Of a stretch of 64,000 bases of DNA, positions 1 through 64,000 are shown piece by piece. The notes beneath the pieces are model-generated. The model ran no database searches, was not told where the DNA came from, and worked only from the letters and a program-made list of their open reading frames with translations. The position numbers and the translations under genes were made by a program. The stretch comes from Xenorhabdus ishibashii (GTDB lineage Bacteria; Pseudomonadota; Gammaproteobacteria; Enterobacterales; Enterobacteriaceae): NCBI RefSeq assembly GCF_002632755.1, contig NZ_NJAK01000001.1, positions 1 through 64,000 of the forward strand. Direction: 5' to 3'. Position 1 is the stretch's first letter, and the number at the start of each line of letters is the position of its first letter.

Positions 1-1158
1 CAGGGTTCTGTAGCTGGGCTTCCGGCAAGTAATGGCGGGTCAGTAATAACAGTTCGTTATCCACGGGGAACGTGTAACAGATACTGGTGATATCCCCGTT
101 GAAGATAAATCTAATCCAGCGTAGCATTCCAAGCCTTTGAGGTCGTTTTCGTCATAGTCTGACTGGCAGTCTTTCCATGCGCCTTCACCCATCCACGGCG
201 TTTCACCCTGACACCAGATATTAAAGCGTTTGGTGAGCATCTCAGTCCATTGCGAGGGAATGCCTCGTGCTTTCTGGATTGTGTCGTGCAAAGCATCACT
301 GTCTACGGAAACATTCAGGTTAGGATTAGCCTTTATCCAGAGGGCTTCATCATCAATCTCGTTCTCGTCGTCCAGTTCGTAGATCAGGGCAAACAGGGAT
401 TCATTTTGTTCTTCACCCTCCAATATCTGACAGCAATAATCATAGTGCTGTTTACAGGCGGATATCACGTTACTGCCTGCCGTAGTAATGGCAAACAGAA
501 TGCCTTCGGGACGGGCGCCCATCCCCAATTCAAGGGCAGAGTAAACCGCGTTATCGGGGTGCAAATGATACTCATCGACAATAGCAAGGCTGGGGTTAGT
601 ACCCTCAATCGTGGCGGCTTTGGCTGCCAACGGTTTTAACAGGCTGTTGCTCTTGGTATAAGTCACTTTGTGTTGCTGGATAGATACCCGCTTCTTGAGT
701 GGTTTTGAAAGCAGGCACATCTGGCGGGCATCATCAAACACAATACGCGCCTGATCCCGACTCACGGCGGCGGTGTAAATATCCTGCTGCCCGTTCTCCA
801 TCACCAGAAACCAGTTAGCCAGTATCGCGGCTACCGTGGATTTGGCATTTTTGCGCGGCACCTGAATATAAGCACTGCGGTATTTCCGGCGACCGGTGGC
901 CTTAACCTTGAAGCCGAACAGATTCGCAAAGGCGAACTGTTGCCACGGTTCAAGCATAATCGGCTTACCGCGCAAGTGGCCTTTGACGTGCGGGCAGAGA
1001 CGGGAAAAGCCCACAAAACGTTCTACAACTTCGGTATCGAACATATAAAGCGGGTTATTCAGGTCGTTAAAGTAGCGTTTCACGGCCTGTTTTACCCGTT
1101 TACAGGCCGGAATATTGCCGTTTTTGATATCAAAAGCGTACTGTTCCCATGCGTTCAT
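1..1158 (-). pseudogene. Terminase large subunit of the island (frameshifted, runs off window)
   Basis: Large terminase of the HK97-like type that cuts and pumps DNA into proheads. The ATPase region is visible: a Walker A-like VPRKNAKS around residue 100 and Walker B AIVDEY around 193, followed by the start of the nuclease domain (AGLDLSSTG). At positions 94-97 a run of four C (G on the coding strand) shifts the frame and gives a stop at 40. Adding one base restores an open frame (STGDITSICYTF...) that continues to the window edge. It is therefore a recent lesion or a sequencing error. It is the last gene of the head module and lies just after terS. The remaining 3' part is outside the window. 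Confidence 0.85.
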
Positions 1159-1169
1159 CGGGGTATCAC

Positions 1170-1529
1170 TCAGGCCATCAGCACATCTAAATCGTCGGGT
1201 TCATCGCTTTCTACCGGATTTCGGCGGCGGGAAACCGGATCAAAGCCCAGCAATGACGACATTTTTATCATGATTTTTTCCGCATCGGCTTTCGCTTTCA
1301 GTGAGGGGTTACTGGTCGCTGCACCGCGTGAACCTTCCACTGCGAACCCGCGCACTTCAATGTCTTCAACGGCTTTACGGTAAATCGCATAGTTAACGCA
1401 ATAGAGTTCTAAGTTGTTCCAGTCTGCTGGGCTGAGATCTTCCCGTTCGTTGAGGATTTTGGCTTTTGATTTCCATTGCTCGGCGGCAATCTCATTTAAA
1501 TAAACGGGGGGTTTGGGTGCTCTTGCCAT
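1170..1529 (-). CDS. Terminase small subunit, P27 family
   Basis: A 119-residue protein with the typical P27-family look: a short basic N terminus (MARAPKPP), an EQW..K..IL segment, a central LSPADWNNLELYC stretch, and an acidic C terminus. It should recognise the packaging site and recruit TerL, which starts 11 bases downstream. In cf-PICIs the small terminase decides that island DNA rather than phage DNA is packaged. The family call is by recognition; DNA specificity cannot be read from the sequence. Confidence 0.85.
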   Translation of the reverse strand: MARAPKPPVYLNEIAAEQWKSKAKILNEREDLSPADWNNLELYCVNYAIYRKAVEDIEVRGFAVEGSRGAATSNPSLKAKADAEKIMIKMSSLLGFDPVSRRRNPVESDEPDDLDVLMA

Positions 1530-1657
1530 AATCTATTGTTTCCTATGAAGTTACTGCTATTGAAAAAAGTGCCGTGCATAAAAATTCGAGGGGGCGGGTG
1601 GTGCCATGAGGCAGGGCGTTTGTCATTTTTGACACCCCACCCCTTCTGAGTGCTTCT

Positions 1658-1825
1658 CTAGCGATTTCGGAAGCATTCCATTAGCTCCCTATCACGCTGT
1701 GTCTTGCGCCTCGCTGTGGGTTTCTCAGGCGCAATCTGATTTTGTTGTCGGTAAGGTTCACTGTGCTTGAGTAACCCTTTAAGGAGTTGATCCACTTCAT
1801 CTTCACGCATCTTGGTTATACTCAT
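1658..1825 (-). CDS. Small hypothetical protein between HNH and terS
   Basis: A 55-residue basic protein from the ATG at 1825 (MSITKMREDEVDQLLKGLL), with a C terminus rich in Arg and Lys. The start overlaps the end of the HNH gene by 23 bases, which suggests translational coupling. A later ATG at 1810 is an alternative start. I do not recognise a family. Its position in the packaging module and its charge fit a small accessory DNA-binding protein, but that is inference. Confidence 0.45.
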   Translation of the reverse strand: MSITKMREDEVDQLLKGLLKHSEPYRQQNQIAPEKPTARRKTQRDRELMECFRNR

Positions 1826-2249
1826 GAATCCAGTTATTGCGCTGGGCTGCCTTTGCTTCCAGTTCCCGATATTCCCCATTCTTACGCCGCTGTTTCGTTG
1901 TTGGGTCAGTGGTCACGGTCTTTCGACTGTGGCAGCTATTACATAGCGGCTGGTGATTGAAGTCAGGCCAAAACAGCACATCACTACCACCGTCAATGGG
2001 TATGATATGATCCACAATCGTCGCTGGGGCATACACACCTACCTTGAAACAATGCACACACAGCGGATTGGACTTAAGGAATTGCAGACGGTATTTATCC
2101 CATGCAGGGGTATAACCTCGCTCACGCCTTGAGCCTCGTTTACTGTCCTGTTGTCGTCTAGCTTCCCGTTTGTGCTGCTCACAGCGACCAGACTTGACCC
2201 GCTCACGGCAATTGGGATAGCTACAGCGCTTTAACGGTTGCCACGGCAT
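1803..2249 (-). CDS. HNH endonuclease of the island head module
   Basis: A 148-residue HNH nuclease. Zinc-ligand Cys residues are visible in the N-terminal part (CSYPNCRERV, RCEQH) and around the core (LCVHCFKVG ... CNSCHSRK), and the catalytic segment is VDHIIPIDGG. HNH proteins sit next to terS/terL in HK97-like phages and cf-PICIs, where they are needed for terminase cutting at cos. The start overlaps the stop of the connector gene, as expected in a tight operon. A second, different HNH gene lies in the outer prophage at 15441-15791. Confidence 0.85.
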   Translation of the reverse strand: MPWQPLKRCSYPNCRERVKSGRCEQHKREARRQQDSKRGSRRERGYTPAWDKYRLQFLKSNPLCVHCFKVGVYAPATIVDHIIPIDGGSDVLFWPDFNHQPLCNSCHSRKTVTTDPTTKQRRKNGEYRELEAKAAQRNNWIHEYNQDA

Positions 2250-2551
2250 CAGTAGACTCCTACATCACGATAGACAGACCATAATGATTTGATGGTGAAC
2301 GGGATTTCTTTCAGTTCCTTATCTGCCACCATCGAACGAGTTTCATACAGTAAACCGATATAAAGTAAACAGCCAACTTTGATCGCCGGACTGAATACCA
2401 AGCCATCATCAAAGCGCTTGCCGATATGTTGCTGGCAGACTTCTAAGGCAGCATTGGCATAACCTTGAAGTAAGGTATCTTCTAACGTATCACTTTCATC
2501 TATCCGGCAATGTTGTTTGATTTCGTCCAATGTTATGAGAGGGTTACTCAT
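2249..2551 (-). CDS. Head-tail connector, HK97 gp6-like
   Basis: A 100-residue protein beginning MSNPLITLDEIKQHCRID, the usual opening of gp6/phage_connect_1 adaptors (LxxxKxHxRID). These form a ring below the portal and give the docking site for tails. In a cf-PICI this is the interface with helper tails, so it matters for which helper can be exploited. In corrected frame the portal stop overlaps this start by 8 bases. Confidence 0.8.
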   Translation of the reverse strand: MSNPLITLDEIKQHCRIDESDTLEDTLLQGYANAALEVCQQHIGKRFDDGLVFSPAIKVGCLLYIGLLYETRSMVADKELKEIPFTIKSLWSVYRDVGVY

Positions 2552-3759
2552 CTTTCACCTCTGTTTTTTTAATACTGACCTCTTGCTTCCATGCCTGGCT
2601 AAACTCATCGCCACCATCACGGGGGATAATCCCTCGCGTTCACGGGCTTCATTCGGGCACATCACACCGGATTTAATCGCCGTCTCGTAGCTCTGAAAGC
2701 GTTCTTTCGGATTGGCTCGCAGTAGATCGGCTGTGTCAAATTCAACTTGGTAGCGAATGCCTCGTTTTGGTGAGTTCATCAGCAAGGCGGACTTGATTTG
2801 CTGCTCAAAGTTAGCCAGCCACGGGCGCATGGTGATCGTCAGAAAAGCGCGTGATGCTTCGCTAAAATTACTGTAGGTACTGTTCGAATACTCTTGCAGG
2901 AAGATCGGGCTGACATTGAACATACGGGCAATATCTTCAATCGTGAAGCGACGAGAGGCCAGCCATTCCGCATCTTGGTTGCTCATGCCTAACTGTTGGT
3001 ATTCCATCCCCCCTCAAGAATGGGCGTTTTCCCTGCATTGCGAGCGCCCTTATAACGTTCGAGGGCTTCCAGTGCCTTATTGCCCTTGATGCCATCCAGC
3101 CAGTCAGCGGCTTTAATCACGCCCGCTGCCATCATGCCCTCTTTCATTATGCTGGCACCGTGGCGCTGTTGTGCCAGCCCCAAACCCAGTGTTTCACGGC
3201 AGATGGTGACTGGCGAACGCCCCAAAAAGCCATCTTCGGTGGCATAACGCAAATGCAATACTTCTTCTTGTAGGTAGGTTTTGACCTTGCCGCTATAAGG
3301 TTCGGTAATGGTGTAAGCAAAGCGGTGATCCGATAATCGTTGCGGCACAACCGCTGACGGTGGGTAAGGGTGCAACGATTGTGGCTGTCCGTCTTTTCCC
3401 CAGACTATGACTGCATACGCATTACCATTGAGTAAGCAATGACGCATCAGGGTTCGCTTAAACTGAAAAGGCGTCTGGCAGTCATTCGGGTATTCATTGA
3501 GCAAATAATCCACGGGGTGATCACTGAGCCATTCGCGGGACTCCTTGCCGTTCTGGTGCTGAACCCGATAGAGATAGCAAGGCATGGTCGCCACGGCTTC
3601 ACTAATCACCGTGACAGCATTCATCACGGCGGGTAAGCCTTCGGCTGTAGACGGTGAAACATGCTCGCCTGATTTGGTGTTAGATATACCTGCCAGAGAA
3701 AGAAACTCATCAATACTGACACTGCGAGTCTCAGCGGCTTTACGCTTAAAAGGCCACAT
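2544..3759 (-). pseudogene. Portal protein, HK97 family (two frameshifts)
   Basis: Portal subunit, the twelve-fold ring through which DNA enters the capsid. The N-terminal piece (3759 to 2989) begins MWPFKRKAAETRS and covers the usual stem and wing region; the C-terminal piece (about 3007 to 2555) contains MFNVSPIFLQ and SNSTYSNFSEASR, typical of the family. The two overlap out of frame at a six-C run (3008-3013), where one more base restores the frame (ILEGGMEYQQLG). A second contraction at the five-G run 2621-2625 changes the tail; with one base added the protein ends KKTEVKDE at 2544, for about 405 residues in all, a normal length. Either a double mutation or assembly error. Confidence 0.85.
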
Positions 3760-3761
3760 AG

Positions 3762-4310
3762 TTACACCTCGGACAGTTGCAGCCAGTAATGACGCAAATC
3801 AACATTGTTAGGCTTAACCCTATTCAGCGAACGCTTGGCAATCTCAACACCGCTTTCAGGGTAGGCGGGTAAACTGGTGACAGTGATTTCCCGTAGTTCC
3901 GCTTCTAAAACGGTTCTCAGATAAGGCTCCTGACCCACATCCCACTGATCTTTGATAGCTCGAAAGCCAAAAGACATACCGGAAATATCACCCCGTTCAA
4001 CTAGTGCCAGTACATCACGCCCTAATTGGGTATCAGGCGGGGTTAACTCAAAGCGTAATCCGGTGGCATCTTCGGCAAGCTGCAATGTACCAGACGTAGT
4101 ACGGCCTAACAGGTTCATGTGATCATGTTCATAAAGCGCCCTGACATCTGTACCCGCCGTTAAGCTGGTGCTAAACGCATTCGGGGCGAACTGCTCGACA
4201 AACTCATCCCACAAAACTTGTGATCGGCTGTTCCACTTAATGACATAACCGGTCAGTTTCTTATCACTGGCAGACAGGGAAGCGGTGCGGATTTCAAAAT
4301 CATTTTTCAT
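3762..4310 (-). CDS. Prohead maturation protease, HK97 (S78) family
   Basis: A 182-residue prohead protease that removes the capsid delta domain during head maturation. Visible family features are GYVIKWNSRS at the N terminus, the catalytic-His region LYEHDHMNLLGRT, the catalytic-Ser region DISGMSFGF, and REITVTSLPAYPES near the C terminus. The order portal, protease, capsid is the standard HK97 order. The reading frame is intact, unlike the portal just downstream. Confidence 0.9.
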   Translation of the reverse strand: MKNDFEIRTASLSASDKKLTGYVIKWNSRSQVLWDEFVEQFAPNAFSTSLTAGTDVRALYEHDHMNLLGRTTSGTLQLAEDATGLRFELTPPDTQLGRDVLALVERGDISGMSFGFRAIKDQWDVGQEPYLRTVLEAELREITVTSLPAYPESGVEIAKRSLNRVKPNNVDLRHYWLQLSEV

Positions 4311-4351
4311 TGGTAGACTCCAGACTACAAAGGGGCGCAGTGCCCTTATCG

Positions 4352-5506
4352 TTAACCCGCTTTCGTGCCTTTGATTTCGAGCACTTTGATTGCGTTGGAA
4401 TCCACCAGACCACCACCCAAATATTTATCCGTGTGTACCTTGTAGTACCCCGGTTCGGTGATATTGTCAGGACGGGTGCGTGTGCCGGTATCATGGTCAA
4501 CGATGAAGTAACCGCGTTTGAAGTCACCCAGACCGATAGCATCATCCGGCATAAATTCGAGATAATGGACAGGCAAGCCCAGTAACATATCAGGATCACC
4601 TGCTTGCAGACGTTCGCGCCAGATGTAATCACCGTTGCCGTTTTTCAGCTTCTGCACTTTGGCAGCCGTCGTGGAGTTCATCACCCACACCGCATTTTTA
4701 CGGTATTTGTTCCTGAGCAGGAATTTCAGGTCAATCAGGCTATCGGCTTCCAGTTTGGCAACTTCCAGCTTTTGCAACGTACCGAACGCACGGGCTTTAT
4801 CGGCTTGGGTATCACGAGGATAAGACAGGAAGCCTTTCGCTTTCTTGCTGCCGTCACCACTCACAAGATCGGTTTCTTCGGTATCAACAAACGTATCTGC
4901 AATTTCTGAGGTTAACCAGCCTAAAATATCGACATCGCTAAAATCGATGATTTCTTGGGTAGTCTTAGGGTAGGCATAAATCGGAAACAGCTTGATGCTG
5001 ACTTCTTCCATCGTCGGTGTGGCTGTCTCACTGCGTGCCTTGCCTTCTTCCCCGTGGGCGACGGCTGCACCCCCGACCGAAACAAGCTGTTTATACTCAT
5101 TACTACGCGTGGTCTTAATCGTACAAATCCGGCGCATAACCGACTCATCAGCCAGTTGCTGCATGATCTGTTTATTCAGCTCAGGGATAACGGTATAGCC
5201 ACCTTCGGAGGGTACGCTCGTAGACAAGGTGCGGGTTTCTCCGGTCACGATATAGTGACGCAGTTCATCATTGCTGAGTGTTTTACTGGCGGGCTGGTTC
5301 TTGGCCTGATTTCGCTCTTCATCCGATAAAGCCTCATAACGGGCGATTTCTGCATTCAGGGCACCGGACTGACTGCGCAGCTCGTCAAACTGTTTAGCTT
5401 CATCGGCATTAAGAGAGCGCTTTTCGTCTTCGGCTTTGGTGAGAAGAGAACGCATCTGCTGGGTTAAATCGGCTTTTTGCTGGCGTAATTCGAGTAATTT
5501 CTTCAT
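4352..5506 (-). CDS. Major capsid protein, HK97 fold
   Basis: A 384-residue HK97-type coat protein. Residues 1 to about 100 form a charged, coiled-coil-like scaffolding (delta) region (LRQQKADLTQQMR), followed by the mature domain beginning near LSTSVPSEGGYTVIPE. The C-terminal DHDTGTRTRPDNI and YKVHTDKYLGGG segments are typical of the family. The presence of its own capsid gene separates this island from classical PICIs that hijack and resize helper capsids. First gene of the head operon, preceded by a terminator at 5662-5690. Confidence 0.92.
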   Translation of the reverse strand: MKKLLELRQQKADLTQQMRSLLTKAEDEKRSLNADEAKQFDELRSQSGALNAEIARYEALSDEERNQAKNQPASKTLSNDELRHYIVTGETRTLSTSVPSEGGYTVIPELNKQIMQQLADESVMRRICTIKTTRSNEYKQLVSVGGAAVAHGEEGKARSETATPTMEEVSIKLFPIYAYPKTTQEIIDFSDVDILGWLTSEIADTFVDTEETDLVSGDGSKKAKGFLSYPRDTQADKARAFGTLQKLEVAKLEADSLIDLKFLLRNKYRKNAVWVMNSTTAAKVQKLKNGNGDYIWRERLQAGDPDMLLGLPVHYLEFMPDDAIGLGDFKRGYFIVDHDTGTRTRPDNITEPGYYKVHTDKYLGGGLVDSNAIKVLEIKGTKAG

Positions 5507-5661
5507 GGTGCCTCTGCATGTAGGTTAAGGGTTCGCTGTCATGCAGGTTTGAGGAAGCGGTAGCGGGTTAGCACTACCGCCTTTGAGGACTTGCTACAGA
5601 GCAATTGAAGTCAGGACGTGCCTACATGGTTCAGCAATCACTATTTAACACCATGAAAAAT

Positions 5662-5690
5662 AATAAAAAAGACCTCGTGATAGGAGGTCT
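5662..5690 (-). terminator. Intrinsic terminator upstream of the head operon
   Basis: On the minus strand a 7-bp stem (AGACCTC/GAGGTCT, bases 5670-5676 and 5684-5690) is followed by a T run. It would stop transcription from the replication side before the capsid gene, so the head genes probably have their own promoter within 5507-5660. Confidence 0.65.
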
Positions 5691-5735
5691 AAACAAGGGG
5701 AAACATGAGGACGGGATATTTACAAATCTTTACTT

Positions 5736-5996
5736 TTATTTTTCACTCATCCAATCCGGCGCGTCGTTCATGATTTCTCTGAACGCCTGTAATTGTTCTA
5801 TCAATACATCTAACTGCTCTTTATTGGTTGCCAGTATTTCCTCAGAAAATGTGTGGCGCAGACTACCACCTGAATCCTGAAAGAAAAAAGCATGACCATT
5901 GACCAACTGGCGGTACTCGCTTGTATGTAAATCGTCTAACTGCGTAATACCGTAATAATCGTAGTGTTCTCTGATATCTTCTTGCGTAATCGGCAT
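5736..5996 (-). CDS. Hypothetical island protein, 86 residues
   Basis: Small acidic protein (MPITQEDIREHYDYYGI...), start supported by a GGGG-type ribosome site 6 to 9 bases upstream. It contains a Leu-rich helix (EQLDVLIEQLQAFREIM) that could form a coiled coil. It lies between the origin region and the head operon and overlaps no other gene. No family recognised. Confidence 0.6.
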   Translation of the reverse strand: MPITQEDIREHYDYYGITQLDDLHTSEYRQLVNGHAFFFQDSGGSLRHTFSEEILATNKEQLDVLIEQLQAFREIMNDAPDWMSEK

Positions 5997-6014
5997 AATA
6001 TTCCCCTTATATAA

Positions 6015-6248
6015 TTATTCTACTTCTCTGAATAGGGTTACTTGGAAAGTTTCTAAGGCTTCAGCTATCCCACGAATGTTCATCGCTAATTCATCCCGTG
6101 CCGCTGTCTTCATGAATGCGGCTATAAGCTCTGGGTGCTGTTTGGCATACCCCTCACCGAACAAAGCATCTATTTCTTTGACTGCTCTTTCCATCCAGTA
6201 CGCGGCTGAATTAGCTGCCTGTCTTTCAATCGTTGTTGCATCTAACAT
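6015..6248 (-). CDS. Hypothetical island protein, 77 residues
   Basis: Starts at the ATG at 6248 (MLDATTIERQAANSAAYWMERAV), chosen because a GGAG sits 5-8 bases upstream; the longer reading to 6335 would run into the iteron cluster. Predicted to be all-helical. It is the first gene on this side of the origin and is followed by the 86-residue gene. Function unknown. Confidence 0.6.
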   Translation of the reverse strand: MLDATTIERQAANSAAYWMERAVKEIDALFGEGYAKQHPELIAAFMKTAARDELAMNIRGIAEALETFQVTLFREVE

Positions 6249-6284
6249 ATGTTCTCCATTTTTGTATATATATAGTGAAAAGTT

Positions 6285-6659
6285 ACCGACAACACCGACA
6301 AACCGACAATGAGGTAAAATACAATTTAATATCAATTAGATACACTGTTAAATCGTTGTCGGTTAATTGTCGCTCAATTTTTTGATATCGCTAGAATTAC
6401 AATATTATTGTTATCTTTCATGTAGATAAACATCACTTCCTGTTGTCGAAAACCGACAACGCTACTTATAAACTCTTTCATATTTATCCGAATCCTTTTG
6501 CCTACCAAAAAAAGAAAGTTTTTCTTCTGGCAGGTGCTTTGTTTTAAGTCCGCCAATGAAAACGACAAATCGACAACGTACCGACAAACATTTAACATTT
6601 TAGTATATTGATTTATAAGATATTTATATTACTGTTGTCGGTTTGTCGGTGTTGTCGGT
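6285..6659. repeat. Iteron array with exact 25-bp terminal inverted repeat; putative island origin
   Basis: The octamer ACCGACAA (or its complement TTGTCGGT) occurs nine times exactly here: 6285, 6294, 6302, 6356, 6452, 6580, 6635, 6643 and 6652, with further one- or two-mismatch copies near 6367, 6443, 6561 and 6569. The outer clusters, 6285-6309 and 6635-6659, are exact reverse complements of each other over 25 bp and flank an AT-rich core. The array abuts the 3' end of the primase-helicase gene. P4-like satellites and PICIs have iteron origins beside their Rep/primase gene, so I infer a replication origin. The ORF inside it (6374-6598) is not believed. Confidence 0.75.
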
Positions 6660-6681
6660 CAGTTTTACGCGTATAGAGAAT

Positions 6682-9393
6682 TTATTCTTCTATTTCATCA
6701 GTGGAATACATCAGCACATAATACTTACGGGGTGAGCCGTTGTGCTTCATGCCTTGCACCTTAAAGCCACCATTTGCGGCCTTTCTTAGCATCCCTGATT
6801 CAGCGAGAACCCGCGCAAACATCTTCGTATCGAACGTTTCTGATACCTCATTCTCGAACACATCTGGGAATGTGTAGAAATGGATAAGGCCGGCATTATT
6901 GGGGATATCGCTGGTATCTTTTCGGTAGCCTGCAAGGTTAGAAATAGTGGCATGATCATAGGTGTACGGTTCTGGTGCATACCGACTCAATCCAAAACGG
7001 TCTAAAAATGCCTCGGTTTGTTCCCGTATCTGTTGGTGTTCTTTATTGGCAGTACCAAATTCAGCCACCCACGCATTAAAGCAGTGTTGAATTGCGTCTC
7101 TGCTTTCCTGTTCTGTCCATCCGGTGAGATGCGTCGCTGCAATAAGTGCCCCCTCTAAGATGGCGAACCGTTCTGCCACGCGGGGAAGTTGTGCCCCAGC
7201 GCCTTTGGGGATCAACCCATTCCAGCGGATTTTGGCTTCTTCAATGGTGTTTCTCGTTGCTTTTTGATGCTGAGTCAGATATTCACACCATACCCGCCCA
7301 ATAGCCCCATGATTGTCAGCAATGGCTTTTTCGATTGCCTTAGCGTGTTCTCTGGCATCCTGATAACCATGTAAAACAGTCGGGCTACTGAACGGAATAT
7401 TCAGCAACCGGACAAGCTGGCCTGCTTTCATGCGCTTGCCCTCACTTCTGACAAACGTATCAAGATCGACCTCGCCAGTACTGATAGCTATCGTTTTAAA
7501 CTGGAGAATGTCACGGTTGCCGCCACCTCTTGCCCCTTGTAACTTGCCTTTGCCGTTAAACAGCGCATAAGACGCATTAGCCACATCTTTAACCGATGAT
7601 CCCTGCCCGACTTCATCAAGAGGTAACAGGTTGTTATTATGGGCGGCGGCTTCATTAATCAATCCCAATGTAGTTGCAAACCACGTTAAACGCATGGCAG
7701 ACGGCTCACCAAAGACACTACAGCCGACGCTTTGCGCGGTGGTTTTCCCTGCGGTGCTCTGGTCATAAAAGTGAACCCCAAAGCCATCATCACGCAATAA
7801 ACCGATAACCGGGGAAGCTAACGCAGCCGCAATGGACAGCATCATAAAGGGATTGCCTTTGGCTAATTTGGCTACTGAGTCACGCCAGCTTTCAGGCGTT
7901 CCTGCCACGGTATACCCGCGTATTGATGATGTTCTGCCACAAAAGATAACGGACTTCTCTGGAGTGCCAATCACCTCGCCCGTTGGGAAGATGTAAGCCC
8001 CATGCTGCCAGCCTGTTGAGTGGGTAATGTGCCAGTCGGTTTTTTTAGCACAGCGTTGTAACCAATCCGATAGCGTGTGACGTAAAAAAGGTTTAGTGGC
8101 AATATTCAATCCTGCGGCTTTGAGCTGTCGCCAGCCTTCATTTGCGCCAACATCACCTGTTTTCACTGCCTCAGTGTAAGTTGTCCCGTCTTCTTCCCAC
8201 TGGATAATCAGATAAAATTCAATATCATCACGACCGCGCCCGATCACCTTCATTGAGTCACTGAGCCATTGCTCATGGTTGATAATTTCGCCGCTCTCTT
8301 TGTCCACCTTTGGCGTAACGTAATAAATTCCGTTTTTACGCTCATCAATAAAGGGCTTTAACGGATCACGCTCTTTTGTCCGGTGTTCGTCCAGATTAAT
8401 GACGATTGATTTTGATACTGACATATTCTCCCCCACCTGATACAACCCTTCACTGAATGCCTGTTTTGCTGCCTCGATACCGTGATGCTGGCGATAATCG
8501 TCCCAATCAGCCTTGTGCTCTGTTGGCGGTAACGCTACCCACCCATTAATAGCCTTAGCGGTCTTCTCGGCTGCAATCTTGCCGACGTTCTTCTTGGGCT
8601 TACCTTTGTCGTCCAGTTCTTCCGGTGAGTGCCAATCATTGTCAGCCGCCAGAATGATTTTTACTGTTGGCCACCGCTCTCTGATCTGTTTAGCCACAGT
8701 CGGTAAATTTCCTTCATCAATAGCAGCCAGCACCAAGCCCTCATGCAATTGGTCGACCGTTAAGGCCGTTGCATAGCCCTCAGCAATAATGATCGTGTCC
8801 GGCGTTCCAATTACGGGCGATAAGGGGATAAAGCTCCCCTTTTTCTTCGAGCCGGGGACAAAGCGCTTTTCACCACTCGGCTTAATGACCTGCGCACCGG
8901 TGATTGTGCCGTCCAGTGCCTGAATGACCAGCAACAACGAACCGTCTTTCAGTAGCTTCTGATTGGGACATTGCAGCCCCTTTTGAGTCAGGTAGTCGGA
9001 TTGTCCGATAGTGGATTGAGCCACCAGCTTGTTAACTTTCTCGGTGATGGGTTGAGCCTCTGATTTTAGCGCCTCCTTTCTGGCGGGCTTGGGTTCTGGT
9101 AAGGGAAGCAACAACGCCTCAGAAACCACCTTAGCCGCTTCAATTACCGTGATACCTTTGACCTTCATCAGTAAATCAAAGCCATCGCCGTGATTCGGGT
9201 TATCACACTGGCGACAATGCCAGTCACCGTTACCGTGATCGTCTATGAAGTGAAAACGGTCAGTACCGCCACAGATAGGGCAAGCACCATGCTTACCCTT
9301 TGCTGGAACATCCACCCCACAAGCAGACAACAAACCTTGCCATTGCCCTTGCGCCGCTGCTTTCACCGACCGAATATCAATATGACTTACCAT
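6682..9393 (-). CDS. Primase-helicase (P4 alpha-like, DUF927) of the island
   Basis: A 903-residue multidomain replication protein. Residues 35-70 hold a CHC2-type zinc finger (CPICGGTDRFHF ... WHCRQC). Around 200-260 is a Toprim-like part (IIIAEGYATALT, LAADNDWHS). The C-terminal half is a DUF927/SF3-like ATPase with FYDQSTAGKTTAQ as Walker A and LLPLDEVGQ as Walker B. This arrangement drives autonomous replication of P4-like satellites and PICIs from an adjacent iteron origin, which is present at 6285-6659. Its start overlaps the end of the upstream gene by 7 bases. Confidence 0.9.
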   Translation of the reverse strand: MVSHIDIRSVKAAAQGQWQGLLSACGVDVPAKGKHGACPICGGTDRFHFIDDHGNGDWHCRQCDNPNHGDGFDLLMKVKGITVIEAAKVVSEALLLPLPEPKPARKEALKSEAQPITEKVNKLVAQSTIGQSDYLTQKGLQCPNQKLLKDGSLLLVIQALDGTITGAQVIKPSGEKRFVPGSKKKGSFIPLSPVIGTPDTIIIAEGYATALTVDQLHEGLVLAAIDEGNLPTVAKQIRERWPTVKIILAADNDWHSPEELDDKGKPKKNVGKIAAEKTAKAINGWVALPPTEHKADWDDYRQHHGIEAAKQAFSEGLYQVGENMSVSKSIVINLDEHRTKERDPLKPFIDERKNGIYYVTPKVDKESGEIINHEQWLSDSMKVIGRGRDDIEFYLIIQWEEDGTTYTEAVKTGDVGANEGWRQLKAAGLNIATKPFLRHTLSDWLQRCAKKTDWHITHSTGWQHGAYIFPTGEVIGTPEKSVIFCGRTSSIRGYTVAGTPESWRDSVAKLAKGNPFMMLSIAAALASPVIGLLRDDGFGVHFYDQSTAGKTTAQSVGCSVFGEPSAMRLTWFATTLGLINEAAAHNNNLLPLDEVGQGSSVKDVANASYALFNGKGKLQGARGGGNRDILQFKTIAISTGEVDLDTFVRSEGKRMKAGQLVRLLNIPFSSPTVLHGYQDAREHAKAIEKAIADNHGAIGRVWCEYLTQHQKATRNTIEEAKIRWNGLIPKGAGAQLPRVAERFAILEGALIAATHLTGWTEQESRDAIQHCFNAWVAEFGTANKEHQQIREQTEAFLDRFGLSRYAPEPYTYDHATISNLAGYRKDTSDIPNNAGLIHFYTFPDVFENEVSETFDTKMFARVLAESGMLRKAANGGFKVQGMKHNGSPRKYYVLMYSTDEIEE

Positions 9394-9698
9394 TTTGGGA
9401 ATCCCTCGCGGTGATGGATTTCAAACTGAGCGTTTTGCTGCGTGTCATTCAGGGCTTCGGCAATTCGGGGCAGGTACATCAGGGCTTCACCGATACGGCG
9501 TAAATCCTCCCTTGCCTGACGATTGTCATAGTTTTCGTTATCAACTGACCAGAAAGCCATTTCCCCCATTGCAGACATTGCCGCCATCACGCTACTCAAT
9601 GCCCCTTCGGAGTTTTTGCGCAGATCTTTGAGTTCTTCGGTGCTCAGGTCGTTAAAGCTGGTGCGTACCAAATGTTTATAGATATCAGACATGATCAT
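9387..9698 (-). CDS. Hypothetical protein upstream of the primase
   Basis: A 103-residue acidic helical protein (MIMSDIYKHLVRTSF...). The ATG at 9698 overlaps the stop of the DUF4222-like gene as ATGA, and ATG 9692 is an alternative. Similar short proteins are common between Icd/DUF4222 genes and P4-type primases in enterobacterial satellites. No function known to me. Confidence 0.65.
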   Translation of the reverse strand: MIMSDIYKHLVRTSFNDLSTEELKDLRKNSEGALSSVMAAMSAMGEMAFWSVDNENYDNRQAREDLRRIGEALMYLPRIAEALNDTQQNAQFEIHHREGFPKW

Positions 9699-9864
9699 GC
9701 TCTCCCTGCGTAGGTGTATTCTTTAGTGAATCGGCTTAATGGCATGGTGCACGGGGTGTGATAACCATCACGGACAAAGGTCACGCGATTAAAGGCGACT
9801 GACAGCACTTGTACGGCTTCCCCGTTCTTATGGGTGTAATAGTCATGGGGGCTGGGTTACGCAT
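9695..9864 (-). pseudogene. DUF4222-like small protein (frameshifted)
   Basis: The downstream frame reads HDYYTHKNGEAVQVLS ... VRDGYHTPC, the pattern of DUF4222 proteins, but has no in-frame start. The ATG at 9864 (MRNPAP) joins it if one base is added to the five-G run at 9847-9851. The corrected gene would be about 56 residues, start 8 bases inside the Icd-like gene, and end with an ATGA overlap with the next gene. This is the fourth homopolymer contraction seen in the island. Confidence 0.6.
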
Positions 9865-10105
9865 GATTCACCCCCTGAACGGTAGACATATCGCTACAGT
9901 TGAAAGGAGTATCGATACCGATATCCCATGCTTGACGGGAAACGAATATCAGCGAGGACATGCCAGCCAGTAGACGGGCTTCAACTTCACTATCCGCCAG
10001 CACAGTGATAAGGCGCGCCGGATGAATATCCACCAATCGCTGAGTGCCTGATGCAATTAGGAATGTAAATTTAAGGCGAGTTTGGTTATGCTGTGGGGTA
10101 TCCAT
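9857..10105 (-). CDS. Icd-like (host cell division inhibitor-like) small protein
   Basis: An 82-residue protein from the ATG at 10105 (MDTPQHNQTRLKFTFLI). The segment ADSEVEARLLAGMSSLIFVSRQ matches the conserved C-terminal part of Icd-like/Ash-linked small proteins of P1- and P4-type elements (pattern D-x-E-x-E-A-R-x-x-L). In P1, icd follows the C4 antisense RNA and precedes ant. A GGAG-type site precedes the start. A second Icd-like gene occurs in the outer prophage at 29477-29647. Confidence 0.6.
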   Translation of the reverse strand: MDTPQHNQTRLKFTFLIASGTQRLVDIHPARLITVLADSEVEARLLAGMSSLIFVSRQAWDIGIDTPFNCSDMSTVQGVNHA

Positions 10106-11020
10106 AGCGTAAGACTCCTTTACGTTTTTGGTTAGACGCCTCGATAGTGTTGTAGCACTTCGGGGCGTTGTTGTTTTTGGTCTACACTTGTCATACACTT
10201 GATGTATAAGTCCAATATAAACAGGAGTAAACCAAGTGTCAACCATTAAAATATCAGGAAAGGGAAATAAGCAAATCGCGTTAAGAGTAGAACCATCCCT
10301 TGAGCAAGGAATAAAAGCAGCGTTAGCCCAAGATGGTGACGCTTCTGTATCTGCATGGATAAAGAGAATTATCCGTAAAGAGTTGCAATCTCGCGGCATT
10401 GAACAATAACTAACCGACCGACAATAAGTCCGGTGGTTAACCGAATGAATATCTTTCACTTGGTTGACTGACTCGAAATAATCATAGTAGTTAACCAATT
10501 GATTTATCTCATGACGCAAAGACGCGTGATCCCAAAGGGTAGCATTCGCCGTGCTATCCTTTTCTTTTTGCACTCCACTAAATGATGACTGCAAAGTTTG
10601 CGCGTCGCTAAATGATACGCGCATATTATGACCAGACTGCATATTTGCAGTGCGATTAGATATCAATGGGTTAAGCAGCCACCCCGAAATAATCGGGGAG
10701 CCTCCCAAACTACGACCAAACGCCAATCTGACGGTCAGCGGGGAAATCAATGAGTTACTGAGGTGTCCGAAAATATTCGCATACCCATCAGCGAAATATT
10801 TCTCCGATTGGAACTGAGCGAAAAGTTTCTCTGAGTGACCAGCCAAAGTGAGGACTACGGTATTCTTCGAGGTCACTGAGTTAATGACCTCGGTAACGGG
10901 ACTCCTTAAACTAAAGGAATTCCTATAGTTAATTTTTCCCCGACTTGAGGTTAATTGTTCAATATTTGGTCTTTGATTCCCCCGTTTCGGGGGAACAGAG
11001 AGTGCTTTATGACCGCTCAT
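9857..11020 (-). CDS. Uncertain long ORF coupled to the Rha-like gene
   Basis: From the ATG at 11020 (MSGHKALSVPPKRG), with a strong GGAGG 8 bases upstream that overlaps the end of the Rha-like gene, an open frame runs to 9857. The first roughly 200 residues could be a real protein. The part opposite 10236-10409 is antisense to a convincing plus-strand gene, and the end is the Icd-like protein. I suspect the real product stops earlier, perhaps through an unseen frameshift near 10430. No family recognised. Confidence 0.35.
   Translation of the reverse strand: MSGHKALSVPPKRGNQRPNIEQLTSSRGKINYRNSFSLRSPVTEVINSVTSKNTVVLTLAGHSEKLFAQFQSEKYFADGYANIFGHLSNSLISPLTVRLAFGRSLGGSPIISGWLLNPLISNRTANMQSGHNMRVSFSDAQTLQSSFSGVQKEKDSTANATLWDHASLRHEINQLVNYYDYFESVNQVKDIHSVNHRTYCRSVSYCSMPRDCNSLRIILFIHADTEASPSWANAAFIPCSRDGSTLNAICLFPFPDILMVDTWFTPVYIGLIHQVYDKCRPKTTTPRSATTLSRRLTKNVKESYAMDTPQHNQTRLKFTFLIASGTQRLVDIHPARLITVLADSEVEARLLAGMSSLIFVSRQAWDIGIDTPFNCSDMSTVQGVNHA
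10135..10169. other. Hairpin in the Icd-like leader
   Basis: GACGCC at 10135-10140 pairs with GGCGTT at 10164-10169, with further inner pairing (GTG/CAC). Similar stems precede icd-like genes in P1/P4-type elements, where the leader is a target of C4-type antisense control. That role is inferred; only the inverted repeat is seen. Confidence 0.35.
10183..10207 (+). promoter_or_regulatory. Operator-like repeats upstream of the RHH gene
   Basis: TACACTTG occurs at 10183-10190 and 10194-10201, an 11-bp phase, and the second copy lies within the palindrome ATACA-N5-TGTAT (10193-10207). Ribbon-helix-helix repressors bind tandem half-sites about one helical turn apart, so this is a likely autoregulatory site for the gene starting at 10236. 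Confidence 0.5.
10236..10409 (+). CDS. Arc-like ribbon-helix-helix DNA-binding protein
   Basis: A 57-residue protein from GTG at 10236, preceded by AGGAG. The sequence KQIALRVEPSLEQGIK followed by SVSAWIKRIIRKEL fits a beta strand plus two helices of the RHH fold (strand, then helix with conserved small residues, then SxxxWIxxxI). It is divergent from the int/alpA side and reads against the main operon, a usual place for an island repressor. It could be the master repressor (Stl-like role), which is inference. Confidence 0.7.
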   Translation: MSTIKISGKGNKQIALRVEPSLEQGIKAALAQDGDASVSAWIKRIIRKELQSRGIEQ

Positions 11021-11024
11021 CAAA

Positions 11025-11714
11025 TTAGCCTCCAATGCGCCCTGTAGGGTTCATTAGTGTTGCGAACAGCTCAATACGGCGGCTTACTTCCCTCAGTGCT
11101 TGTGTTGGTGATTGCCCTGCATTCCTTGCATCTTGAAAAGCAGCCTGTTCAATCTTCTGAATACAGACAAGTAATCCTAACTGTTGCTCATCTGCGTTCT
11201 GGCGTTCACCATCCAGTAAACCCGCAAAGCGATTCTCAGTACGAGCAAGGTTGATGTAATGGTGACGTTCTGCGCCCAGATCACGTAAAGCATCACGGGA
11301 TTCATGATAGTTAGGCAGATATTCACGACGTATAGGTTCAGCAGCTCGCTTCTTAGCAAAGGCTTTTGTTACATCCAGCTTAAACTGAACCATCAGATCA
11401 TGATCACGCCCTCTAATAAGTCGGCACATAAAGTCGAACTGGTCTTCATTGAGCAAGGCGTATTTATGCTTACGTTCACCAAGTTGCTCAGTATTTAATC
11501 GCTCCGTTTGAAACGGAAGGATTCCAAACTGCCTTAAATTCTTAGTGTTCTTCCTAATTAATTCATAAAGGCTCTTATGCTGAATTCCGATGCGCTTAGC
11601 AAACAGGCGTGAATCAATTCTCGATTCAGTTCTATGCTGAACCAAAATAAGCTCTTGGCTGTTTTCAGTGTGAGCAAGTCCCTGACCATTTAAGGCCATA
11701 TTTTTAGATGTCAT
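11025..11714 (-). CDS. Rha-family regulator (pRha domain)
   Basis: A 229-residue protein. The N-terminal half (SRIDSRLFAKRIGIQHKSLYELIRKN ... LNEDQFDFMCRLIRGRD) is the pRha domain with a winged-helix start and the typical NEDQ..F..LIRG motif. The C-terminal half is helical and Arg/Glu rich. Rha proteins regulate phage and satellite gene expression, and are common next to alpA in P4-like islands. It is coupled to the gene downstream at 11020. Confidence 0.75.
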   Translation of the reverse strand: MTSKNMALNGQGLAHTENSQELILVQHRTESRIDSRLFAKRIGIQHKSLYELIRKNTKNLRQFGILPFQTERLNTEQLGERKHKYALLNEDQFDFMCRLIRGRDHDLMVQFKLDVTKAFAKKRAAEPIRREYLPNYHESRDALRDLGAERHHYINLARTENRFAGLLDGERQNADEQQLGLLVCIQKIEQAAFQDARNAGQSPTQALREVSRRIELFATLMNPTGRIGG

Positions 11715-11732
11715 ATTTCTACCCTGTCTTAA

Positions 11733-12014
11733 TTAATTTGATTTTCGGCTATAGGGGTTATTTACGTTCTCTACTGTTGGAGGATTACGTACCCACCACA
11801 AAACATCACTTAATAACCATGAGACGGAATTACGCCCCAATGGAACGCGTTTAGGAAATTTACCTTCTTCCTCTAATACCCAACGACGAGAACGCGATAA
11901 ACTGGAAAGATGCTCACATTCTTTTTCCCTGATTCGACGATCATATTTCTCGCCATACTCATTTAAAATTGATTGTCGTTCTTGTGGTGTCGGTGATGTA
12001 AACTTCATTGCCAT
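11733..12014 (-). CDS. AlpA-like transcriptional regulator (second copy)
   Basis: A 93-residue protein with the AlpA pattern: LSSLSRSRRWVLEEEGKFPKRVPLGRNSVSWLLSDVLWW, that is a helix-turn-helix, FPK/R, and a GRxxxxWxxSDVxxW segment. AlpA controls excision and early gene expression in PICIs of Gram-negative bacteria. It is paralogous to the 74-residue AlpA at 12083-12307 and separated from it by a terminator. Confidence 0.75.
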   Translation of the reverse strand: MAMKFTSPTPQERQSILNEYGEKYDRRIREKECEHLSSLSRSRRWVLEEEGKFPKRVPLGRNSVSWLLSDVLWWVRNPPTVENVNNPYSRKSN

Positions 12015-12031
12015 ATTTTTATATTCTCCAA

Positions 12032-12054
12032 AAACAAAAACCCCGCGAGCGAGG
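12032..12054 (-). terminator. Intrinsic terminator between the two alpA-like genes
   Basis: Minus-strand stem CCTCG-CTCG-CGGGG followed by a TTTTTG run. It would separate transcription of the int-proximal AlpA gene from upstream transcription. Note that it lies downstream of the second AlpA copy's promoter region, so it probably ends transcripts reading in the minus direction from int. Confidence 0.55.
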
Positions 12055-12082
12055 TTATTATTAATTTAAATGATGTTTAATT

Positions 12083-12307
12083 TTATTCTGGCTTCCAAGT
12101 GCCTTTTATCCATGCCTGAATTTCAGACAATCGATAAACTTTAGTTTGTGGACCTATCGTTATTTTTAAAGGAAACTTGCCATTTTTTTCAAGATATGAC
12201 CTGTGTCTTCTTCCTAATGAGGTTAACCATTCACACTCTTCTTCTCTAATTAGTCTATCAAGTTCATCTGAATATTCTAATTCTTCACGAGTGAATATAT
12301 GTATCAT
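12083..12307 (-). CDS. AlpA-like transcriptional regulator
   Basis: A 74-residue protein with CEWLTSLGRRHRSYLEKNGKFPLKITIGPQT and VYRLSEIQAWIKG, the AlpA/HTH_17 pattern. Its start overlaps the end of the integrase gene by 23 bases, so it is translated from the int transcript. This int-alpA pair is a hallmark of Gram-negative PICIs and P4-like islands. Confidence 0.8.
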   Translation of the reverse strand: MIHIFTREELEYSDELDRLIREEECEWLTSLGRRHRSYLEKNGKFPLKITIGPQTKVYRLSEIQAWIKGTWKPE

Positions 12308-13511
12308 TTTCTATTTCCTCCTCAATTAAAGAGTCTAAATAATTCACCCACCAGTAGAGTGCATTTCTTTTTTGTTCAATATATTGACTTCGATTATATA
12401 TTCCAGAGACTCCATTGAGTGAATGGCCTAATAGTTGTTCAACCACGTTATGTTCAAATCCGTTATCACTGAGTATGGTAGCAAACACTCTTCGTATATC
12501 GTGCGCTGTCCACTTTTCTTTGTGGTTTAATCTTTTCCATATTTTCGCAATAGTCACACTTGCCGTACATTGTTTGACATCAAAGCCAATGACATATTCT
12601 CTCTTTTTTGTTGATTGGTTCAATAACAACAACCAGTTTTTAAAATTACTGGGGATCGGTCTGATTATTTCCCTGCCATTTTTACTGTGCTCTGGCGGCA
12701 CTCTCCATATATTGTTTGAAAAATCCCATTCATCCCATTTCGATAGACGTATTTCGGAAAGCCTACACCCAAAAACGATTAAAAACCGAAGAATAATTCT
12801 GTTTTCGTGAGACATAATGTGGTTATCATATTCTTTATTTATATAGAGCCATACATCACGTAATTCATCATTAGTTAACACTCTGTCTCTTCTATTAGCT
12901 TTTTCACCCACATCACCAACATCCAAATCATCTATCTCATGGCTAATTGCATATTTTCTTACTCGGCAAAATTTCAATGCCTGTTGTGAGATTTTCAAAA
13001 GAGATCCCGCTTGCACTGGTGCATTCTCTTTAATTTTATCAAAGCATCTAATCCACATTGATAATGTGCATTCATTTAATGGAATATTTCCAATCTCTGA
13101 GTAAATATGTTTAGAAAAACAACCTCTAATATAGATTGCTGCTTTTCGTTTATTGGTGGCATAATTATTGAGCCAATATTCTATGGCATCTTTCACGGTG
13201 ACAGGTTTTAACGTATCTTCTTTTATTATTTTTATTTGTATTCGTGGATCTTTCCCTTTAGCTAACCATGCCCTGCATTTATCTCTTTGCTCTCTTGCAA
13301 CTTTAAGGCTTAAATCGGGGTATTTACCCAATGTTAACCATATCGGCGCACTTTCACGCCCATACAGGCGGTAGAAGAAAACAAAGCTGATTGTCCCTTG
13401 TTTACTTAATCTGATTGATAACCCGTTCCCGTCCGCTATCGTCTGCTGTTTTTCAACAGGTTTACCGTACAAGGATTTGAGCTTTTTATCACTGAGCTTG
13501 TTTACAGCCAT
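12285..13511 (-). CDS. Tyrosine integrase of the island (P4 type)
   Basis: A 408-residue integrase. N-terminal Arm-binding domain (MAVNKLSDKKLKSLYGK), a catalytic Arg in FGCRLSEIRLSKW, HDIRR as the H-x-x-R box, LLGHSL, and a C-terminal Tyr in GIYNRSQY. It sits at the right end of the island, about 150 bases from the point where the prophage terL reading breaks off, as expected for an integrase next to its att site. Confidence 0.92.
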   Translation of the reverse strand: MAVNKLSDKKLKSLYGKPVEKQQTIADGNGLSIRLSKQGTISFVFFYRLYGRESAPIWLTLGKYPDLSLKVAREQRDKCRAWLAKGKDPRIQIKIIKEDTLKPVTVKDAIEYWLNNYATNKRKAAIYIRGCFSKHIYSEIGNIPLNECTLSMWIRCFDKIKENAPVQAGSLLKISQQALKFCRVRKYAISHEIDDLDVGDVGEKANRRDRVLTNDELRDVWLYINKEYDNHIMSHENRIILRFLIVFGCRLSEIRLSKWDEWDFSNNIWRVPPEHSKNGREIIRPIPSNFKNWLLLLNQSTKKREYVIGFDVKQCTASVTIAKIWKRLNHKEKWTAHDIRRVFATILSDNGFEHNVVEQLLGHSLNGVSGIYNRSQYIEQKRNALYWWVNYLDSLIEEEIENDTYIHS

Positions 13512-13619
13512 CTACTAAACCTTTTCATTTTGCAATACACATTGCAATACGCAGAGAGGTGCAACAATCCACAAACACCAAAACGAATGAAAACACAAAA
13601 AATGGATTTATTTTTGTTT

Positions 13620-13695
13620 TTCATGAAATTATAAACAACATGAGCACATGTAATCCCATGTCATTTACAAAGTTTATATGCTTGGTGAAGAAATT
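13620..13695. other. Island/prophage junction (att region) inside terL
   Basis: The prophage TerL reads VSARHNFFTKHIN and then changes to unrelated residues (FVNDMGLHV...) and stops at 13621. Related large terminases continue with a NIWV-like segment here. The crossover probably lies within about 13660-13690, 150-180 bases upstream of the island integrase start. The other att copy should be left of the window. Confidence 0.7.
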
Positions 13696-14688
13696 GTGCC
13701 GCGCTGAGACCTGTTCTTTGGCTTTTTTCGCCAACCGGCGCAGATCATCCCAGCGTTTGCAGATGCCCAATCCGGGGTTGGCTTTCTGCCAGACGGTTTC
13801 ATCAAACGGGTCGTCGTCTTTGTCGAGGGTGTAGATAATGCCGAAGAAAGTGTCATCGTCCACCTGACCGCGCAGCACCTTGACGGCGTAGTCGCGCAGC
13901 TCGTAACAGATACCTTCCTTATTGAATCCCGCTGTAGTGATGCCGAACAGCAATGATTGCAACCGGGCACCGGTGGCGGTTTCCAGTACGTCCCACACAT
14001 CGCGGGTCTTGTGGGCGTGCAGCTCATCGACAATGCCGCAATGGATATTAAGGCCGTCAAGGTTGTTGGCATCACTGGACAGTGGCTCAAACTTGGACGC
14101 CGATTGTTCCTGATAAATTGCCAGCTTATTAAACTCAAACAACCTGCCCAAAGTGGATTTGGCTTGTTTGATCATGTTCTTGGCATCCTCAAACACAATC
14201 CGCGCCTGATCACGGGTCGTTGCCGCCGAATAGACTTCCGCCCCGCCCTCACTGTCCGCCCCTGTCATGTACAACCCGATGCCGGAGGATAAGGTCGATT
14301 TGGCATTTTTGCGTGCCACTTCGTTATAGGCGGTGCGAAAACGGCGCACCATCACCGGTCGTCCGCTGCCATCATTGCGTAGGACGGTTTCGCCAGTCTG
14401 TTCATCAATCAGCGGACGGACAAAGCCAAAGATATTGATGAGAATAAAGACATGCCAGTCCATCAGCTCAATGGGCTGGCCTGCCAGCGCCCCCTTGACG
14501 TGGGGCACGAATTTGTAAAAGTTCAGGATATGCTGGGCACGGGGTTCACTGAATATAATGCCTCGTTCCTTGCCCGTTTTCAGGTCATTCAGGAACCGCT
14601 GACAGGCGAGTCTTACCAGTTCCCCTGCGACAATCTCACCTGCCACGACCCGTTCGGCGTAGCGAATGCCGTCAGATACTTTTGCCAT
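13621..14688 (-). pseudogene. Terminase large subunit of the outer prophage, truncated by the island
   Basis: N-terminal about 335 residues of a HK97-type TerL. Walker A-like NEVARKNAKS near residue 127 and Walker B CGIVDEL near 215 are present, but the nuclease domain is missing. The last about 17 residues are encoded by island-side DNA. It is different in sequence from the island TerL at 1-1158. Such a truncation should block packaging by the prophage unless the island excises precisely. Confidence 0.88.
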
Positions 14689-14689
14689 A

Positions 14690-15151
14690 CTAATCTCTCA
14701 TCTGTAGAAATTCAGCCAGCGGATCCACTTTGTCTTCCCCTGCCATGTTGACCTTGGAGCGGCTGGAGGGTGACATACCGAAGGCGCTGAGCATGGCGTG
14801 AATGCGTTTCCATGCATCGGCTTTCATCCCTGCCGCGGGGTGTGCTTTGATTAATCCCTGATCGGTGCGGTAGGTGTAACCTTCGTTTTCCAATGTGTCG
14901 CAGTGCGTCCGGTACTCAACGTAGGCTTCAACCAGTAACTCAAGGGCTTTGGCATCCAGACTGGTTAGCACACCGACTTTATCCAGTTCCCCAGCGATCC
15001 GCTCGTGCCAGTACCGCCCCATTTTCCCAAAATGTTTGGGGACATTGGGCACCCCTTTTCCCGGCATCGGTTCATTGGTGTTAATCGGGCGTTTTGATGG
15101 GTTACCCCTCACCAAACGCAGGTGAGTCGGGGTTGGCGGTCGTCCTGCCAT
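14690..15151 (-). CDS. Terminase small subunit of the outer prophage, P27 family
   Basis: A 153-residue protein starting at the ATG at 15151 (MAGRPPTPTHLRLVRGNPSKRP), supported by AGGAG 7 bases upstream; the longer reading lacks a ribosome site. The opening is diagnostic of P27-type small terminases. The last base lies one base before the TerL start. Distinct in sequence from the island TerS, which suits two elements with different packaging sites. Confidence 0.88.
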   Translation of the reverse strand: MAGRPPTPTHLRLVRGNPSKRPINTNEPMPGKGVPNVPKHFGKMGRYWHERIAGELDKVGVLTSLDAKALELLVEAYVEYRTHCDTLENEGYTYRTDQGLIKAHPAAGMKADAWKRIHAMLSAFGMSPSSRSKVNMAGEDKVDPLAEFLQMRD

Positions 15152-15440
15152 GTGATTTCTCCTGTAAAACGGTGCAGTTGGGGCACCCCAAAAAAAGGTT
15201 TGCATTTCGCGGCGATGTGGAAAGAGGGAAGGCGGCGGTACTCAGGGGCGAGAGGGGTAGCTATTTCACCCGCCCTCCCCCTGTGCGATTATGTCAAAGG
15301 CGAATAATTTCAAATTGAAACCAAATCATCACAGGCCTAACCTCATCGTGACCATTCCCTTTGATATGATTTCCATTGAAACTAAATGTAAATATCGCTT
15401 CCGCCCTTGAATACCCGTGATAGCTTGACTTGTCTCTCAC

Positions 15441-15791
15441 TCATTGTAGTCTTTCCGTTGCTGTCTTGCGTTTATGGCAAGGGAAGCAGAGAAGCTCCAG
15501 ATTGGTTAGCTCATCTGTTCCACCGTGCGCCTTGGGTTTGATATGGTCAACGGTTGTCCCTGTGATAGCCCTTCCCTCACGTAAGCATTGCTGGCATAAG
15601 TGTTTATCGCGAGCCTTGATTCTGGCTCTTAACTTGTCCCATTTAGAACCATAGCCGCGTGCGTGTCGGTTCTGGCCTTGCTGGTGAGTCTGCCAACCTG
15701 TGTGCAGATGGTCAGGACAGTAGCCGCTGCGATCGGTTGTTGTCTTAGGGCAACCACGCTTGCGGCAGGCTCGGGGAATACGGGGCGGCAT
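15441..15791 (-). CDS. HNH endonuclease of the outer prophage
   Basis: A 116-residue HNH nuclease: zinc-ligand Cys in MPPRIPRACRKRGCPK and LCQQCL, catalytic segment VDHIKPKAHGGTDELTNLELLC, then CHKRK. The same place relative to terS as in HK97-like phages, where it supports cos cleavage by terminase. About 235 bases between it and terS (15206-15440) hold no gene I can support; the cos site could lie there. Confidence 0.85.
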   Translation of the reverse strand: MPPRIPRACRKRGCPKTTTDRSGYCPDHLHTGWQTHQQGQNRHARGYGSKWDKLRARIKARDKHLCQQCLREGRAITGTTVDHIKPKAHGGTDELTNLELLCFPCHKRKTATERLQ

Positions 15792-15940
15792 AGTGTCACC
15801 TCATTCAGAATAATTAACTACTCAGGTTGATATAACCCCGACAAATTTCGTACTGTGGTGATATAAAATGCTGAGAAAACGTTCAGAAAGTGATTAATCG
15901 TCCAATATCCGATAATCGGACTTTGGTATTTTGACTATGA

Positions 15941-16510
15941 CTACATGGTGAGTTCCTGTTTACCGCCACCAATCAACCCAAGAGCCACCTGACCGAGGTC
16001 ATTAATCAGCTTTTCAGCCTTATTGAGGGTAATCAGGTCATCTTGTCGCTTTCTCAGTCTGCGGCCAGCATCAGAGGAATCCTCGTCAGACGCCTTTTTT
16101 GCCAAAACAAGCATGTCTTGTAGTTGTTGGATGGTAAATCCGAAGCCAGATTTCACCTCAAGATCAGTCATGTGATCGAACACCTGAGCTTGTAACTCAT
16201 AGCTATAGCTCATTGCCATCAGACAAGACTCACGCTTGGGGAATTTATATCCTGGGTAAATCTCGCCGTTCTGTTGGTTCTTTATGGGGTGTGAGAAATT
16301 TTTCGCACACCCCTCACCAAGCACTTTTGGCACCTTTTTAGTGAAATCTGAATGACGTAATTTTTTGTACTTTTTGCACGGGAACGTTAATCCCTCTGCC
16401 TCTGCTTTAGCCTTACGGTCAGCATTGATGTAATCCACCATTTCCAAGCTGGTCATGGTCGGTGCTTCTGTTACGGGAAGATTGGCTTTATTCGTTTTGA
16501 CTAATTTCAT
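15941..16510 (-). CDS. Rha/antirepressor-like phage regulatory protein
   Basis: A 189-residue protein with MTSLEMVDYINADRKAKAEAEG and KYKKLRHSDFTKKVPKVLG, then YKFPKRESCLMAMSYSYELQAQVFDHM, which follows the Rha-type antirepressor pattern (MTSLEIA..., ... RECLLMAMSYS.E....F..W). The C terminus is charged and helical. Phage regulators of this kind are frequent in the lysis-packaging interval of Morganellaceae prophages. The target is unknown. Confidence 0.65.
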   Translation of the reverse strand: MKLVKTNKANLPVTEAPTMTSLEMVDYINADRKAKAEAEGLTFPCKKYKKLRHSDFTKKVPKVLGEGCAKNFSHPIKNQQNGEIYPGYKFPKRESCLMAMSYSYELQAQVFDHMTDLEVKSGFGFTIQQLQDMLVLAKKASDEDSSDAGRRLRKRQDDLITLNKAEKLINDLGQVALGLIGGGKQELTM

Positions 16511-16667
16511 CGGGTATTTTCCTTATAGAAAGCCGAACTTGTTCACACAGAAAAACCGCCCGCAGAAATACCCTATTAATAACGGTTTTCTCAGGCTCGA
16601 CTTTCTGTAAGGCTCTGCGTTTTTATTGGTATGCGTGTGAATGCACGGTGAAATTCAGATACAAAAA

Positions 16668-16714
16668 TGCCACCATCCCGTGTGCGTTGGGTACGCGATG
16701 GGAACGAGGTGGCA
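16668..16714. other. Long nested hairpin in a 350-base gene-free stretch
   Basis: TGCCACC (16668-16674) pairs with GGTGGCA (16708-16714); inside it TCCC pairs with GGGA and GCGT with ACGC. The interval 16511-16864 has no convincing gene. The stem could be part of a small RNA or of an mRNA leader; there is no T run. Only the base pairing is seen. Confidence 0.4.
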
Positions 16715-16864
16715 GCATGGGTTATTTCTTTAACCACTCAAGGGAATGGGCAAAGAAATATTCACTTTAGTTTCAGAGGGTAACTAATTGTTAAGCATTA
16801 TTCGCTTGTTATTAGATAAATATAGAATTAAGTATTTCGCACATGTGTTTTTGAGGAGGTCGTT

Positions 16865-17266
16865 ATGCCGATAAATCCACGAGATCCATTTAGAACCAAA
16901 GACCCGCTTGTAAGAAGCAGGCGAGTTTCCTGTGCTCAAACGGTCACTACGCATTCACAGCCCCATTCTCTCGGTGCTGATATTCTTGACGTATATTTAG
17001 AGTATCTCATTGAATGTAGGTTCTTAAGTACAGATAGAACCGGAAGATTAACTATTAAAGCCACATTCGCTGACTTAGCTTATGGGTCTATTAATATGTC
17101 GAATATAGACAGATATCTATACCTGCTTGGATTTACTTCAGAGCCAACATTCAGAGGAGTTAAGTATGTACAGACCCGTTATCCGAATGTTCATAGCTTA
17201 CCCGATTATGAAAAAAACGTTTTACCTGCAATAAAACGGGCGTGGATCGCTAACCCGCCGTATTAA
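16865..17266 (+). CDS. Hypothetical prophage protein, 133 residues, plus strand
   Basis: Starts at ATG 16865 behind GGAGG (TTTTTGAGGAGGTCGTT). Sequence MPINPRDPFRTKDPL... with a middle part (DILDVYLEYLIECRFLS ... DRYLYLLGFTSEPTFRGVKYVQTRYP) that looks globular. It reads against the lysis operon and is followed by a strong terminator, so it is probably an independently expressed moron. No family recognised. Confidence 0.6.
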   Translation: MPINPRDPFRTKDPLVRSRRVSCAQTVTTHSQPHSLGADILDVYLEYLIECRFLSTDRTGRLTIKATFADLAYGSINMSNIDRYLYLLGFTSEPTFRGVKYVQTRYPNVHSLPDYEKNVLPAIKRAWIANPPY

Positions 17267-17327
17267 TTTCATGTAATTACTCATGAAATCCATAGACTAT
17301 GAGTTACCTGAAGTTAAAGCATCGCAT

Positions 17328-17371
17328 CCTGCCACCTCAGTATCATTTGCTCTGGGGTGGCAGGTTATTAT
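17328..17371. terminator. Convergent terminator between moron and lysis operon
   Basis: CCTGCCACC at 17328-17336 pairs with GGTGGCAGG at 17356-17364, extended by CAG/CTG. It lies between the ends of the plus-strand 133-residue gene and the minus-strand lysis operon and may serve both, although T runs are short. Confidence 0.55.
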
Positions 17372-17634
17372 TTGCCATCTGATTGTTGCCGATACATCAT
17401 AATCACTAAGCCGCCTTTCGTAGCTATCTTCATAGTGTGACCATCCTGTATCCGGTCAAGTTGGTATGCATCATACAGCTCGTTAACAGCTTTTTGCTTT
17501 CGCTCTTCCTTGCGGCGATTGTAATAGGCACTGACCAGTAGGCCGCCCAACCAGTTCATCGCCTTAAGCAAAATATACAGGTAACCAATTACCATGAGAC
17601 CGCCTGTCATATAGCCAATAATCATCTCACCCAT
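17368..17634 (-). CDS. Small membrane protein of the lysis cassette
   Basis: An 88-residue protein with one or two N-terminal membrane segments (MIIGYMTGGLMVIGYLYILLKAMNWLGGLLVSAYY) and a basic RRKEERKQK loop. It overlaps the end of Rz by 8 bases. The position suggests a lysis accessory or superinfection function, but I recognise no family. Confidence 0.55.
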   Translation of the reverse strand: MGEMIIGYMTGGLMVIGYLYILLKAMNWLGGLLVSAYYNRRKEERKQKAVNELYDAYQLDRIQDGHTMKIATKGGLVIMMYRQQSDGK

Positions 17635-18088
17635 TATTTCCTCTGCATTCAGTATTTACATAATCCTGCAAATATCTCAGTTTTGCCCGGTCGTTGATGA
17701 TGCCTTCTCGGATATCGAGAACAGTAGATCCAGTTTCTCCAGTGAGTTCGACGGTGGTTGAATCGACCACGCTGCCGGAGGTAACGGTTTCAGACACGGG
17801 GCAGGTGGCTTTGATGCGCAGCTTGCGACGGCCAGCGGCAACATCAGCCCGAAGAGTATCGATTTCAGTCTTGGCATGGGCGAGTTCCTGAGTGTGCTTG
17901 GTGTTTAACTCTGTGAGGTGCTGGATACGTTCTTGCTGCTCGTTTATCGCGATGACCTGTCCGTCATACACTAACTTTAAGTTATGGTATTCTTCGGCCT
18001 TGCCCCGATACTCACCGTAATAGAACCAGAATGCACCAGCGAGCAACCCCATGATACCGAAAGTGAAGTAGTGGCTGTTGAATTTCAT
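17627..18088 (-). CDS. Rz: Rz-like inner-membrane spanin
   Basis: A 153-residue protein with an N-terminal membrane anchor (YFTFGIMGLLAGAFWFYYG), followed by a long charged coiled coil (VIAINEQQERIQHLTELNTKHTQE), and a C-terminal region with LRYLQDYVNTEC, the usual Rz ending. Together with the embedded Rz1 it should fuse inner and outer membranes at the end of lysis. It overlaps the upstream muralytic gene as ATGA. Confidence 0.85.
   Translation of the reverse strand: MKFNSHYFTFGIMGLLAGAFWFYYGEYRGKAEEYHNLKLVYDGQVIAINEQQERIQHLTELNTKHTQELAHAKTEIDTLRADVAAGRRKLRIKATCPVSETVTSGSVVDSTTVELTGETGSTVLDIREGIINDRAKLRYLQDYVNTECRGNNG
17677..17877 (-). CDS. Rz1: Rz1-like outer-membrane spanin lipoprotein, embedded in Rz
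   Basis: A 66-residue reading in another frame inside Rz. It has a lipoprotein signal (ILFGLMLPLAVASC) with the lipobox Cys at residue 20, then a Pro-rich part (SKPPAPCLKPLPPAAW). This embedded, proline-rich lipoprotein is the classical Rz1 arrangement. The other-frame overlap is biologically real and not a shadow. Confidence 0.85.
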   Translation of the reverse strand: MPRLKSILFGLMLPLAVASCASKPPAPCLKPLPPAAWSIQPPSNSLEKLDLLFSISEKASSTTGQN

Positions 18089-18495
18089 AGCATCTCAAAC
18101 GCCCGTACGAAGATGTCATCAGAATAAGGCTGCTTGCCGTTCTCATGCCGAATGATCGACTTAGCTAACGCAATCAGCGTCGCTTTATTGATGTCCAGAA
18201 CTTGATGCTGTTCAGCATTCAGCGACTTAGCAACACCCTTGATATAGGCTGAGGTGTTGTTTTCTATGTTGGGTGCCCAGCGGTTGATGATTTTAGACAC
18301 GCTGTTATGACCGCCTTTGTGGTAATTGGTCAGCAACTTCATGAGTGCCCGAATGCCATACTCTGGTGACTCGAACCGACAGAACCGCTTTTCAATCTTC
18401 GGGTTATGAGGCAACTGGCCTTGCCATTTATTCTTTGGGTTGTGATCAATATTGCCCGGATTGTTGTTGCGAATACCACGTGTGGATTCATTCAT
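18085..18495 (-). CDS. Phage muralytic enzyme (P5-type structural/lysis protein)
   Basis: A 136-residue protein with TRGIRNNNPGNID near the N terminus and RFCRFESPEYGIRALMKLLTNYH, the pattern of phage P5-like muramidases (GIRNxNPGNI ... F.....GIRA....L..Y). It lies between the holin genes and Rz, so it is the endolysin. It has no signal peptide and would depend on the holin. Overlaps its neighbours by 4 to 8 bases. Confidence 0.82.
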   Translation of the reverse strand: MNESTRGIRNNNPGNIDHNPKNKWQGQLPHNPKIEKRFCRFESPEYGIRALMKLLTNYHKGGHNSVSKIINRWAPNIENNTSAYIKGVAKSLNAEQHQVLDINKATLIALAKSIIRHENGKQPYSDDIFVRAFEML

Positions 18496-18772
18496 TTATT
18501 ACCCCTCTGAACATTCGATTCACATTTCCATCAGATAAGATGATTTGAATACAAAGAATGACATTAATCGCCACTTCAAAAGGGTCTGATTCAATATATA
18601 CATTCGTTAGTATACGAAGTGGCACTGAACCTAATGCAACAATTAAAAGCCATGCAATGCACGACGGAATAAATTTATACTGTGCGCCATTCCTTCTGTA
18701 GCTCATCAGTCTTATGACAGCTAGCGAGCAAACAAAGAAGTTTATGTAAACTAGTAATATAGGGACGTTCAT
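18488..18772 (-). CDS. Putative holin-like membrane protein
   Basis: A 94-residue protein with three hydrophobic segments (ILLVYINFFVCSLAVIRLM, CIAWLLIVALGSVPLRIL, FEVAINVILCIQIIL). The overlap with both neighbours and place before the endolysin indicate a holin or holin partner. Sequence family not certain. Confidence 0.7.
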   Translation of the reverse strand: MNVPILLVYINFFVCSLAVIRLMSYRRNGAQYKFIPSCIAWLLIVALGSVPLRILTNVYIESDPFEVAINVILCIQIILSDGNVNRMFRGVINE

Positions 18773-19155
18773 CGTTTACCCCCTCTCCACTTATCGATAG
18801 CAGAGCCAATCACATCATTTACAAATTTAGTAACAGCTTCAGGTTTAGATATAGCACTTAAAATACTCACCAGACCCGCTGAAGAAAACATAGCGCCTAC
18901 TGAGTTATCAATGCTTCTCTCAAAGTAGGAACTAAGGAGACCGGTAGCATCTTTTGCAGCAAGAATGCCAACAACAAAAGACACAATAAAAAAGCAAATG
19001 CGAGTTGGTATGCTGATATCTTTAGATGAAAGAACAAATATCACAGCTCCAGCAAAAGAGCCGATGACAATTCCGGCATCCATACCACTGAATAGACCGA
19101 CTATAGAAACGCCCGCTAACGAGACGGTCGCAGTGCCTGTTAACGGCTCATTCAT
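18769..19155 (-). CDS. Putative phage holin
   Basis: A 128-residue protein with MNEPLTGTATVSLAGVSIVGLFSG and several membrane helices (VIGSFAGAVIFVLS, RICFFIVSFVVGILAAKDATGLL), and a basic C-terminal tail (WRGGKR) expected for a holin. It heads the overlapping lysis cassette. The pair of membrane genes could be holin and antiholin. Confidence 0.75.
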   Translation of the reverse strand: MNEPLTGTATVSLAGVSIVGLFSGMDAGIVIGSFAGAVIFVLSSKDISIPTRICFFIVSFVVGILAAKDATGLLSSYFERSIDNSVGAMFSSAGLVSILSAISKPEAVTKFVNDVIGSAIDKWRGGKR

Positions 19156-19179
19156 GTTTCAGTCCTATTTTCAAGTAAT

Positions 19180-19203
19180 AAAAAAGGCCACCTAAGTGAC
19201 CTT
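19180..19203 (-). terminator. Terminator-like hairpin upstream of the holin
   Basis: Minus strand AAGG-T-CAC-TTAG-GTG-G-CCTT (one mismatch) followed by T6. It separates the 52-residue membrane gene from the holin. It could be a site acted on by antiterminator Q or simply end the upstream gene. Confidence 0.5.
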
Positions 19204-19220
19204 GATTGAGATTGACAGGA

Positions 19221-19379
19221 TTATTTTTTATCCTTCCCTTTTATTGCATCATAAATAAAGCTGGCTCCAATACAGATAATGGCAAGGGGTATTCCCCACT
19301 TAACATCAGAGGAAATGACACCAAAATTCTCAAGTAAAGAGATAACGCCAGCGATAACAATAAATACACCAAGGAACAT
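19221..19379 (-). CDS. Small two-helix membrane protein, 52 residues
   Basis: Translated directly from the sequence: starts MFLGVFIVIAGVISLLENF, ends GASFIYDAIKGKDKK, stop TAA at 19221. Two hydrophobic helices separated by a short loop. A GGAAAGGT sequence precedes the start. Common at the beginning of phage lysis cassettes; function not known. Confidence 0.6.
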   Translation of the reverse strand: MFLGVFIVIAGVISLLENFGVISSDVKWGIPLAIICIGASFIYDAIKGKDKK

Positions 19380-19696
19380 AACCTTTCCCTATCTATGCAA
19401 TACGAACAAATACTATACACAATCAGTAGGTTAAATCACAATCACATGGACACAAAAAAAATGCCTTTGCCCCAGCGAGAGTCGCCAAGATGTCTTGTGT
19501 ACCCATAAATCAGGATTTTCTTTCATCTTCATATTTCCACCCCATCTGAACAATGGGCGTCCGTGGGGTGAACGATGGTTACCCCTGTGAGTTGGTTAAA
19601 AGTAATGGGTTGATAGTTAAGGTAAGCTGTTAGATCAGCCAAAAATCAATCAACCCACAGAGGGATGGCTGATTACCTCTGAACAAAGGAAAAAAT
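19380..19696. other. Gene-poor stretch upstream of the lysis cassette
   Basis: About 317 bases without a supported gene. It contains short inverted repeats (for example GGTTGAT ... ATCAACC around 19610-19655). By position it could hold the late promoter region for the lysis cassette, but I see no clear element. Confidence 0.35.
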
Positions 19697-19918
19697 ATGA
19701 TTGTCATTGGCGGGCATGGAATGTCACCAGAACAAAATTTTCTTTATGACAAGTCCCAATTAAGCTATGAATTAACTGTTGCAATAATTGAGTTTCTTAT
19801 CTCAGAATCCGCTAATCCAGAAGAGACAAAGAAGAAGTTAGAAAAGATGGTATTAAAACACGTCTCAAGTCACGCAAGGGGACATGCTGGCAAGGACTTA
19901 ATCAACCTTCTGAAATAG
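19697..19918 (+). CDS. Hypothetical prophage moron, 73 residues
   Basis: Starts behind AAAGGAAAAAAT (MIVIGGHGMSPEQNFLYDK...). Predicted mostly helical, with LTVAIIEFLISESANPEETKKKLEKMV. It reads on the plus strand, opposite the late operon, so it is probably a separately expressed lysogenic gene. Family unknown. Confidence 0.5.
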   Translation: MIVIGGHGMSPEQNFLYDKSQLSYELTVAIIEFLISESANPEETKKKLEKMVLKHVSSHARGHAGKDLINLLK

Positions 19919-19922
19919 CAAA

Positions 19923-20237
19923 TCAAGGTGCAAGTGATTGCACCTTATTAATATGACTCACAAATTCTAACGACTTACTTTTAGCCCACTCTGTTGCTCT
20001 GAGTTCAAAATCTGAAAACGTCGATCTTTCATTATAGTCTTCGACATAAAATAATTTTACATGAGGCGTTTCATGAAAAAGGACTTCATCTTCTTTTTGC
20101 AGGCAAACATAAACATCAGCTTCTAGTGTTGCCACTCGTTTAGAAGAAAAAGACAATATGCTTTGCTGTTTCATGCCATCATTGTTTTTAAATTCCAATC
20201 TCGAATTCACTTTAGGAAAATTTACTATAATCTTCAT
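19923..20237 (-). CDS. Hypothetical protein adjacent to the methyltransferase
   Basis: A 104-residue protein from the second of two ATGs (spacing to GAGG is better). MKIIVNFPKVNSRLEFKNND..., with alternating beta-like and charged segments. It follows the methyltransferase by 20 bases and may be cotranscribed. Function unknown. Confidence 0.5.
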   Translation of the reverse strand: MKIIVNFPKVNSRLEFKNNDGMKQQSILSFSSKRVATLEADVYVCLQKEDEVLFHETPHVKLFYVEDYNERSTFSDFELRATEWAKSKSLEFVSHINKVQSLAP

Positions 20238-20256
20238 CATTCACCTCGCTAGTGAG

Positions 20257-21534
20257 TTAAGCTTTGTGATCTAATTTAAAAACTCTGACACCCTGAGTTT
20301 TATCTTCTTTCAGGATGGCATGCTTTATTCTTTTTAGGGCAATGCGGGAAATCAATTCGGGTATTGACTCCCTGATACAATACGCTGTTGCGTTCGCATT
20401 GTTTGAGACAGGCTCCGGCGATTGAACCAAGATAAATTTTCGTCCACCACCATCTTTCTTGTTTTGTTTTAACACCGCATGGCCTGTCGAGCCACTGCCA
20501 GCGAAAAAGTCCAGAATGATATCTTCGCTACCCGTGACCTTCATTAAGTGCTCAATCAGCCCTGCCGGCTTGGGGTAATCAAAAACAGGTGAACCAAGCA
20601 GCGCTTCCACCTCTTGACTTCCCTGCTTCGTGGTAAAGCCGGTTATAATGGTTTTTGGGTGTTCGGTGCCTCGCTTTTTAACATACTGGAGGACACCATT
20701 AGGTTTGAAGAAGAACTCAACAACCTGCTGCCCTTTAGAGTCAAAGGTCTCCTTTCCTGACAGCCAATTTTCAATTTGGCGCCTCATTGTCCAGCCCGCT
20801 TTTAGTGTGACTTCGCGAGCTAAGACACCATCCTTACATTCAAATACCCCCGAAGTCACTTCAACAACTTCTTTATCTCCAAATATGGATGGAAACGTTT
20901 TATTTTCACCCAAGAACTTAATGCCAGCGGGAAAGGTTATTTCTGATGCAGGGTTTTTAAAACTGACCTTTTTTATTGCACGGTCAGAAATTAATCTATC
21001 ATCACCCTTATAAACAATATGAGATAACTGAGTCCGGTCTTTTGCATAGGCCAGAATATATTCATGTTCCCTGATGAAAATGGATGCGGAGGTTCTGCCG
21101 TTCTGCCAGATAAATCTTTCGACGAAATTCTCTTCACCGAATATTTCATTGCACAAATGGGATAAATTAACCACTTCATGGTCATCTATCGATATAAATA
21201 TCATGCCATCATCAGACAATAAATTTCGGGCTAATTTCAGTCTGGGGTAAATCATATTTAGCCAATTACCACCGAAGTTATCTTTATAGATAAAATCCTT
21301 GCCCGTATTGTAAGGCGGATCGATATAAATCATCTTTATTTTTTTGTGATAAGACTTTTGCAATATCTTAAGCACTTCAAGATTGTCACCTTCAATAAAC
21401 AGGTTCTCTGTGGTATCCCAATTCACACTCTCTTCTTTACAAGGGCACAAAGTGCCTGTTGGTGGCATTTGGGCTATTTGACGTGCGCGAGCCTTACCCT
21501 GCCAAGTGAAGTTATAGCATTCTTCAATTGCCAT
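20257..21534 (-). CDS. N6-adenine DNA methyltransferase, type III Mod-like
   Basis: A 425-residue beta-class methyltransferase. Order of motifs: target box and catalytic DPPYNTGK at residues 73-80, SDDGMIFISIDD around 108, then C-terminal motif I FAGSGSTGHAV near 345. That is the type III Mod organisation. The region between DPPYNTGKDFIYKDNFGG and NWLNMIYPRL is shorter than in typical Mod proteins, where about 30 residues intervene. No Res partner is present, so it is an orphan prophage methylase, perhaps protecting phage DNA from host restriction. Confidence 0.85.
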   Translation of the reverse strand: MAIEECYNFTWQGKARARQIAQMPPTGTLCPCKEESVNWDTTENLFIEGDNLEVLKILQKSYHKKIKMIYIDPPYNTGKDFIYKDNFGGNWLNMIYPRLKLARNLLSDDGMIFISIDDHEVVNLSHLCNEIFGEENFVERFIWQNGRTSASIFIREHEYILAYAKDRTQLSHIVYKGDDRLISDRAIKKVSFKNPASEITFPAGIKFLGENKTFPSIFGDKEVVEVTSGVFECKDGVLAREVTLKAGWTMRRQIENWLSGKETFDSKGQQVVEFFFKPNGVLQYVKKRGTEHPKTIITGFTTKQGSQEVEALLGSPVFDYPKPAGLIEHLMKVTGSEDIILDFFAGSGSTGHAVLKQNKKDGGGRKFILVQSPEPVSNNANATAYCIRESIPELISRIALKRIKHAILKEDKTQGVRVFKLDHKA

Positions 21535-21679
21535 CAACGAGGTTCCTGTAATGAATAGGTCGCCAGCCGCAATAGACGATACTGAGGTTCTGTGAGTGAT
21601 TGCGGTGGCGAATTGGGAAGAGTTTGGAATAAATTCCTAAAAGGTGATATGTGTATAAAACAATAATACCTAAATAAAA

Positions 21680-22273
21680 TCAATCACTCTTATTATCATT
21701 ATCGTTTTTTAGATTTATTTTCTGGATCATATATGATGAATTGAATAAAAACGAAATTAACTCAAGCGTCATTGCCAATCCATAGAAGAACGCCCAAACA
21801 CTAATAAATCTAAAAGTCTGACAAGGTAAAATTTTGTTTATCGCAGCCCATACTATAACCAAAACAAATACAACGAGGGGATAACCCATATCAACAGGAA
21901 CTATTTCAGGGCCAAAATTTATTTGTTTACTTTTTTTACCTTCATTCAAAAACTTTAGAAAACTGCTTGGCATTACAAACATTAGGGCAAACACACCAAT
22001 ACCGAAACCAAGTATGCTAGGAAAGACCGATAAAATCGCATCAGATGGTTCCCATGTCCATACTGAAATATATTGATAATTAATTAAACTCAATACCAAT
22101 ACGAAAAAAAACAGGTACGCCATTTTCTTAAAAATCCTGCTCCACCACATATGTATAGGAGCAAAACTCTTATTACCCTCATCACTACCTTCGCAGGCGT
22201 AAGCATTAGCAATGCGGAAAACGGCACCAATGACAGGTAATCGTCTAATTATTTTATATATTTTCTTATTCAT
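21680..22273 (-). CDS. Membrane protein of unknown function
   Basis: A 197-residue protein from ATG 22273 (MNKKIYKIIRRLPVIGAVF). At least four membrane segments: AYLFFFVLVLSLINY, ILSVFPSILGFGIGVFALMFVM, YPLVVFVLVIVWAAIN and FISVWAFFYGLAMTLELISF. It lies in the moron block next to the methyltransferase. Could be a superinfection-exclusion or defence factor, but the sequence gives no proof. Confidence 0.6.
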   Translation of the reverse strand: MNKKIYKIIRRLPVIGAVFRIANAYACEGSDEGNKSFAPIHMWWSRIFKKMAYLFFFVLVLSLINYQYISVWTWEPSDAILSVFPSILGFGIGVFALMFVMPSSFLKFLNEGKKSKQINFGPEIVPVDMGYPLVVFVLVIVWAAINKILPCQTFRFISVWAFFYGLAMTLELISFLFNSSYMIQKINLKNDNDNKSD

Positions 22274-22529
22274 AAGGTATCGCTTCCGCCTATTATTGAT
22301 AACAGGCCGTGCCTGCATGATTTCAGATGCTAAATTGTGATCCTGCCAATATGAGCGTTTGCGATCGGCTGGAATAGGTAAATCCGCAAACGCACCCAAC
22401 ACTTTCTCGGTAGTTGGCGACCAGAAAACAAAAAGGCCACGCCATGCGCAGCCTTGAATTTGAACCGTTCGGAATTCCTAACTATTTGAATTTATTCCGA
22501 TATGGGAATTCCGATATCGGGATCTTGAA

Positions 22530-22598
22530 CTACTGCATATTTTGCAGGAGTTGAATAAAACCATCGAACTCATCGCACCATTCGAACTCATCTTTCAT
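22530..22598 (-). CDS. Possible 22-residue acidic peptide
   Basis: ATG at 22598 with GGGAGAG about 8 bases upstream; product MKDEFEWCDEFDGFIQLLQNM plus one residue. It has a proper ribosome site but is too short to assign. May be a remnant or a leader peptide of the membrane protein gene. Confidence 0.3.
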   Translation of the reverse strand: MKDEFEWCDEFDGFIQLLQNMQ

Positions 22599-22734
22599 GA
22601 GTATTCTCTCCCGATCAGTATGTTGACCGAAACACCTAAAATAACACTTAATATATTGATTTAAATACGATATAGATGTTGATCGTAACGTTCACTTTGA
22701 GCTGTAAACTCTAAGTTGACGACTGATAGATAGC

Positions 22735-22845
22735 AAAAAACCCCGCCATTTGGCAGGGTTTTAGAATATTCAATAGGTGCAGTAGACTTGTCATCGCCGT
22801 TTTCCGCACCTAGCTTCCTACTCGGAAGTCTTACAAGTCCCATAA
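22735..22845 (-). ncRNA. Structured small RNA with terminator downstream of mazF (C4-like?)
   Basis: On the minus strand CTTCC-N5-GGAAG forms a hairpin (22814-22828). GACTTGT at 22785-22791 complements ACAAGTC at 22833-22839, while AGGTGC 22775-22780 complements GCACCT 22806-22811; these two pairings interleave, so they form a pseudoknot or alternative folds. A strong terminator (CCCTGCC-AAAT-GGCGGGG-T6) ends the element at 22735. The organisation resembles C4-type antisense RNAs of phage immunity regions, and the overlapping 60-codon frame is probably not a protein. Confidence 0.45.
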
Positions 22846-22888
22846 GGGTTCGAAAAGAAGTATCGAATAGTAGGGTCGGAATGTCAAG

Positions 22889-23290
22889 CTATTTGACTAG
22901 GTGAGACATACCTATCCCATGAAGAACAGCATTCTTTATTAACCTCACTTCATTATCAGATAGTTGTGGCTCTATGTAACACCTGCCTTCCCAAGTTCGG
23001 GCCTTAATTTTATCAAGTCGCCCTGTAGAAACAGTCGTGATCATGTCACACTTCGCCCAGCATCTGACATACTCTTTCCCCGGTATCGGGTTTTCTAACA
23101 ATTCATGGTGATGACTAAGCGCTGGTATAGGCTCTGTTGTGCTTATGGGTACAACAGTAACCAGCTTACTATTCTGTCTGTTTCTGGCTATCACAATGAT
23201 TGGTCTTATTTTTACGATTTCGGGAACAATTAGTCCTTTAAAGTCACACATAAGAACGGAACCCACACGTGGCTGATACCTTAATCCCAT
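22889..23290 (-). CDS. PemK/MazF-family toxin-like protein
   Basis: A 133-residue protein with the fold signature of MazF/PemK RNases: VGSVLMCDFKG at the N terminus, IVKIRPIIVIA in the second strand region, LVTVVPISTTEP, and C-terminal helix. MazF toxins cleave mRNA. There is no recognisable antitoxin gene directly upstream or downstream; instead structured RNA segments with terminators lie on both sides. It may be a solitary toxin-like gene controlled by a distant or RNA partner. Confidence 0.75.
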   Translation of the reverse strand: MGLRYQPRVGSVLMCDFKGLIVPEIVKIRPIIVIARNRQNSKLVTVVPISTTEPIPALSHHHELLENPIPGKEYVRCWAKCDMITTVSTGRLDKIKARTWEGRCYIEPQLSDNEVRLIKNAVLHGIGMSHLVK

Positions 23291-23446
23291 TGCTCATATC
23301 TGGTTAGTTAACAATCGAATGATATTACACCAAATATTGTACTTTTTCACATCAAAAAGCCCGCGCAATGCATAAGCCTGAATTTAGTCTTGTAATAATG
23401 ATTTACAGGCTTAGTTGTAAACTCAAAGTTTATTACTGTGCAAAAC

Positions 23447-23467
23447 AAAAAACCCCGCCGAAGCGAG
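23447..23467 (-). terminator. Intrinsic terminator upstream of mazF
   Basis: Minus-strand CCTCGC-TTCG-GCGGGG followed by T6, a classical tetraloop terminator. The 317-base interval 23291-23607 holds this hairpin, a further AAGCCTG/CAGGCTT stem (about 23380-23412), and a GAGTTTACAACT sequence resembling GAGTTTACAGCT that follows the RNA at 22735-22845. A 27-codon plus-strand frame (MSEINKPDDNA...) exists but I cannot support it. Confidence 0.65.
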
Positions 23468-23607
23468 GTAAAATGTCTGAAATAAATAAACCAGATGATA
23501 ACGCTACATCACTGTTTCTCATCTGTCGAGAAAAGCCAATAAGCTACGTGACATAGCTATCACTCTTATCACAATAGCAGCGTTTTTACGATCGTAAAGA
23601 TTTATTT

Positions 23608-24027
23608 TTAAAAGTTACTGCATAATTGGTGTTGGTTAATATCCAGTGGCTCTTTCTGGATGTATTTATCCATTTCCAGTGAAATATCCAGCATCATTAA
23701 CATGCCCTCGATAACGCCCTCTGCCTTTTGTAGCCTCTTCCCAATGTGCGTATCAGAGCAATGATGGTCATATGCTAACTGCATAAACGTCTTACCAAAT
23801 ACGTAATAATCGAACAATAAATCATGAGCCTCGCTATTGTTCTTGTTCAGTCTCGCCATGCAGCCGGAAATAATGATGGCATCATCATCACAGCACTGCG
23901 GGCGTGACTTAACCTTGTTTGGGATTAACCCCTTAAATCCTGCCGCAATAGACGACCAGTAAACCCCTTCCTGATTGTCAGCCGCCCACGCTCCCCAACG
24001 TTCCATGATCAGTTGAATATCACGCAT
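23608..24027 (-). CDS. Antiterminator Q-like protein
   Basis: A 139-residue protein: [32 protein letters not shown] and [15 protein letters not shown] are diagnostic of the Phage_antitermQ family of lambdoid phages. It lets RNA polymerase read through into the late genes, here packaging and lysis to the left. The start abuts the primase stop (shared base). The late region below contains inserted morons. Confidence 0.9.
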
Positions 24028-25004
24028 TATGCTGTCTCCGCTGTCTTTTTCGGAAATACCAATTCTCTGGCCTGATCCCCGTTCTGGAGCAGGTCGTTAA
24101 AATCCCCAAAGTCAGGCCAACGAACACTGACCTTTTCTAAGTCGTTATTCGCTTTCAGATTTTTAGTCGCGCACACCATTGCCGCCGCATGACCTGTGGC
24201 GCTCCAGTCGTTATCTGCGAAGATAATTAAATGCTTAACCCCTTTGGGAACCAGAAAGCGCTCCATAAGCCCCGCATTTACCACTGACCAGGTATTCACC
24301 CCGTAGATTTGTTTACAGGACAATGCGGTTTCGATGCCCTCCGCAATCCCCAATGTCGAATCGACTGGGAAAAGACGGATCGCTAGTGACTGGGCATGGT
24401 CGCGATAGCTATCTTCCTGCATCGCATCCAGTTTCTTTTGTGGCGTGATGTCCGCTTTTTTATCGCCATCAAGATAGGTGCGGTGCAGGTAACACAATGT
24501 CCCTTTAGCGTCCGTCACTAATGACCAGATAGCTTGTAGTTTCCCGTTACGAACAGGCTGCTCGGCGCAGTACTTCACATTGTCAGCAGGCAAAACATGA
24601 ATGCCCCGATTTCGCAGATAGGCTTCGCCCTGTGTACCTTTCAGGTTGGATAAGTTGGTATAGCAGGCGGTCACTCTGTTTCTGAATGTGGTGATATTGG
24701 TCTCTTTTTTCCCCACGCTACGTTTATCGGACTGGATGCCCAGCAACAGATCAATCTCATCAGCCAGCGCCTTGTATTCTTTGCCCTGTGTCAGGGTGAG
24801 TAACTTCCAGCCATCCCCTGCGTTACAGGTGCAGATGAACGTTCCCCTGCCATCCCGATCATCAATGCGGAACTTGCCTTTTTGCTTACAGATTGGACAG
24901 TTGCCCTTGAAGTGCCTCTTTCCTGTCACCGGTGGCAATTTGTAATAAGCGAAGATCTCAGGCCAGCGCCCAATAACCGCATCGGCGGTTTTTATTCTGT
25001 TCAT
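24027..25004 (-). CDS. Phage DNA primase with zinc finger and Toprim
   Basis: A 325-residue protein: zinc finger [21 protein letters not shown] ... CTCNAGDG near residues 37-68, and a Toprim part with [14 protein letters not shown] and [18 protein letters not shown]. This is the P4/PrimC-type phage primase. It overlaps the helicase gene by 4 bases and Q by 1 base, forming a replication-late regulation operon. Confidence 0.88.
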
Positions 25005-26632
25005 CGTGCTTCTCCCTGACTGGATGACATACCAAAGTGCTCGCGGATATCACTGACCCGACGTTGTACAGCCTCAAGGCTCAGTTCCTGCTGTTCGTCA
25101 CTGGACGGCGGCGCTTGCTCCGCTTTCTTGCGGGATTTCGCCCACGCAATCTGTTTATGTTTGATAAAGTTATTCACTTCGGGGGTCAGTTCCTGCGGGG
25201 TATCATGAAACCCACGCGGCCAGACGCCGAACTTGTCTTTAAACGTGTTGGATACCCAGCCATCACTGATAGTCTTTCCTTGTGAGGCGCGCTGGTTCTG
25301 GTAGCACTTTAATTGTGAGTAGAAGCTCTGCTTTTCGGCCTGTGTGTAGATGCGCTCTTTCTTGCTGAGTTTTTGGATGGTGCGACTAGTATCGACCTCA
25401 ATATCTTCACCTGATAGCGGCTTAAAGTCGCATTTCGGGCAGACATAAACGCCTGCGGGTTTCATGTAATGGCAGGAGGGGCATTCTTTCGGTAACTTCT
25501 CGCGCTTCTCCTGCTCGCGGTAACTGTCACGGGTTTTCATGCCGTCGTTTTTGCTGGGCAGCTCGTCATACTCGATATCATCAGGGTAACCGAGGCGGTG
25601 GACTGTGCCGGAGTGATCCAGAATGATGCACCTGTCCTTACCTTTGGCAGTACGCAGGCCTCTGCCGATTGTTTGGAGCCAGCGAATTTCTGACTTGGTG
25701 GGTCGAGCGTAGATAATGCACCGCACATCACTGTCAAAACCCGCCACCAACACGCCCACATTGACGATGATTTTCGTTGCACCCTGCTCAAACTGATGGA
25801 TAATCAGATCTCTTTCTTCGTGCGGCGTACTGGCAGTCATGACTTTCGCGTTAACACCAGCGCGATTGAATTCGACCGTGATAAAATTGGCATGGCTGAC
25901 ATTGACACAAAAACAAATCGTGGGCTGGTTCTCACCCAGCTTAAGCCAGCTACTGACCACATCCCCCACCAAGTCAGCCCCGCACATGATTTCGGCTATC
26001 TCATCTTCCTTGTAATCACTGCCGTATACCGGATTGGTGGAGGATTTCACCCCCGTTAAATCAGGTTTTGTTGGGGCATAGAACTCATAACTACTCAGAT
26101 CACCACGCTGGATTAACTCTTTTATCGTGGTCGGCTTAATCAGCTTCTGGTAGTAGTGACCGAGGAACGGCGAAAACGGTGTGCCCGACAAGCCAATGAC
26201 CTTGCACTCTGTTTCGGTTGTCAGTCGGGTGATTTCTTCCAGTATCTTCTTGCGTTTCAGGTGTGCTTCATCAATCACCAGCAGATCGATATCTTCGGGA
26301 AAGTCACGGCGAATTAGCGTGTCCGCCGACGCAATTTGAATTAGCTTAGACGAATCTTGATTGGGGTGATCACGCCAGATATAAGCGATTTCATCTTCCG
26401 GTAACCCATACTCGATAAAGCGCTGGGCAGTCTGATTTATCAGGACGGTAAATGGGGCAACGAAGAGAACCCGCATTCCCTTTGACATAAAGCCGTAGGT
26501 GATAAATGCGGATAATCCAGTCTTGCCTGCGCCTGTGGGTGCGTACACCATGAAAGAGTTAAAGTTCTTCCAGTCCTGACGCAGCATGTTTAGCGCGCGT
26601 TCCTGAGCAAAGTTGGGGGTAATTTCTAGCAT
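25001..26632 (-). CDS. DEAD/DEAH-box helicase of the prophage
   Basis: A 543-residue SF2 helicase. Motif I VYAPTGAGKTG (residues 29-39), motif II DEAH near 120, motif III GLSGTPFSP, and C-terminal motif VI (QTIGRGLRTAKGK). A zinc-ribbon-like CPSCHYMKPAGVYVCPKC follows. This matches the replication helicase that pairs with a primase in many lambdoid prophages of enterobacteria. It starts inside the end of a small upstream ORF. Confidence 0.9.
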   Translation of the reverse strand: MLEITPNFAQERALNMLRQDWKNFNSFMVYAPTGAGKTGLSAFITYGFMSKGMRVLFVAPFTVLINQTAQRFIEYGLPEDEIAYIWRDHPNQDSSKLIQIASADTLIRRDFPEDIDLLVIDEAHLKRKKILEEITRLTTETECKVIGLSGTPFSPFLGHYYQKLIKPTTIKELIQRGDLSSYEFYAPTKPDLTGVKSSTNPVYGSDYKEDEIAEIMCGADLVGDVVSSWLKLGENQPTICFCVNVSHANFITVEFNRAGVNAKVMTASTPHEERDLIIHQFEQGATKIIVNVGVLVAGFDSDVRCIIYARPTKSEIRWLQTIGRGLRTAKGKDRCIILDHSGTVHRLGYPDDIEYDELPSKNDGMKTRDSYREQEKREKLPKECPSCHYMKPAGVYVCPKCDFKPLSGEDIEVDTSRTIQKLSKKERIYTQAEKQSFYSQLKCYQNQRASQGKTISDGWVSNTFKDKFGVWPRGFHDTPQELTPEVNNFIKHKQIAWAKSRKKAEQAPPSSDEQQELSLEAVQRRVSDIREHFGMSSSQGEAR

Positions 26633-26787
26633 GATGTTACTCCCTTTATTTTTCTGTGTTGCCGTGCGATACTTTGCGCAGGTAACTTTTCGTTAGTACC
26701 TGCTGCAAGAGCCTGAACAGTTTTGCTCGCCAAAGTGTCGCTGTTCGGTTTCTTGCACCCTCTTACATTTCCATTCTTCGTTAACAT
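26626..26787 (-). CDS. Small basic protein coupled to the helicase
   Basis: A 53-residue protein from ATG 26787, chosen for GAGGG five bases upstream (MLTKNGNVRGCKKPNSDTL). It overlaps the helicase start by 7 bases. Basic and without recognised domain; perhaps a small DNA-binding replication accessory. Confidence 0.45.
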   Translation of the reverse strand: MLTKNGNVRGCKKPNSDTLASKTVQALAAGTNEKLPAQSIARQHRKIKGVTSC

Positions 26788-26860
26788 CGATACCCTCACT
26801 TGAATAATTTTCACTGCCAGAGCACAACCTTTCCTAACTTCTGTGACTTCTCAGCCCTTG

Positions 26861-27235
26861 CTAGCACCTGAACTTGGTAGCACGGATCACATCAACCCCG
26901 TTCACGCTGTAACGCAAAGGTTGCTTGCCATCTTTGAGCAGCACGAAGCCGGATATACCCGCGGGCAGCTCGCTTAATTTCAACAGTGATCGTTTGCGCG
27001 GTGATCGGTTGTCAGCCTCGATAGCGCATTTCGCCCCTGCGCGAGTGGTCACCATGTAATCGACGCGACCATTTCGGCCATCGCTTAATCCGGTCACGGT
27101 GAAATTCTTTTGCAGGAACCAGCCTTGCTCACGGATCTTTGCTGTGAGTACCGCTTCAAAGTTCTGCATGTCGGCGACAGTGAGAAATTGCTCTTCCAGC
27201 AAGGTGATTAATTTTTCTTTCAGTTCTGTGCTCAT
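26861..27235 (-). CDS. Nuclease-like phage protein, 124 residues
   Basis: The sequence VDYMVTTRAGAKCAIEADNRSPRKRSLLKLSELPAGISGFVLL has an arrangement D...E-x-D...K/R that could belong to the restriction-endonuclease-like fold, but I cannot name the family. It precedes the helicase and probably belongs to the replication module. Confidence 0.55.
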   Translation of the reverse strand: MSTELKEKLITLLEEQFLTVADMQNFEAVLTAKIREQGWFLQKNFTVTGLSDGRNGRVDYMVTTRAGAKCAIEADNRSPRKRSLLKLSELPAGISGFVLLKDGKQPLRYSVNGVDVIRATKFRC

Positions 27236-27463
27236 TTTTGTTTCCTCAATGGTTATTTTGTATCACTTGGGTAGTACAGCGATTTTTGAAACCCTATTAG
27301 TGCACTTAATTAACTTATGTATTCCCTACTGAGATCTATTTAAGTAATGTGTTCTTACTTGGCTGTGCTTTACCTTACTGAACTCCCCAATCCCCCCTTA
27401 CCCCCCTGGTCCTCTTCCCTATCGATGTACTAGTTAGGCGATACATATAAACTCCAAAATTAA

Positions 27464-27754
27464 TTACTGGTTAACCACCCTCAACGGCTCGTCCGTATAC
27501 CCCTGCGCCGCTCTTTCGTACTTCACAACAAATTCCCTGAGCCGGATGTTGGCAGCTCGTCGCGCTGCGTTGTCTTTGCGGTATGAAACGGGTTCCTCAT
27601 TCCATGCCGCCTGATACACTTCTGAGTACTTGGCAGTTATCTTTGCCCGTGTGCTAACCCGTAGTTTCCCCAGCATCTCCTGAATCCATGCGCCATCGTC
27701 TGGGTAGAAATGCGATGGCATGGTGACTTTGATGTAGTCAGGAAAGTGCCCCAT
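27464..27754 (-). CDS. Conserved phage protein of the replication region
   Basis: A 96-residue protein from ATG 27754 (MGHFPDYIKVTMPSHFYPDDGAWIQEML), placed just after the stop of the 30-residue peptide. The downstream part VSTRAKITAKYSEVYQAAWNEEPVSYRKDNAARRAANIRLREFV is the recognisable conserved segment of small enterobacterial prophage proteins near the replication genes. Function unknown. The stretch 27236-27463 has no supported gene. Confidence 0.6.
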   Translation of the reverse strand: MGHFPDYIKVTMPSHFYPDDGAWIQEMLGKLRVSTRAKITAKYSEVYQAAWNEEPVSYRKDNAARRAANIRLREFVVKYERAAQGYTDEPLRVVNQ

Positions 27755-27756
27755 AA

Positions 27757-27849
27757 CTAAATCCCGATCACAGACAACAACCACACACCCCAGATCGGAA
27801 TGACCACCAGCGCAAGTACAGAAACAACCACCGGCTGAATGTTATTCAT
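27757..27849 (-). CDS. Possible 30-residue membrane peptide
   Basis: Translated from the sequence: MNNIQPVVVSVLALVVIPIW and on to VWLLSVIGI. It is a single membrane helix, overlaps the cro-like gene end by 8 bases and ends two bases before the next start, which supports a real operon member. Confidence 0.45.
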   Translation of the reverse strand: MNNIQPVVVSVLALVVIPIWGVWLLSVIGI

Positions 27850-28078
27850 GGCTTGCCTCCGTGGGCGGTGGGAAGACTTTGGGCAGATCGGGGCGTAGTT
27901 CGTGGGCTTGGACTGCACCGTTTGAAAACGCCACAATGTCAGGAACCAAAGAGACTGAAACTCTCTTTTTTCTGTATAACCATGAACTTATAAGTGACTG
28001 TCTACACCCTAAAATTTCAGCTAGCCTCGTTTGGCTTCCCGCAATGCTTATTATTTTTTCTATTGCTACGTTCTTCAT
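27842..28078 (-). CDS. Cro-like repressor
   Basis: A 78-residue protein with a YdaS/Cro helix-turn-helix: AGSQTRLAEILGCRQSLISSWLYRKKRVS. It is divergent from the CI-like gene across a 120-base operator region and heads the replication operon, the usual position of cro. It should shut off cI and early transcription. Confidence 0.85.
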   Translation of the reverse strand: MKNVAIEKIISIAGSQTRLAEILGCRQSLISSWLYRKKRVSVSLVPDIVAFSNGAVQAHELRPDLPKVFPPPTEASHE

Positions 28079-28099
28079 TTATCCCTCCATTAGCTCTAT

Positions 28100-28172
28100 A
28101 GTGATAATATTATCACTTTAAATATAAATCAATCACTATGGGTATATTTGTAAACCTATCACTTTAGAGATA
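28100..28172. promoter_or_regulatory. OR-type operator region between cro and cI
   Basis: Contains an 18-bp perfect palindrome AGTGATAATATTATCACT (28100-28117), a half-site AATCACTA (28131-28138), and TATCACTTTAGAGATA (28157-28172). The last is nearly the same as the site at 29032-29047 beyond cI. These are the likely CI and Cro operators, overlapping the divergent promoters. Confidence 0.75.
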
Positions 28173-28201
28173 GAATTAGTAAAAAATCTAACGAGGTAGA
28201 T

Positions 28202-28813
28202 ATGACTCTTGCAGATAGACTGAAAGAAGCCATGAAAGAAAGAGGGCTTACACAGTCCGCTCTCGCAAAAGAAGCGGATATGGCTCAATCCATGATATGG
28301 AAATTAATTTCTGGAAAGGCAGCAAAGACGGGAAAGCTTGTCGATATAGCGAAAGTTCTGGGGGTTCGCCCTGAATGGCTTAGCGATGGAAGCGGTGATA
28401 AATATCAAATGGATGACTCTGACATAGCTATTATGCACTACAGCCACTCAATGGCTGTAAAAATCTATGACGAAGAGAATGAAACAAACGAAGTATTTAT
28501 GGTGCCCGTGTTTTCGGAATCACCTAAAGACCTTGCTTCGTGTCGAGCTTATAGAATTACTCAAAATACTGGTTGCTCAGAAGCACCAGAGGGAACATTG
28601 ATCGTTATCGACAAATTAGTGGAAGCAGCCAATAACGATTTAGTTTATGCGCGCATAGGAAAGAACTACTCTGTTTATCGTTATGTGCAAGGTGGTTCTA
28701 TGGATTTCTTGTCTGTTGATGACAGCAGAGTGCCATTGATAGCCGTGTCTCCCAATGTTGAAATTATAGGTGTTATTGTATATTTATTTCGTGAAATGAA
28801 GCGGAGGCGATAA
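28202..28813 (+). CDS. CI-like phage repressor (HTH plus S24-like domain)
   Basis: A 203-residue repressor. N-terminal XRE helix-turn-helix (LTQSALAKEADMAQSMIWKLISG, residues 16-38). The C-terminal half follows the S24/LexA-like core (NTGCSEAPEGTLIVID), but the sequence at the expected nucleophile is C-S-E rather than S-M, and the expected Lys is not apparent in YSVYRYVQGG. It may therefore not self-cleave. Flanked by operators on both sides. Confidence 0.88.
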   Translation: MTLADRLKEAMKERGLTQSALAKEADMAQSMIWKLISGKAAKTGKLVDIAKVLGVRPEWLSDGSGDKYQMDDSDIAIMHYSHSMAVKIYDEENETNEVFMVPVFSESPKDLASCRAYRITQNTGCSEAPEGTLIVIDKLVEAANNDLVYARIGKNYSVYRYVQGGSMDFLSVDDSRVPLIAVSPNVEIIGVIVYLFREMKRRR

Positions 28814-29031
28814 TCCCCATCCTCAACTTCAACTTCAATCTTCCTTGCGTAGACTCCTGGGTTCACTCGAAATACTTCCAAATCATCCCCCTTTTATTCT
28901 AAAGCACTGTTTTTACATACAGTGCTTTAAATATTACTTAAATTCACGTAATTATCAAGGTAAAAAACAATTTATCTATCATTGAATTAAATTCATTCAA
29001 TTTCAATAGCATAATAGAAAAATTAAATTTT

Positions 29032-29070
29032 TATCACTTTAGGTATAGACTAGTTAAACCTTTAGTGATA
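29032..29070. promoter_or_regulatory. OL-type operator region
   Basis: TATCACTTTAGGTATA (29032-29047) and AGTGATA (29064-29070) repeat the operator half-sites of the cro-cI interval. The interval 28814-29216 otherwise holds no gene. By position it is the operator/promoter for the rightward-reading early operon from 29217 toward the integrase. Confidence 0.65.
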
Positions 29071-29216
29071 ACGTTATTTGCAGCAAGGTGATAAGAGTAA
29101 TCACCAAGGGTTAAAAGGGGTTTTGACAGATGGTTGGCCGTAACTCCAGTTAATTTCCAATAAGGAAAATTGAAATCAGTGGATATCATAATTTAAATAA
29201 AAAAGAGCCTTATGCT

Positions 29217-29480
29217 ATGGATATAAGAAATAAAAATGAGTTCAAAAAACACATACCTATCACTTATATGGCAAATCAAAAACATGAAGAACCAATCCCA
29301 AATTATTCTCTAAAGGTATTCCAAGACTGCGTTTATATACTTTACAAGAGAAATGGTAGATACATGATATTGGTTGACGTTTTTAAAAACCCAAGCGAAG
29401 CCAACAAAAAAGCTCAGGATATTATTAATGAATATCAAGAATTGAAAAAATATTTCATTTCCAAGGAGCATGACTCATGA
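29217..29480 (+). CDS. First early-operon protein, unknown
   Basis: An 87-residue basic protein (MDIRNKNEFKKHIPITYM ...) first after the OL-type operators. By analogy with lambda this place may hold an N-like antiterminator, but no Arg-rich motif is seen, so I leave it as unknown. It overlaps the Icd-like gene by 4 bases. Confidence 0.55.
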   Translation: MDIRNKNEFKKHIPITYMANQKHEEPIPNYSLKVFQDCVYILYKRNGRYMILVDVFKNPSEANKKAQDIINEYQELKKYFISKEHDS

Positions 29481-29647
29481 AAACATTTATCTTCGGCGCA
29501 ATTGAACGCTCCAATATGGAACAAACACGCCCTATATGTGTTAAAGCTCAAGCGCGCGATGAACAAGAAGCAAGAAGGTTATTAGCACCCTTATATGTCA
29601 TTTACGGCTGGATGGGTCAAATAGTTAATTGTAACCAAGGTAAATAA
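29477..29647 (+). CDS. Icd-like small protein of the prophage
   Basis: A 56-residue protein read from the DNA: MKTFIFGAIERSNMEQTRP..., with the diagnostic DEQEARRLLAPLYVIYG segment of Icd-like proteins (P1 Icd family pattern E-x-E-A-R-x-L-L-A-P). It overlaps the upstream gene as ATGA. In P1 the Icd protein inhibits host division. The island has its own Icd-like gene at 9857-10105. Confidence 0.65.
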   Translation: MKTFIFGAIERSNMEQTRPICVKAQARDEQEARRLLAPLYVIYGWMGQIVNCNQGK

Positions 29648-29670
29648 TATTAATTTTGAGGGGAAATAAA

Positions 29671-29928
29671 ATGCAAAAGAAAGAACCTGAAATAATCACA
29701 AATGGTAACAACGAAAAAATAATTGAATTACGGGTCAACGGCGCACCTTTGTGTTATTTGAATACAAAATCTGCAATATCGGCTGATTATTTATTTTTCC
29801 TTAAAGCGGTGTTGGAGGCGCTATCAGTTGATAGTACCTCATTGGAACATGAAGCTAATTTGGCTGGGAAAACGACAATTCATGAACATGAAGCATTTGC
29901 TGCGATTAAAGATCCCATAAATCTTTAA
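29671..29928 (+). CDS. Hypothetical early protein, 85 residues
   Basis: Starts at ATG 29671 (MQKKEPEIITNGNNEKI), with GAGGGG upstream. A short beta-rich N terminus and a helical C terminus. It converges by 23 bases with a minus-strand 77-residue ORF. Family not recognised. Confidence 0.55.
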   Translation: MQKKEPEIITNGNNEKIIELRVNGAPLCYLNTKSAISADYLFFLKAVLEALSVDSTSLEHEANLAGKTTIHEHEAFAAIKDPINL

Positions 29929-30139
29929 TGAATGAATCAACATGAATTGTGCTGCTGCCTTTAGTGGCTTTTAAATAAAAATTAATCACGTTATCGGGTA
30001 AATGAGTATTCCATTTATTAAATGAATGTTGTGGGAAATACTCCTTAAAAATGCTTGCTACTGCATTTTCTCCGGTGCTGAGGTCTGAAATCATACGGCA
30101 TTGCAATAAGCATTTAGCAATGAGTGTAGATTTAAGCAT
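29906..30139 (-). CDS. Hypothetical protein antisense to the early operon
   Basis: A 77-residue protein (MLKSTLIAKCLLQCRMISDL...) read against the early operon, overlapping the previous gene by 23 bases. It may be a small independently expressed gene or spurious; it has sensible composition and its own start after a stop-rich region. No family known. Confidence 0.4.
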   Translation of the reverse strand: MLKSTLIAKCLLQCRMISDLSTGENAVASIFKEYFPQHSFNKWNTHLPDNVINFYLKATKGSSTIHVDSFIKDLWDL

Positions 30140-30239
30140 GCTTAATTACCTTTTTTTGTTATGAGAACGGTTAAGAGTAGCACCACCTGAAAGGTAAAAT
30201 AAAAAGGTAAATCAGCATAATTTGATCAAGGAGGCATAA

Positions 30240-30419
30240 ATGTTAATTCTAACCCGTCGCCGACAAGAGAAAATCATCATAGGTGATGATATCGAAGTTG
30301 TAATATTAGGTATCAACGGCAATCAAATTAAAATAGGCGTTAAAGTACCCGAAGGTATTTCTGTGCACCGTGAGGAAATATATCAACGTATTCAGCAAGA
30401 ATATAATGAGACAGAATGA
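30240..30419 (+). CDS. csrA: CsrA-family RNA-binding regulator encoded by the prophage
   Basis: A 59-residue protein with the full CsrA pattern: [17 protein letters not shown], then [32 protein letters not shown]. The RNA-contact residues at the N terminus (L4-T5-R6-R7) and the RE in VHREEI are present. The ribosome site is an excellent AAGGAGG. It probably competes with host CsrA or regulates prophage or host mRNAs. Short enough to be missed by many gene callers. Confidence 0.92.
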
Positions 30420-30420
30420 T

Positions 30421-30627
30421 ATGAAAACAAAAATATCAGTTGGTGATAAATCTTATTTAGAGAATGCATTGGAAATTAATGAAGAAATGCAGGCTTTATT
30501 AGCACCATTATTAAAATTAGCTGAGGAAGATATAGATACCGATGTTTATTTAAAGTTACGAGCCGCGCATAGATTGTCAATGTGTCAGTATCGTGACCTT
30601 AATGCATTAAACAATAACTTCGAATAA
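30421..30627 (+). CDS. Small early protein, 68 residues (paralogue A)
   Basis: Start at ATG 30421, one base after the CsrA stop. MKTKISVGDKSYLENALEIN, then EEMQALLAPLLKLAEEDIDTDVYLKLRAAHRLSMCQYRDL; the last part resembles the N-terminal half of the following gene (EEIEAAMFPVVT... DTYLICRGVHRQACNLAQRLRDI). A tandem duplicated family of unknown function. Confidence 0.6.
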   Translation: MKTKISVGDKSYLENALEINEEMQALLAPLLKLAEEDIDTDVYLKLRAAHRLSMCQYRDLNALNNNFE

Positions 30628-30644
30628 ATATATCAGGGTGGAAT

Positions 30645-31016
30645 ATGTCAAACAAACTACAAACCGCCGTAGAAATTGCAGAAGAAATTGAAGCCGCGAT
30701 GTTTCCCGTAGTAACTGCAACTCAGAATGAAGCAGAACCGGATACTTATTTAATATGTCGTGGTGTGCATCGTCAGGCATGTAATTTAGCTCAGCGGTTA
30801 AGGGACATAAATAAAGATTATATCATGTCAGATAATCAGGCATTCGATGAATTGGAAGGTGTTGCGAGTGAAATAGAAAATCTAAGAACATATGTTTCTT
30901 TATTAATTGATACGGATAAAAGTCTGACCGGTGCACAATTACTTAGTATTGCATTGATTGCAGTGTGTAATATAGGCAAAGAAATAGCACGAGTCCGAGG
31001 AATAGAATATCAATAA
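30645..31016 (+). CDS. Small early protein, 123 residues (paralogue B)
   Basis: MSNKLQTAVEIAEEIEAAMF, with a region resembling the previous gene at EEIxAxxxP and (T/P)DxYLxxRxxHR, then a further helical C-terminal region (LRTYVSLLIDTDKSLTGAQLL). Unknown function. A GGTGG ribosome site precedes it. Confidence 0.6.
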   Translation: MSNKLQTAVEIAEEIEAAMFPVVTATQNEAEPDTYLICRGVHRQACNLAQRLRDINKDYIMSDNQAFDELEGVASEIENLRTYVSLLIDTDKSLTGAQLLSIALIAVCNIGKEIARVRGIEYQ

Positions 31017-31069
31017 ATAATATCCGTCTCTGTAATTAACACAATTATAAATTATAAGGAAAATAACCA

Positions 31070-31486
31070 ATGACAACCCTAAAACCTATCGAAATCGCCA
31101 CAGGCCAAGATATTACTATTGAAACACGTGAAGTTTACGTCGTTCGTGGTGCTAATAAAGCCTATCTGACTGAGAGCGGTGCACTGAATAAATTAGCTTA
31201 TATTCGGGCGCAAGAGCAGTTTGATGATGAATGCAGACAAAGCAACTATCCTTTAAAAGAAGTTAAACAGGAAGACGGAACAACTAAACTGATGTTTGGT
31301 GAAATGCGTCCTGAGTTTATACTGAGGCATTCTCGGATATTAAATGAGTTACAAGACGATATTAAAAAAGAAAAGGAGTTCCTTCGACTTAAAAAAGAAC
31401 ACGCTAAGAAAATGGAAGAACATAAAAGAGTATATGATGAATTAATGGAATTAGATAATAAACTCTGCTCATTACAAACAAAATAA
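31070..31486 (+). CDS. Hypothetical early protein with coiled coil
   Basis: A 138-residue protein (MTTLKPIEIATGQDITIETREVYVVRGANKAYLTESGALNKLA...). The C-terminal third is a charged coiled coil (KKEKEFLRLKKEHAKKMEEHKR). Preceded by AAGGAA. Not recognised. Confidence 0.6.
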   Translation: MTTLKPIEIATGQDITIETREVYVVRGANKAYLTESGALNKLAYIRAQEQFDDECRQSNYPLKEVKQEDGTTKLMFGEMRPEFILRHSRILNELQDDIKKEKEFLRLKKEHAKKMEEHKRVYDELMELDNKLCSLQTK

Positions 31487-31556
31487 AATAACAAACAAAA
31501 TTTAATTACAGCGCCATCGCTGGGGGATCGCTTACGCTGAAAACGGGAAATAGAAA

Positions 31557-31892
31557 ATGACACAATCAACTTTACTTGAAAGAAAGCGAAAGGCATTTAT
31601 TCACGTTAAATTGAATGCATTACAAAAGAAACATGATTGTCACTCTGTGGTAGTCAAAGTGGGAAGATTTAATTACCAACTGGATTTGGACGAAGAAATA
31701 TTAAACGTAGCCTTAATTCGTTTCTTTGAAATATATGTACAGGAACTCAAGAGCAAACAGGAAGCAGAAAAACTTATTATAGGGACATATAACAGCTTTT
31801 ATACCAAGTTCGGAAATTTAACCGAAGAAGGTAATGAATTTATGAATGAGATATTAAAACTTATTGCCAAGAAAACGGAGCCAATAACATGA
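31557..31892 (+). CDS. Hypothetical early protein, 111 residues
   Basis: MTQSTLLERKRKAFIHVKLN... helical and Lys/Glu rich; overlaps the following gene as ATGA. No recognised family. Part of the polycistronic early operon. Confidence 0.55.
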   Translation: MTQSTLLERKRKAFIHVKLNALQKKHDCHSVVVKVGRFNYQLDLDEEILNVALIRFFEIYVQELKSKQEAEKLIIGTYNSFYTKFGNLTEEGNEFMNEILKLIAKKTEPIT

Positions 31893-32170
31893 CAAATAAA
31901 TCCTATTTATATCTTGCTGATACAGCCACCCAAAAAGAGAAAGAAGAAAAGTACGACCTTGCAGCCGAATATTGGGAAAAGGCCAAAAATGTAGCCACCA
32001 ATTTAAAGAATCAACTCTGGGCTGAATATCGTCAAGAACATAACAAAAAAAGACATTCATTACATCATTGCCATAGTACGGCATTAAGAAGCCAAAAAGA
32101 AAATAAACGAATGGCCGCAGCATTAAAAAGGCACATGAATAAACAGGCGGTGAATAATGACAGCATATGA
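31889..32170 (+). CDS. Hypothetical early protein, 93 residues (PerC/TPR-like?)
   Basis: MTNKSYLYLADTATQKEKEEKYDLAAEYWEKAKNVATNL has the A..YW..A pattern of a helix pair such as PerC/TPR-like proteins; the next gene has the same pattern (LFRRAADKWGDALSLS). It overlaps the 62-residue gene by 14 bases. The role is not known; a weak PerC/ANR-type relation is possible. Confidence 0.5.
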   Translation: MTNKSYLYLADTATQKEKEEKYDLAAEYWEKAKNVATNLKNQLWAEYRQEHNKKRHSLHHCHSTALRSQKENKRMAAALKRHMNKQAVNNDSI

Positions 32171-32345
32171 ACAAGCAATACAAGAAGCCAAAGAATTAGA
32201 AAGCCAGAATTTATTTCGTCGTGCTGCTGATAAATGGGGTGATGCTCTTTCTTTATCCAAAGATTACAAGCAAGAACAAGAGTGTACCAAGAATAATCTG
32301 CGCTGCGTCCGGAAAGCACAAATCAAAATACAGGAGGGGTGGTAA
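32157..32345 (+). CDS. Hypothetical early protein, 62 residues (PerC-like?)
   Basis: MTAYEQAIQEAKELESQNLFRRAADKWGDALSLSKD... then ECTKNNLRCVRKAQIK. The pattern AxxLExxxLxRRAAxxWxxA is that of PerC-family/phage-encoded small regulators. It overlaps the next gene by one base. Confidence 0.55.
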   Translation: MTAYEQAIQEAKELESQNLFRRAADKWGDALSLSKDYKQEQECTKNNLRCVRKAQIKIQEGW

Positions 32346-32563
32346 TGGCGAAAAGAAAAAGAAGTAGAACTCAACAGGGTTTTGCGGGAATGACTATTCC
32401 TCAAGGAATCAGACTAGAACGCAACGAGGTAGCTGATTACACCAATGTATGTAAGCACCTTTCTAACTTTAAAAAAACCGGCGATCAAATTCAGATGCCA
32501 TTAAATCGAAAACAGCGCCGTTTAGCGAAAAAAATGAAGATTGGATTTAAGGAAGCGAAATAA
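32345..32563 (+). CDS. Small basic early protein, 72 residues
   Basis: Starts at ATG 32345 (MAKRKRSRTQQGFAGMTIPQG), preceded by GGAGGGG. Very basic, likely nucleic-acid binding. Its stop overlaps the ORF6N gene start by one base. Unknown function. Confidence 0.55.
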   Translation: MAKRKRSRTQQGFAGMTIPQGIRLERNEVADYTNVCKHLSNFKKTGDQIQMPLNRKQRRLAKKMKIGFKEAK

Positions 32564-33420
32564 TGAGCAAGAAAAATGAATTAGTTCCAGTATCAGCCAA
32601 AGAATTACAGATCGTTGAGTATCGCGGTCAGCGTGTTGTGACGACCGAGCAGTTAGCTTCGGGGTATGGTGCGACAACCCAGCAAATCACGAACAATTTC
32701 AACAGAAACAAATCTCGCTTTATTGAAGGCAAGCATTACCACCGCATCGAAGGTAATGAAGTCGAAATTTTGCGCAACTCATTTAGAGGTGTGCAAATTT
32801 CGAGTAAAGCACGCTCCTTTTATCTCTGGACAGAACGCGGCGCAGCGAACCATTCCAAGATGTTAGAAACAGACCAGGCTTGGAATTACTTCGATGATCT
32901 GACTGAGTTCTATTTCACCCGCCGCGACAGCATCACAACCGAAGCGGAACTGTTAAGTAATCCCGCGAAGTTACGTTCCATGTTGTCTGTGTATGCCGAA
33001 AATGTCGAACGCCTTGAGGGTGAGAACAAAACCCTGAGTGCAACGGTTGGCAGTCTGGAAAAACACTTTACCAAAGGCATAACCCTTCCTGCTTTCTGCA
33101 AAGGCCTGAACGGGGTGAATACCGCCAAGATCATGTGGTGGGCGATGGAGCGGAACTGGCTCTACAACGAGCAGAAAGACCCGGAGAAAAAACCGCGCTG
33201 GCGTGTCGCTTCCTACGCCCGTGATCGCTACCTCACCGAAGACGAAAACGAGATAAAGCCGCATGGACAAGATCCCTTTATCACCCGTACTGCTGTGCTA
33301 CTGGAAAAAGGCTGTCATCGTCTTTACGCCCTGTACATGAAAGGCGAGCTTCCCATGAAGAAGAGCTGGAACGGTGAATACCAGCATGACAAAGCGGTTT
33401 ATACGCCGGAGGTCAAATAA
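32563..33420 (+). CDS. ORF6N/KilA-N-type antirepressor
   Basis: A 285-residue protein. Residues 15-110 form an ORF6N domain (IVEYRGQRVVTTEQLASGYGATTQQITNNFNRN... FYLWTERGAANHSKML). The C-terminal half (TLPAFCKGLNGVNTAKIMWWA ... KPRWRVASYARDRYLTE) resembles phage antirepressor C-terminal domains. In P1 and related phages Ant works next to Icd. It likely counters a repressor and overlaps the next gene by one base. Confidence 0.85.
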   Translation: MSKKNELVPVSAKELQIVEYRGQRVVTTEQLASGYGATTQQITNNFNRNKSRFIEGKHYHRIEGNEVEILRNSFRGVQISSKARSFYLWTERGAANHSKMLETDQAWNYFDDLTEFYFTRRDSITTEAELLSNPAKLRSMLSVYAENVERLEGENKTLSATVGSLEKHFTKGITLPAFCKGLNGVNTAKIMWWAMERNWLYNEQKDPEKKPRWRVASYARDRYLTEDENEIKPHGQDPFITRTAVLLEKGCHRLYALYMKGELPMKKSWNGEYQHDKAVYTPEVK

Positions 33421-34022
33421 TGAAAAAGCCTCATCACACTGAAACAGCATTTGATTACGGCAAGTATGGCGTGATTGTCATCACTGAGGCGGCGAATACT
33501 GAAATCGTAGGTTATGTAGAGGCACTGAAATCATTAGACGCAGGTCAGTATGACCGCGATTTATTGCTGGGCTTTGATTTGGTACTGGCTCTCTCTCATG
33601 GCTGGAAAGCGGGCTTTTATGAGCCAAACAATGAACAACGGTTGATGTTGTGGCGGTGGATTGTGTCAGCTTCATTCGTGCAAGAGCAAATAGACAGAAA
33701 CGGCACCCGTGAGGTTGATAACGGTCAGGGCGGCACTGATACCGCCGCTATCTATATTAATGGTGCATCTGCAATCACGGTATACCCACTAGCAGAACGC
33801 CTGATGCTGGCAACCCATATTGAGGGGATCGCCTTTGAGCAGTGCGGTAGCAAAGAAGGCGCGGATATGGCGGTCAGAATGTACATGGATTTCGTCAATA
33901 AGCAGCCAGAGGAAGGTAACTGGTTATCCGAGAAAGGGCGTGAGGGACTTTCTATCCTGCACGATAGCTTAATCGAAGCGGTCGAGTCTGGTGAGTTTGA
34001 CTCTACGCCGATCTTTCATTGA
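33420..34022 (+). CDS. Hypothetical early protein, 200 residues
   Basis: MKKPHHTETAFDYGKYGVIVITEAANTEIVGYVEALKS... a soluble acidic protein with a central basic LWRWIVSASFVQEQIDR. It overlaps the antirepressor gene by one base. I do not recognise it. Confidence 0.55.
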   Translation: MKKPHHTETAFDYGKYGVIVITEAANTEIVGYVEALKSLDAGQYDRDLLLGFDLVLALSHGWKAGFYEPNNEQRLMLWRWIVSASFVQEQIDRNGTREVDNGQGGTDTAAIYINGASAITVYPLAERLMLATHIEGIAFEQCGSKEGADMAVRMYMDFVNKQPEEGNWLSEKGREGLSILHDSLIEAVESGEFDSTPIFH

Positions 34023-34034
34023 GAGGAGGCTCAC

Positions 34035-34598
34035 ATGATAACGAAAAACTTTCGCCTCAACGCACTCGCGAATACTTACGCAGCCTCCATCTATCACGAC
34101 GTAACGACCCGTAACGGCGGCGATCACTTCACGATGCAAGTTGGAAAAACAGAAATCAACGTCGCTATTGTCGATGGAGTAAAAGGCATTCGTGAACTGG
34201 TGGACACCCAAAGTGGCAGAAGTGAAGATAACTCCGAAGAAAAACAAAAGGGGCAAGAAATCATGATCAACATCGATAACGCACAGAATGAAATTGGTTT
34301 ATCCGGTCATATTGACGACGGGCGCGAGTGGGCAGATTGGTTATTGAAGAAGGCAAATGAAAGCAAGAAAGCCCAAGTAATCCCTTGGGTGAGCGTTCAG
34401 GACAGGATGCCTGTAGATGATGATAAGTGGGTTCCTTTGTGTCTTGTTTATGTTTCTTTTGGTTCCATTTCCCGTGCAGGTTACGACTACTGGAATACTG
34501 ACACGCAACAATGGTCAGAACACGAAAACGATGAGGTCACCCACTGGTGCTACATGGATGATGTCCCTGCGCCAGTAGTAGAGGAGAAACGGGCATGA
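34035..34598 (+). CDS. DUF551-domain phage protein
   Basis: A 187-residue protein with a C-terminal DUF551 pattern (WVSVQDRMPVDDDKWVPLCLVY ... GYDYWN ... VTHWCYMDDVPAPV). DUF551 proteins are frequent in phage early regions; function unknown. An internal start (MINIDNAQNEIGLSG) could make a shorter form. Start has GGAGG upstream; overlaps the next gene as ATGA. Confidence 0.75.
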   Translation: MITKNFRLNALANTYAASIYHDVTTRNGGDHFTMQVGKTEINVAIVDGVKGIRELVDTQSGRSEDNSEEKQKGQEIMINIDNAQNEIGLSGHIDDGREWADWLLKKANESKKAQVIPWVSVQDRMPVDDDKWVPLCLVYVSFGSISRAGYDYWNTDTQQWSEHENDEVTHWCYMDDVPAPVVEEKRA

Positions 34599-34960
34599 AT
34601 AAAATTAAAAATCCAGTTGTTCTGGTCAATATCCATGAGAATCACGCAGACAGCCTGACTGTCGCAGTCACCGATGGCTCTAATGATTGGCGTGATATGC
34701 AATTGGCCATAGCGGCTAATTTAGATAAACCAATTGGAGATGATAACCAAAGATTGATAGATCATGTTTTGTTTTATACCGCTCAGGCATTAGTGAAGTC
34801 ACGGGAAGAAAACAAAAAATTAAAAGAGGTGATTCGAGACATTTGTAACGATTGTGGAGAGACCGAATGCGGTCATTACAATATACGTTACACAATTGAC
34901 ATGGATATCATCACCGCAGCGTGTAAGTTAATTGAGGATATGGACAAAAATGACCAATAA
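34595..34960 (+). CDS. Hypothetical early protein, 121 residues
   Basis: MNKIKNPVVLVNIHENHADSL..., with a possible metal site CNDCGETECGH near residue 85. Overlaps neighbours. No family recognised. Confidence 0.5.
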   Translation: MNKIKNPVVLVNIHENHADSLTVAVTDGSNDWRDMQLAIAANLDKPIGDDNQRLIDHVLFYTAQALVKSREENKKLKEVIRDICNDCGETECGHYNIRYTIDMDIITAACKLIEDMDKNDQ

Positions 34961-35267
34961 CTCCTTCCACCTGACTCAAATCATCGCCTCAGTCTGGGGC
35001 GATCCTGCTGATATCACCGATGTAGTCTGGCATTCTGGATACCGTAAGCCAGAACGGGGAGAAAAGGAAATCGCCGAACTCGTTATTGACATCATGAACG
35101 GGGTGCCCGATGAGGTGCCCTACTCCGCAAGACCGAAGAATTTGAGCGATATTCTCATAGCAGAACTGAGCGACATTATTTTCGGCGCAACGTGGGGTGA
35201 TAAAGCAACACCTGCAAAGGTGGCGAGGGTTATTTTGGAAAATGGATATCAGAAAGGAGGCGAGTGA
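34950..35267 (+). CDS. Hypothetical early protein, 105 residues
   Basis: Start at ATG 34950 (MTNNSFHLTQIIASVWGDP), overlapping the end of the previous gene by 11 bases. Contains repeated helix patterns (SDIIFGATWGDKATPAKVARVIL). Unknown. The stop TGA shares bases with the excisionase-like start. Confidence 0.5.
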   Translation: MTNNSFHLTQIIASVWGDPADITDVVWHSGYRKPERGEKEIAELVIDIMNGVPDEVPYSARPKNLSDILIAELSDIIFGATWGDKATPAKVARVILENGYQKGGE

Positions 35268-35458
35268 TGGCAGAATCACCCTACATCAAAACAAAGGAAC
35301 TGGCAGATCGGTATGGTGTAAAACCGCACACAATAAGATTGTGGTGCAGCAATGGGAAGCAGAAAAGAGAAGGCTTCCCAAAGCCCAGATTTAAATCTGA
35401 CCAGCTTAACTTTTTACGGCAAGATATTCTTGAGTGGGAGGGCGGGAAACAATTTTAG
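35267..35458 (+). CDS. Excisionase/MerR-like DNA-binding protein
   Basis: A 63-residue protein from ATG 35267 with AAAGGAGG upstream. IKTKELADRYGVKPHTIRLWCSNG is a MerR/HTH_17 helix-turn-helix, then FPKPRFKSDQLNFLRQDILEWEGG. It lies at the end of the early operon next to the integrase, as xis does. Its 3' end overlaps the convergent integrase gene by 53 bases. Confidence 0.75.
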   Translation: MAESPYIKTKELADRYGVKPHTIRLWCSNGKQKREGFPKPRFKSDQLNFLRQDILEWEGGKQF

Positions 35459-36668
35459 TCAGCTTATCCCACCAGCGCTCGTATGCCTCTCTCTGCTCAT
35501 TTAGGTAGGTGTGCTTATCGTACACCTGCCACACACCCGGTAGTTTATGACCAATCATGATTTCAGCTACGTGAGGCGATGTTAATTCAGATACTCCGGT
35601 GCGCATGGTTCTTCGTAAGTCGTGGATTGACCAAGAAACATAGGAATCACCAAGATATTCAGACATTTTTTTATTGAGAGTTAAGATTATGTTAGAATAA
35701 CTTCTCTTTGTAAATGACTCTCCACGGCGCACAGTAAGCAGATATTCACTCCCATAGTTTAATTTCTTCGCCTGCCCAATTAACTCCTTAGCCGCAGGAA
35801 TAATGGGTCTAATAATGGGTTTTTTAGATCTTCTGCCTGTCTTGTGATTTTTAGGAGGAACAATCCAAACATTCTTCTCATAGTCAAAGTCGCTAACTTT
35901 GGCTTTCAATAGCTCACCAATACGACAACCAAATAACAAGCACAATTTTATTATTAGTGCATTACGTGGATTATATTTAGGGTTATTAATAACACAGAAA
36001 AGAACCACCAATTCTTCTTCGCTCAATGTTCTTTCGCCAATTTCAGAATCTAAATCGGTATCGTCATCTATATATTTTCCACTTATATCACTTTTTTCTA
36101 CATCAGATAATGGAGTGAGGTTGGTTATTCCCCTCCGAACAGCCCACTTATGAGCCTTCTTAGAATATGTTAATATGCGATCACCAATAGAAGGAACCTG
36201 TTTGGCAACATCTTCAATCAAAGAAAGCCAGACATGAAGTGTCAGCTCGTCATGGGGTAATTTGCCGATTTTTGGGAAGACATAAATTTCGAAAGAACGT
36301 AATATATTATCAGCATTAACCTTTGTTCCCTGCATTGTAATTTTCCACCACTCCCGTATTAATTCCTCTACGGTCACAGCGCTTAATGCTGACTCTTTGT
36401 GTATCCGTTTAACTATTTTAGGATTACGGTGTTGTTCCAATTCTCCACGGTAGGAAGTTACAGCGTCACGAGCTTCTTTTAAGCTAGTTGCTGGATAGGT
36501 TCCGATGTCAATTCGATCCCCTTTCCCGTTCCAGCGATACCTGAGTTGAAATATGATTTTTCCTTTAGGTGTCACACGAACAGACAGACCATCCCTATCT
36601 GACTTGGTAGTGATTTTTTCTTGAGGCCTACCATTAATAGAACGGAGCCAAGAATCAGTAATTGCCAT
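35406..36668 (-). CDS. Tyrosine integrase of the prophage (P4 type)
   Basis: A 420-residue integrase: N-terminal Arm-type domain (MAITDSWLRSINGRPQEKITTK), catalytic LFGCRIGELLKAK, HDLRRTMRTG, MIGHKLPGVWQVYDKHTY. It reads toward the prophage and lies about 200 bases from the junction with the TAXI gene fragment. Its 3' end converges on the excisionase-like gene. Confidence 0.92.
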   Translation of the reverse strand: MAITDSWLRSINGRPQEKITTKSDRDGLSVRVTPKGKIIFQLRYRWNGKGDRIDIGTYPATSLKEARDAVTSYRGELEQHRNPKIVKRIHKESALSAVTVEELIREWWKITMQGTKVNADNILRSFEIYVFPKIGKLPHDELTLHVWLSLIEDVAKQVPSIGDRILTYSKKAHKWAVRRGITNLTPLSDVEKSDISGKYIDDDTDLDSEIGERTLSEEELVVLFCVINNPKYNPRNALIIKLCLLFGCRIGELLKAKVSDFDYEKNVWIVPPKNHKTGRRSKKPIIRPIIPAAKELIGQAKKLNYGSEYLLTVRRGESFTKRSYSNIILTLNKKMSEYLGDSYVSWSIHDLRRTMRTGVSELTSPHVAEIMIGHKLPGVWQVYDKHTYLNEQREAYERWWDKLTKIVSRPPTQEYLAVKS

Positions 36669-36779
36669 ATCATCTTCCTCAAAAAGTAATACAGCTTTTA
36701 ATGTAGTTTATGTACATCGTTATGTACATTTTTTTCATGACATTTGATGAATCTCTGTGACTATTTATGCTTAAGGAAA

Positions 36780-36880
36780 GCAGAAAATAAATAAAATTAC
36801 AATTAAAATCATTATATTAATTAAAAACCCATGATTACGCGTGACTGTTAATGATAAGGTGTGACTAAGTAAATACATTC
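36780..36880. other. Prophage/host junction (att region) in the TAXI gene
   Basis: The host TAXI reading frame (LPENALKGVAVPLHLG...) becomes open at about 36865 and is followed upstream by a prophage-side AT-rich region. No duplicated att core is visible inside the window because the left end lies outside. The interval 36669-36864 holds only the integrase promoter region. Confidence 0.6.
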
Positions 36881-37011
36881 TGCCTGAAAACGCATTGAAA
36901 GGTGTTGCCGTACCATTACATCTTGGTGCATATCGATATTATCGCGAAATTGGCCTGGATATTCCTGACTATCTTGTGCCTCCAGAACTTAAATCTATAG
37001 ACAGCCAGTAA
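36865..37011 (+). pseudogene. 3' remnant of a TAXI-family TRAP solute-binding protein
   Basis: The last about 44 codons, LPENALKGVAVPLHLG, AYRYYREIGLDIP, ending SIDSQ, match the C-terminal end of TAXI-type substrate-binding proteins (PLH.GA.RYYRE.G). It lies upstream of the intact TRAP permease. The remainder of the gene is separated by the prophage and must be left of the window if it survives. Confidence 0.8.
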
Positions 37012-37086
37012 TGATTTTTGACCTGGAATCATAAAGTTCAACGTAATTTTCCCATCATGTTTTGACCATAATATTATGGAGTCACC

Positions 37087-39057
37087 ATGAATACTGATAA
37101 TGTAACACCATCCACGATGGAGCTGGATAAAGAAGCAGGATCAGGCAGCCGCCATTTAATTGGCTTCTATTTGAAGTTCACGACAATACTTGCCATCGCT
37201 ATTTCCCTCTACGCTATCTATTCCAATGCGTTATCCAATACGCAGGAATTTAATCGTAATGCCACATTTCTTGCTGGTATTCTGGTGTTAGGCTTTATTC
37301 TGTTTCCGATGTCCAAACGTTATTCAACCCCTAAATTTAATTATTGGGATTACTTTTTTATTCTGCTCATATTAGCCAGCTATGGGTATTTTTATTTTAC
37401 TTACACTGACTTACATGTTGTGCGCAACAGCATTCCTGATACCACAGATTATGTGATGTCTGTCATAGGTATCGGTGTATTATTTGAAGCAGCAAGGCGT
37501 ACAACCGGCTATTTCATACCGAGTTTATCCATTTTTTCCATCATTTATGCTCTATTTGGCAACTATTTTATGGGAATCTTCGGTCATGCCGGATTTTCAC
37601 TTGAACGTCTGCTATTCCGTTTATTTATGACCAGTGAAGGGATTTTCGGGATTACCCTCTCCACGGCATCAACAGCAATTATTGTTTTTATCCTGTTTGG
37701 TGCATTTTTAAGTGTCAGCGGTGCAACGGCATTATTCAATGACCTGGCTATGGCAATGGCTGGACGTCGCCGTGGAGGTCCTGCCCAGGTTGCAGTTATT
37801 TCCTCTGCCCTGACAGGTTCATTGAGTGGCAGTGCGGTTGCCAACGTTGCCACAACCGGAACCTTCACTATTCCCCTGATGAAAAACATCGGCCTGTCTC
37901 CCCGTTTTGCCGGTGCTGTCGAAGCGGCGGCATCAACGGGGGGCATGATTATGCCACCGATTATGGGAGCAGCGGCATTTATCATGGCCGGTTTTTTGGG
38001 GATTTCTTACACAACCATTGTGATTGCGGCCATCATTCCAGCTCTGCTCTACTACTCAGCCCTGATTATTGCCATTGATCTGGAAGCCAAAAAACAAGGA
38101 TTGAAAGGTGTCAGCAAGGAAAATATTCCCCAAGTCAAAGCGGTACTCAAATCCCGAGGCCTGCTATTGTTGCCACTCTTTATCGTGATTGGAACTTTAT
38201 TGACTGGAAAAACGCCGATTTATGCCGGTTTCCTTGGCATTATCGCGATTATTATCGCAAGTTGGATCACACCAGATACTTCTGTACGCATGACGCCCAG
38301 AAAAATCGTCGCGGCTCTGAATGAAGCTGCCCGCGGGGCTATTCAGGTCACTGTCGCTTGTGCGGCTATTGGCGTTATTATCTGTGTTGTCACCATGACA
38401 GGCATTGGATCAACACTCGCATTCAATATCGTATCTCTGACCGACAATACACTCTGGATGATCCTGCTGGTTGTTATGGTAGTTTGTATTGTCCTCAGTA
38501 TGGGACTACCTTCAACTGCCTTGTATATTGTTGTTGCAGTGACGGTGTCACCTATATTGATCAAGGCTGGGGTTTTGCCATTAGCTGCCCATTTCTTTGT
38601 TTTTTGGTTTGGTGCACTTTCCAATATTACCCCCCCTGTCGCACTAGCCAGTTACACGGCGGCCAGCATCGCCCGCGCTGATCCAATGCAAACCTCATGG
38701 AATGCCGTCCATCTGGCACTACCCGGTTTTATCATTCCCTTTATTCTGGTGTACAACCCCGCTTTATTGATACAGGGTGGTGACTTAAACGTCCTGTCTA
38801 TTGGTTATATGATCCTGACTGCACTGATTGGCATCTATTCACTTTCCGTTGCCAGCGCTAATTTCTGGATGTACAAAACTCATTGGTTAGAAAGAATTCT
38901 CTTCGCTATTGCCGCGATCTTGCTAATCAAACCGGGCATATTCACAGACTTGGCCGGAATAGTATTGATTATCGGGGCAGGAACCATGCATTTCTTACGC
39001 AATAAATCGGAACATGTAAAAAATAAAAATAATGAGGAACATTCTAAAAATGTATGA
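37087..39057 (+). CDS. TRAP transporter fused permease (DctQM type, TAXI-linked)
   Basis: A 656-residue protein with at least 15 hydrophobic segments. The large DctM-like part contains SALTGSLSGSAVANVATTGT and AAASTGGMIMPPIMGAAAF, the conserved substrate-site loops of fused TAXI permeases. Imports dicarboxylate-like acids with sodium. It needs the TAXI binding protein, here interrupted. Overlaps the lhgO start by 8 bases. Confidence 0.9.
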   Translation: MNTDNVTPSTMELDKEAGSGSRHLIGFYLKFTTILAIAISLYAIYSNALSNTQEFNRNATFLAGILVLGFILFPMSKRYSTPKFNYWDYFFILLILASYGYFYFTYTDLHVVRNSIPDTTDYVMSVIGIGVLFEAARRTTGYFIPSLSIFSIIYALFGNYFMGIFGHAGFSLERLLFRLFMTSEGIFGITLSTASTAIIVFILFGAFLSVSGATALFNDLAMAMAGRRRGGPAQVAVISSALTGSLSGSAVANVATTGTFTIPLMKNIGLSPRFAGAVEAAASTGGMIMPPIMGAAAFIMAGFLGISYTTIVIAAIIPALLYYSALIIAIDLEAKKQGLKGVSKENIPQVKAVLKSRGLLLLPLFIVIGTLLTGKTPIYAGFLGIIAIIIASWITPDTSVRMTPRKIVAALNEAARGAIQVTVACAAIGVIICVVTMTGIGSTLAFNIVSLTDNTLWMILLVVMVVCIVLSMGLPSTALYIVVAVTVSPILIKAGVLPLAAHFFVFWFGALSNITPPVALASYTAASIARADPMQTSWNAVHLALPGFIIPFILVYNPALLIQGGDLNVLSIGYMILTALIGIYSLSVASANFWMYKTHWLERILFAIAAILLIKPGIFTDLAGIVLIIGAGTMHFLRNKSEHVKNKNNEEHSKNV

Positions 39058-40252
39058 CGTGATTGTTATTGGTGCAGGATTGGTCGGGCTTGGCACCGCT
39101 AATGCCTTACAAGAACAGCATCCGCACTTGCGCTTGCTGATATTAGAAAAAGAAAATAGTGTGGCTGTACACCAAAGTGGTCACAATAGTAACGTTGTGC
39201 ACTCCGGCATTTATTACACCCCCGGAAGTTTAAAAGCACAACTGGCGAAACAAGGCAACCATACGATATATGAATTTTGTCAGCAACATGGATTATATTA
39301 CGACCGTTGCGGTAAGGTAATTGTCGCCACACAACTCAAGGAGCTTCCCTTGCTGGAAAATATCTATCAGCGAGGATTGAAAAATGGCCTTGAAGTAAGC
39401 CATCTTTCACAAGCTCAATTGAAAGAGCGAGAACCTTATGTCAACGGCCTTGAAGCAATATTAGTACCGGATGCGGGGATCGTAAACTACCCAGAAATTG
39501 CAGCAAAATTGGCTGAAATAATTCAAAGTCAGGGTGGAGATATTCATTATCAGCAGCAAGTTGAAGGTATTCACGAACATCGTGATTATATTGAAGTTCA
39601 AACTCAGCAAACCCGTTATCAGGCAAAATGGCTGGTGAATTGTGCCGGATTGCACAGTGACAGAATTGCCAAGCTGGCAGGTTATGAGACAGGGATGAAA
39701 ATCGTTCCCTTCCGTGGTGAATATTATGTTCTGGATAGCAACAAAAACTATCTGGTTAACCATCTGATTTATCCTGTACCTAACCCTGATTTTCCTTTCC
39801 TCGGCGTTCATTTTACGCGAATGCACAATGGCAAACGCGATGTTGGCCCAAATGCTGTATTGGCATTTAAGCGCGAGGGATATCACAAAACAGATTTTAA
39901 CCTACGGGATTTAGCAGAAGTATTGGCTTACAAAGGGTTTTGGAAAATCGCCACACGTTATTTTTGTGAAGGTATGGCTGAAATGCGACGTTCCTTTTCT
40001 CGCCCGCTTTTTACCGAAAATGCCCGCCAACTTATTCCTGATTTGCAGCCAGAAGATATCACCCCAGGGCCAGCCGGCGTACGCGCTCAAGCCCTGACCA
40101 TTGATGGCAAATTAGTGGATGATTTTCACTTTGTGAAAGGCCTTCGTTCACTGCATGTTTGTAATGCACCTTCACCGGCAGCCACGGCTTCAATGGAGAT
40201 TGGCAGGGAAATTGTGAGGCGATATTTCACGATGGTGAACGACAATCATTAA
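39050..40252 (+). CDS. lhgO: L-2-hydroxyglutarate oxidase/dehydrogenase
   Basis: A 400-residue FAD protein from ATG 39050 (MYDVIVIGAGLVGLGTANAL), with the dinucleotide GxGxxG fold, HNSNVVHSGIYYTPGSLKA near the active site, and a C-terminal GPAGVRAQ motif typical of LhgO. It oxidises L-2-hydroxyglutarate to 2-oxoglutarate. The overlap with the TRAP permease suggests that the transporter imports a related acid. Confidence 0.9.
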   Translation: MYDVIVIGAGLVGLGTANALQEQHPHLRLLILEKENSVAVHQSGHNSNVVHSGIYYTPGSLKAQLAKQGNHTIYEFCQQHGLYYDRCGKVIVATQLKELPLLENIYQRGLKNGLEVSHLSQAQLKEREPYVNGLEAILVPDAGIVNYPEIAAKLAEIIQSQGGDIHYQQQVEGIHEHRDYIEVQTQQTRYQAKWLVNCAGLHSDRIAKLAGYETGMKIVPFRGEYYVLDSNKNYLVNHLIYPVPNPDFPFLGVHFTRMHNGKRDVGPNAVLAFKREGYHKTDFNLRDLAEVLAYKGFWKIATRYFCEGMAEMRRSFSRPLFTENARQLIPDLQPEDITPGPAGVRAQALTIDGKLVDDFHFVKGLRSLHVCNAPSPAATASMEIGREIVRRYFTMVNDNH

Positions 40253-40368
40253 GCTAATCACACTTCCAGAAAACGCGAGACACATTTTCACAAAGAAGTA
40301 ACCCGTGTCACGGTATTCGTAGGTTAACCTGCTTAATCAGAGCTCTTCTCGCCACACAGAATTATTGG

Positions 40369-40399
40369 AACGTTAGCACGCCACAGGCGTACTAACGTT
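40369..40399. repeat. Near-perfect 14-bp inverted repeat
   Basis: Arms 40369-40382 and 40386-40399 match at 13 of 14 positions (AACGTTAG-n-ACGCC), loop ACA. There is no T run after it. The surrounding interval 40253-40639 has no gene I can support. It could be a repeated palindromic element or a terminator of lhgO. Confidence 0.6.
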
Positions 40400-40639
40400 C
40401 TGCTATGCTGTATAACTCAGTCACTTGTCTCGAAAATTGTTTTGTTCCGCCACAACTTGGATATCTGACACGAATTACAAGTACGGATAGATTCATCCGA
40501 TTAGCTGCCAAAGTAACATCACACAATACGGGCTACGGCTGTAGTACTAAGTTGTGCTAAAAACATTCGTTTTTGATACAGGAGAGAAAGCGGAAAAAGT
40601 TGGCGGTTATCGCAGCTACCCGGTCACTATCCCTATAAA

Positions 40640-41200
40640 TTAATCAACTATCTCCAAAATAATTTGATTTTTAGGATTAGTGTCACCAGTTTGACATGCT
40701 GATTCACTGCCATTACATATAAATTTAAGGGGAACGTTACAGTTTGAATCTGCATGTGTGAAAGTAGTGCTCCAATTCTGATTTACAAAGTCATCTACAG
40801 TTGTAACCAATTTAATATTACAGTATCTATCTTTAGAATTTGGAACCATGTACTTAACAGACCATTTCACTACTTTATCTACATTAGTACAACCTTGAAA
40901 GAAACCATTATTTGTCTCTAAGTTAAAGGCTGTTTTTCCTTGAGGGTCTAAATCTATTTTTTGGGGTCCTGCCCCATACATACAATCGTATCCAGTACGT
41001 GTCATTTCTACCTGTGCAATTACACTATTATTTTTTACGTACATATTGTAGTATGAAGCAAAATTAGAGGGGCCCTTGGTTTTAGTAGTTTCTACTTTCT
41101 TATCAATTTGCGCTGTACTTTCTTTAGATAAAGCATTATTTGCAAATAAGATCATAGTCAAAAGTAAAATATATGCTGTATATTCTTTAAAATAATTCAT
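40640..41200 (-). CDS. Secreted Cys-rich protein, domains A then B
   Basis: A 186-residue protein with a signal peptide (YILLLTMILFANNALS). Domain A (residues about 46-118: YNMYVKNNSVIAQVEM ... CMYGAGP ... CTNVDKVVKWSVKYM) is followed by domain B (about 126-186: YCNIKLVTTV ... WSTTF ... CNVPLKFICNGSESAC). Both domains occur in reversed order in the gene at 51034-51855. It may be a secreted or extracellular protein; role unknown. Confidence 0.65.
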   Translation of the reverse strand: MNYFKEYTAYILLLTMILFANNALSKESTAQIDKKVETTKTKGPSNFASYYNMYVKNNSVIAQVEMTRTGYDCMYGAGPQKIDLDPQGKTAFNLETNNGFFQGCTNVDKVVKWSVKYMVPNSKDRYCNIKLVTTVDDFVNQNWSTTFTHADSNCNVPLKFICNGSESACQTGDTNPKNQIILEIVD

Positions 41201-41385
41201 ATTAACCTCGACTGCCTAATTGAAATTATATATTACAATACATAAAGTTTATATTAAACTGTAACAAGTTGCAGTTTGCATTGTTTTACATTTGTATATT
41301 ATAACTATAATCGTATATTTATATTATTTTTATATGTTTTTATGCATTATGATAAATTTTTTGCAATGCAGTACATCTATTTGCC

Positions 41386-41487
41386 CTATGCTCGGATCTG
41401 ACGTTATGGCAAGGCCGAATGAAGCAACCGTGTAAGCAATTCCACCACTAAGCAAAACAGGACGGCGACCGAGCCGACCTGACAGTC
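41386..41487 (-). pseudogene. Fragment of an MFS transporter
   Basis: Read on the minus strand: LSGRLGRRPVLLSGGIA followed by YTVASFGLAITSDPSIG, the loop 2-3 region (G-R-x-G-R-R-P) of MFS drug/proton antiporters. It has no start or extension. A remnant of a lost transporter gene in the gene-poor stretch 41201-42471. Apart from the repeat and IS-like pieces listed below, I see nothing else certain there. Confidence 0.6.
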
Positions 41488-41823
41488 AGTCAGTGTAGCG
41501 GTCAAGAACTTCCGGACAATTTGCTATCGAGAAGTGCTGGGCGCGGGATCTGTGGCACTTGAGTAATCGAATAGCCAGAAAACTGCTTTCTCATACGTTG
41601 GGCATTTTTGCTAATTTTAAACAAGGTAAAAGTCAACGCGACTGTTTTCAACAAGCTAACGTTATAGGGTGTTAAAGTCGAGCATCGCGTTAAGTTAATT
41701 AATAAGACAAATGACTTTTAGAACCGCAATTTTTAGAAGTGGTTTTCTCCTGAGAGAAGAAATTTTTAAGATTACCACTCAGACTATTTCATGAATGAAT
41801 TTATTATATAATTAAAGAAATTA

Positions 41824-41872
41824 ATATTTTATATTTTATATTTTATATTTTATATTTTATATTTTATATTTT
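41824..41872. repeat. Heptanucleotide tandem repeat, seven ATATTTT units
   Basis: Seven exact copies of ATATTTT in tandem. The unit is not a multiple of three and lies in non-coding DNA about 600 bases before the MFS gene. Such repeats can slip and alter promoter spacing, but no promoter is placed here. Confidence 0.9.
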
Positions 41873-42129
41873 TTCTTTATAATGTTTGATTATAAACTGA
41901 CAAACATCTGCAAAGTACAATTGTTAGAATTTACACGATAATAAAAATAAGGAGATCATATTTTAATTCCATCTCACGAAAGTAAAAACATATTAAAGTT
42001 TAACAACATGGTTAAATTACATAAAAATGAATTTCATATTTGGTTTTATAAACACTCAGTTACCAAAAAGCAGGGTGTTTCATTTGTCTGCAATATTATT
42101 ATGAAAATTGGATTCGCCTAATAAGTGCA

Positions 42130-42261
42130 ATTTCTGAAAAAGGCGGTCAGTTGCTATAGTAGGCATCTTTCTCGCCAAAGGAAAATGCACTATGGCCTAT
42201 ACACAACTGACCGAAATAGAAAGATACCAGATTTTCAGCTTAAAAGAAGCCGGTTTTACAC
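42130..42261 (+). mobile_element. Remnant of an IS30-family insertion sequence
   Basis: ATG at 42192 opens MAYTQLTEIERYQIFSLKEAG then FTP, the N terminus of IS30-type transposases, and is cut at 42261 by the MITE-like element. No downstream transposase domain follows. A probable terminal region precedes it (42130-42190). Confidence 0.65.
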
Positions 42262-42453
42262 CAGGGCGCGAGCACACTATTTTAGCTGCCTTTTGCAGGT
42301 TATTATTTTTAAAAAAACAACTTTAATAGTGTTTTTATCGAGTTATATTTGACCAAAAATACAATTCTTTAAACTTTTATAGTCAACCAAAGAGTTAAAG
42401 AACGATATAAACATTTTAAGTACGAATATTAATCAAAGTATGCTCGCGCCCTG
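42262..42453. mobile_element. MITE-like 192-bp element with 13-bp inverted ends
   Basis: CAGGGCGCGAGCA at 42262-42274 and TGCTCGCGCCCTG at 42441-42453 are exact inverted repeats, with further similar bases inward (ACT-A/T-T). It carries no gene and interrupts the IS30 transposase reading frame. I see no clear target duplication. The right end lies 18 bases before the MFS gene. Confidence 0.55.
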
Positions 42454-42471
42454 TATAAAAGGTGAAAAGGC

Positions 42472-43662
42472 ATGAAGTCAAAACTTATTATCATCAATTC
42501 GTGCGTTATACTGGTATTGGGGTTATTTTCTATAGATCTTTATAATCCAGCACTCCCTATAATAAAAACCGCACTCGCAATTACTGACAATCAGGCACAA
42601 AGCCTTGTTGTTTATTATCTCATTGGTTTCTCTGTATCCCAACTTTTTTATGGGCCTCTTTCCGATAAACACGGACGCATTCCTGTCATTGTATTTTCCT
42701 TATTATTTTCCGCTATCGGTAATTATCTGACTTCTACGGCTGAATCATTTCACACACTATCTCTATTCCGGCTTCTGACCGGTATTGGTGCAGGTGGGTG
42801 TCCGGTCATTAGCAGAGCTATACTCAGCGATACTTTCCGCGATAAGACAGAATTATCTAAATCGCTGGCTATTTTTTCGATGGCATCACAAGTTTCGCCT
42901 GCTTTTGCACCTGTCATTGGCGGGTATATTACAGAATATCTGCCGTGGAAGTTTAATTTTATAGCCCTTACCATAATGATGCTGATAGGTGCATTTTTTG
43001 TAAAAATGACGTTGCCGGAAACATCACCGATGAAATCAACAGACAATGGCCGAATAACAGGTTTTCGAATTCTGTTATCTGACATTAATTTTGTTGTATA
43101 CAGTGTTGTTTCTGCCGTTTTGTTTGCTATTACCATTGGTTATTTTACTGCCAGCCCTTTCGTATTCCAGACACAATTTGAATTATCTTCATCACAGAAT
43201 GGATATCTGTTTATGGTTTATTCTGCTGGGATTGTAATAGGTTCGTTGCTGACAAAAAAATGGTTGTCACATTCCACACCTGAAAGAATTCTGAAAGTTT
43301 CACTCCCGTTATTAGTGTTGTTTACAGCGATGGCGCTCATCTTTATTTATTTTACTCAGATATTGTCGATTGAATTTATCATTATTTATAGTTTTGCGGT
43401 AGGGCTAGGATGTGGACTGTCTTCTCCATTATTACTTGGGATAAGTTTGCATGGACATCCAAAATTGTCCGGAACAGGCAGTGCGTTACAAGGCGCACTA
43501 AAAATGGCCGGAGCAGCCATTGTATTATGGTTTTTCTCTAGTGGGCATACAACAACAGCAACGGGTTTAATGTGGGGACTTTTCATTCTTGCCTTGATTT
43601 GTTTTGTTTTCATTACTTTTACCCTGTATAGGGTATCCGAAACAAAAAACCGGCGCTTATAG
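42472..43662 (+). CDS. Bcr/CflA-family MFS multidrug exporter
   Basis: A 396-residue MFS protein with twelve predicted helices. FSIDLYNPALPII is the start, GPLSDKHGRIPVI is motif A, and TGIGAGGCPVISRAILSD and VSPAFAPVIGGYI are Bcr/CflA signatures. Exports drugs or small peptides by proton antiport. The gene begins shortly after the MITE-like end, so its promoter may be new. Confidence 0.88.
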   Translation: MKSKLIIINSCVILVLGLFSIDLYNPALPIIKTALAITDNQAQSLVVYYLIGFSVSQLFYGPLSDKHGRIPVIVFSLLFSAIGNYLTSTAESFHTLSLFRLLTGIGAGGCPVISRAILSDTFRDKTELSKSLAIFSMASQVSPAFAPVIGGYITEYLPWKFNFIALTIMMLIGAFFVKMTLPETSPMKSTDNGRITGFRILLSDINFVVYSVVSAVLFAITIGYFTASPFVFQTQFELSSSQNGYLFMVYSAGIVIGSLLTKKWLSHSTPERILKVSLPLLVLFTAMALIFIYFTQILSIEFIIIYSFAVGLGCGLSSPLLLGISLHGHPKLSGTGSALQGALKMAGAAIVLWFFSSGHTTTATGLMWGLFILALICFVFITFTLYRVSETKNRRL

Positions 43663-43713
43663 AGCAACCAACATTGATAATGTTATCTTCACTGTCACAC
43701 TAACGGAGAGAAT

Positions 43714-43932
43714 ATGGATCTTGGAATCGCGGGTCGCTGGGCTGTCATATGTGCAGCCAGCGAAGGTTTAGGATTTGCTTGCGCTGCTGCACTAGTGGCT
43801 GAAGGTGTAAATGTTGTTATTAATGCACGAAGATCTGAACAACTGAAAGTGGCGGCACAACAGCTTCAAAATATAAATTCTGCTATATCCGTAAAATGGA
43901 TATCAGGTGACATAACATTAGCAGGCTTTTAA
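43714..43932 (+). pseudogene. Truncated short-chain dehydrogenase
   Basis: A 72-residue reading MDLGIAGRWAVICAASEGLG with a Rossmann start (AASEGLGFACAAALVAEG, then VVINARRSEQL). Normal SDRs are about 250 residues and have a YxxxK site; here it stops before the catalytic part. The deletion endpoint is near 43935, close to the omptin gene. Confidence 0.75.
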
Positions 43933-43961
43933 GGTGTCCGAGATCTTTATGCCACTACAAA

Positions 43962-44705
43962 TTAAAAATGGTACTGTAATCCAAGATCGAGACTGTAGTT
44001 TCGGTTTTCAATCCCGATAGAATCATCACCTAAATCTTTAGTGTAGTCCGCATCATAATAGGTGAACTTCGTTTTGCCTTTACCTTCGCGATATTTATTC
44101 CAGATAAATGCTGTATACACCTTCGTATTTTGCGTTAAATAATAACCAGCTTCTATACTGGCATCGAAGTAATGCACATTATCAGATCGCTGAGGAAGGG
44201 TTAAGCGACGCATATAGTGCTCGTCGTTACCCCAGGCTTTTACCCACGGGCTATATTTTAGTAAAAAATTAAATTCAAAATCCTGATAACGATATTGTCC
44301 AGATAATCCAATATATGGCACGCTATATTTTTGTTTATAGCCAACACCGACCATCCCTGTAGAAAACTCTCCGATATTAGCACTATTATCATAGATATAA
44401 TGATCACCATAAGCCGTCCAACTGAAACGTGTTTCCTGATAACCTAATACCGCCCCTAATTTGTAATTAGATTGTTTAATTAACCAACCTGCGGCATTTA
44501 AATCATCAACCATTTTGCTATCACTTGACGATAATCTGGCCCAACCATCAGCATTCACGGTCAGACTATCAAGGGGAGTCCAGAAAACTTTGCCTCTGGC
44601 AATCAGAGCATCGCCAATTTTCCAATCCAATTGTGATAGAGCAGGTGTTGCCATGATCCCAAAGGAAAAAGTCAATAATGAAGTAGCTATCAATATTTTT
44701 TTCAT
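43962..44705 (-). CDS. Omptin-family outer membrane protein with a missing active-site loop
   Basis: A 247-residue beta barrel (omptins are about 310). Signal peptide MKKILIATSLLTFSFGIMATPA. QLDWKIGDALIARGKVFW and GYQETRFSWTA are typical. The His/Asp part NDEHYMR (D161, H163) is present. Two regions are missing: the first strand after the signal, and the part after KMVDD (65-68), where OmpT has WMNS... with Asp83 and Asp85. Therefore likely inactive as a protease or altered. Confidence 0.8.
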   Translation of the reverse strand: MKKILIATSLLTFSFGIMATPALSQLDWKIGDALIARGKVFWTPLDSLTVNADGWARLSSSDSKMVDDLNAAGWLIKQSNYKLGAVLGYQETRFSWTAYGDHYIYDNSANIGEFSTGMVGVGYKQKYSVPYIGLSGQYRYQDFEFNFLLKYSPWVKAWGNDEHYMRRLTLPQRSDNVHYFDASIEAGYYLTQNTKVYTAFIWNKYREGKGKTKFTYYDADYTKDLGDDSIGIENRNYSLDLGLQYHF

Positions 44706-44951
44706 AATTATTAAAACCTTACCAAAGTATGGATTGAATTTTTATAATTTCTGTTATCTTGATAGCTATCCATAACCATAATAGATAATTTATTTAACTA
44801 TCAATGACAGAAATAATAATATCTTATGTATATTACTTTTATCGTTATATGCTTATAGTTTAAGATTATACTCTTTTCGCTATTTTTCATTTTTTAGGTA
44901 AAGTTTTTTTAACCAAAACTTAAAGCCACTGTATTTAATTACATAAAACTC

Positions 44952-44977
44952 AACGACCTGCTTTATAGCAGGCCGTT
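44952..44977 (-). terminator. Terminator after the HutD/Ves gene
   Basis: CCTGCT-TTAT-AGCAGG with outer ACG/CGT pairing; T-rich in the minus direction. The interval 44706-45007 holds otherwise only the omptin promoter region. Confidence 0.6.
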
Positions 44978-45007
44978 AATTATATTAATTTTTTATGATT
45001 ACCCCAT

Positions 45008-45577
45008 TCAGCCAATCGGACGTAAATCAACCCACAATAGCTGGCTATCTGCAATCAATGGCTTAATTACCCCTTCTCGTATATCCGGCAACCACCATGC
45101 ACCTTGACCAAAAGCAAGCTGTACACAATTCGCTCCTGTCATTTCCCAACGTCCTTTTAAAACATAAAGTACGCCACTATGTGATGTTGGCAGTAAACGT
45201 TCATCAGAAATAACGGAAATCTCAGAAGCCCAACATGAACGACGAGTCATGATATTGAAACACTGAACAGAGCCATCCAATAATTCCGCATGGGTCAAAA
45301 TATCACCGGAAAAGTTAAATGGAGCCATCTTTTTCACTAATTCGTGCTCCAAAAAACCTGGGCTAGTTAAACGGAACCCCTTTCCTTTTAATAAAAGGAT
45401 TGAGCATTCAACATCAGGGAGTTGTCCTAATACCCCGCTTTGATGGATAGTCGTAAAACAAGCTCTCCAAGAGAAATCATCAGACACAGGCCAGCAAACA
45501 ATATCCCTTGTTTCGCCCCCACCTCCAGACCATTGCACTCTTGGTAATGTTGCATAATCGAAGCATTTCATTTTCAT
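45008..45577 (-). CDS. HutD/Ves-family cupin protein
   Basis: A 189-residue HutD/Ves-like protein: WSGGGGETRDIVCWP, DFSWRACFTTIHQSG, FNIMTRRS, GQGAWWLPD. Two cupin folds are expected. In E. coli Ves is a cold and stress-induced protein of unknown role; HutD is linked to histidine use. It follows the MocR-type regulator on the same strand. Confidence 0.8.
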   Translation of the reverse strand: MKMKCFDYATLPRVQWSGGGGETRDIVCWPVSDDFSWRACFTTIHQSGVLGQLPDVECSILLLKGKGFRLTSPGFLEHELVKKMAPFNFSGDILTHAELLDGSVQCFNIMTRRSCWASEISVISDERLLPTSHSGVLYVLKGRWEMTGANCVQLAFGQGAWWLPDIREGVIKPLIADSQLLWVDLRPIG

Positions 45578-45703
45578 GCCACTCCCTCACCACTTTAAAA
45601 TTTTGTTTACCGAGCTAAAAAACAACCAATATCAACTTGTTAACCGGAACATTGGCAAATAATTTTCCCTGCGACAATATTGAGACAGTTAAAGTGTGAT
45701 TGA

Positions 45704-47125
45704 TTACCTACATTCCTTTAAAAGCATATGGCACATATTCCCCAATTCTTTCATTGCCAAAGCCTGAGTTTCATTCCAGGCAAATGAAGTATTCAAGCGA
45801 AAAGCATGATCAAACTGAATGCTAGTGGAAAACATGCTACCTGGTGCAATGCTGATATTCTTTGCTAATGCCAACTGATAGAGTCGGTTAGCATTAAAAG
45901 GTGGTTCAAATTCCAGCCAGAGAAAATAACCACCATGTGCACTGTTTACTTTCACGGATTGGGGAAAGTATTCACTAATTGCCCATAGCATCCGATTTTG
46001 CCGTTGTTCCAATTGCCGCCTCAATCGACGCAGGTGGTTGTCATATCCTCCCTGCGCCAAATAGTCCGCAATTGCCAATTGCGTCGGCGTACTGGCAGAT
46101 ACCGTACTCATCATCTGCAATTGCTGAATTTTTTGCGCATGTTTGCCTGCTGCAACCCAACCTACCCGATAACCAGGGGCAAGGCATTTTGAAAATGATG
46201 AGCAATGCATGAAATTATTTTCAGTATCCCATGCTTTTATTGGTGCCGGAGGCTCCTGCCCGAAATACAATTCACCATATACATCATCTTCAATCAGGGT
46301 TATCTGGTTTTGGTTCAAAATCCCTACTAATCGCTGTTTATTTTCAGGAGGCATTGTACAGCACAGTGGATTTTGAAAACGCGACATTAACCAGCAGGCT
46401 TTTATTGGATATTTCTGCACAACTTCTTCCAAACTATGCAAATCAATGCCTGTCTGAGGATCTGTCTTAATGGCAATGGCTTTCAAACGTAACCGTTCTA
46501 TCGCTTGCAACGCTCCATAAAAAGCGGGTGATTCAATCACCACCCAATCTCCCGGTGAAGTGACAGATTGCAAACTAAAACTTAATGATTCCATTGCTCC
46601 GGCGGTAATAACAACTTCCTCAGGGGAAACATGGATGCCGTGGGCAGCATAACGGCGGGATATATTACGCCGTAACTTTTCATTACCTGGAGGCAAATTT
46701 GCCAGCGAACTGTGTGGCACAAAACGGCGAGCGACTGAAGCCAGTATTTTTGACAATTTAGGTTCGACCAATAGAGAAGGATCGGGAAATGCTGAACCGA
46801 AAGGAATAATTTGCGGATCTTTGCATGCCTGTAAGACATCAAATATGGAAGCACTGATCTCCACATTTTCACTTAGATTTAGCCCCTTTCCGCCTTTTGC
46901 CGCCGCAAAGGGTTTTAATCGAGTGGCAACGTAATACCCTGATTGTGGGCGCGCCACGATCCATCCCTGACTTTCCAGCAATTGGTAGGCTTGTAGCACA
47001 GTCATCAAACTCAAGCCTGAAGATTTCACTGACTCCCGCAACGAAGGCAATCTGTCACCCACTAGCCAAATATCGTCCTCTATTTGTTGGCGGATCATTC
47101 CAGCCAATTGTTCGTAACGCGTCAT
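45704..47125 (-). CDS. MocR-type transcriptional regulator (GntR plus aminotransferase)
   Basis: A 473-residue protein. N-terminal GntR winged helix (RYEQLAGMIRQQIEDD ... DRLPSLRESVKSSGLSLMTVLQAYQLLESQGWI), then a type-I aminotransferase domain with EDDVYGELYFG and the PLP-lysine region SSFSKCLAPGYRVGW. MocR regulators sense PLP or amino-acid-like ligands. It lies upstream of the HutD gene on the same strand, which may be a target. Confidence 0.9.
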   Translation of the reverse strand: MTRYEQLAGMIRQQIEDDIWLVGDRLPSLRESVKSSGLSLMTVLQAYQLLESQGWIVARPQSGYYVATRLKPFAAAKGGKGLNLSENVEISASIFDVLQACKDPQIIPFGSAFPDPSLLVEPKLSKILASVARRFVPHSSLANLPPGNEKLRRNISRRYAAHGIHVSPEEVVITAGAMESLSFSLQSVTSPGDWVVIESPAFYGALQAIERLRLKAIAIKTDPQTGIDLHSLEEVVQKYPIKACWLMSRFQNPLCCTMPPENKQRLVGILNQNQITLIEDDVYGELYFGQEPPAPIKAWDTENNFMHCSSFSKCLAPGYRVGWVAAGKHAQKIQQLQMMSTVSASTPTQLAIADYLAQGGYDNHLRRLRRQLEQRQNRMLWAISEYFPQSVKVNSAHGGYFLWLEFEPPFNANRLYQLALAKNISIAPGSMFSTSIQFDHAFRLNTSFAWNETQALAMKELGNMCHMLLKECR

Positions 47126-47563
47126 ATGTTTGGCCTTTGTCTAAACTGTTATAGGTATAAAATAAAAAATTTTCGATATTATACTTGGGATTTTCAGAAA
47201 CAGAAATCACTCTATGATTAGAATAAATAGATTCACCTGAAAAAGATAATTCCTACATATCTGCGCTTAGACATTTCGTAATAAGTAATAAATATTAATT
47301 AATGAATTTTTCAATACTGTTAAAAATGGATTTATTATTAATAAAATACTTCTCTATAATTTTCTCACAAATACATTCTAAGGGGAAAATAATGGGTTAT
47401 TTCAGCATTCATGGTTTTCTTTTTTTGAATAAAAATCCTGAATATCTCACAACAAAATAGTGGGTTAATCAGCTCATTAGAGCAAGCTAAGCTCGCGTTC
47501 AGAACTAATTTAGGATAGCATCTGCCCTTTTTAAAATTTCCACGATTAAATATGAGGAAACCT
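47126..47563. other. Intergenic region before yegD
   Basis: AT-rich, 438 bases. A possible 22-codon ORF is at 47392-47460 (MGYFSIHGFLFLNKN...) with AAGGGG upstream, which could be a leader peptide but is too short to support. Confidence 0.3.
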
Positions 47564-48916
47564 ATGTTCATCGGTTTTGATTATGGCACATCAAATTGCG
47601 CGGTTGCAGAAATGATCGAAGATACACCGCAACTAATTGCTATTGAAAATGGTAGTTTCTATATGCCTTCTGCTTTGGCTGCACCGACCAGAGAAGCCGT
47701 TTCTGAGCATTTATTTCGCCACTGGAATATCAAACCAGGCAATCAAACAGGTGAGCAATTACTTCGTAGCGCGATCACGGCAAACCAAGAAGAAGGCATT
47801 GAACTTTTGCCAGATGATCTCGCATTTGGACAAAAAGCATTAGCTCGATATTTGGAAGATCCTCAAGATGTTTATTACGTTAAATCACCAAAGTCTTTTC
47901 TGGGTGCTATGGGGTTAAGAGATACTCAAATCAGTTTTTTTGAAGATCTGGTTTGTGCCATGATGGCAAATATCAAACAACAAGTAGAAACTAATAAACA
48001 GCAAGCTGTCGAAGATGTCGTCATTGGCCGCCCAATCAATTTTCATGGGCGTGGCGGTGATAAATCGAATCAACAAGCTAAAGGTATCTTATTTAATGCA
48101 GCAAAACGAGCAGGTTTTCGCAATATTGAATTCCAATTTGAACCAGTAGCAGCAGGCTTGGAATATGAAGCCACATTAACAGAAGATAAAACGGTATTGG
48201 TTGTCGATATTGGCGGTGGAACAACAGATTGCTCGGTTATTCAAATGGGACCAAGCTGGCGAAACCTATCTGAACGCAATGACAGCTTACTAGCGCACAC
48301 AGGTCAACGTATCGGGGGAAATGATTTAGATATTAATCTCACTTTTAAACAACTCATGCATCCTTTTGGATTAGGCAGCAAAGTTACCTCAGGGATTGAC
48401 ATGCCACTGACGCAGTTTTGGAACCCGATTGCCATCAATGATATACAAGCCCAGAAAGAGTTCTACTCTCGCCAGAATTTAACGGCATTAAAATCCTTGC
48501 ACAGAGATGCTCAAGAACCCGAAAAACTCGCACGCTTATTGAAAGTGTACCAAGAAACATTGGGATACAGCCTGGTTCTCAGTGCAGAGGAAGCCAAAAT
48601 TGCTCTTTCAGGACAAGCTGAGTGTCGTGTTAAGCTCAATCTATTATCAGAGATAATTGAAATTGATATTCAACGTGATCAGATGATTGCGGCAATCGAT
48701 TCCACTAAAGAGAAGATGGCAAAATTGGTTAGTGAAGCTGTGGCACAAAGTGGAACCCAACCTGATGTGATCTTTATGACAGGTGGCTCAGCCAATTCCC
48801 CTATTTTACGCCAGGCAATTGAACAAAAATTGTCAGGTATCCCGCTGGTTGGGGGTAATTACTTCGGTTCAGTAACAACAGGTCTGGCACGCTGGGCAAA
48901 AATTTGTTTTGCTTAA
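47564..48916 (+). CDS. yegD: Hsp70-family chaperone-like protein YegD
   Basis: A 450-residue actin/Hsp70-fold ATPase from ATG 47564 (MFIGFDYGTSNCAVAEM), chosen as in E. coli YegD. Phosphate loops FDYGTSNC and VDIGGGTTDCS, and MTGGSANSP near the C terminus. It lacks the substrate-binding domain of DnaK. Function in the cell is unclear. Followed by a strong terminator. Confidence 0.92.
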   Translation: MFIGFDYGTSNCAVAEMIEDTPQLIAIENGSFYMPSALAAPTREAVSEHLFRHWNIKPGNQTGEQLLRSAITANQEEGIELLPDDLAFGQKALARYLEDPQDVYYVKSPKSFLGAMGLRDTQISFFEDLVCAMMANIKQQVETNKQQAVEDVVIGRPINFHGRGGDKSNQQAKGILFNAAKRAGFRNIEFQFEPVAAGLEYEATLTEDKTVLVVDIGGGTTDCSVIQMGPSWRNLSERNDSLLAHTGQRIGGNDLDINLTFKQLMHPFGLGSKVTSGIDMPLTQFWNPIAINDIQAQKEFYSRQNLTALKSLHRDAQEPEKLARLLKVYQETLGYSLVLSAEEAKIALSGQAECRVKLNLLSEIIEIDIQRDQMIAAIDSTKEKMAKLVSEAVAQSGTQPDVIFMTGGSANSPILRQAIEQKLSGIPLVGGNYFGSVTTGLARWAKICFA

Positions 48917-48923
48917 CCGGCTA

Positions 48924-48953
48924 AGCAGGCTCGATAATACTGAGCCTGCTTTC
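48924..48953 (+). terminator. Terminator of yegD
   Basis: AGCAGGCTC-N9-GAGCCTGCT perfect 9-bp stem followed by TT. The remainder of the gap to 49446 is AT-rich and shows no gene or structure I can support. Confidence 0.8.
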
Positions 48954-49446
48954 ATATTATTGACAATTCCACCCCACTGCGTTTTTTAGAGAGGTAAATT
49001 GGTTCATCATCTCTATACATTAATTGACTCTATAGAGTTAAGGGAGTATCGTGAATTTTAGGTAACCATAATCGCCAAAAGTGAGTTCTGATGGTCATCA
49101 TCTCCAATTATGTAATACTTTAACTTTACATTATAAATAACAATCTTATTGTAATTTTCATTTCTTTTACTGTGTTTTGTTTCAGATAATCTTTTAGCAA
49201 GTTTTGGGCGAGATTCAAAGCCTTAAAATTAGCATCATAATTTTTATAAATGTGCAAATCATAAAACTTATTTATTAATTTTTTATATTATAAATCAATC
49301 TTATTTTTAAAATTAAGAGAGGATTTTATATATATGTCATTCATATCATTCTTAACCTCATATATTCAGTCTGAATATGAAGGCGCATTGAGTATCCTAC
49401 TTTTGGGTGTATCTTTAAATAAATATAAAATAAAAGGGTAAACCAT

Positions 49447-50400
49447 ATGTATAAAAAATTCCCCAAGTCATCAAAAGTATTTAATCTGTTATGCTTTATT
49501 TTACTTACAGCACCGATTCATGGCTATGCTCAACCTTCTAATTTCGATCCATCTGACCCAGTCTATAATCATGTTAGTTTCTTCATTGAGGCAAACACAC
49601 TGCACACTAATACTCCTATGCCATATTCAGTAGTACACCATTATGGACCTTTTATGCGTTATGAAGTAAACCCACAAATGACAATTCATTTTAATATAGA
49701 AGGTGGTGAGAGTGAAGATATTCGTTTGCAGCCTCTTGTTGATGAAGCGGCTGCATATTGGAATGAAATTCTTAATAATAATGGCCTAACTATAGTACCG
49801 ATTTCATCAGGTGGTGGCATTCCAAATTTTATTATACGAACAGCGCCAACTTCTTTTTTTGGTAGTTTTCGACGTGCTATTGCAATAACACTTGATGCGG
49901 ATTTTTCAGAATTAAGAAATCTTAATAGACAATACCCTTTTATTACATCGCCTGGAATATACATTAGGCAAAGTAATGAAATAAATAGAGCAGAGTTACA
50001 ACAATTAGAAACTAACTTTGGAACCAACGACAGAACCGCTTTACTAGAAAATTTCACTTATACAGTTCTTCTCCATGAGTTTGGACATGCAGTAGGGCTT
50101 TCTCATCCAAGGCCAAGAACAAATACAATTGCGCTTTATCCACCACCAAGAGAAAGATGGCATATTGCTGATGAACTAGGTGTTGCCTCTCTTGAAACTT
50201 TACAAGATAGACCACAGCCAGCTCTTATGGAAAGTTTTCAATTTGAATTTTTGCAAGTGCTTTATCTTTATAATCGACCACAATATCAACACCTTGCAAG
50301 ACACATGATTCATTTATCCGATGGAGAGAGGCGTTGGATCCAAAACATGGTTTCTTGCACGCGTAGGTATAACCCAATTCTTCATTACAGTTTGAAATGA
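49447..50400 (+). CDS. Secreted metzincin metalloprotease
   Basis: A 317-residue protein. Signal peptide SKVFNLLCFILLTAPIHGYA. Zinc motif HEFGHAVGLSHP (H210, E211, H214, H220) is the metzincin H-E-x-x-H-x-x-G-x-x-H pattern, and PALMES at about 258-263 is a plausible Met-turn. The fold class suggests a matrixin-like (M10) enzyme. It is expected outside the cell or in the periplasm and starts a stretch of secreted genes. Confidence 0.85.
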   Translation: MYKKFPKSSKVFNLLCFILLTAPIHGYAQPSNFDPSDPVYNHVSFFIEANTLHTNTPMPYSVVHHYGPFMRYEVNPQMTIHFNIEGGESEDIRLQPLVDEAAAYWNEILNNNGLTIVPISSGGGIPNFIIRTAPTSFFGSFRRAIAITLDADFSELRNLNRQYPFITSPGIYIRQSNEINRAELQQLETNFGTNDRTALLENFTYTVLLHEFGHAVGLSHPRPRTNTIALYPPPRERWHIADELGVASLETLQDRPQPALMESFQFEFLQVLYLYNRPQYQHLARHMIHLSDGERRWIQNMVSCTRRYNPILHYSLK

Positions 50401-50450
50401 TACAATTTCTCAGTTTATTGACTATCAGATAATACGTTAATTTTGATAAA

Positions 50451-50487
50451 AACATAAAACCATCCGCATAGCGGATGGTTTTATGTT
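50451..50487. terminator. Terminator with 17-bp perfect stem
   Basis: Exact inverted repeat with 17-bp arms (50451-50467 and 50471-50487), loop ATA, T/A-rich flanks. Bidirectional between the metzincin and the minus-strand small secreted gene. Confidence 0.88.
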
Positions 50488-50610
50488 TAATGAAGCATTA
50501 ATTTTTTAAATATTTTGGTAATTATATATATCGTGGTTGCAACAAGACTCATCGCAAAGTTAGCGTTTTTTTAATGTCCAACATCCTCTATATTAATGCA
50601 ACTAAATGAA

Positions 50611-51006
50611 CTAAAAAGCATCAGGTCCAACCCACAAAGATTTAATATGATTATTGGTGTCACATTGAATTAAAGTTTTTTGTTCACTAGATGCAGCATA
50701 AATTGCTGTTGCAAGGATGGCTTGCCCTGCTGGAGTATTAATTTGATCAGCGCCCCAATACCAAGCCTGAGTACCTTTTTCATTTTTAATTTTATAAGCT
50801 GTCCAGTTTTTATTACCATCATATCCTACAGATATAGAAATAAGATAACCCGTATTGAGAGCGCAATCACTTGCAGCAGACAGACTCATCATTGGGTCAA
50901 CGATATTTAATCTAGGCTGTGCATTATTTGTAGTATCTTTAGGTGTAGCAACCGCTATGTTGCTAATTATACTCAAAAATAAAGCAAGTATATAAAATGA
51001 TTTCAT
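50611..51006 (-). CDS. Small secreted protein ending LWVGPDAF
   Basis: A 131-residue protein with signal peptide (MKSFYILALFLSIISNIAVA). The mature part YLISISVGYDGNKNW, AWYWGAD, AGQAILATAIYAASSEQKTLIQC, IKSLWVGPDAF resembles the protein at 51994-52470. Two Cys (DCALN and IQCD) may pair. Size and beta strands followed by one helix and another strand could suit an AB5 toxin B subunit, but this is only a structural impression. Confidence 0.6.
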   Translation of the reverse strand: MKSFYILALFLSIISNIAVATPKDTTNNAQPRLNIVDPMMSLSAASDCALNTGYLISISVGYDGNKNWTAYKIKNEKGTQAWYWGADQINTPAGQAILATAIYAASSEQKTLIQCDTNNHIKSLWVGPDAF

Positions 51007-51033
51007 CTTATTTGACCTCTTTATTAAAATTAT

Positions 51034-51855
51034 TTATTCATATGTAGTATATTCAATTTTCCAACTGATTGTTTTATCTTGATCAAAACAATTCGACCAG
51101 GAAAAATCAACATTATTTTTAGTTTTTATGGTAAAAGCACGATCTAAATTTGGTTTAACTTCAAATGAGCTTGGGCCAGTATCCTTGTAACAACTAGAAG
51201 TAATATATGAAATTTTTGCAATGCCGCTGCCTTTATTTTCAAACTTCATATTATCTATTGATTTTAGAATGGTCGAATGGTGAGTCACGTTAGCTTTTTC
51301 TGTGTTTTGAGTGCGAACAAGAGTTTCTTTTTTATAGTTTGTTTTATTATCAAATATTATCACTTGAAATTTATTGGATGTTGAATAGTCTCCAATAGAA
51401 GGAGAACACGCATTTTCATTTCCATCACAAATTAACCTAAGCTTAATCTGACAACCCGGCTTACTGATAAAGGTACTATACCATGAACCGAAAATCCAAG
51501 TCTTGGTTGTGTTTAGTTCAACTTCGCATGTTTCAATTTTAGGTTTAAGCTTAGGTTTAGGTTTAGGTTTAGAGCTAGTTAGCAATATATTGGTAATGGG
51601 AATTAGACTTTTTGCTAGGGGATAAACAATAAAAAAATCATTGCATTGTGAATCCCCCAAACTTTTCTCTGTATGCGACAATGGAGGTGAGTGTCCACGC
51701 CCACAATTTATCTTTCCCCCGTGATTATATGAAGCAGAATAAAGGTTGTTAACTGGATCATTTTCATTAAATGCGGCATAGCTTTGCACCGCTGAAACAG
51801 ACAGTGTAAGACTTAGAAGAAATATCGCCTGTGATCGTTTCAAAAAAAAATTCAT
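51034..51855 (-). CDS. Secreted Cys-rich protein, domains B then A
   Basis: A 273-residue secreted protein: signal peptide (AIFLLSLTLSVSAVQSYA), an N-terminal unique part, a KPKPKPKLKPK linker near residue 98, domain B (about 107-172, CEVELNTTKTW ... CQIKLRLICDGNENAC) and domain A (about 193-273, KFENKGSGIAKISY ... SNCFDQDKTISWKIEY). Domains match the 186-residue gene at 40640 in the opposite order. Unknown function. Confidence 0.65.
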   Translation of the reverse strand: MNFFLKRSQAIFLLSLTLSVSAVQSYAAFNENDPVNNLYSASYNHGGKINCGRGHSPPLSHTEKSLGDSQCNDFFIVYPLAKSLIPITNILLTSSKPKPKPKLKPKIETCEVELNTTKTWIFGSWYSTFISKPGCQIKLRLICDGNENACSPSIGDYSTSNKFQVIIFDNKTNYKKETLVRTQNTEKANVTHHSTILKSIDNMKFENKGSGIAKISYITSSCYKDTGPSSFEVKPNLDRAFTIKTKNNVDFSWSNCFDQDKTISWKIEYTTYE

Positions 51856-51993
51856 GCTTTTAATTTCCTTTGATTTTTTGAAATATAATGTTTTTTACAT
51901 CTAGCGGTTTACTTTGGGATTATAAACATTCACCTTCCGCCGCCATTATCTTTCAACGCAAACTTTGTTAACCTCATGATATGCATCTCTACA

Positions 51994-52470
51994 TTACCAA
52001 GCGTCAGGTCCAACCCATAAAGATTTTATGTCATAATGACCTCCACCACCTCCTATAGAGCATTGAGCAGAAATTTTTTCTCCGCTGACTGCGGCATACA
52101 TCGCTACAGTATAAATCGCTTTACCTGCATCTGTGTCTGCGTCATATAGCGTCCAATACCATTCTCGATTTTTCCTGTTTTTATCCATTACTGTAATACT
52201 TATCCTATTTTGGATATCAGCCGTATTACTTCCTCCATATCCGATCGAAATAGAGCTAACATAGCCCAAATAGTTAGCCTTATCAGTGCAATTTTTACCA
52301 TATGAAGAATTGATGAGTTCAGATTTAAGTCGAGCAGGCTCTTCTTTTGTAATAGAATTTAATTGTGTTTTGTCAGTTCCTGCATAAATGATATTTACAA
52401 TACTAAAAACCAATAAGCTAATAGTTAGTTTTAAAAAAAATTTTTTTATGTTGATCTTTATATTTTTCAT
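51994..52470 (-). CDS. Small secreted protein ending LWVGPDAW
   Basis: A 158-residue protein with a hydrophobic N terminus (FFLKLTISLLVFSIVNIIYA). Mature part includes YVSSISIGYGGSN, EWYWTLYDADTDAGKAIYTVAMYAAVSGEKISAQCS and DIKSLWVGPDAW, similar to the protein at 50611-51006. Likely a secreted pair resulting from duplication. Possibly a carbohydrate-binding oligomer subunit; unproven. Confidence 0.6.
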   Translation of the reverse strand: MKNIKINIKKFFLKLTISLLVFSIVNIIYAGTDKTQLNSITKEEPARLKSELINSSYGKNCTDKANYLGYVSSISIGYGGSNTADIQNRISITVMDKNRKNREWYWTLYDADTDAGKAIYTVAMYAAVSGEKISAQCSIGGGGGHYDIKSLWVGPDAW

Positions 52471-52948
52471 GTTGAGCCTTTATATGATAATTAATTTTTA
52501 TGATGTGATATTTAGCCCGAATTCTGGATAAGAGATGAATAAGAGGCCAGCTCCTGAAGCGAAGTTTTGGTGAACGCCGAAAACAGTTCCGGGGAGGAAC
52601 AGGCTATGAATAAGTTAGTTTAAATTTTCCGCGATGTCGACGATTTTTGTTGTTTTTTTATCCCTTAATGGACTCAGTTTTGCCTTGATAACGAATACCG
52701 TCTACTCCGCCGATAAGGCTGCATGTATCACATTGAAATTGTTCAGTTATAGTCGTTTAATTAGAAAAAATTAGCGCTAAGAATTATCCATTGCCAACAA
52801 CACACTATATGACTGGATTTCATTTAAAATTGTTATAGTCAATATATAAAAAATTGTCACTATTATACCTCATTTCCCTGTGTTCTACTTACCTATACCT
52901 TCTAACTTCGTTTACCTATATACCCAAAGATTTCAATAAGAGGTCACT
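52471..52948. other. Gene-free stretch before the cytochrome bd genes
   Basis: About 480 bases with no supported ORF and no clear repeat. The last hundred bases should contain the cydA promoter; I see no certain regulatory site. Confidence 0.35.
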
Positions 52949-54298
52949 ATGTTAGGGTTAACTGCCCTTGAACTCGCAAGGATTCAATTCGCCTTTACGG
53001 TTTCTTTTCACATTATCTTTCCGGCCATTACCATAGGCTTGGCAAGCTTTCTGGCGGTATTGGAAGGCTTATGGCTTAAAACACGTAATACGGACTACAA
53101 AACGTTATATCACTTCTGGTCAAAAATTTTCGCAGTTAATTTCGGTATGGGGGTTGTTTCTGGCTTGGTAATGGCTTATCAGTTCGGCACCAACTGGAGT
53201 TTCTTTTCTGATTTTGCCGGCACCATTACTGGCCCGTTGTTGGTATATGAGGTGCTGACCGCATTTTTTCTTGAGGCTGGATTCCTCGGTGTCATGCTGT
53301 TTGGCTGGCATCGGGTCGGAGAAAAGCTACATTTTTTCTCAACCTGTATGGTGGCGCTCGGCACGATTATTTCTACATTCTGGATATTGGCCTCTAATAG
53401 CTGGATGCAAACCCCACAAGGCCATGAAATTATAGATAATCAGGTTGTTCCTGTTGATTGGTTCGCGGTCATTTTCAATCCATCGTTCCCCTATCGCCTG
53501 CTACATATGGGGACAGCGGCATTTCTAGCCGCAGCATTTTTCATTGCTGCTTCTGCTGCCTGGCATTTACTGAAGGGCAATGATTCATCCGCCATGCGGA
53601 AAATGTTGTCAATGGCGATGTGGATGATCCTGATTATTGCCCCATTACAAGCCGTGATTGGCGATATGCACGGGCTGAATACGTTAAAATATCAACCGGC
53701 TAAAATCGCTGCTATGGAAGGTCATTGGGAAAATCATCCTGGTGAAGCCACTCCACTGATTCTATTTGGTATTCCCAATCAGGAAGCGGAAGAGACGCAT
53801 TATGCAGTCAAAATCCCCTATCTTGCCAGCCTGATTCTGACACACAGTCTGGATAAACAAGTGCCGGCACTGAAAGAATTTGCCCCTGAAGATCGCCCAA
53901 ATGCTTTAATGGTGTTTTGGTCATTTCGCATCATGGTGGGATTGGGAATTTTGATGATTTTTGCCGGCGTCTGGGGATTATGGTTGCGTCATAAAAAACG
54001 CCTGTATGAAAACCCACTCTTCCTCCGCTTTATGCTTTTGATGGCACCTTCCGGCCTTATTGCAATTCTGGCAGGCTGGTTCACTACAGAAATAGGCCGT
54101 CAACCGTGGGTCGTCTACGGCTTAATGCGCACCAAAGATGCGGTATCAGCACACGGTGAAATCCATATGAGCATCAGCCTACTTATTTTCTTTGTCGTCT
54201 ATGCCGCCGTCTTCGGTGTTGGTTACGTCTATATGATGAAACTCATCCGTCAAGGCCTTCCACAAGTCCCAAATAAGGAGTCAGTAAATGGGCATTGA
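52949..54298 (+). CDS. cydA: Cytochrome bd oxidase subunit I, CIO-type
   Basis: A 449-residue quinol oxidase subunit: LARIQFAFTVSFHIIFPAITIG with the haem b595 ligand His, GMGVVSGLVMAYQFGTNW, the quinol loop near GHWENHPG, and GWFTTEIGRQPW. It is shorter than E. coli CydA (about 520), lacking the long Q-loop insert, so it belongs to the short Q-loop, cyanide-insensitive (CioA-like) class. Overlaps cydB. Confidence 0.9.
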   Translation: MLGLTALELARIQFAFTVSFHIIFPAITIGLASFLAVLEGLWLKTRNTDYKTLYHFWSKIFAVNFGMGVVSGLVMAYQFGTNWSFFSDFAGTITGPLLVYEVLTAFFLEAGFLGVMLFGWHRVGEKLHFFSTCMVALGTIISTFWILASNSWMQTPQGHEIIDNQVVPVDWFAVIFNPSFPYRLLHMGTAAFLAAAFFIAASAAWHLLKGNDSSAMRKMLSMAMWMILIIAPLQAVIGDMHGLNTLKYQPAKIAAMEGHWENHPGEATPLILFGIPNQEAEETHYAVKIPYLASLILTHSLDKQVPALKEFAPEDRPNALMVFWSFRIMVGLGILMIFAGVWGLWLRHKKRLYENPLFLRFMLLMAPSGLIAILAGWFTTEIGRQPWVVYGLMRTKDAVSAHGEIHMSISLLIFFVVYAAVFGVGYVYMMKLIRQGLPQVPNKESVNGH

Positions 54299-55295
54299 TC
54301 TTCCTCTTATTTGGTTCCTGATCATCATATTTAGCACCATGATGTATATCGTGATGGATGGTTTTGATCTTGGGATCGGCATCTTATATCCAGCGATTAA
54401 AGAGCAATCCGATCGTGATCTGATGATGAATTCTGTTGCTCCTGTCTGGGATGGCAATGAAACTTGGTTGGTTCTGGGAGGCGCTGGATTATTTGGCGCG
54501 TTCCCACTGGCTTATGCAGTAGTTTTGGACGCACTGGCAATTCCATTAACCATTATGTTATTAGGCCTGATATTTCGTGGTGTTGCTTTTGAATTTCGTT
54601 TTAAGGCCACACCAAAGCACCAACACTTTTGGGATAAGGCATTTATGGCCGGTTCAATTCTCGCCACTTTTATGCAAGGTATCGTTGTTGGGGCAGTTAT
54701 TGCAGGTTTTCCTGTCGAAAATCGTGTTTATATTGGCAACCATTTTGATTGGTTGGCTCCTTTTCCTCTATTTTGTGGGATTGGGCTTGTCATCGCTTAT
54801 GCCTTATTGGGATGTGGTTGGCTAGTGATGAAAACAGAAGGCCATCTGCAACAACAGATGTATCGGGTTCTGCATCCCTTGACATTGCTGATGCTAGCAA
54901 TTATTGCCATTATCAGTATTTGGACACCACTTGCTCACTCAACGATTGCCGAACGTTGGTTCGGCTTACCGAATCTGTTTTTCTTCATGCCCGTACCATT
55001 ATTGGTATTGTGGTCAAGCTGGAAACTATTGAAATCTGACCAGAATTCAAGCCATTACACCCCGTTTTTGGCAGCATTATTATTGATTTTCATGGGTTTT
55101 ACTGGATTAGGGATCAGCATTTGGCCGAACATTATCCCGCCCTTCATTAGCTATGAAGAGGCAGCCTCCCCTCCTCAATCATTAGGTTTTATGCTGGTTG
55201 GTGCTCTGTTCATTATCCCGATAATTTTGACTTATACCTTTTGGAGTTATTATGTTTTCCGAGGAAAAATCACCCACGAACAAGGCTACCATTAA
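54288..55295 (+). CDS. cydB: Cytochrome bd oxidase subunit II
   Basis: A 335-residue protein: DLPLIWFLIIIFSTMMYIVMDGFDLGIGIL and WDGNETWLVLGGAGLFGAFPLAYA are the standard CydB start and loop. Partner of the short CydA. The start overlaps the cydA end by 11 bases and a small third gene overlaps its end. Confidence 0.92.
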   Translation: MGIDLPLIWFLIIIFSTMMYIVMDGFDLGIGILYPAIKEQSDRDLMMNSVAPVWDGNETWLVLGGAGLFGAFPLAYAVVLDALAIPLTIMLLGLIFRGVAFEFRFKATPKHQHFWDKAFMAGSILATFMQGIVVGAVIAGFPVENRVYIGNHFDWLAPFPLFCGIGLVIAYALLGCGWLVMKTEGHLQQQMYRVLHPLTLLMLAIIAIISIWTPLAHSTIAERWFGLPNLFFFMPVPLLVLWSSWKLLKSDQNSSHYTPFLAALLLIFMGFTGLGISIWPNIIPPFISYEEAASPPQSLGFMLVGALFIIPIILTYTFWSYYVFRGKITHEQGYH

Positions 55296-55434
55296 AACAG
55301 CATCACAACGCCCTTCACTATGGAAGCGTTTGGGTTGGATGGTAGCAATTTGGTTTTGCAGCGTATTGGCTTTATACGCTGTATCCACGTTATTTCGTAC
55401 TCTAATGACAATGGCTGGAATGAAAATTAAGTGA
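55252..55434 (+). CDS. DUF2474-type small subunit of the bd oxidase
   Basis: A 60-residue protein with one membrane helix (LGWMVAIWFCSVLALYAVS). DUF2474 proteins are found directly after cioB-type genes and are probably analogues of CydX. Overlaps cydB by 44 bases. Confidence 0.75.
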   Translation: MFSEEKSPTNKATIKTASQRPSLWKRLGWMVAIWFCSVLALYAVSTLFRTLMTMAGMKIK

Positions 55435-55605
55435 TGATCAATCTTTTTTAATTACTGGGATGATTATCTGGGTTAAGGTTTTAATCAAGGTAACAACAAG
55501 ATTGTTTAATGAGATTAGAACCTTCCCTTACCAATTTTATCGCCATACTTGGTAACTAGAATATGAATTTGAACAATAAATTAATCTATAACCTATCAGG
55601 TTTTA

Positions 55606-56481
55606 TTAAAACCTTTTATTCATTATTGCCTGGTAAGCATCGTTAGGAATTCCTACCATTCTTGGCACCCTGACTTCAGGGCGGAATAATCCATTAATAA
55701 CCCGATTCATTTCATCATCAGTTCGTGCAGATAAAATCAAATTTACATCTTTTTCCATCGACAATCTACCAAGGTTTCTTGTTTCAAGAATAATTGAATA
55801 AAGTAATCCTTCTAAACAATTATCAATACCACAGAAATGTACATTTTCTCTTACAAATCCCCTTGTTTTGAGATAGGTACGTGCTTGCTGACTTATTTTT
55901 TCAAGCATTCTACTATCTGGCGCTTTCAGCTTAATTTGATCAATCAGCGTCATAGAAGAATGACGAAGTGCCATATTTTCCCTTCTATAAGGAATACGAT
56001 AAAAGTTAGCACCAAATATACTTAGGGGCTTTTTTAATGTATAACCTACTTCAAGTGAAAAAAACACATAATCATCATTACCTAACCCTAAAATATCCTG
56101 CACAGAGGAATGGTGAGTTGGAAACTTAATGCCTTTCTCCTGAAGACGATGCCTTGAATAAATAAGCAAGTTTCTTTCATTATTATTTATTAGATTAACA
56201 TCACTTGCATGAACAATGAAAAAATCTTTTTTCATAAAAACATCTGCAAACTGTTGCTCTTTATCTGAAAGTGGCTGCATTTGAATTTGATGCCGTAAGT
56301 TTTCTATATTATGTTGCATACCAGCATGTAAATTCTGGGGGAAAAAAAGCCTCCAGCGGCTTCCGTTCTCCATCATTCTATTTATAGCACTTGTATTCCA
56401 ACGACTACGCACACATTCTCTATATTTATCCCAGGCTTTTCTTTGCCGTAATTCTAATTTTTCTTTTTCATCATGATCCAT
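55606..56481 (-). CDS. OspC-like effector (arginine ADP-riboxanase-type domain)
   Basis: A 291-residue protein from ATG 56481 (MDHDEKEKLEL), supported by GAGGG. Compared from memory with Shigella OspC1, it shares DDYVFFSLEV (residues 136-145) with a DFVFFGVEI segment, FGANFY (156-161) with FGANAY, SSMTLIDQ with GYMTLTDH, and a terminal FRPEVRVPRMV (266-276) with FQPEYHIPRMV. The C-terminal ankyrin repeats of OspC are absent. OspC enzymes block host caspases by arginine ADP-riboxanation. No secretion gene is nearby. Confidence 0.7.
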   Translation of the reverse strand: MDHDEKEKLELRQRKAWDKYRECVRSRWNTSAINRMMENGSRWRLFFPQNLHAGMQHNIENLRHQIQMQPLSDKEQQFADVFMKKDFFIVHASDVNLINNNERNLLIYSRHRLQEKGIKFPTHHSSVQDILGLGNDDYVFFSLEVGYTLKKPLSIFGANFYRIPYRRENMALRHSSMTLIDQIKLKAPDSRMLEKISQQARTYLKTRGFVRENVHFCGIDNCLEGLLYSIILETRNLGRLSMEKDVNLILSARTDDEMNRVINGLFRPEVRVPRMVGIPNDAYQAIMNKRF

Positions 56482-56684
56482 AACTATGCCCTCAATAAAC
56501 ATTTAATAATGAAATAAAATTTTAATTAACGTAAATTGCATCTATTACAAATCGAATTGACTTATGTCTTTCAAATTGCCACTTTATTGGCCACACTGCA
56601 ACCTAAAATTCACGAGGTAATGTAACTCACGGCTAAACTGGTGCAAAGCATCCTGATATACCGATCATTAAAAACAAAACTATT

Positions 56685-56717
56685 ACTCCCAGCCACAAAG
56701 TTAGCCGGGAGTTTTTT
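56685..56717 (+). terminator. Plus-strand terminator between ospC-like gene and phoH
   Basis: CTCCC-a-GC ... GC-c-GGGAG followed by T6 on the plus strand. No plus-strand gene ends here, so either it acts for a small plus-strand RNA in 56503-56690 or it is also used by phoH in the other direction. Confidence 0.55.
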
Positions 56718-56756
56718 CTTTGCTACATGTCTATAAAATTTGAAATCTACGGCTAA

Positions 56757-57536
56757 TCAACCATAAGCTATCAACGCTTTCTGGCACAATTTAGAGCGGA
56801 TGCAATCTTGCTGGGAGAAATGGATCACACTGATAGCTTCATCATCAGAAAACCGCTCCAATGCATCCACCAGCCCTGATGTGATATTTGTCGGCAAATC
56901 ACACTGGCTAATATCACCATTTACAACTACTGTTACATTTTCTCCCAATCGTGTTAAAAACATTTTCATTTGATTAACCGTAACATTTTGCGCTTCATCG
57001 AGGATCACAAATGCATCCTCAAATGTTCTTCCTCGCATATAGGCAAAAGGAGCAATTTCTACTTTGCCAATTTCAGGACGTAAGCAATATTGCAAAAATG
57101 AAGCGCCCATGCGTTTTAATAGCACGTCATAAACCGGCCGGAAATAAGGGGCAAATTTATCCGCCATATCTCCCGGCAGAAAACCAAGATCTTCTTCTGC
57201 CTGTAATACCGGACGCGTCACAATAATTTTATCAACCTCTTTATTGATTAAAGCATCAGCCGCCATCACGGCACTAACGTAGGTTTTGCCACAACCCGCT
57301 TCACCATTGGTAATAATCAATTGCTTGTTATTGATTGCCCGCATATAGCGATACTGCGCTTCGCTGCGCGGCATAATTTCTGACGTATCCCTGTTTTCAC
57401 GCGCCATTCCGATGGCCTCAACCCCCCCAATCTGTACCAGTGAAGTGACATTATCGTTATCCCGATAACGTGCCCCCCTTTTTAACATCCTCCTGACTTC
57501 ACGGCGAGATTTCATCACTGCTTTCTGTCTACCCAT
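56757..57536 (-). CDS. phoH: PhoH ATPase
   Basis: A 259-residue PhoH from ATG 57536 (MGRQKAVMKSRREVRRML), matching the E. coli start; a longer reading upstream lies in the leader. ITNGEAGCGKTYVSA is Walker A, AFVILDEAQN Walker B, and VVNGDISQCDLP follows. PhoH proteins are phosphate-starvation-induced ATPases linked to RNA metabolism. A PHO box and an attenuator-like terminator lie upstream. Confidence 0.92.
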   Translation of the reverse strand: MGRQKAVMKSRREVRRMLKRGARYRDNDNVTSLVQIGGVEAIGMARENRDTSEIMPRSEAQYRYMRAINNKQLIITNGEAGCGKTYVSAVMAADALINKEVDKIIVTRPVLQAEEDLGFLPGDMADKFAPYFRPVYDVLLKRMGASFLQYCLRPEIGKVEIAPFAYMRGRTFEDAFVILDEAQNVTVNQMKMFLTRLGENVTVVVNGDISQCDLPTNITSGLVDALERFSDDEAISVIHFSQQDCIRSKLCQKALIAYG

Positions 57537-57627
57537 AGTCGCACACCTTATCGTTAGCTTCACTTTGCGGTGTCTTAACATCGATGTTATAGATAGGAGC
57601 TCCCTTTTAAGCTCATGAAAGAACCAT

Positions 57628-57684
57628 AAAAAAACCGACGCTAAGATTGTCACTTTTTATCAGTGACATGATCTTAAGCGCCGG
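57628..57684 (-). terminator. Terminator/attenuator in the phoH leader
   Basis: On the minus strand the arms CCG-CGC-TAAGAT-TGTCACT and AGTGACA-TCTTA-GCG-CGG pair in nearly continuous form (with small bulges), followed by T7. It lies between the PHO-box promoter and the phoH start. It overlaps the last codons of a 19-residue leader ORF. Confidence 0.75.
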
Positions 57685-57719
57685 CTCCTAACCGAGAATG
57701 CAGTTTCAATATCTGTCAT
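57660..57719 (-). CDS. Putative 19-residue Arg-rich leader peptide of phoH
   Basis: ATG at 57719 preceded by GAGGAATGCTA; product MTDIETAFSVRSRRLRSCH. Five Arg codons, several rare (AGG, CGG, AGA), fall just where ribosome stalling would affect the terminator stem. This resembles a transcription attenuation leader. Inferred from sequence only. Confidence 0.5.
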   Translation of the reverse strand: MTDIETAFSVRSRRLRSCH

Positions 57720-57769
57720 TAGCATTCCTCGCATCTTTCCGTTTCTTTGGTGTAATCTAACGGACTATG

Positions 57770-57787
57770 ATGTCAGTATAATGACAG
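57770..57787 (-). promoter_or_regulatory. PHO box upstream of phoH
   Basis: CTGTCAT-TATA-CTGACAT on the minus strand: two 7-bp repeats with 4-bp spacing, as in the PhoB consensus. TAGATT lies ten bases downstream as a -10 box. It predicts induction of phoH under phosphate limitation by PhoB. Confidence 0.8.
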
Positions 57788-57863
57788 TTTTTTATTTATG
57801 ACAAGCTCGAAGGTTAAATTTTACTGAAACATTGTTTGATTTTTATTAGTAATGCATTAGCAG

Positions 57864-58904
57864 CTACTTTTTACAATTACCAGCCAAACGATACCCCGCT
57901 TTTTTGGCTTCTGATTCTGAGCGGAAATAAATTGCGTTTTTATCTGCCACAGTTTTATAGCCAGCGCAGTGTGCAAAATGATAAATTTGACTATTTTTAT
58001 TCCCCTTAATTGTCTCATCTTGCGCCGTTTTTGCTGTCATTCTTTGGGTTGATATCTGGCTATTTTCTGCCTGCAAATGACTTTGCTTTGGCACACGGCT
58101 CTGTGCCTCTCCTCCTTTTTGTGCCATCAATCCTTGCTGTGATATTAAACCTTGGCCTGAATTTTTATGTCCCAATTGCCACTTTTTGCTGCCAGTTACA
58201 AATGGATTATGGTGCCCCATTATCTTAGCAATTCTGTTATCTCTTTCACGCTCCCAGTCATCCACTGGATACTGGCGATCCCACGCCATCATCAATTGTT
58301 GTTGTTGACGTGACATAGTCAGATTATAGCGGTCATGCATATAGAAATAGACTCTGGCAACCATGCCTTTTACCCTATCACGCGGTTCAAACAGACGTGA
58401 TTTGGTATCCACTTTACTGCTACATGAACCATACATATTCGGTGTGTTTCTGGCGAGCATTCCATAACCATAATTACTACGATCGCTATTAACTTCACCG
58501 ATTGCTGGCGCCAAATTATGCATGTCTGACTCCATCATGCGAAATACAGGATCGGTTTCAACACAGTTTTTCCGCCCACCATTTTGCCAACACTGGCGCT
58601 GGTGCCCAAATACCCAGGCTGGTACCATATGTTCCCATTCAATACGTGCAGCCCTTGTTTGCTGTGATCTGACGTGATAACCGCAAGAAGCCAGATCAAC
58701 ACGCCCACCACTTTTGCCTACCCATTGCCAATCACACCCACAATATAGTGTGCCTATACCTGATTTTGTTTGTCCGTTATAAATATTTTTTCTTGATTCA
58801 ACTTTAGCTTGTTCGAAGCTGGTTGGTGCACTCCATGCATGAAAAGAGAGAGTTAACCCAAAAACCAAAAGATAACGTGCCAAGTGGCTAATTTTACTAT
58901 TCAA
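57864..58904 (-). CDS. endA: Endonuclease I with extra C-terminal Ada-like zinc domain
   Basis: A 346-residue secreted nuclease. Signal peptide (LLVFGLTLSFHAWSAP); the EndA core includes IYCGC-like YCGCDW and RIEWEHMVPAW, HNLAPAIGEVNSDRSNYGYG. The C terminus (FAHCAGYKTVADKNAIYFRSESEAKKAGYRLAGNC) resembles the Ada metal-binding domain, absent from E. coli EndA (235 residues). The linker is Gln/Ser-rich. It may cleave extracellular DNA. Confidence 0.88.
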   Translation of the reverse strand: MNSKISHLARYLLVFGLTLSFHAWSAPTSFEQAKVESRKNIYNGQTKSGIGTLYCGCDWQWVGKSGGRVDLASCGYHVRSQQTRAARIEWEHMVPAWVFGHQRQCWQNGGRKNCVETDPVFRMMESDMHNLAPAIGEVNSDRSNYGYGMLARNTPNMYGSCSSKVDTKSRLFEPRDRVKGMVARVYFYMHDRYNLTMSRQQQQLMMAWDRQYPVDDWERERDNRIAKIMGHHNPFVTGSKKWQLGHKNSGQGLISQQGLMAQKGGEAQSRVPKQSHLQAENSQISTQRMTAKTAQDETIKGNKNSQIYHFAHCAGYKTVADKNAIYFRSESEAKKAGYRLAGNCKK

Positions 58905-59183
58905 AATAATACCTATTTATTTATTGTGCATAACATCCATTTATTATCCTGCCTGACAACACCATACAATGACAAATATTATTTTTCGATTTCTTTTTAA
59001 CGATTAGGAAAACGTCAATATATTATTTGAATAAATTGATAGTAATATGATTTAATACACCGATTAACCTATTTTATCGGCATATTAAGCGATAAAACAT
59101 AAACATCATTAAACTATTAGACCCTTTTTATTCAGGTAATATCAAGGTATTTCTAAAATATTTAATTGAATATAGTAGGATAA

Positions 59184-59372
59184 ATGGCCATTAACATTAG
59201 CACTAAAACTGAACAACTTGAGCAAGAGTTGCTGGAAGTTGTAAAGAAATATTCAGGCAATGAAGAAGTAACCATCATTACCACTAACAGTTCAGAAAAC
59301 AATTTACAAATTCAAATTATAATTGCTGGTAAGAATCAGTTAGATATTACGCTGAATTCGTTTTCTGATTAA
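59184..59372 (+). CDS. Hypothetical protein, 62 residues
   Basis: MAINISTKTEQLEQELLEVVKKYSG..., with alternating beta segments (VTIITTNSSE, LQIQIIIAGKN). Starts after TAGGATAA. It is between endA and the stress proteins, on the plus strand. Function unknown. Confidence 0.5.
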   Translation: MAINISTKTEQLEQELLEVVKKYSGNEEVTIITTNSSENNLQIQIIIAGKNQLDITLNSFSD

Positions 59373-59410
59373 TTAACCAAAATTTTCTATAAGTTTGCTA
59401 TAACTCAAAT

Positions 59411-59440
59411 AACCCATTATCCATTATTAGATAATGGGTT
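59411..59440. terminator. Convergent terminator
   Basis: AACCCATTAT and ATAATGGGTT form a perfect 10-bp stem with a 10-base loop between the plus-strand 62-residue gene and the minus-strand stress protein. Confidence 0.7.
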
Positions 59441-59516
59441 CATTATTAAAAAATAACCGTGATATGTTCATGCACAGGTTTATCGAAAATAATTAACTTT
59501 ATCCAGTTGCTGCTGA

Positions 59517-59954
59517 CTATCTCACAACCAAAACAGAGATATTAGCATATCCTACAATACCCGACGCATTTGAACCCAGTAAATGAGTTGAAATATCAGG
59601 CCGGCGAGATCCGACAATAATCAAATCTGCATTAATCTCACGCGCTGTAGACAACACTTTATCCCGTGGAGAGCCAAAGGCAACAGAGAATGATACCCTA
59701 TCTTTAGGTACATCGATTCGTTCTATGACTTTTTTCAGTTCCTCTTCAGAATTCGCTATTGCTTTTTTGGCAAAAGCACTCAATAAATCATAGTGGTAAC
59801 TATAATTCACGGAAAATCGGGAAATATCTGGCACAGAGTGAAAAAGGTGAACCTTTGCATTAGATATTTTTGCCAAATATTCAGCATGTTTGATTGCATT
59901 ATCAGTCAATATATCTTCTGCAATATCAATTGGAACTAAAATCGTGTTATACAT
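59517..59954 (-). CDS. Universal stress protein, UspF/UspG type (copy 1)
   Basis: A 145-residue UspA-fold protein: MYNTILVPIDIAEDILTDNAIKH, ... INADLIIVGSRRPDISTHLLGSNASGIVGYANISVLVVR, with the G-S-R-R-P and L-L-G-S-n-A-s-G ATP-binding motif. Paralogue of the next gene; same strand. Confidence 0.88.
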   Translation of the reverse strand: MYNTILVPIDIAEDILTDNAIKHAEYLAKISNAKVHLFHSVPDISRFSVNYSYHYDLLSAFAKKAIANSEEELKKVIERIDVPKDRVSFSVAFGSPRDKVLSTAREINADLIIVGSRRPDISTHLLGSNASGIVGYANISVLVVR

Positions 59955-60046
59955 ACATACTCCCCTGTAATCGGATATAACCGCTAGTTATTGAGCATTA
60001 GTTAAAAGCAACAAAATCAACAGATTATCATTATCACTACCAATAG

Positions 60047-60475
60047 TTACCGTACTACTAATACCGATGTTTTTGCATATCTGACAACCCCAGCAGAACT
60101 GGAACCCAACAGATGAGTCGTGATATTAGGTCGTCTTGAGCCAATAACGATCAGATCAGCGCCAATTTCATCCGCTGTAGCAGTGATTTCGTCTCTTGGT
60201 GAACCAAATGCAATTGAATAGGAGATCTGATGATTTGGTAATTCAATGGAATCAACCAACTTTTTCAAGTCTTGTTCTGCCTTGATAGTCGCCTTATCCT
60301 TAATTTCCATATAGCCTAGTGCATAAGCATTAATAATCGCCGATGAGATGGGTAATACATGTAAAAAATGTAATTTGGCTCCTGTTTCTCTGGCGATTTT
60401 AAGAGCGCAGCCAACAGCCTTATTGGTTAGATCTTCTTCTGAAATATCTACTGGTACTAAAATAGTTTTGTACAT
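60047..60475 (-). CDS. Universal stress protein, UspF type (copy 2)
   Basis: A 142-residue protein from ATG 60475 (MYKTILVPVDISEEDLTNKAV), preceded by GGAGC, preferred over GTG 60481. GADLIVIGSRRPNITTHLLGSSSAGVVRYAKTSVLVVR is the nucleotide-binding part. Tandem duplication with the downstream copy, about half of the residues identical. Confidence 0.88.
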   Translation of the reverse strand: MYKTILVPVDISEEDLTNKAVGCALKIARETGAKLHFLHVLPISSAIINAYALGYMEIKDKATIKAEQDLKKLVDSIELPNHQISYSIAFGSPRDEITATADEIGADLIVIGSRRPNITTHLLGSSSAGVVRYAKTSVLVVR

Positions 60476-60735
60476 ATGCACGCTCCTACTTACCGAAATA
60501 CCAAGTTATCCTGATTTCTTCTAGTATATTGAAATATGGAAAACTTACTGTGAGTTATCTAACACCTAAACATGTTAGCTCCTATTCAGATTTATTGATA
60601 GAGATTAGCCAGATAAACTCATAATTGTCTATTACATCGAATGATAATTTATTCCATAAACCTTATTGATTAAGATAATAAGCATAAAATGTTACTACTT
60701 CTGCTCAAAAATCGTCTTATTAATCCAGAACTAAT

Positions 60736-60761
60736 CACTCCACCTTAGAACAGGTGGAGTG
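60736..60761 (-). terminator. Terminator-like stem after the ADP-ribosyltransferase
   Basis: CACTCCACCT-TAGAAC-AGGTGGAGTG perfect 10-bp stem, short T run in the minus direction. The interval 60476-60779 holds nothing else certain. Confidence 0.6.
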
Positions 60762-60779
60762 AAATTAAATTGAATACTA

Positions 60780-61541
60780 TTACAAAATAGTGGAGTCTAA
60801 AAAAGCGATTATCGATAAGCTGTCATGACATCTTTTTAATTTTTTTAAGAATGGGTACTTATCGTGAGTAGTGGCTGTAAGACGAGCAGAATAACGCGGG
60901 AGAGACAGATTAAGAACACAATAAGATAAAGATGTGATTATTTCATTTTGTGGTTGGGTGTGCTGTATATAAGGGCCGGTATTAGGTCCTGTTTGAACAT
61001 CTCGGTACAATGTATTAGGTATATAAGCCCCCCTTTCAACATAATCTTCTTCCCCTTCATCATACACATACTCCTGCACTCCATAAACTTGTTCGAGACC
61101 AATACCACCAAGTGCCACATATTCTGCCTGATACCCAAAAGTATCAATCAGACGTTGATAACGGCTATCACCTGTCTGCCGATAACGGTGCTGAAATGAT
61201 AAAAGCACACTATAAAAATTAGAGGTTGGCCGTATGTCATAAATGTAAAATGGCAGATGCTCATTATCAAAATCGGCGCCCCACTCAAAAGCAAACTCTC
61301 GATCGGTAGACGTTGCCACAAATGCTGACCGGCCAATCCTATGCCCTTCCAGATTGACCGACTGAACATGCTGCACAACGTCATCATTCGTTCCGAGGGG
61401 AAGAAATCCTCCATCTCTGATGATGCATTCCAGAGGGCGAGAATCCATTCGGTAAACTCTATCAATTGCTGGCTGAGCATAAGATTGTGCTATGTATAAA
61501 AATAAAGCGCATAATAAATAAAAGAGTTTTAAAATTCTCAT
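60780..61541 (-). CDS. Pertussis toxin S1/PltA-like ADP-ribosyltransferase
   Basis: A 253-residue secreted toxin subunit. Signal peptide (FYLLCALFLYIAQSYA). YRMDSRP (30-36) corresponds to the S1 R-x-D-S-R-P NAD motif, AFVATSTD (73-80) to the STS motif, NFY (108-110) to the DNNFY segment, and YQAEYV with E140 to the catalytic Glu. The C-terminal region has Cys residues. This is the catalytic A subunit of an AB5-type toxin; no convincing B gene is adjacent. Confidence 0.85.
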   Translation of the reverse strand: MRILKLFYLLCALFLYIAQSYAQPAIDRVYRMDSRPLECIIRDGGFLPLGTNDDVVQHVQSVNLEGHRIGRSAFVATSTDREFAFEWGADFDNEHLPFYIYDIRPTSNFYSVLLSFQHRYRQTGDSRYQRLIDTFGYQAEYVALGGIGLEQVYGVQEYVYDEGEEDYVERGAYIPNTLYRDVQTGPNTGPYIQHTQPQNEIITSLSYCVLNLSLPRYSARLTATTHDKYPFLKKLKRCHDSLSIIAFLDSTIL

Positions 61542-61601
61542 TAAATGTTCCTCACTTGAAATTTTATCAATTTTCAGATAAACCAGAAAAATGATTTACG
61601 A

Positions 61602-61894
61602 TTATGGGAACCAGGTTTGTACTGAATTGAATTTCGGGCCTCTATGTTGGTCAGCACCCCATCTGTCACATTCATGTCCCTTTTCATCATCTAAAAATTG
61701 CACCATTTGACCATGCCCCAAACCACATAACCAGACCCACATTCCTTCATGTCGCCGGTTCTGAAAATCAGTGGTTTATGAACAATATTGTCAGGTTTTA
61801 AAGAATGTGTTGCCTTTGTTATTTTCGTATCGTTTACGCAAGCCGAACAACCCTAAGCCACCATTATCGGTATGAGTAATATATATTTTTTCAT
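61602..61894 (-). pseudogene. Broken lipoprotein-like gene
   Basis: ATG 61894: MKKYILLIPIMVA then TAG, then GCSACVNDTKI ... GDMKECGSGYV in one frame, and WVWLCGLGHGQM ... DDEKGHECDRWGADQHRG in another up to a stop at 61602. A premature stop and at least one frameshift. A lipoprotein signal (A-stop-GC) is suggestive. It precedes the ADP-ribosyltransferase on the same strand. Confidence 0.5.
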
Positions 61895-62046
61895 AATCTT
61901 ATTTCTCCACAAAGAAAGATAACAATCTGCAAGGTAAAGCCTTACCATCTGAGTCCAGTATGAAATCATTTCCTTTGTTATTTAAATACTACACGCAGAA
62001 GCGTGAATATTAGGGCAAGATCACAAATTGCGAATGTTTTTTGATC

Positions 62047-62074
62047 AAAAAAAAGGTGCTGTAATGACAGCACC
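62047..62074 (-). terminator. Terminator of adiC
   Basis: GGTGCTGT-CATT-ACAGCACC followed by T8 in the minus direction, immediately after the adiC stop. Confidence 0.85.
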
Positions 62075-62101
62075 AAAATATGTGACACCCTAAAATCGGA
62101 A

Positions 62102-63445
62102 TTAATCTTTTTTATCTAATGGAAAAGGGACAGGATGTTTCGTATTGTAGTTAAAGGTATACATCGCCGTTATCACCATCATAACAACGAGTGTCCATAC
62201 CACTTCTTTTGCTCCAGTCCCTAAAACCGCCCAGATGCAATAAATGAAGGCAATAAACGTAATGATGATATATCGCGTTTTTTCTTGCCCAAGATGACCA
62301 TGACCAATTAGCAGCAGAGCTGCACAGGTATACAGGTAAGGTATCAGGGTAAAAATAACCGAAACGGAAGAGACCAACCCAAATTCTTTCGCTGCATTTG
62401 GCGAAATACTACTGAGTTGGAAAATCGTCATTAGAACCCCTAGGATCAACAAACCCGCAACCGGAGTCCCTGCTTTGTTCACTTTGGCAAAGATTGAAGG
62501 AAACAGCCCATCGTCTGCGGCAGCTTTGGCTGTTTGCCCTGCAAGCAATGTCCAGCCTCCTAATGATCCCAAACAGCCTGCCGCAGCACAAAATGCAACC
62601 ACGGCTCCAGCGGTATCACCCAATGCCAATCGGGCAGCATCACCAAAAGGTGACGATGAGATTTTCAACGCCGCGTTAGGGATCATGCCCATAATCACGC
62701 TGCTGGACAGAACATAACAGACGGCCGCGATAAGCACACCACCAATAGTCGCAATCGGCACGTTACGCTTAGGATCTTTAACCACACCAGCAGCAACAGA
62801 AGCACTTTCAACACCAATAAAAGACCATAATGTTACGTTTAAGATACTCTGAATGGCGCCAAAGGTATTCAATCCACTGACGTTCCACGCATCCATATAG
62901 GTCTTACCGTTGAACCAGAACCAACCCAATACGGCGGTTGCTACAATCGGAATCAACGCTAAGGTTGTCGCTACCGCTTGCACTCTGGTAATAACATGTG
63001 GTCCGATAATGTTCAAAATGACAAATATCCACAGTATGACTGTACAAGTGATGGTTAAAATAATGGGATCTTTCAGGATGGGGAAAAAATAACTCAGGTA
63101 ACCAACGCCAATCACAACCATTGCGATATTACCGATCCAACACGCCAGCCAATATAAAATATTAGTCTGATAGCCTAAAAAAGGGCCAAAGGCTCGTCGT
63201 GCATAGGCATAAGAACCGCCTGGACTGTCATCCAGTGAGGAGATTTTCGCATAGACAATCGATAACCCCACGGCACCAATGATAGTCACCAGCCAGCCAA
63301 GGATCGCAATACCTCCGGTTGAAGCCAGGCTGGCTGGCAGAAGAAAAACGCCCGATCCCATGATGTTACCCGCAACCATCAGGGTAACGGGGATCAATCC
63401 GACTTTTTTTGCCTCTGAAACATTTGCCTCTGAAACAATAGCCAT
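62102..63445 (-). CDS. adiC: Arginine:agmatine antiporter AdiC
   Basis: A 447-residue APC transporter with twelve helices: [37 protein letters not shown] and [15 protein letters not shown] are nearly the same as E. coli AdiC, including the Trp and Glu of the substrate gate. Exchanges external arginine for internal agmatine and so removes protons in acid. Preceded by adiA. Confidence 0.95.
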
Positions 63446-63462
63446 AATTTATCTTCCCATTT

Positions 63463-64000
63463 TCACTTTTTTATACACATGACGTGATAAATGCCGTCGA
63501 TAATCTCTGTGCCTTCCGTTTCATGCTCAAAACCAGGAAATTCGTGATCCCACTTTTGTAATGCGTGTAAATATCCAATTTGAGGACTGGTTTTATCACC
63601 AAAGTTCTCGCCTGAAAGCAGCATGGGAATACCAGGCGGATATGGGATGATAGAATTCGCAGCAATACGATGAGGTAAATCGTCCAGTGCCACCATCTCC
63701 ACATGATTGGTCACAATGGCCTGATAAGCGGCTCGCGGAGTCATTTCCATTTTAGGTAAACCCGCATATGCCCGATTCAGTTTTTCACCCGGATTATTCT
63801 GCCGTAAATAATCGAACATTTTATCGCCTAACTCTTTTAATCCTAAATGCTCATATACCTCTGGGTGCTGCTCTACCAAATCTGGCAAAACTCTATTCAA
63901 AGGCGTATTAGCATCATAATGGTGTTTGAAAGACAACAAGGTGTTAAGTAATGTGCCCCATTTTCCTTTGGTGATCCCCATTGAAAACAGGAACATAATT
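63463..64000 (-). CDS. adiA: Arginine decarboxylase AdiA (3' part)
   Basis: The C-terminal about 178 residues, extending past the window edge: SGENFGD, GFEHETEGTEIIDGIYHVMCIKK at the end. E. coli AdiA ends in the same way. A PLP decarboxylase making agmatine and CO2; adiC follows after 17 bases. The PLP-lysine region lies outside. Confidence 0.93.
   Translation of the reverse strand, partial: IMFLFSMGITKGKWGTLLNTLLSFKHHYDANTPLNRVLPDLVEQHPEVYEHLGLKELGDKMFDYLRQNNPGEKLNRAYAGLPKMEMTPRAAYQAIVTNHVEMVALDDLPHRIAANSIIPYPPGIPMLLSGENFGDKTSPQIGYLHALQKWDHEFPGFEHETEGTEIIDGIYHVMCIKK

What the first reader, a model, noticed from the sequence alone, without database searches (positions are those of the whole stretch)
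1..14688. A capsid-forming satellite appears to be nested inside terL of a larger prophage
Seen: the minus-strand run from 13511 to 1 is int, alpA, alpA, rha, small regulators, primase-helicase, origin, HK97 capsid, protease, portal, connector, HNH, TerS, TerL, with no tail or lysis genes in view. That matches the described cf-PICI layout. Directly at its integrase end, a different TerL (13621-14688) with its own TerS and HNH is cut off after about 335 residues, within about 150-180 bases of the island integrase. Inferred: the island integrated into terL of the prophage to its right, so it both sits in and disables a possible helper, or uses precise excision to restore it.
Basis: partly seen in the sequence, partly recalled or inferred. 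Interest (0 to 1): 0.87.

Follow-up and report, generated by a model that had tools for sequence, protein, structure and literature searches.

The report
Capsid-making satellite inside a prophage's terminase
A small virus-like element with its own capsid genes sits inside, and splits, the DNA-packaging gene of a larger dormant virus in a Xenorhabdus bacterium; the arrangement is real, but it belongs to a kind of nested parasite already described in 2023.

Summary
The finding is correct, and its sequence checks could be run on the whole genome (a Xenorhabdus). The left flank lies on contig C2: an 18-bp repeat (window 13679-13696; C2 39778-39795) bounds a 15.5-kb island, and C2 continues with the missing 3' half of terL, then portal, capsid, neck and tail genes. 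The helper prophage (about 44 kb) has its own 20-bp repeat; 8 of 8 relatives compared have the empty site. Unit-length permuted copies with the joined attP junction are present as extra sequence, so the island is probably excised or amplified. It has the capsid-forming-PICI head-and-packaging set and the two-armed attP motif of helper-embedded PICIs (PMC10111431). That paper lists terL positions 245 and 246; ours is most likely 245. The same terL split occurs in an E. coli genome and 11 virus records. So: a new member of a known kind. Apparently undescribed: this island, like 10 of 30 other satellite modules compared, lacks the head-closure gene, which its helper has. Excision, packaging and tail use are inferred.

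The parts
13679..13696 (-). Island att core (int-side end), 18 bp, shared with the left end at C2 39778-39795 and the joined junction at C4 12041-12058
   Evidence: one match in the window with up to 2 mismatches for 17 of the 18 bases, 0.01 expected
12285..13511 (-). Tyrosine integrase (408 aa), helper-embedded-PICI type
   Evidence: Pfam Phage_integrase and Arm-DNA-bind_3; 95% to an X. bovienii protein, 70% to the E. coli integrase of L028
12083..12307 (-). AlpA-type regulator / excisionase 1
   Evidence: Pfam Phage_AlpA
11733..12014 (-). AlpA-type regulator / excisionase 2
   Evidence: Pfam Phage_AlpA
11025..11714 (-). Rha-type regulator
   Evidence: Pfam Phage_pRha; PHROG Rha-like and antirepressor families
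9387..9698 (-). Small protein of unknown function before the primase
   Evidence: phrog_6805
6682..9393 (-). Primase-helicase (903 aa)
   Evidence: Zn_Ribbon_Prim, Toprim_3, DUF927
6278..6666 (.). Probable replication origin: inverted and direct repeats built on a TTGTCGGT-like unit next to the primase gene
   Evidence: function inferred from position
4352..5506 (-). Major capsid protein, HK97 fold family
   Evidence: Pfam Phage_capsid 1.3e-63; PHROG major head protein
3762..4310 (-). Prohead protease
   Evidence: Pfam Peptidase_S78
2555..3759 (-). Portal protein; broken in the window by single-base homopolymer differences, open (418 aa) in a C2 copy
2249..2551 (-). Head-tail adaptor Ad1, directly after portal; no head-closure (Hc1) gene found
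   Evidence: phrog_40; no Hc1 among island ORFs of 40 aa or more
1803..2249 (-). HNH endonuclease
   Evidence: Pfam HNH
1170..1529 (-). Island terminase small subunit
   Evidence: Pfam Terminase_4; 27% to the helper's TerS
1..1158 (-). Island terminase large subunit, 5' part; runs off the window (full length, 553 aa, in C4 13357-15018)
13697..14688 (-). Helper prophage terL, 5' half; the 3' half is on C2 from 39778 on
   Evidence: 89.6% to phage mEp235 TerL; continuation on C2
14690..15205 (-). Helper terminase small subunit
   Evidence: Pfam Terminase_4
15441..15791 (-). Helper HNH endonuclease
   Evidence: Pfam HNH
35406..36668 (-). Helper prophage integrase
   Evidence: phrog_1 integrase
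36871..36890 (.). Helper prophage att repeat, 20 bp, right end (other end C2 60715-60734)
   Evidence: flanks contiguous in 8 of 8 relatives compared

Best explanation
This is a helper-embedded phage-inducible chromosomal island of about 15.5 kb that carries a capsid-forming-PICI type of head and packaging set. Its own tyrosine integrase put it into an 18-bp site inside terL of a mEp235-like prophage of Xenorhabdus. Shown from sequence: both ends of the island, both ends of the helper, the split terL and its collinearity with an intact phage TerL, head and tail genes on the far side, the attP arm motif, and copies with a joined attP junction. Inferred: while the island is in place the helper cannot make full-length TerL, so it cannot package its DNA. 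When the helper is induced, the island excises (integrase plus AlpA), which rejoins terL. The island replicates from its own primase and origin, builds its own HK97-type heads, fills them with its own TerS/TerL/HNH and takes tails from the helper. It lacks a head-closure gene, so its heads probably also use the helper's closure protein.
For: Left flank and att repeat. On C2 the terL 3' half, then portal, capsid, adaptor and head closure (profiles), tape measure, and protease and other tail genes (by eye). Empty helper site in 8 of 8 relatives compared, which ties C1 and C2 together. mEp235 TerL collinear with the two halves. Three unit-length permuted copies (15,499-15,501 bp) and one partial copy (14,361 bp) with the attP junction, no mismatches against the window. 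Two attP arm motifs against 0.07 expected, spacing compatible with PMC10111431 section 19. Similar layout in E. coli tcmA_3; three TerL pieces in 13 of 21 virus records searched.
Against: No reads, transcripts or particles were available. The multi-copy units could be a tandem array or an assembly product rather than circles. No contig with a rejoined terL was found in the genome. The window's own portal and TerL frames carry breaks, read here as consensus errors because the other copies differ only by gaps. The head-closure gene usual in such modules is missing.
Confidence: 0.85

Rival explanations
1. Region 1 is an ordinary prophage lying next to a decayed prophage; the terL truncation is decay, not insertion.
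For: Gene order alone, seen from inside the window, allows it.
Against: The rest of terL follows the core on C2, collinear with an intact phage TerL, and head and tail genes come after it. Island head genes are not followed by tail genes. The core repeat bounds the island.
Confidence: 0.02
2. The island is a stranded relic: it sits in terL but no longer excises, so both elements are dead.
For: Frame breaks in portal and TerL in the window copy. A degraded relative of the same module exists elsewhere in the genome. Two of 13 records with a split terL have a broken island TerL.
Against: int is open in all 5 full copies in the genome; att sites and both arm motifs are intact; joined attP junctions are present; other copies of portal and TerL are open.
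Confidence: 0.08
3. The extra unit-length copies are a tandem array at terL or an assembly artefact, not excised circles.
For: C2 is a scaffold with 100-N gaps that places two units next to the integrated left end. PMC10111431 (section 13, passage) suspected one duplicated PICI to be an assembly artefact caused by partial activity.
Against: Three copies are almost exactly one unit long with different break points, as expected of circular contigs. This does not exclude an array.
Confidence: 0.35
4. The island's TerL is a backup that replaces the helper's interrupted TerL, as the 2023 paper suggests in general.
For: PMC10111431 discussion passage on a backup intact copy; terL-site elements in HK97-type helpers here carry a terL.
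Against: The two systems differ: island TerL is 34% to that of the helper's relative mEp235, island TerS 27% to the helper's. A terL-site element in a lambda-type helper (L149) has no terL that I recognised by eye among its listed ORFs.
Confidence: 0.12

Closest known systems
Helper-embedded PICIs (HE-PICIs), site A:Terminase_1:245 (Tommasini, Mageeney and Williams 2023, PMC10111431; abstract, sections 16-20 and passages read)
   Same: [quoted passage not shown] terL is a listed site. The paper's prophage Ana29.79.guaB, with one satellite in terL and one in a tail gene, seems to be G780 here (inferred).
   Different: Xenorhabdus does not occur in that paper's main text. The element carries a head and packaging set; in the main text terL and connector do not occur, and portal occurs only inside a profile name. 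Supplements were not seen.
Capsid-forming PICIs (cf-PICIs; passages of PMC13230959, PMC11389934 and PMC12846349 read; the founding paper recalled, not read)
   Same: Capsid, portal, protease, adaptor, HNH, TerS, TerL and no tail genes found; 15-16 kb.
   Different: Integrated inside its presumed helper; lacks the head-closure gene.
Escherichia phage vB_KppS-Ant (LR881103, 16.5 kb, 'induced prophage') and Pasteurella phage Pmp8 (OR544139, 15.3 kb)
   Same: TerL 79.0% and 72.5%; same head module order.
   Different: Both carry Hc1; the first is annotated with a tape measure gene and the second with a tail terminator; no embedding shown.
Enterobacteria phage mEp235 (Hendrixvirinae)
   Same: Relative of the helper: TerL 5' half 89.6%; intact terL across the island's site.
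   Different: No island in its terL; full-length phage.

Membership tests
[quoted passage not shown]
HE-PICI | Doubled attP motif in two co-oriented copies, 81 and 132 bp (each +/-2) from the attP centre | tested here: met
   C4 11894-11913 and 12127-12146, same strand. Motif near edges are about 211 bp apart against 213 in the paper, if its distances run to the near edge (my assumption); the implied centre then falls inside the 18-bp core
HE-PICI | Integrase in the HE-PICI clade | tested here: inconclusive
   Relatives found by similarity carry the motif and many sit in late genes; no tree with the paper's reference integrases was built
HE-PICI, site A:Terminase_1:245 | Same terL position | tested here: inconclusive
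   In 11 virus records terL is split at island-TerL residues 305-311, where the mEp235 alignment puts our core; one of the 11, with a second satellite further on, fits the paper's Ana29.79.guaB. The old Pfam profile is not held
HE-PICI | Excision after the composite is induced | not testable with these tools
   Needs induction; attP junction seen in the assembly only
cf-PICI | Own capsid, protease, portal, adaptor, HNH, TerS, TerL; no tail genes | tested here: met
cf-PICI | Head closure gene (listed for TG54, an element classed as cf-PICI, in a passage of PMC13230959; whether it is required by definition was not checked) | tested here: not met
   No Hc1 among island ORFs of 40 aa or more; helper has it. 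I therefore say cf-PICI-type and do not file it strictly as a cf-PICI
cf-PICI | Makes its own small heads and uses helper tails (recalled as the hallmark) | not testable with these tools
   Inferred from gene content
Ordinary prophage | Tail genes contiguous with head genes | tested here: not met
   C4 holds the whole island; past TerL it has only small ORFs before the attP junction, none with a tail family in the scans made

The most novel reading that the evidence does not exclude
Embedding lets a capsid-forming satellite give up part of its neck. In at least two lineages of these elements the head-closure gene is absent while the adaptor stays, so the satellite head would have to be closed by the protein of the very prophage it is embedded in. 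The particle would then be mixed at the neck, not only at the head-tail joint, and the satellite tied to that helper type.
Probability: 0.3. Interest if true: 0.65.

Novelty: new member of a known kind. Interest (0 to 1): 0.47.

Why it matters
It gives a fully bounded helper-plus-satellite pair in an insect-associated bacterium, with both attachment systems defined and probable signs of activity in the assembly. It joins two satellite types usually discussed apart (helper-embedded and capsid-forming). The missing head-closure gene makes a direct test possible of which neck proteins a satellite head must take from its helper.

Tried and rejected
Rfam search of window 1-40000 at gathering scores and of 9300-12400 with E up to 1: no match, so no P4-type immunity RNA was recognised. 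tRNA search: none in the window. First attempt at helper ends by direct repeat: a 15-bp candidate, replaced by the 20-bp repeat that relatives show.

Idea that every element carries its own version of the gene it splits: partly held, then rejected as a rule. Clp-protease-site L118 carries a Clp-protease/capsid ORF and cap_E-site L140 carries cap_E, but portal-site L171 carries cap_E. In GpA-type terL-site L149, the ORFs of 80 aa or more listed up to the right arm include a protease/capsid ORF and none that I recognised by eye as a terL; only that one was profile-scanned. X. poinarii (a T-like tail gene site, by eye) carries the head set. What I saw fits better with helper type: none of the 44 of 80 virus loci with a right arm within 8-12 kb matched my HK97-type capsid, portal or TerL models. 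This is confounded with integrase clade, and several loci were too short to judge (X. innexi L058, X. kozodoii L057).

Idea that all embedded capsid-forming elements lack Hc1: rejected; the Arsenophonus-type ones and the second terL-site group have it.
Full report
WHAT WAS CHECKED. The window is G000:C1:1-64000, the start of a 3.29-Mb contig in a 3.86-Mb, 5-contig genome. The host is a Xenorhabdus by inference: the nine closest integrases listed are named Xenorhabdus, and same-genus genomes have contigs whose lengths equal those of named X. khoisanae, X. poinarii and X. sp. BG5 records. The island's TerL and portal frames are broken in the window by single-base differences in homopolymer runs; copies with open frames exist elsewhere in the assembly.

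THE LEFT END EXISTS. Searching the own genome with window 1-600 gave 8 places. C2:31200-39795 is the left part of the integrated island in reverse orientation. It adds 1.8 kb that the window lacks and ends in the same 18-bp core, CAATTTCTTCACCAAGCA, as the int-side end (window 13679-13696; C2 39778-39795). Beyond it C2 carries the terL 3' half. Then come portal, capsid, adaptor and head closure (profile matches), a 1111-aa tape measure protein, and a protease and further tail genes named by eye. Intact TerL of phage mEp235 runs straight through this point (NFFTKH). The helper's 5' half is 89.6% identical to mEp235.

THE HELPER IS BOUNDED TOO. One search returned loci of 11 relatives; I compared 8 (L203, L204 and L206 were not compared). 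In all 8 the sequence right of window 36871 and the sequence beyond C2 60715 are contiguous and overlap by 19-21 bp; the shared repeat is AAATACATTCTGCCTGAAAA. So one prophage of about 44 kb (window 13697-36890 plus C2 39778-60734) is split by the 15.5-kb island and by the contig break. This ties C1 to C2 independently of the island repeat.

EXTRA COPIES. C4 (15,501 bp), C2:1-15500 and C2:15601-31099 are each one island unit, opened at different points and carrying the joined junction; C5 (14,361 bp) is most of one. Aligned to the window they show gaps but no mismatches; in C4 and C2 the gaps are single bases. Five identical integrase genes are present. This fits excised circles or a tandem array; reads are needed to tell. 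No contig with a rejoined terL was found.

WHAT KIND OF ELEMENT. Tommasini et al. 2023 (PMC10111431; abstract, sections 16-20 and found passages read) describe 491 PICIs inside prophage late genes at 14 sites, name terL positions Terminase_1:245 and 246, and give a doubled attP arm motif not found in other PICIs. C4 has both copies against 0.07 expected. Copies lie at similar places in an E. coli element and in many virus records. E. coli tcmA_3 has the same plan: terL 5' half, int, two HTH/AlpA-type regulators, a BRO-N gene, DUF927 primase, capsid to TerL, terL 3' half, portal. It is not gene for gene the same, it holds an insertion sequence, and its protease, portal and connector are flagged as incomplete or frameshifted there. 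Its integrase is in 32 of 5426 complete E. coli genomes (only this one region was opened). Of 21 virus records searched, 13 show three TerL pieces (helper 5' part, island copy, helper 3' part). In 11 the split is at island-TerL residues 305-311, in 2 at residues 194-201. The island copy is unbroken in 11 of the 13. The other 8 are contigs with one piece (5) or none (3).

THE PACKAGING SET DIFFERS FROM THE HELPER'S. Of 3023 phage records with a TerL match, 5 are at 60-80% identity and 3018 under 60%. Four of the five were listed, at 72-80%: three small ones (10.7-16.5 kb) and one of 106.5 kb that also carries a related integrase. The next 21 listed are at 34-37%. Island against helper: capsid 33%, TerS 27%, HNH 41%, protease 28%. 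A recent copy from this helper is therefore unlikely.

A MISSING NECK GENE. Profiles for head closure (Hc1) and adaptor (Ad1) were run on ORFs of the loci then chosen and on 34 loci, mostly those with a head module reaching TerL. Two of the 34 are this island. Of 30 other satellite modules, 20 have Hc1 and Ad1, and 10 have Ad1 but no Hc1: E. coli L028, eight virus-record copies with a 69-71% integrase, and X. poinarii L060 (its Hc1 match lies in the helper part). The remaining two loci, the present helper and mEp235, have Hc1. PHROG profiles agree on Hc1 in the helper and vB_KppS-Ant and find none in the island proteins scanned. The near-identical copies are not independent. On trees of 27 TerL and 26 capsid rows (L017, L019, L072, L179, L180, L184, L185 left out as copies or broken; mEp235 missing from the capsid tree), absence needs 3 and 4 changes, with at least 2 and 3 forced by well-supported branches; the count cannot tell loss from gain. 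Against a simple rule: the Arsenophonus-type terL-site elements, the second terL-site group and the chromosomal X. sp. BG5 copy have Hc1. None of the titles or abstract starts listed in my searches dealt with it; the founding cf-PICI paper was not among those listed.

MECHANISM. Shown: the split, the bounds, the gene sets, the attP junctions. Inferred: TerL of the helper is unavailable until excision; excision follows helper induction, as measured for 11capE in PMC10111431 section 16 (where particles could not be isolated); island DNA goes into island heads; tails, and probably head closure, come from the helper.

VERDICT. Confirmed, and a new member of a known kind. The most novel part not excluded is the mixed neck.

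Noticed in passing
G000:C1:1241092-1244535 (L025 11092-14535): A decayed relative of the island's head module: portal N-part fused in frame to the later part of TerL (632-aa ORF), with protease and a shortened capsid, near transposase-like ORFs by eye.
   Followed up: partly
L056/L030 (Xenorhabdus sp. BG5): A close relative (integrase 89-90%) has no prophage gene recognised upstream, where ORFs look like phosphoglycerate kinase and aldolase; its core has 2 mismatches: probably an off-target insertion. It keeps Hc1.
   Followed up: partly
L060, L057, L031, L110: Xenorhabdus integrases 81-83% identical sit at other late genes (a T-like tail gene, a lambda-type portal, both by eye), so the target seems to change at this divergence.
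   Followed up: partly
L149: An element inside a lambda-type (GpA) terL; a Clp-protease/capsid ORF was identified and no terL was recognised by eye.
   Followed up: partly
LR881103, OR544138, OR544139, PQ569648: Deposited as phages; the first and third have satellite-like gene sets (with one tail-annotated gene each), and all four have a TerL 72-80% like the island's.
   Followed up: partly
window 20257-21537 and 22889-23290: Helper prophage carries a DNA methyltransferase gene and a small ORF that looks like a PemK-type toxin (recalled resemblance, not scanned).
   Followed up: no
window 50611-52470: Small putative secreted-protein ORFs, two of which end alike, next to a protease-like ORF at 49447-50400 (by eye).
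   Followed up: no
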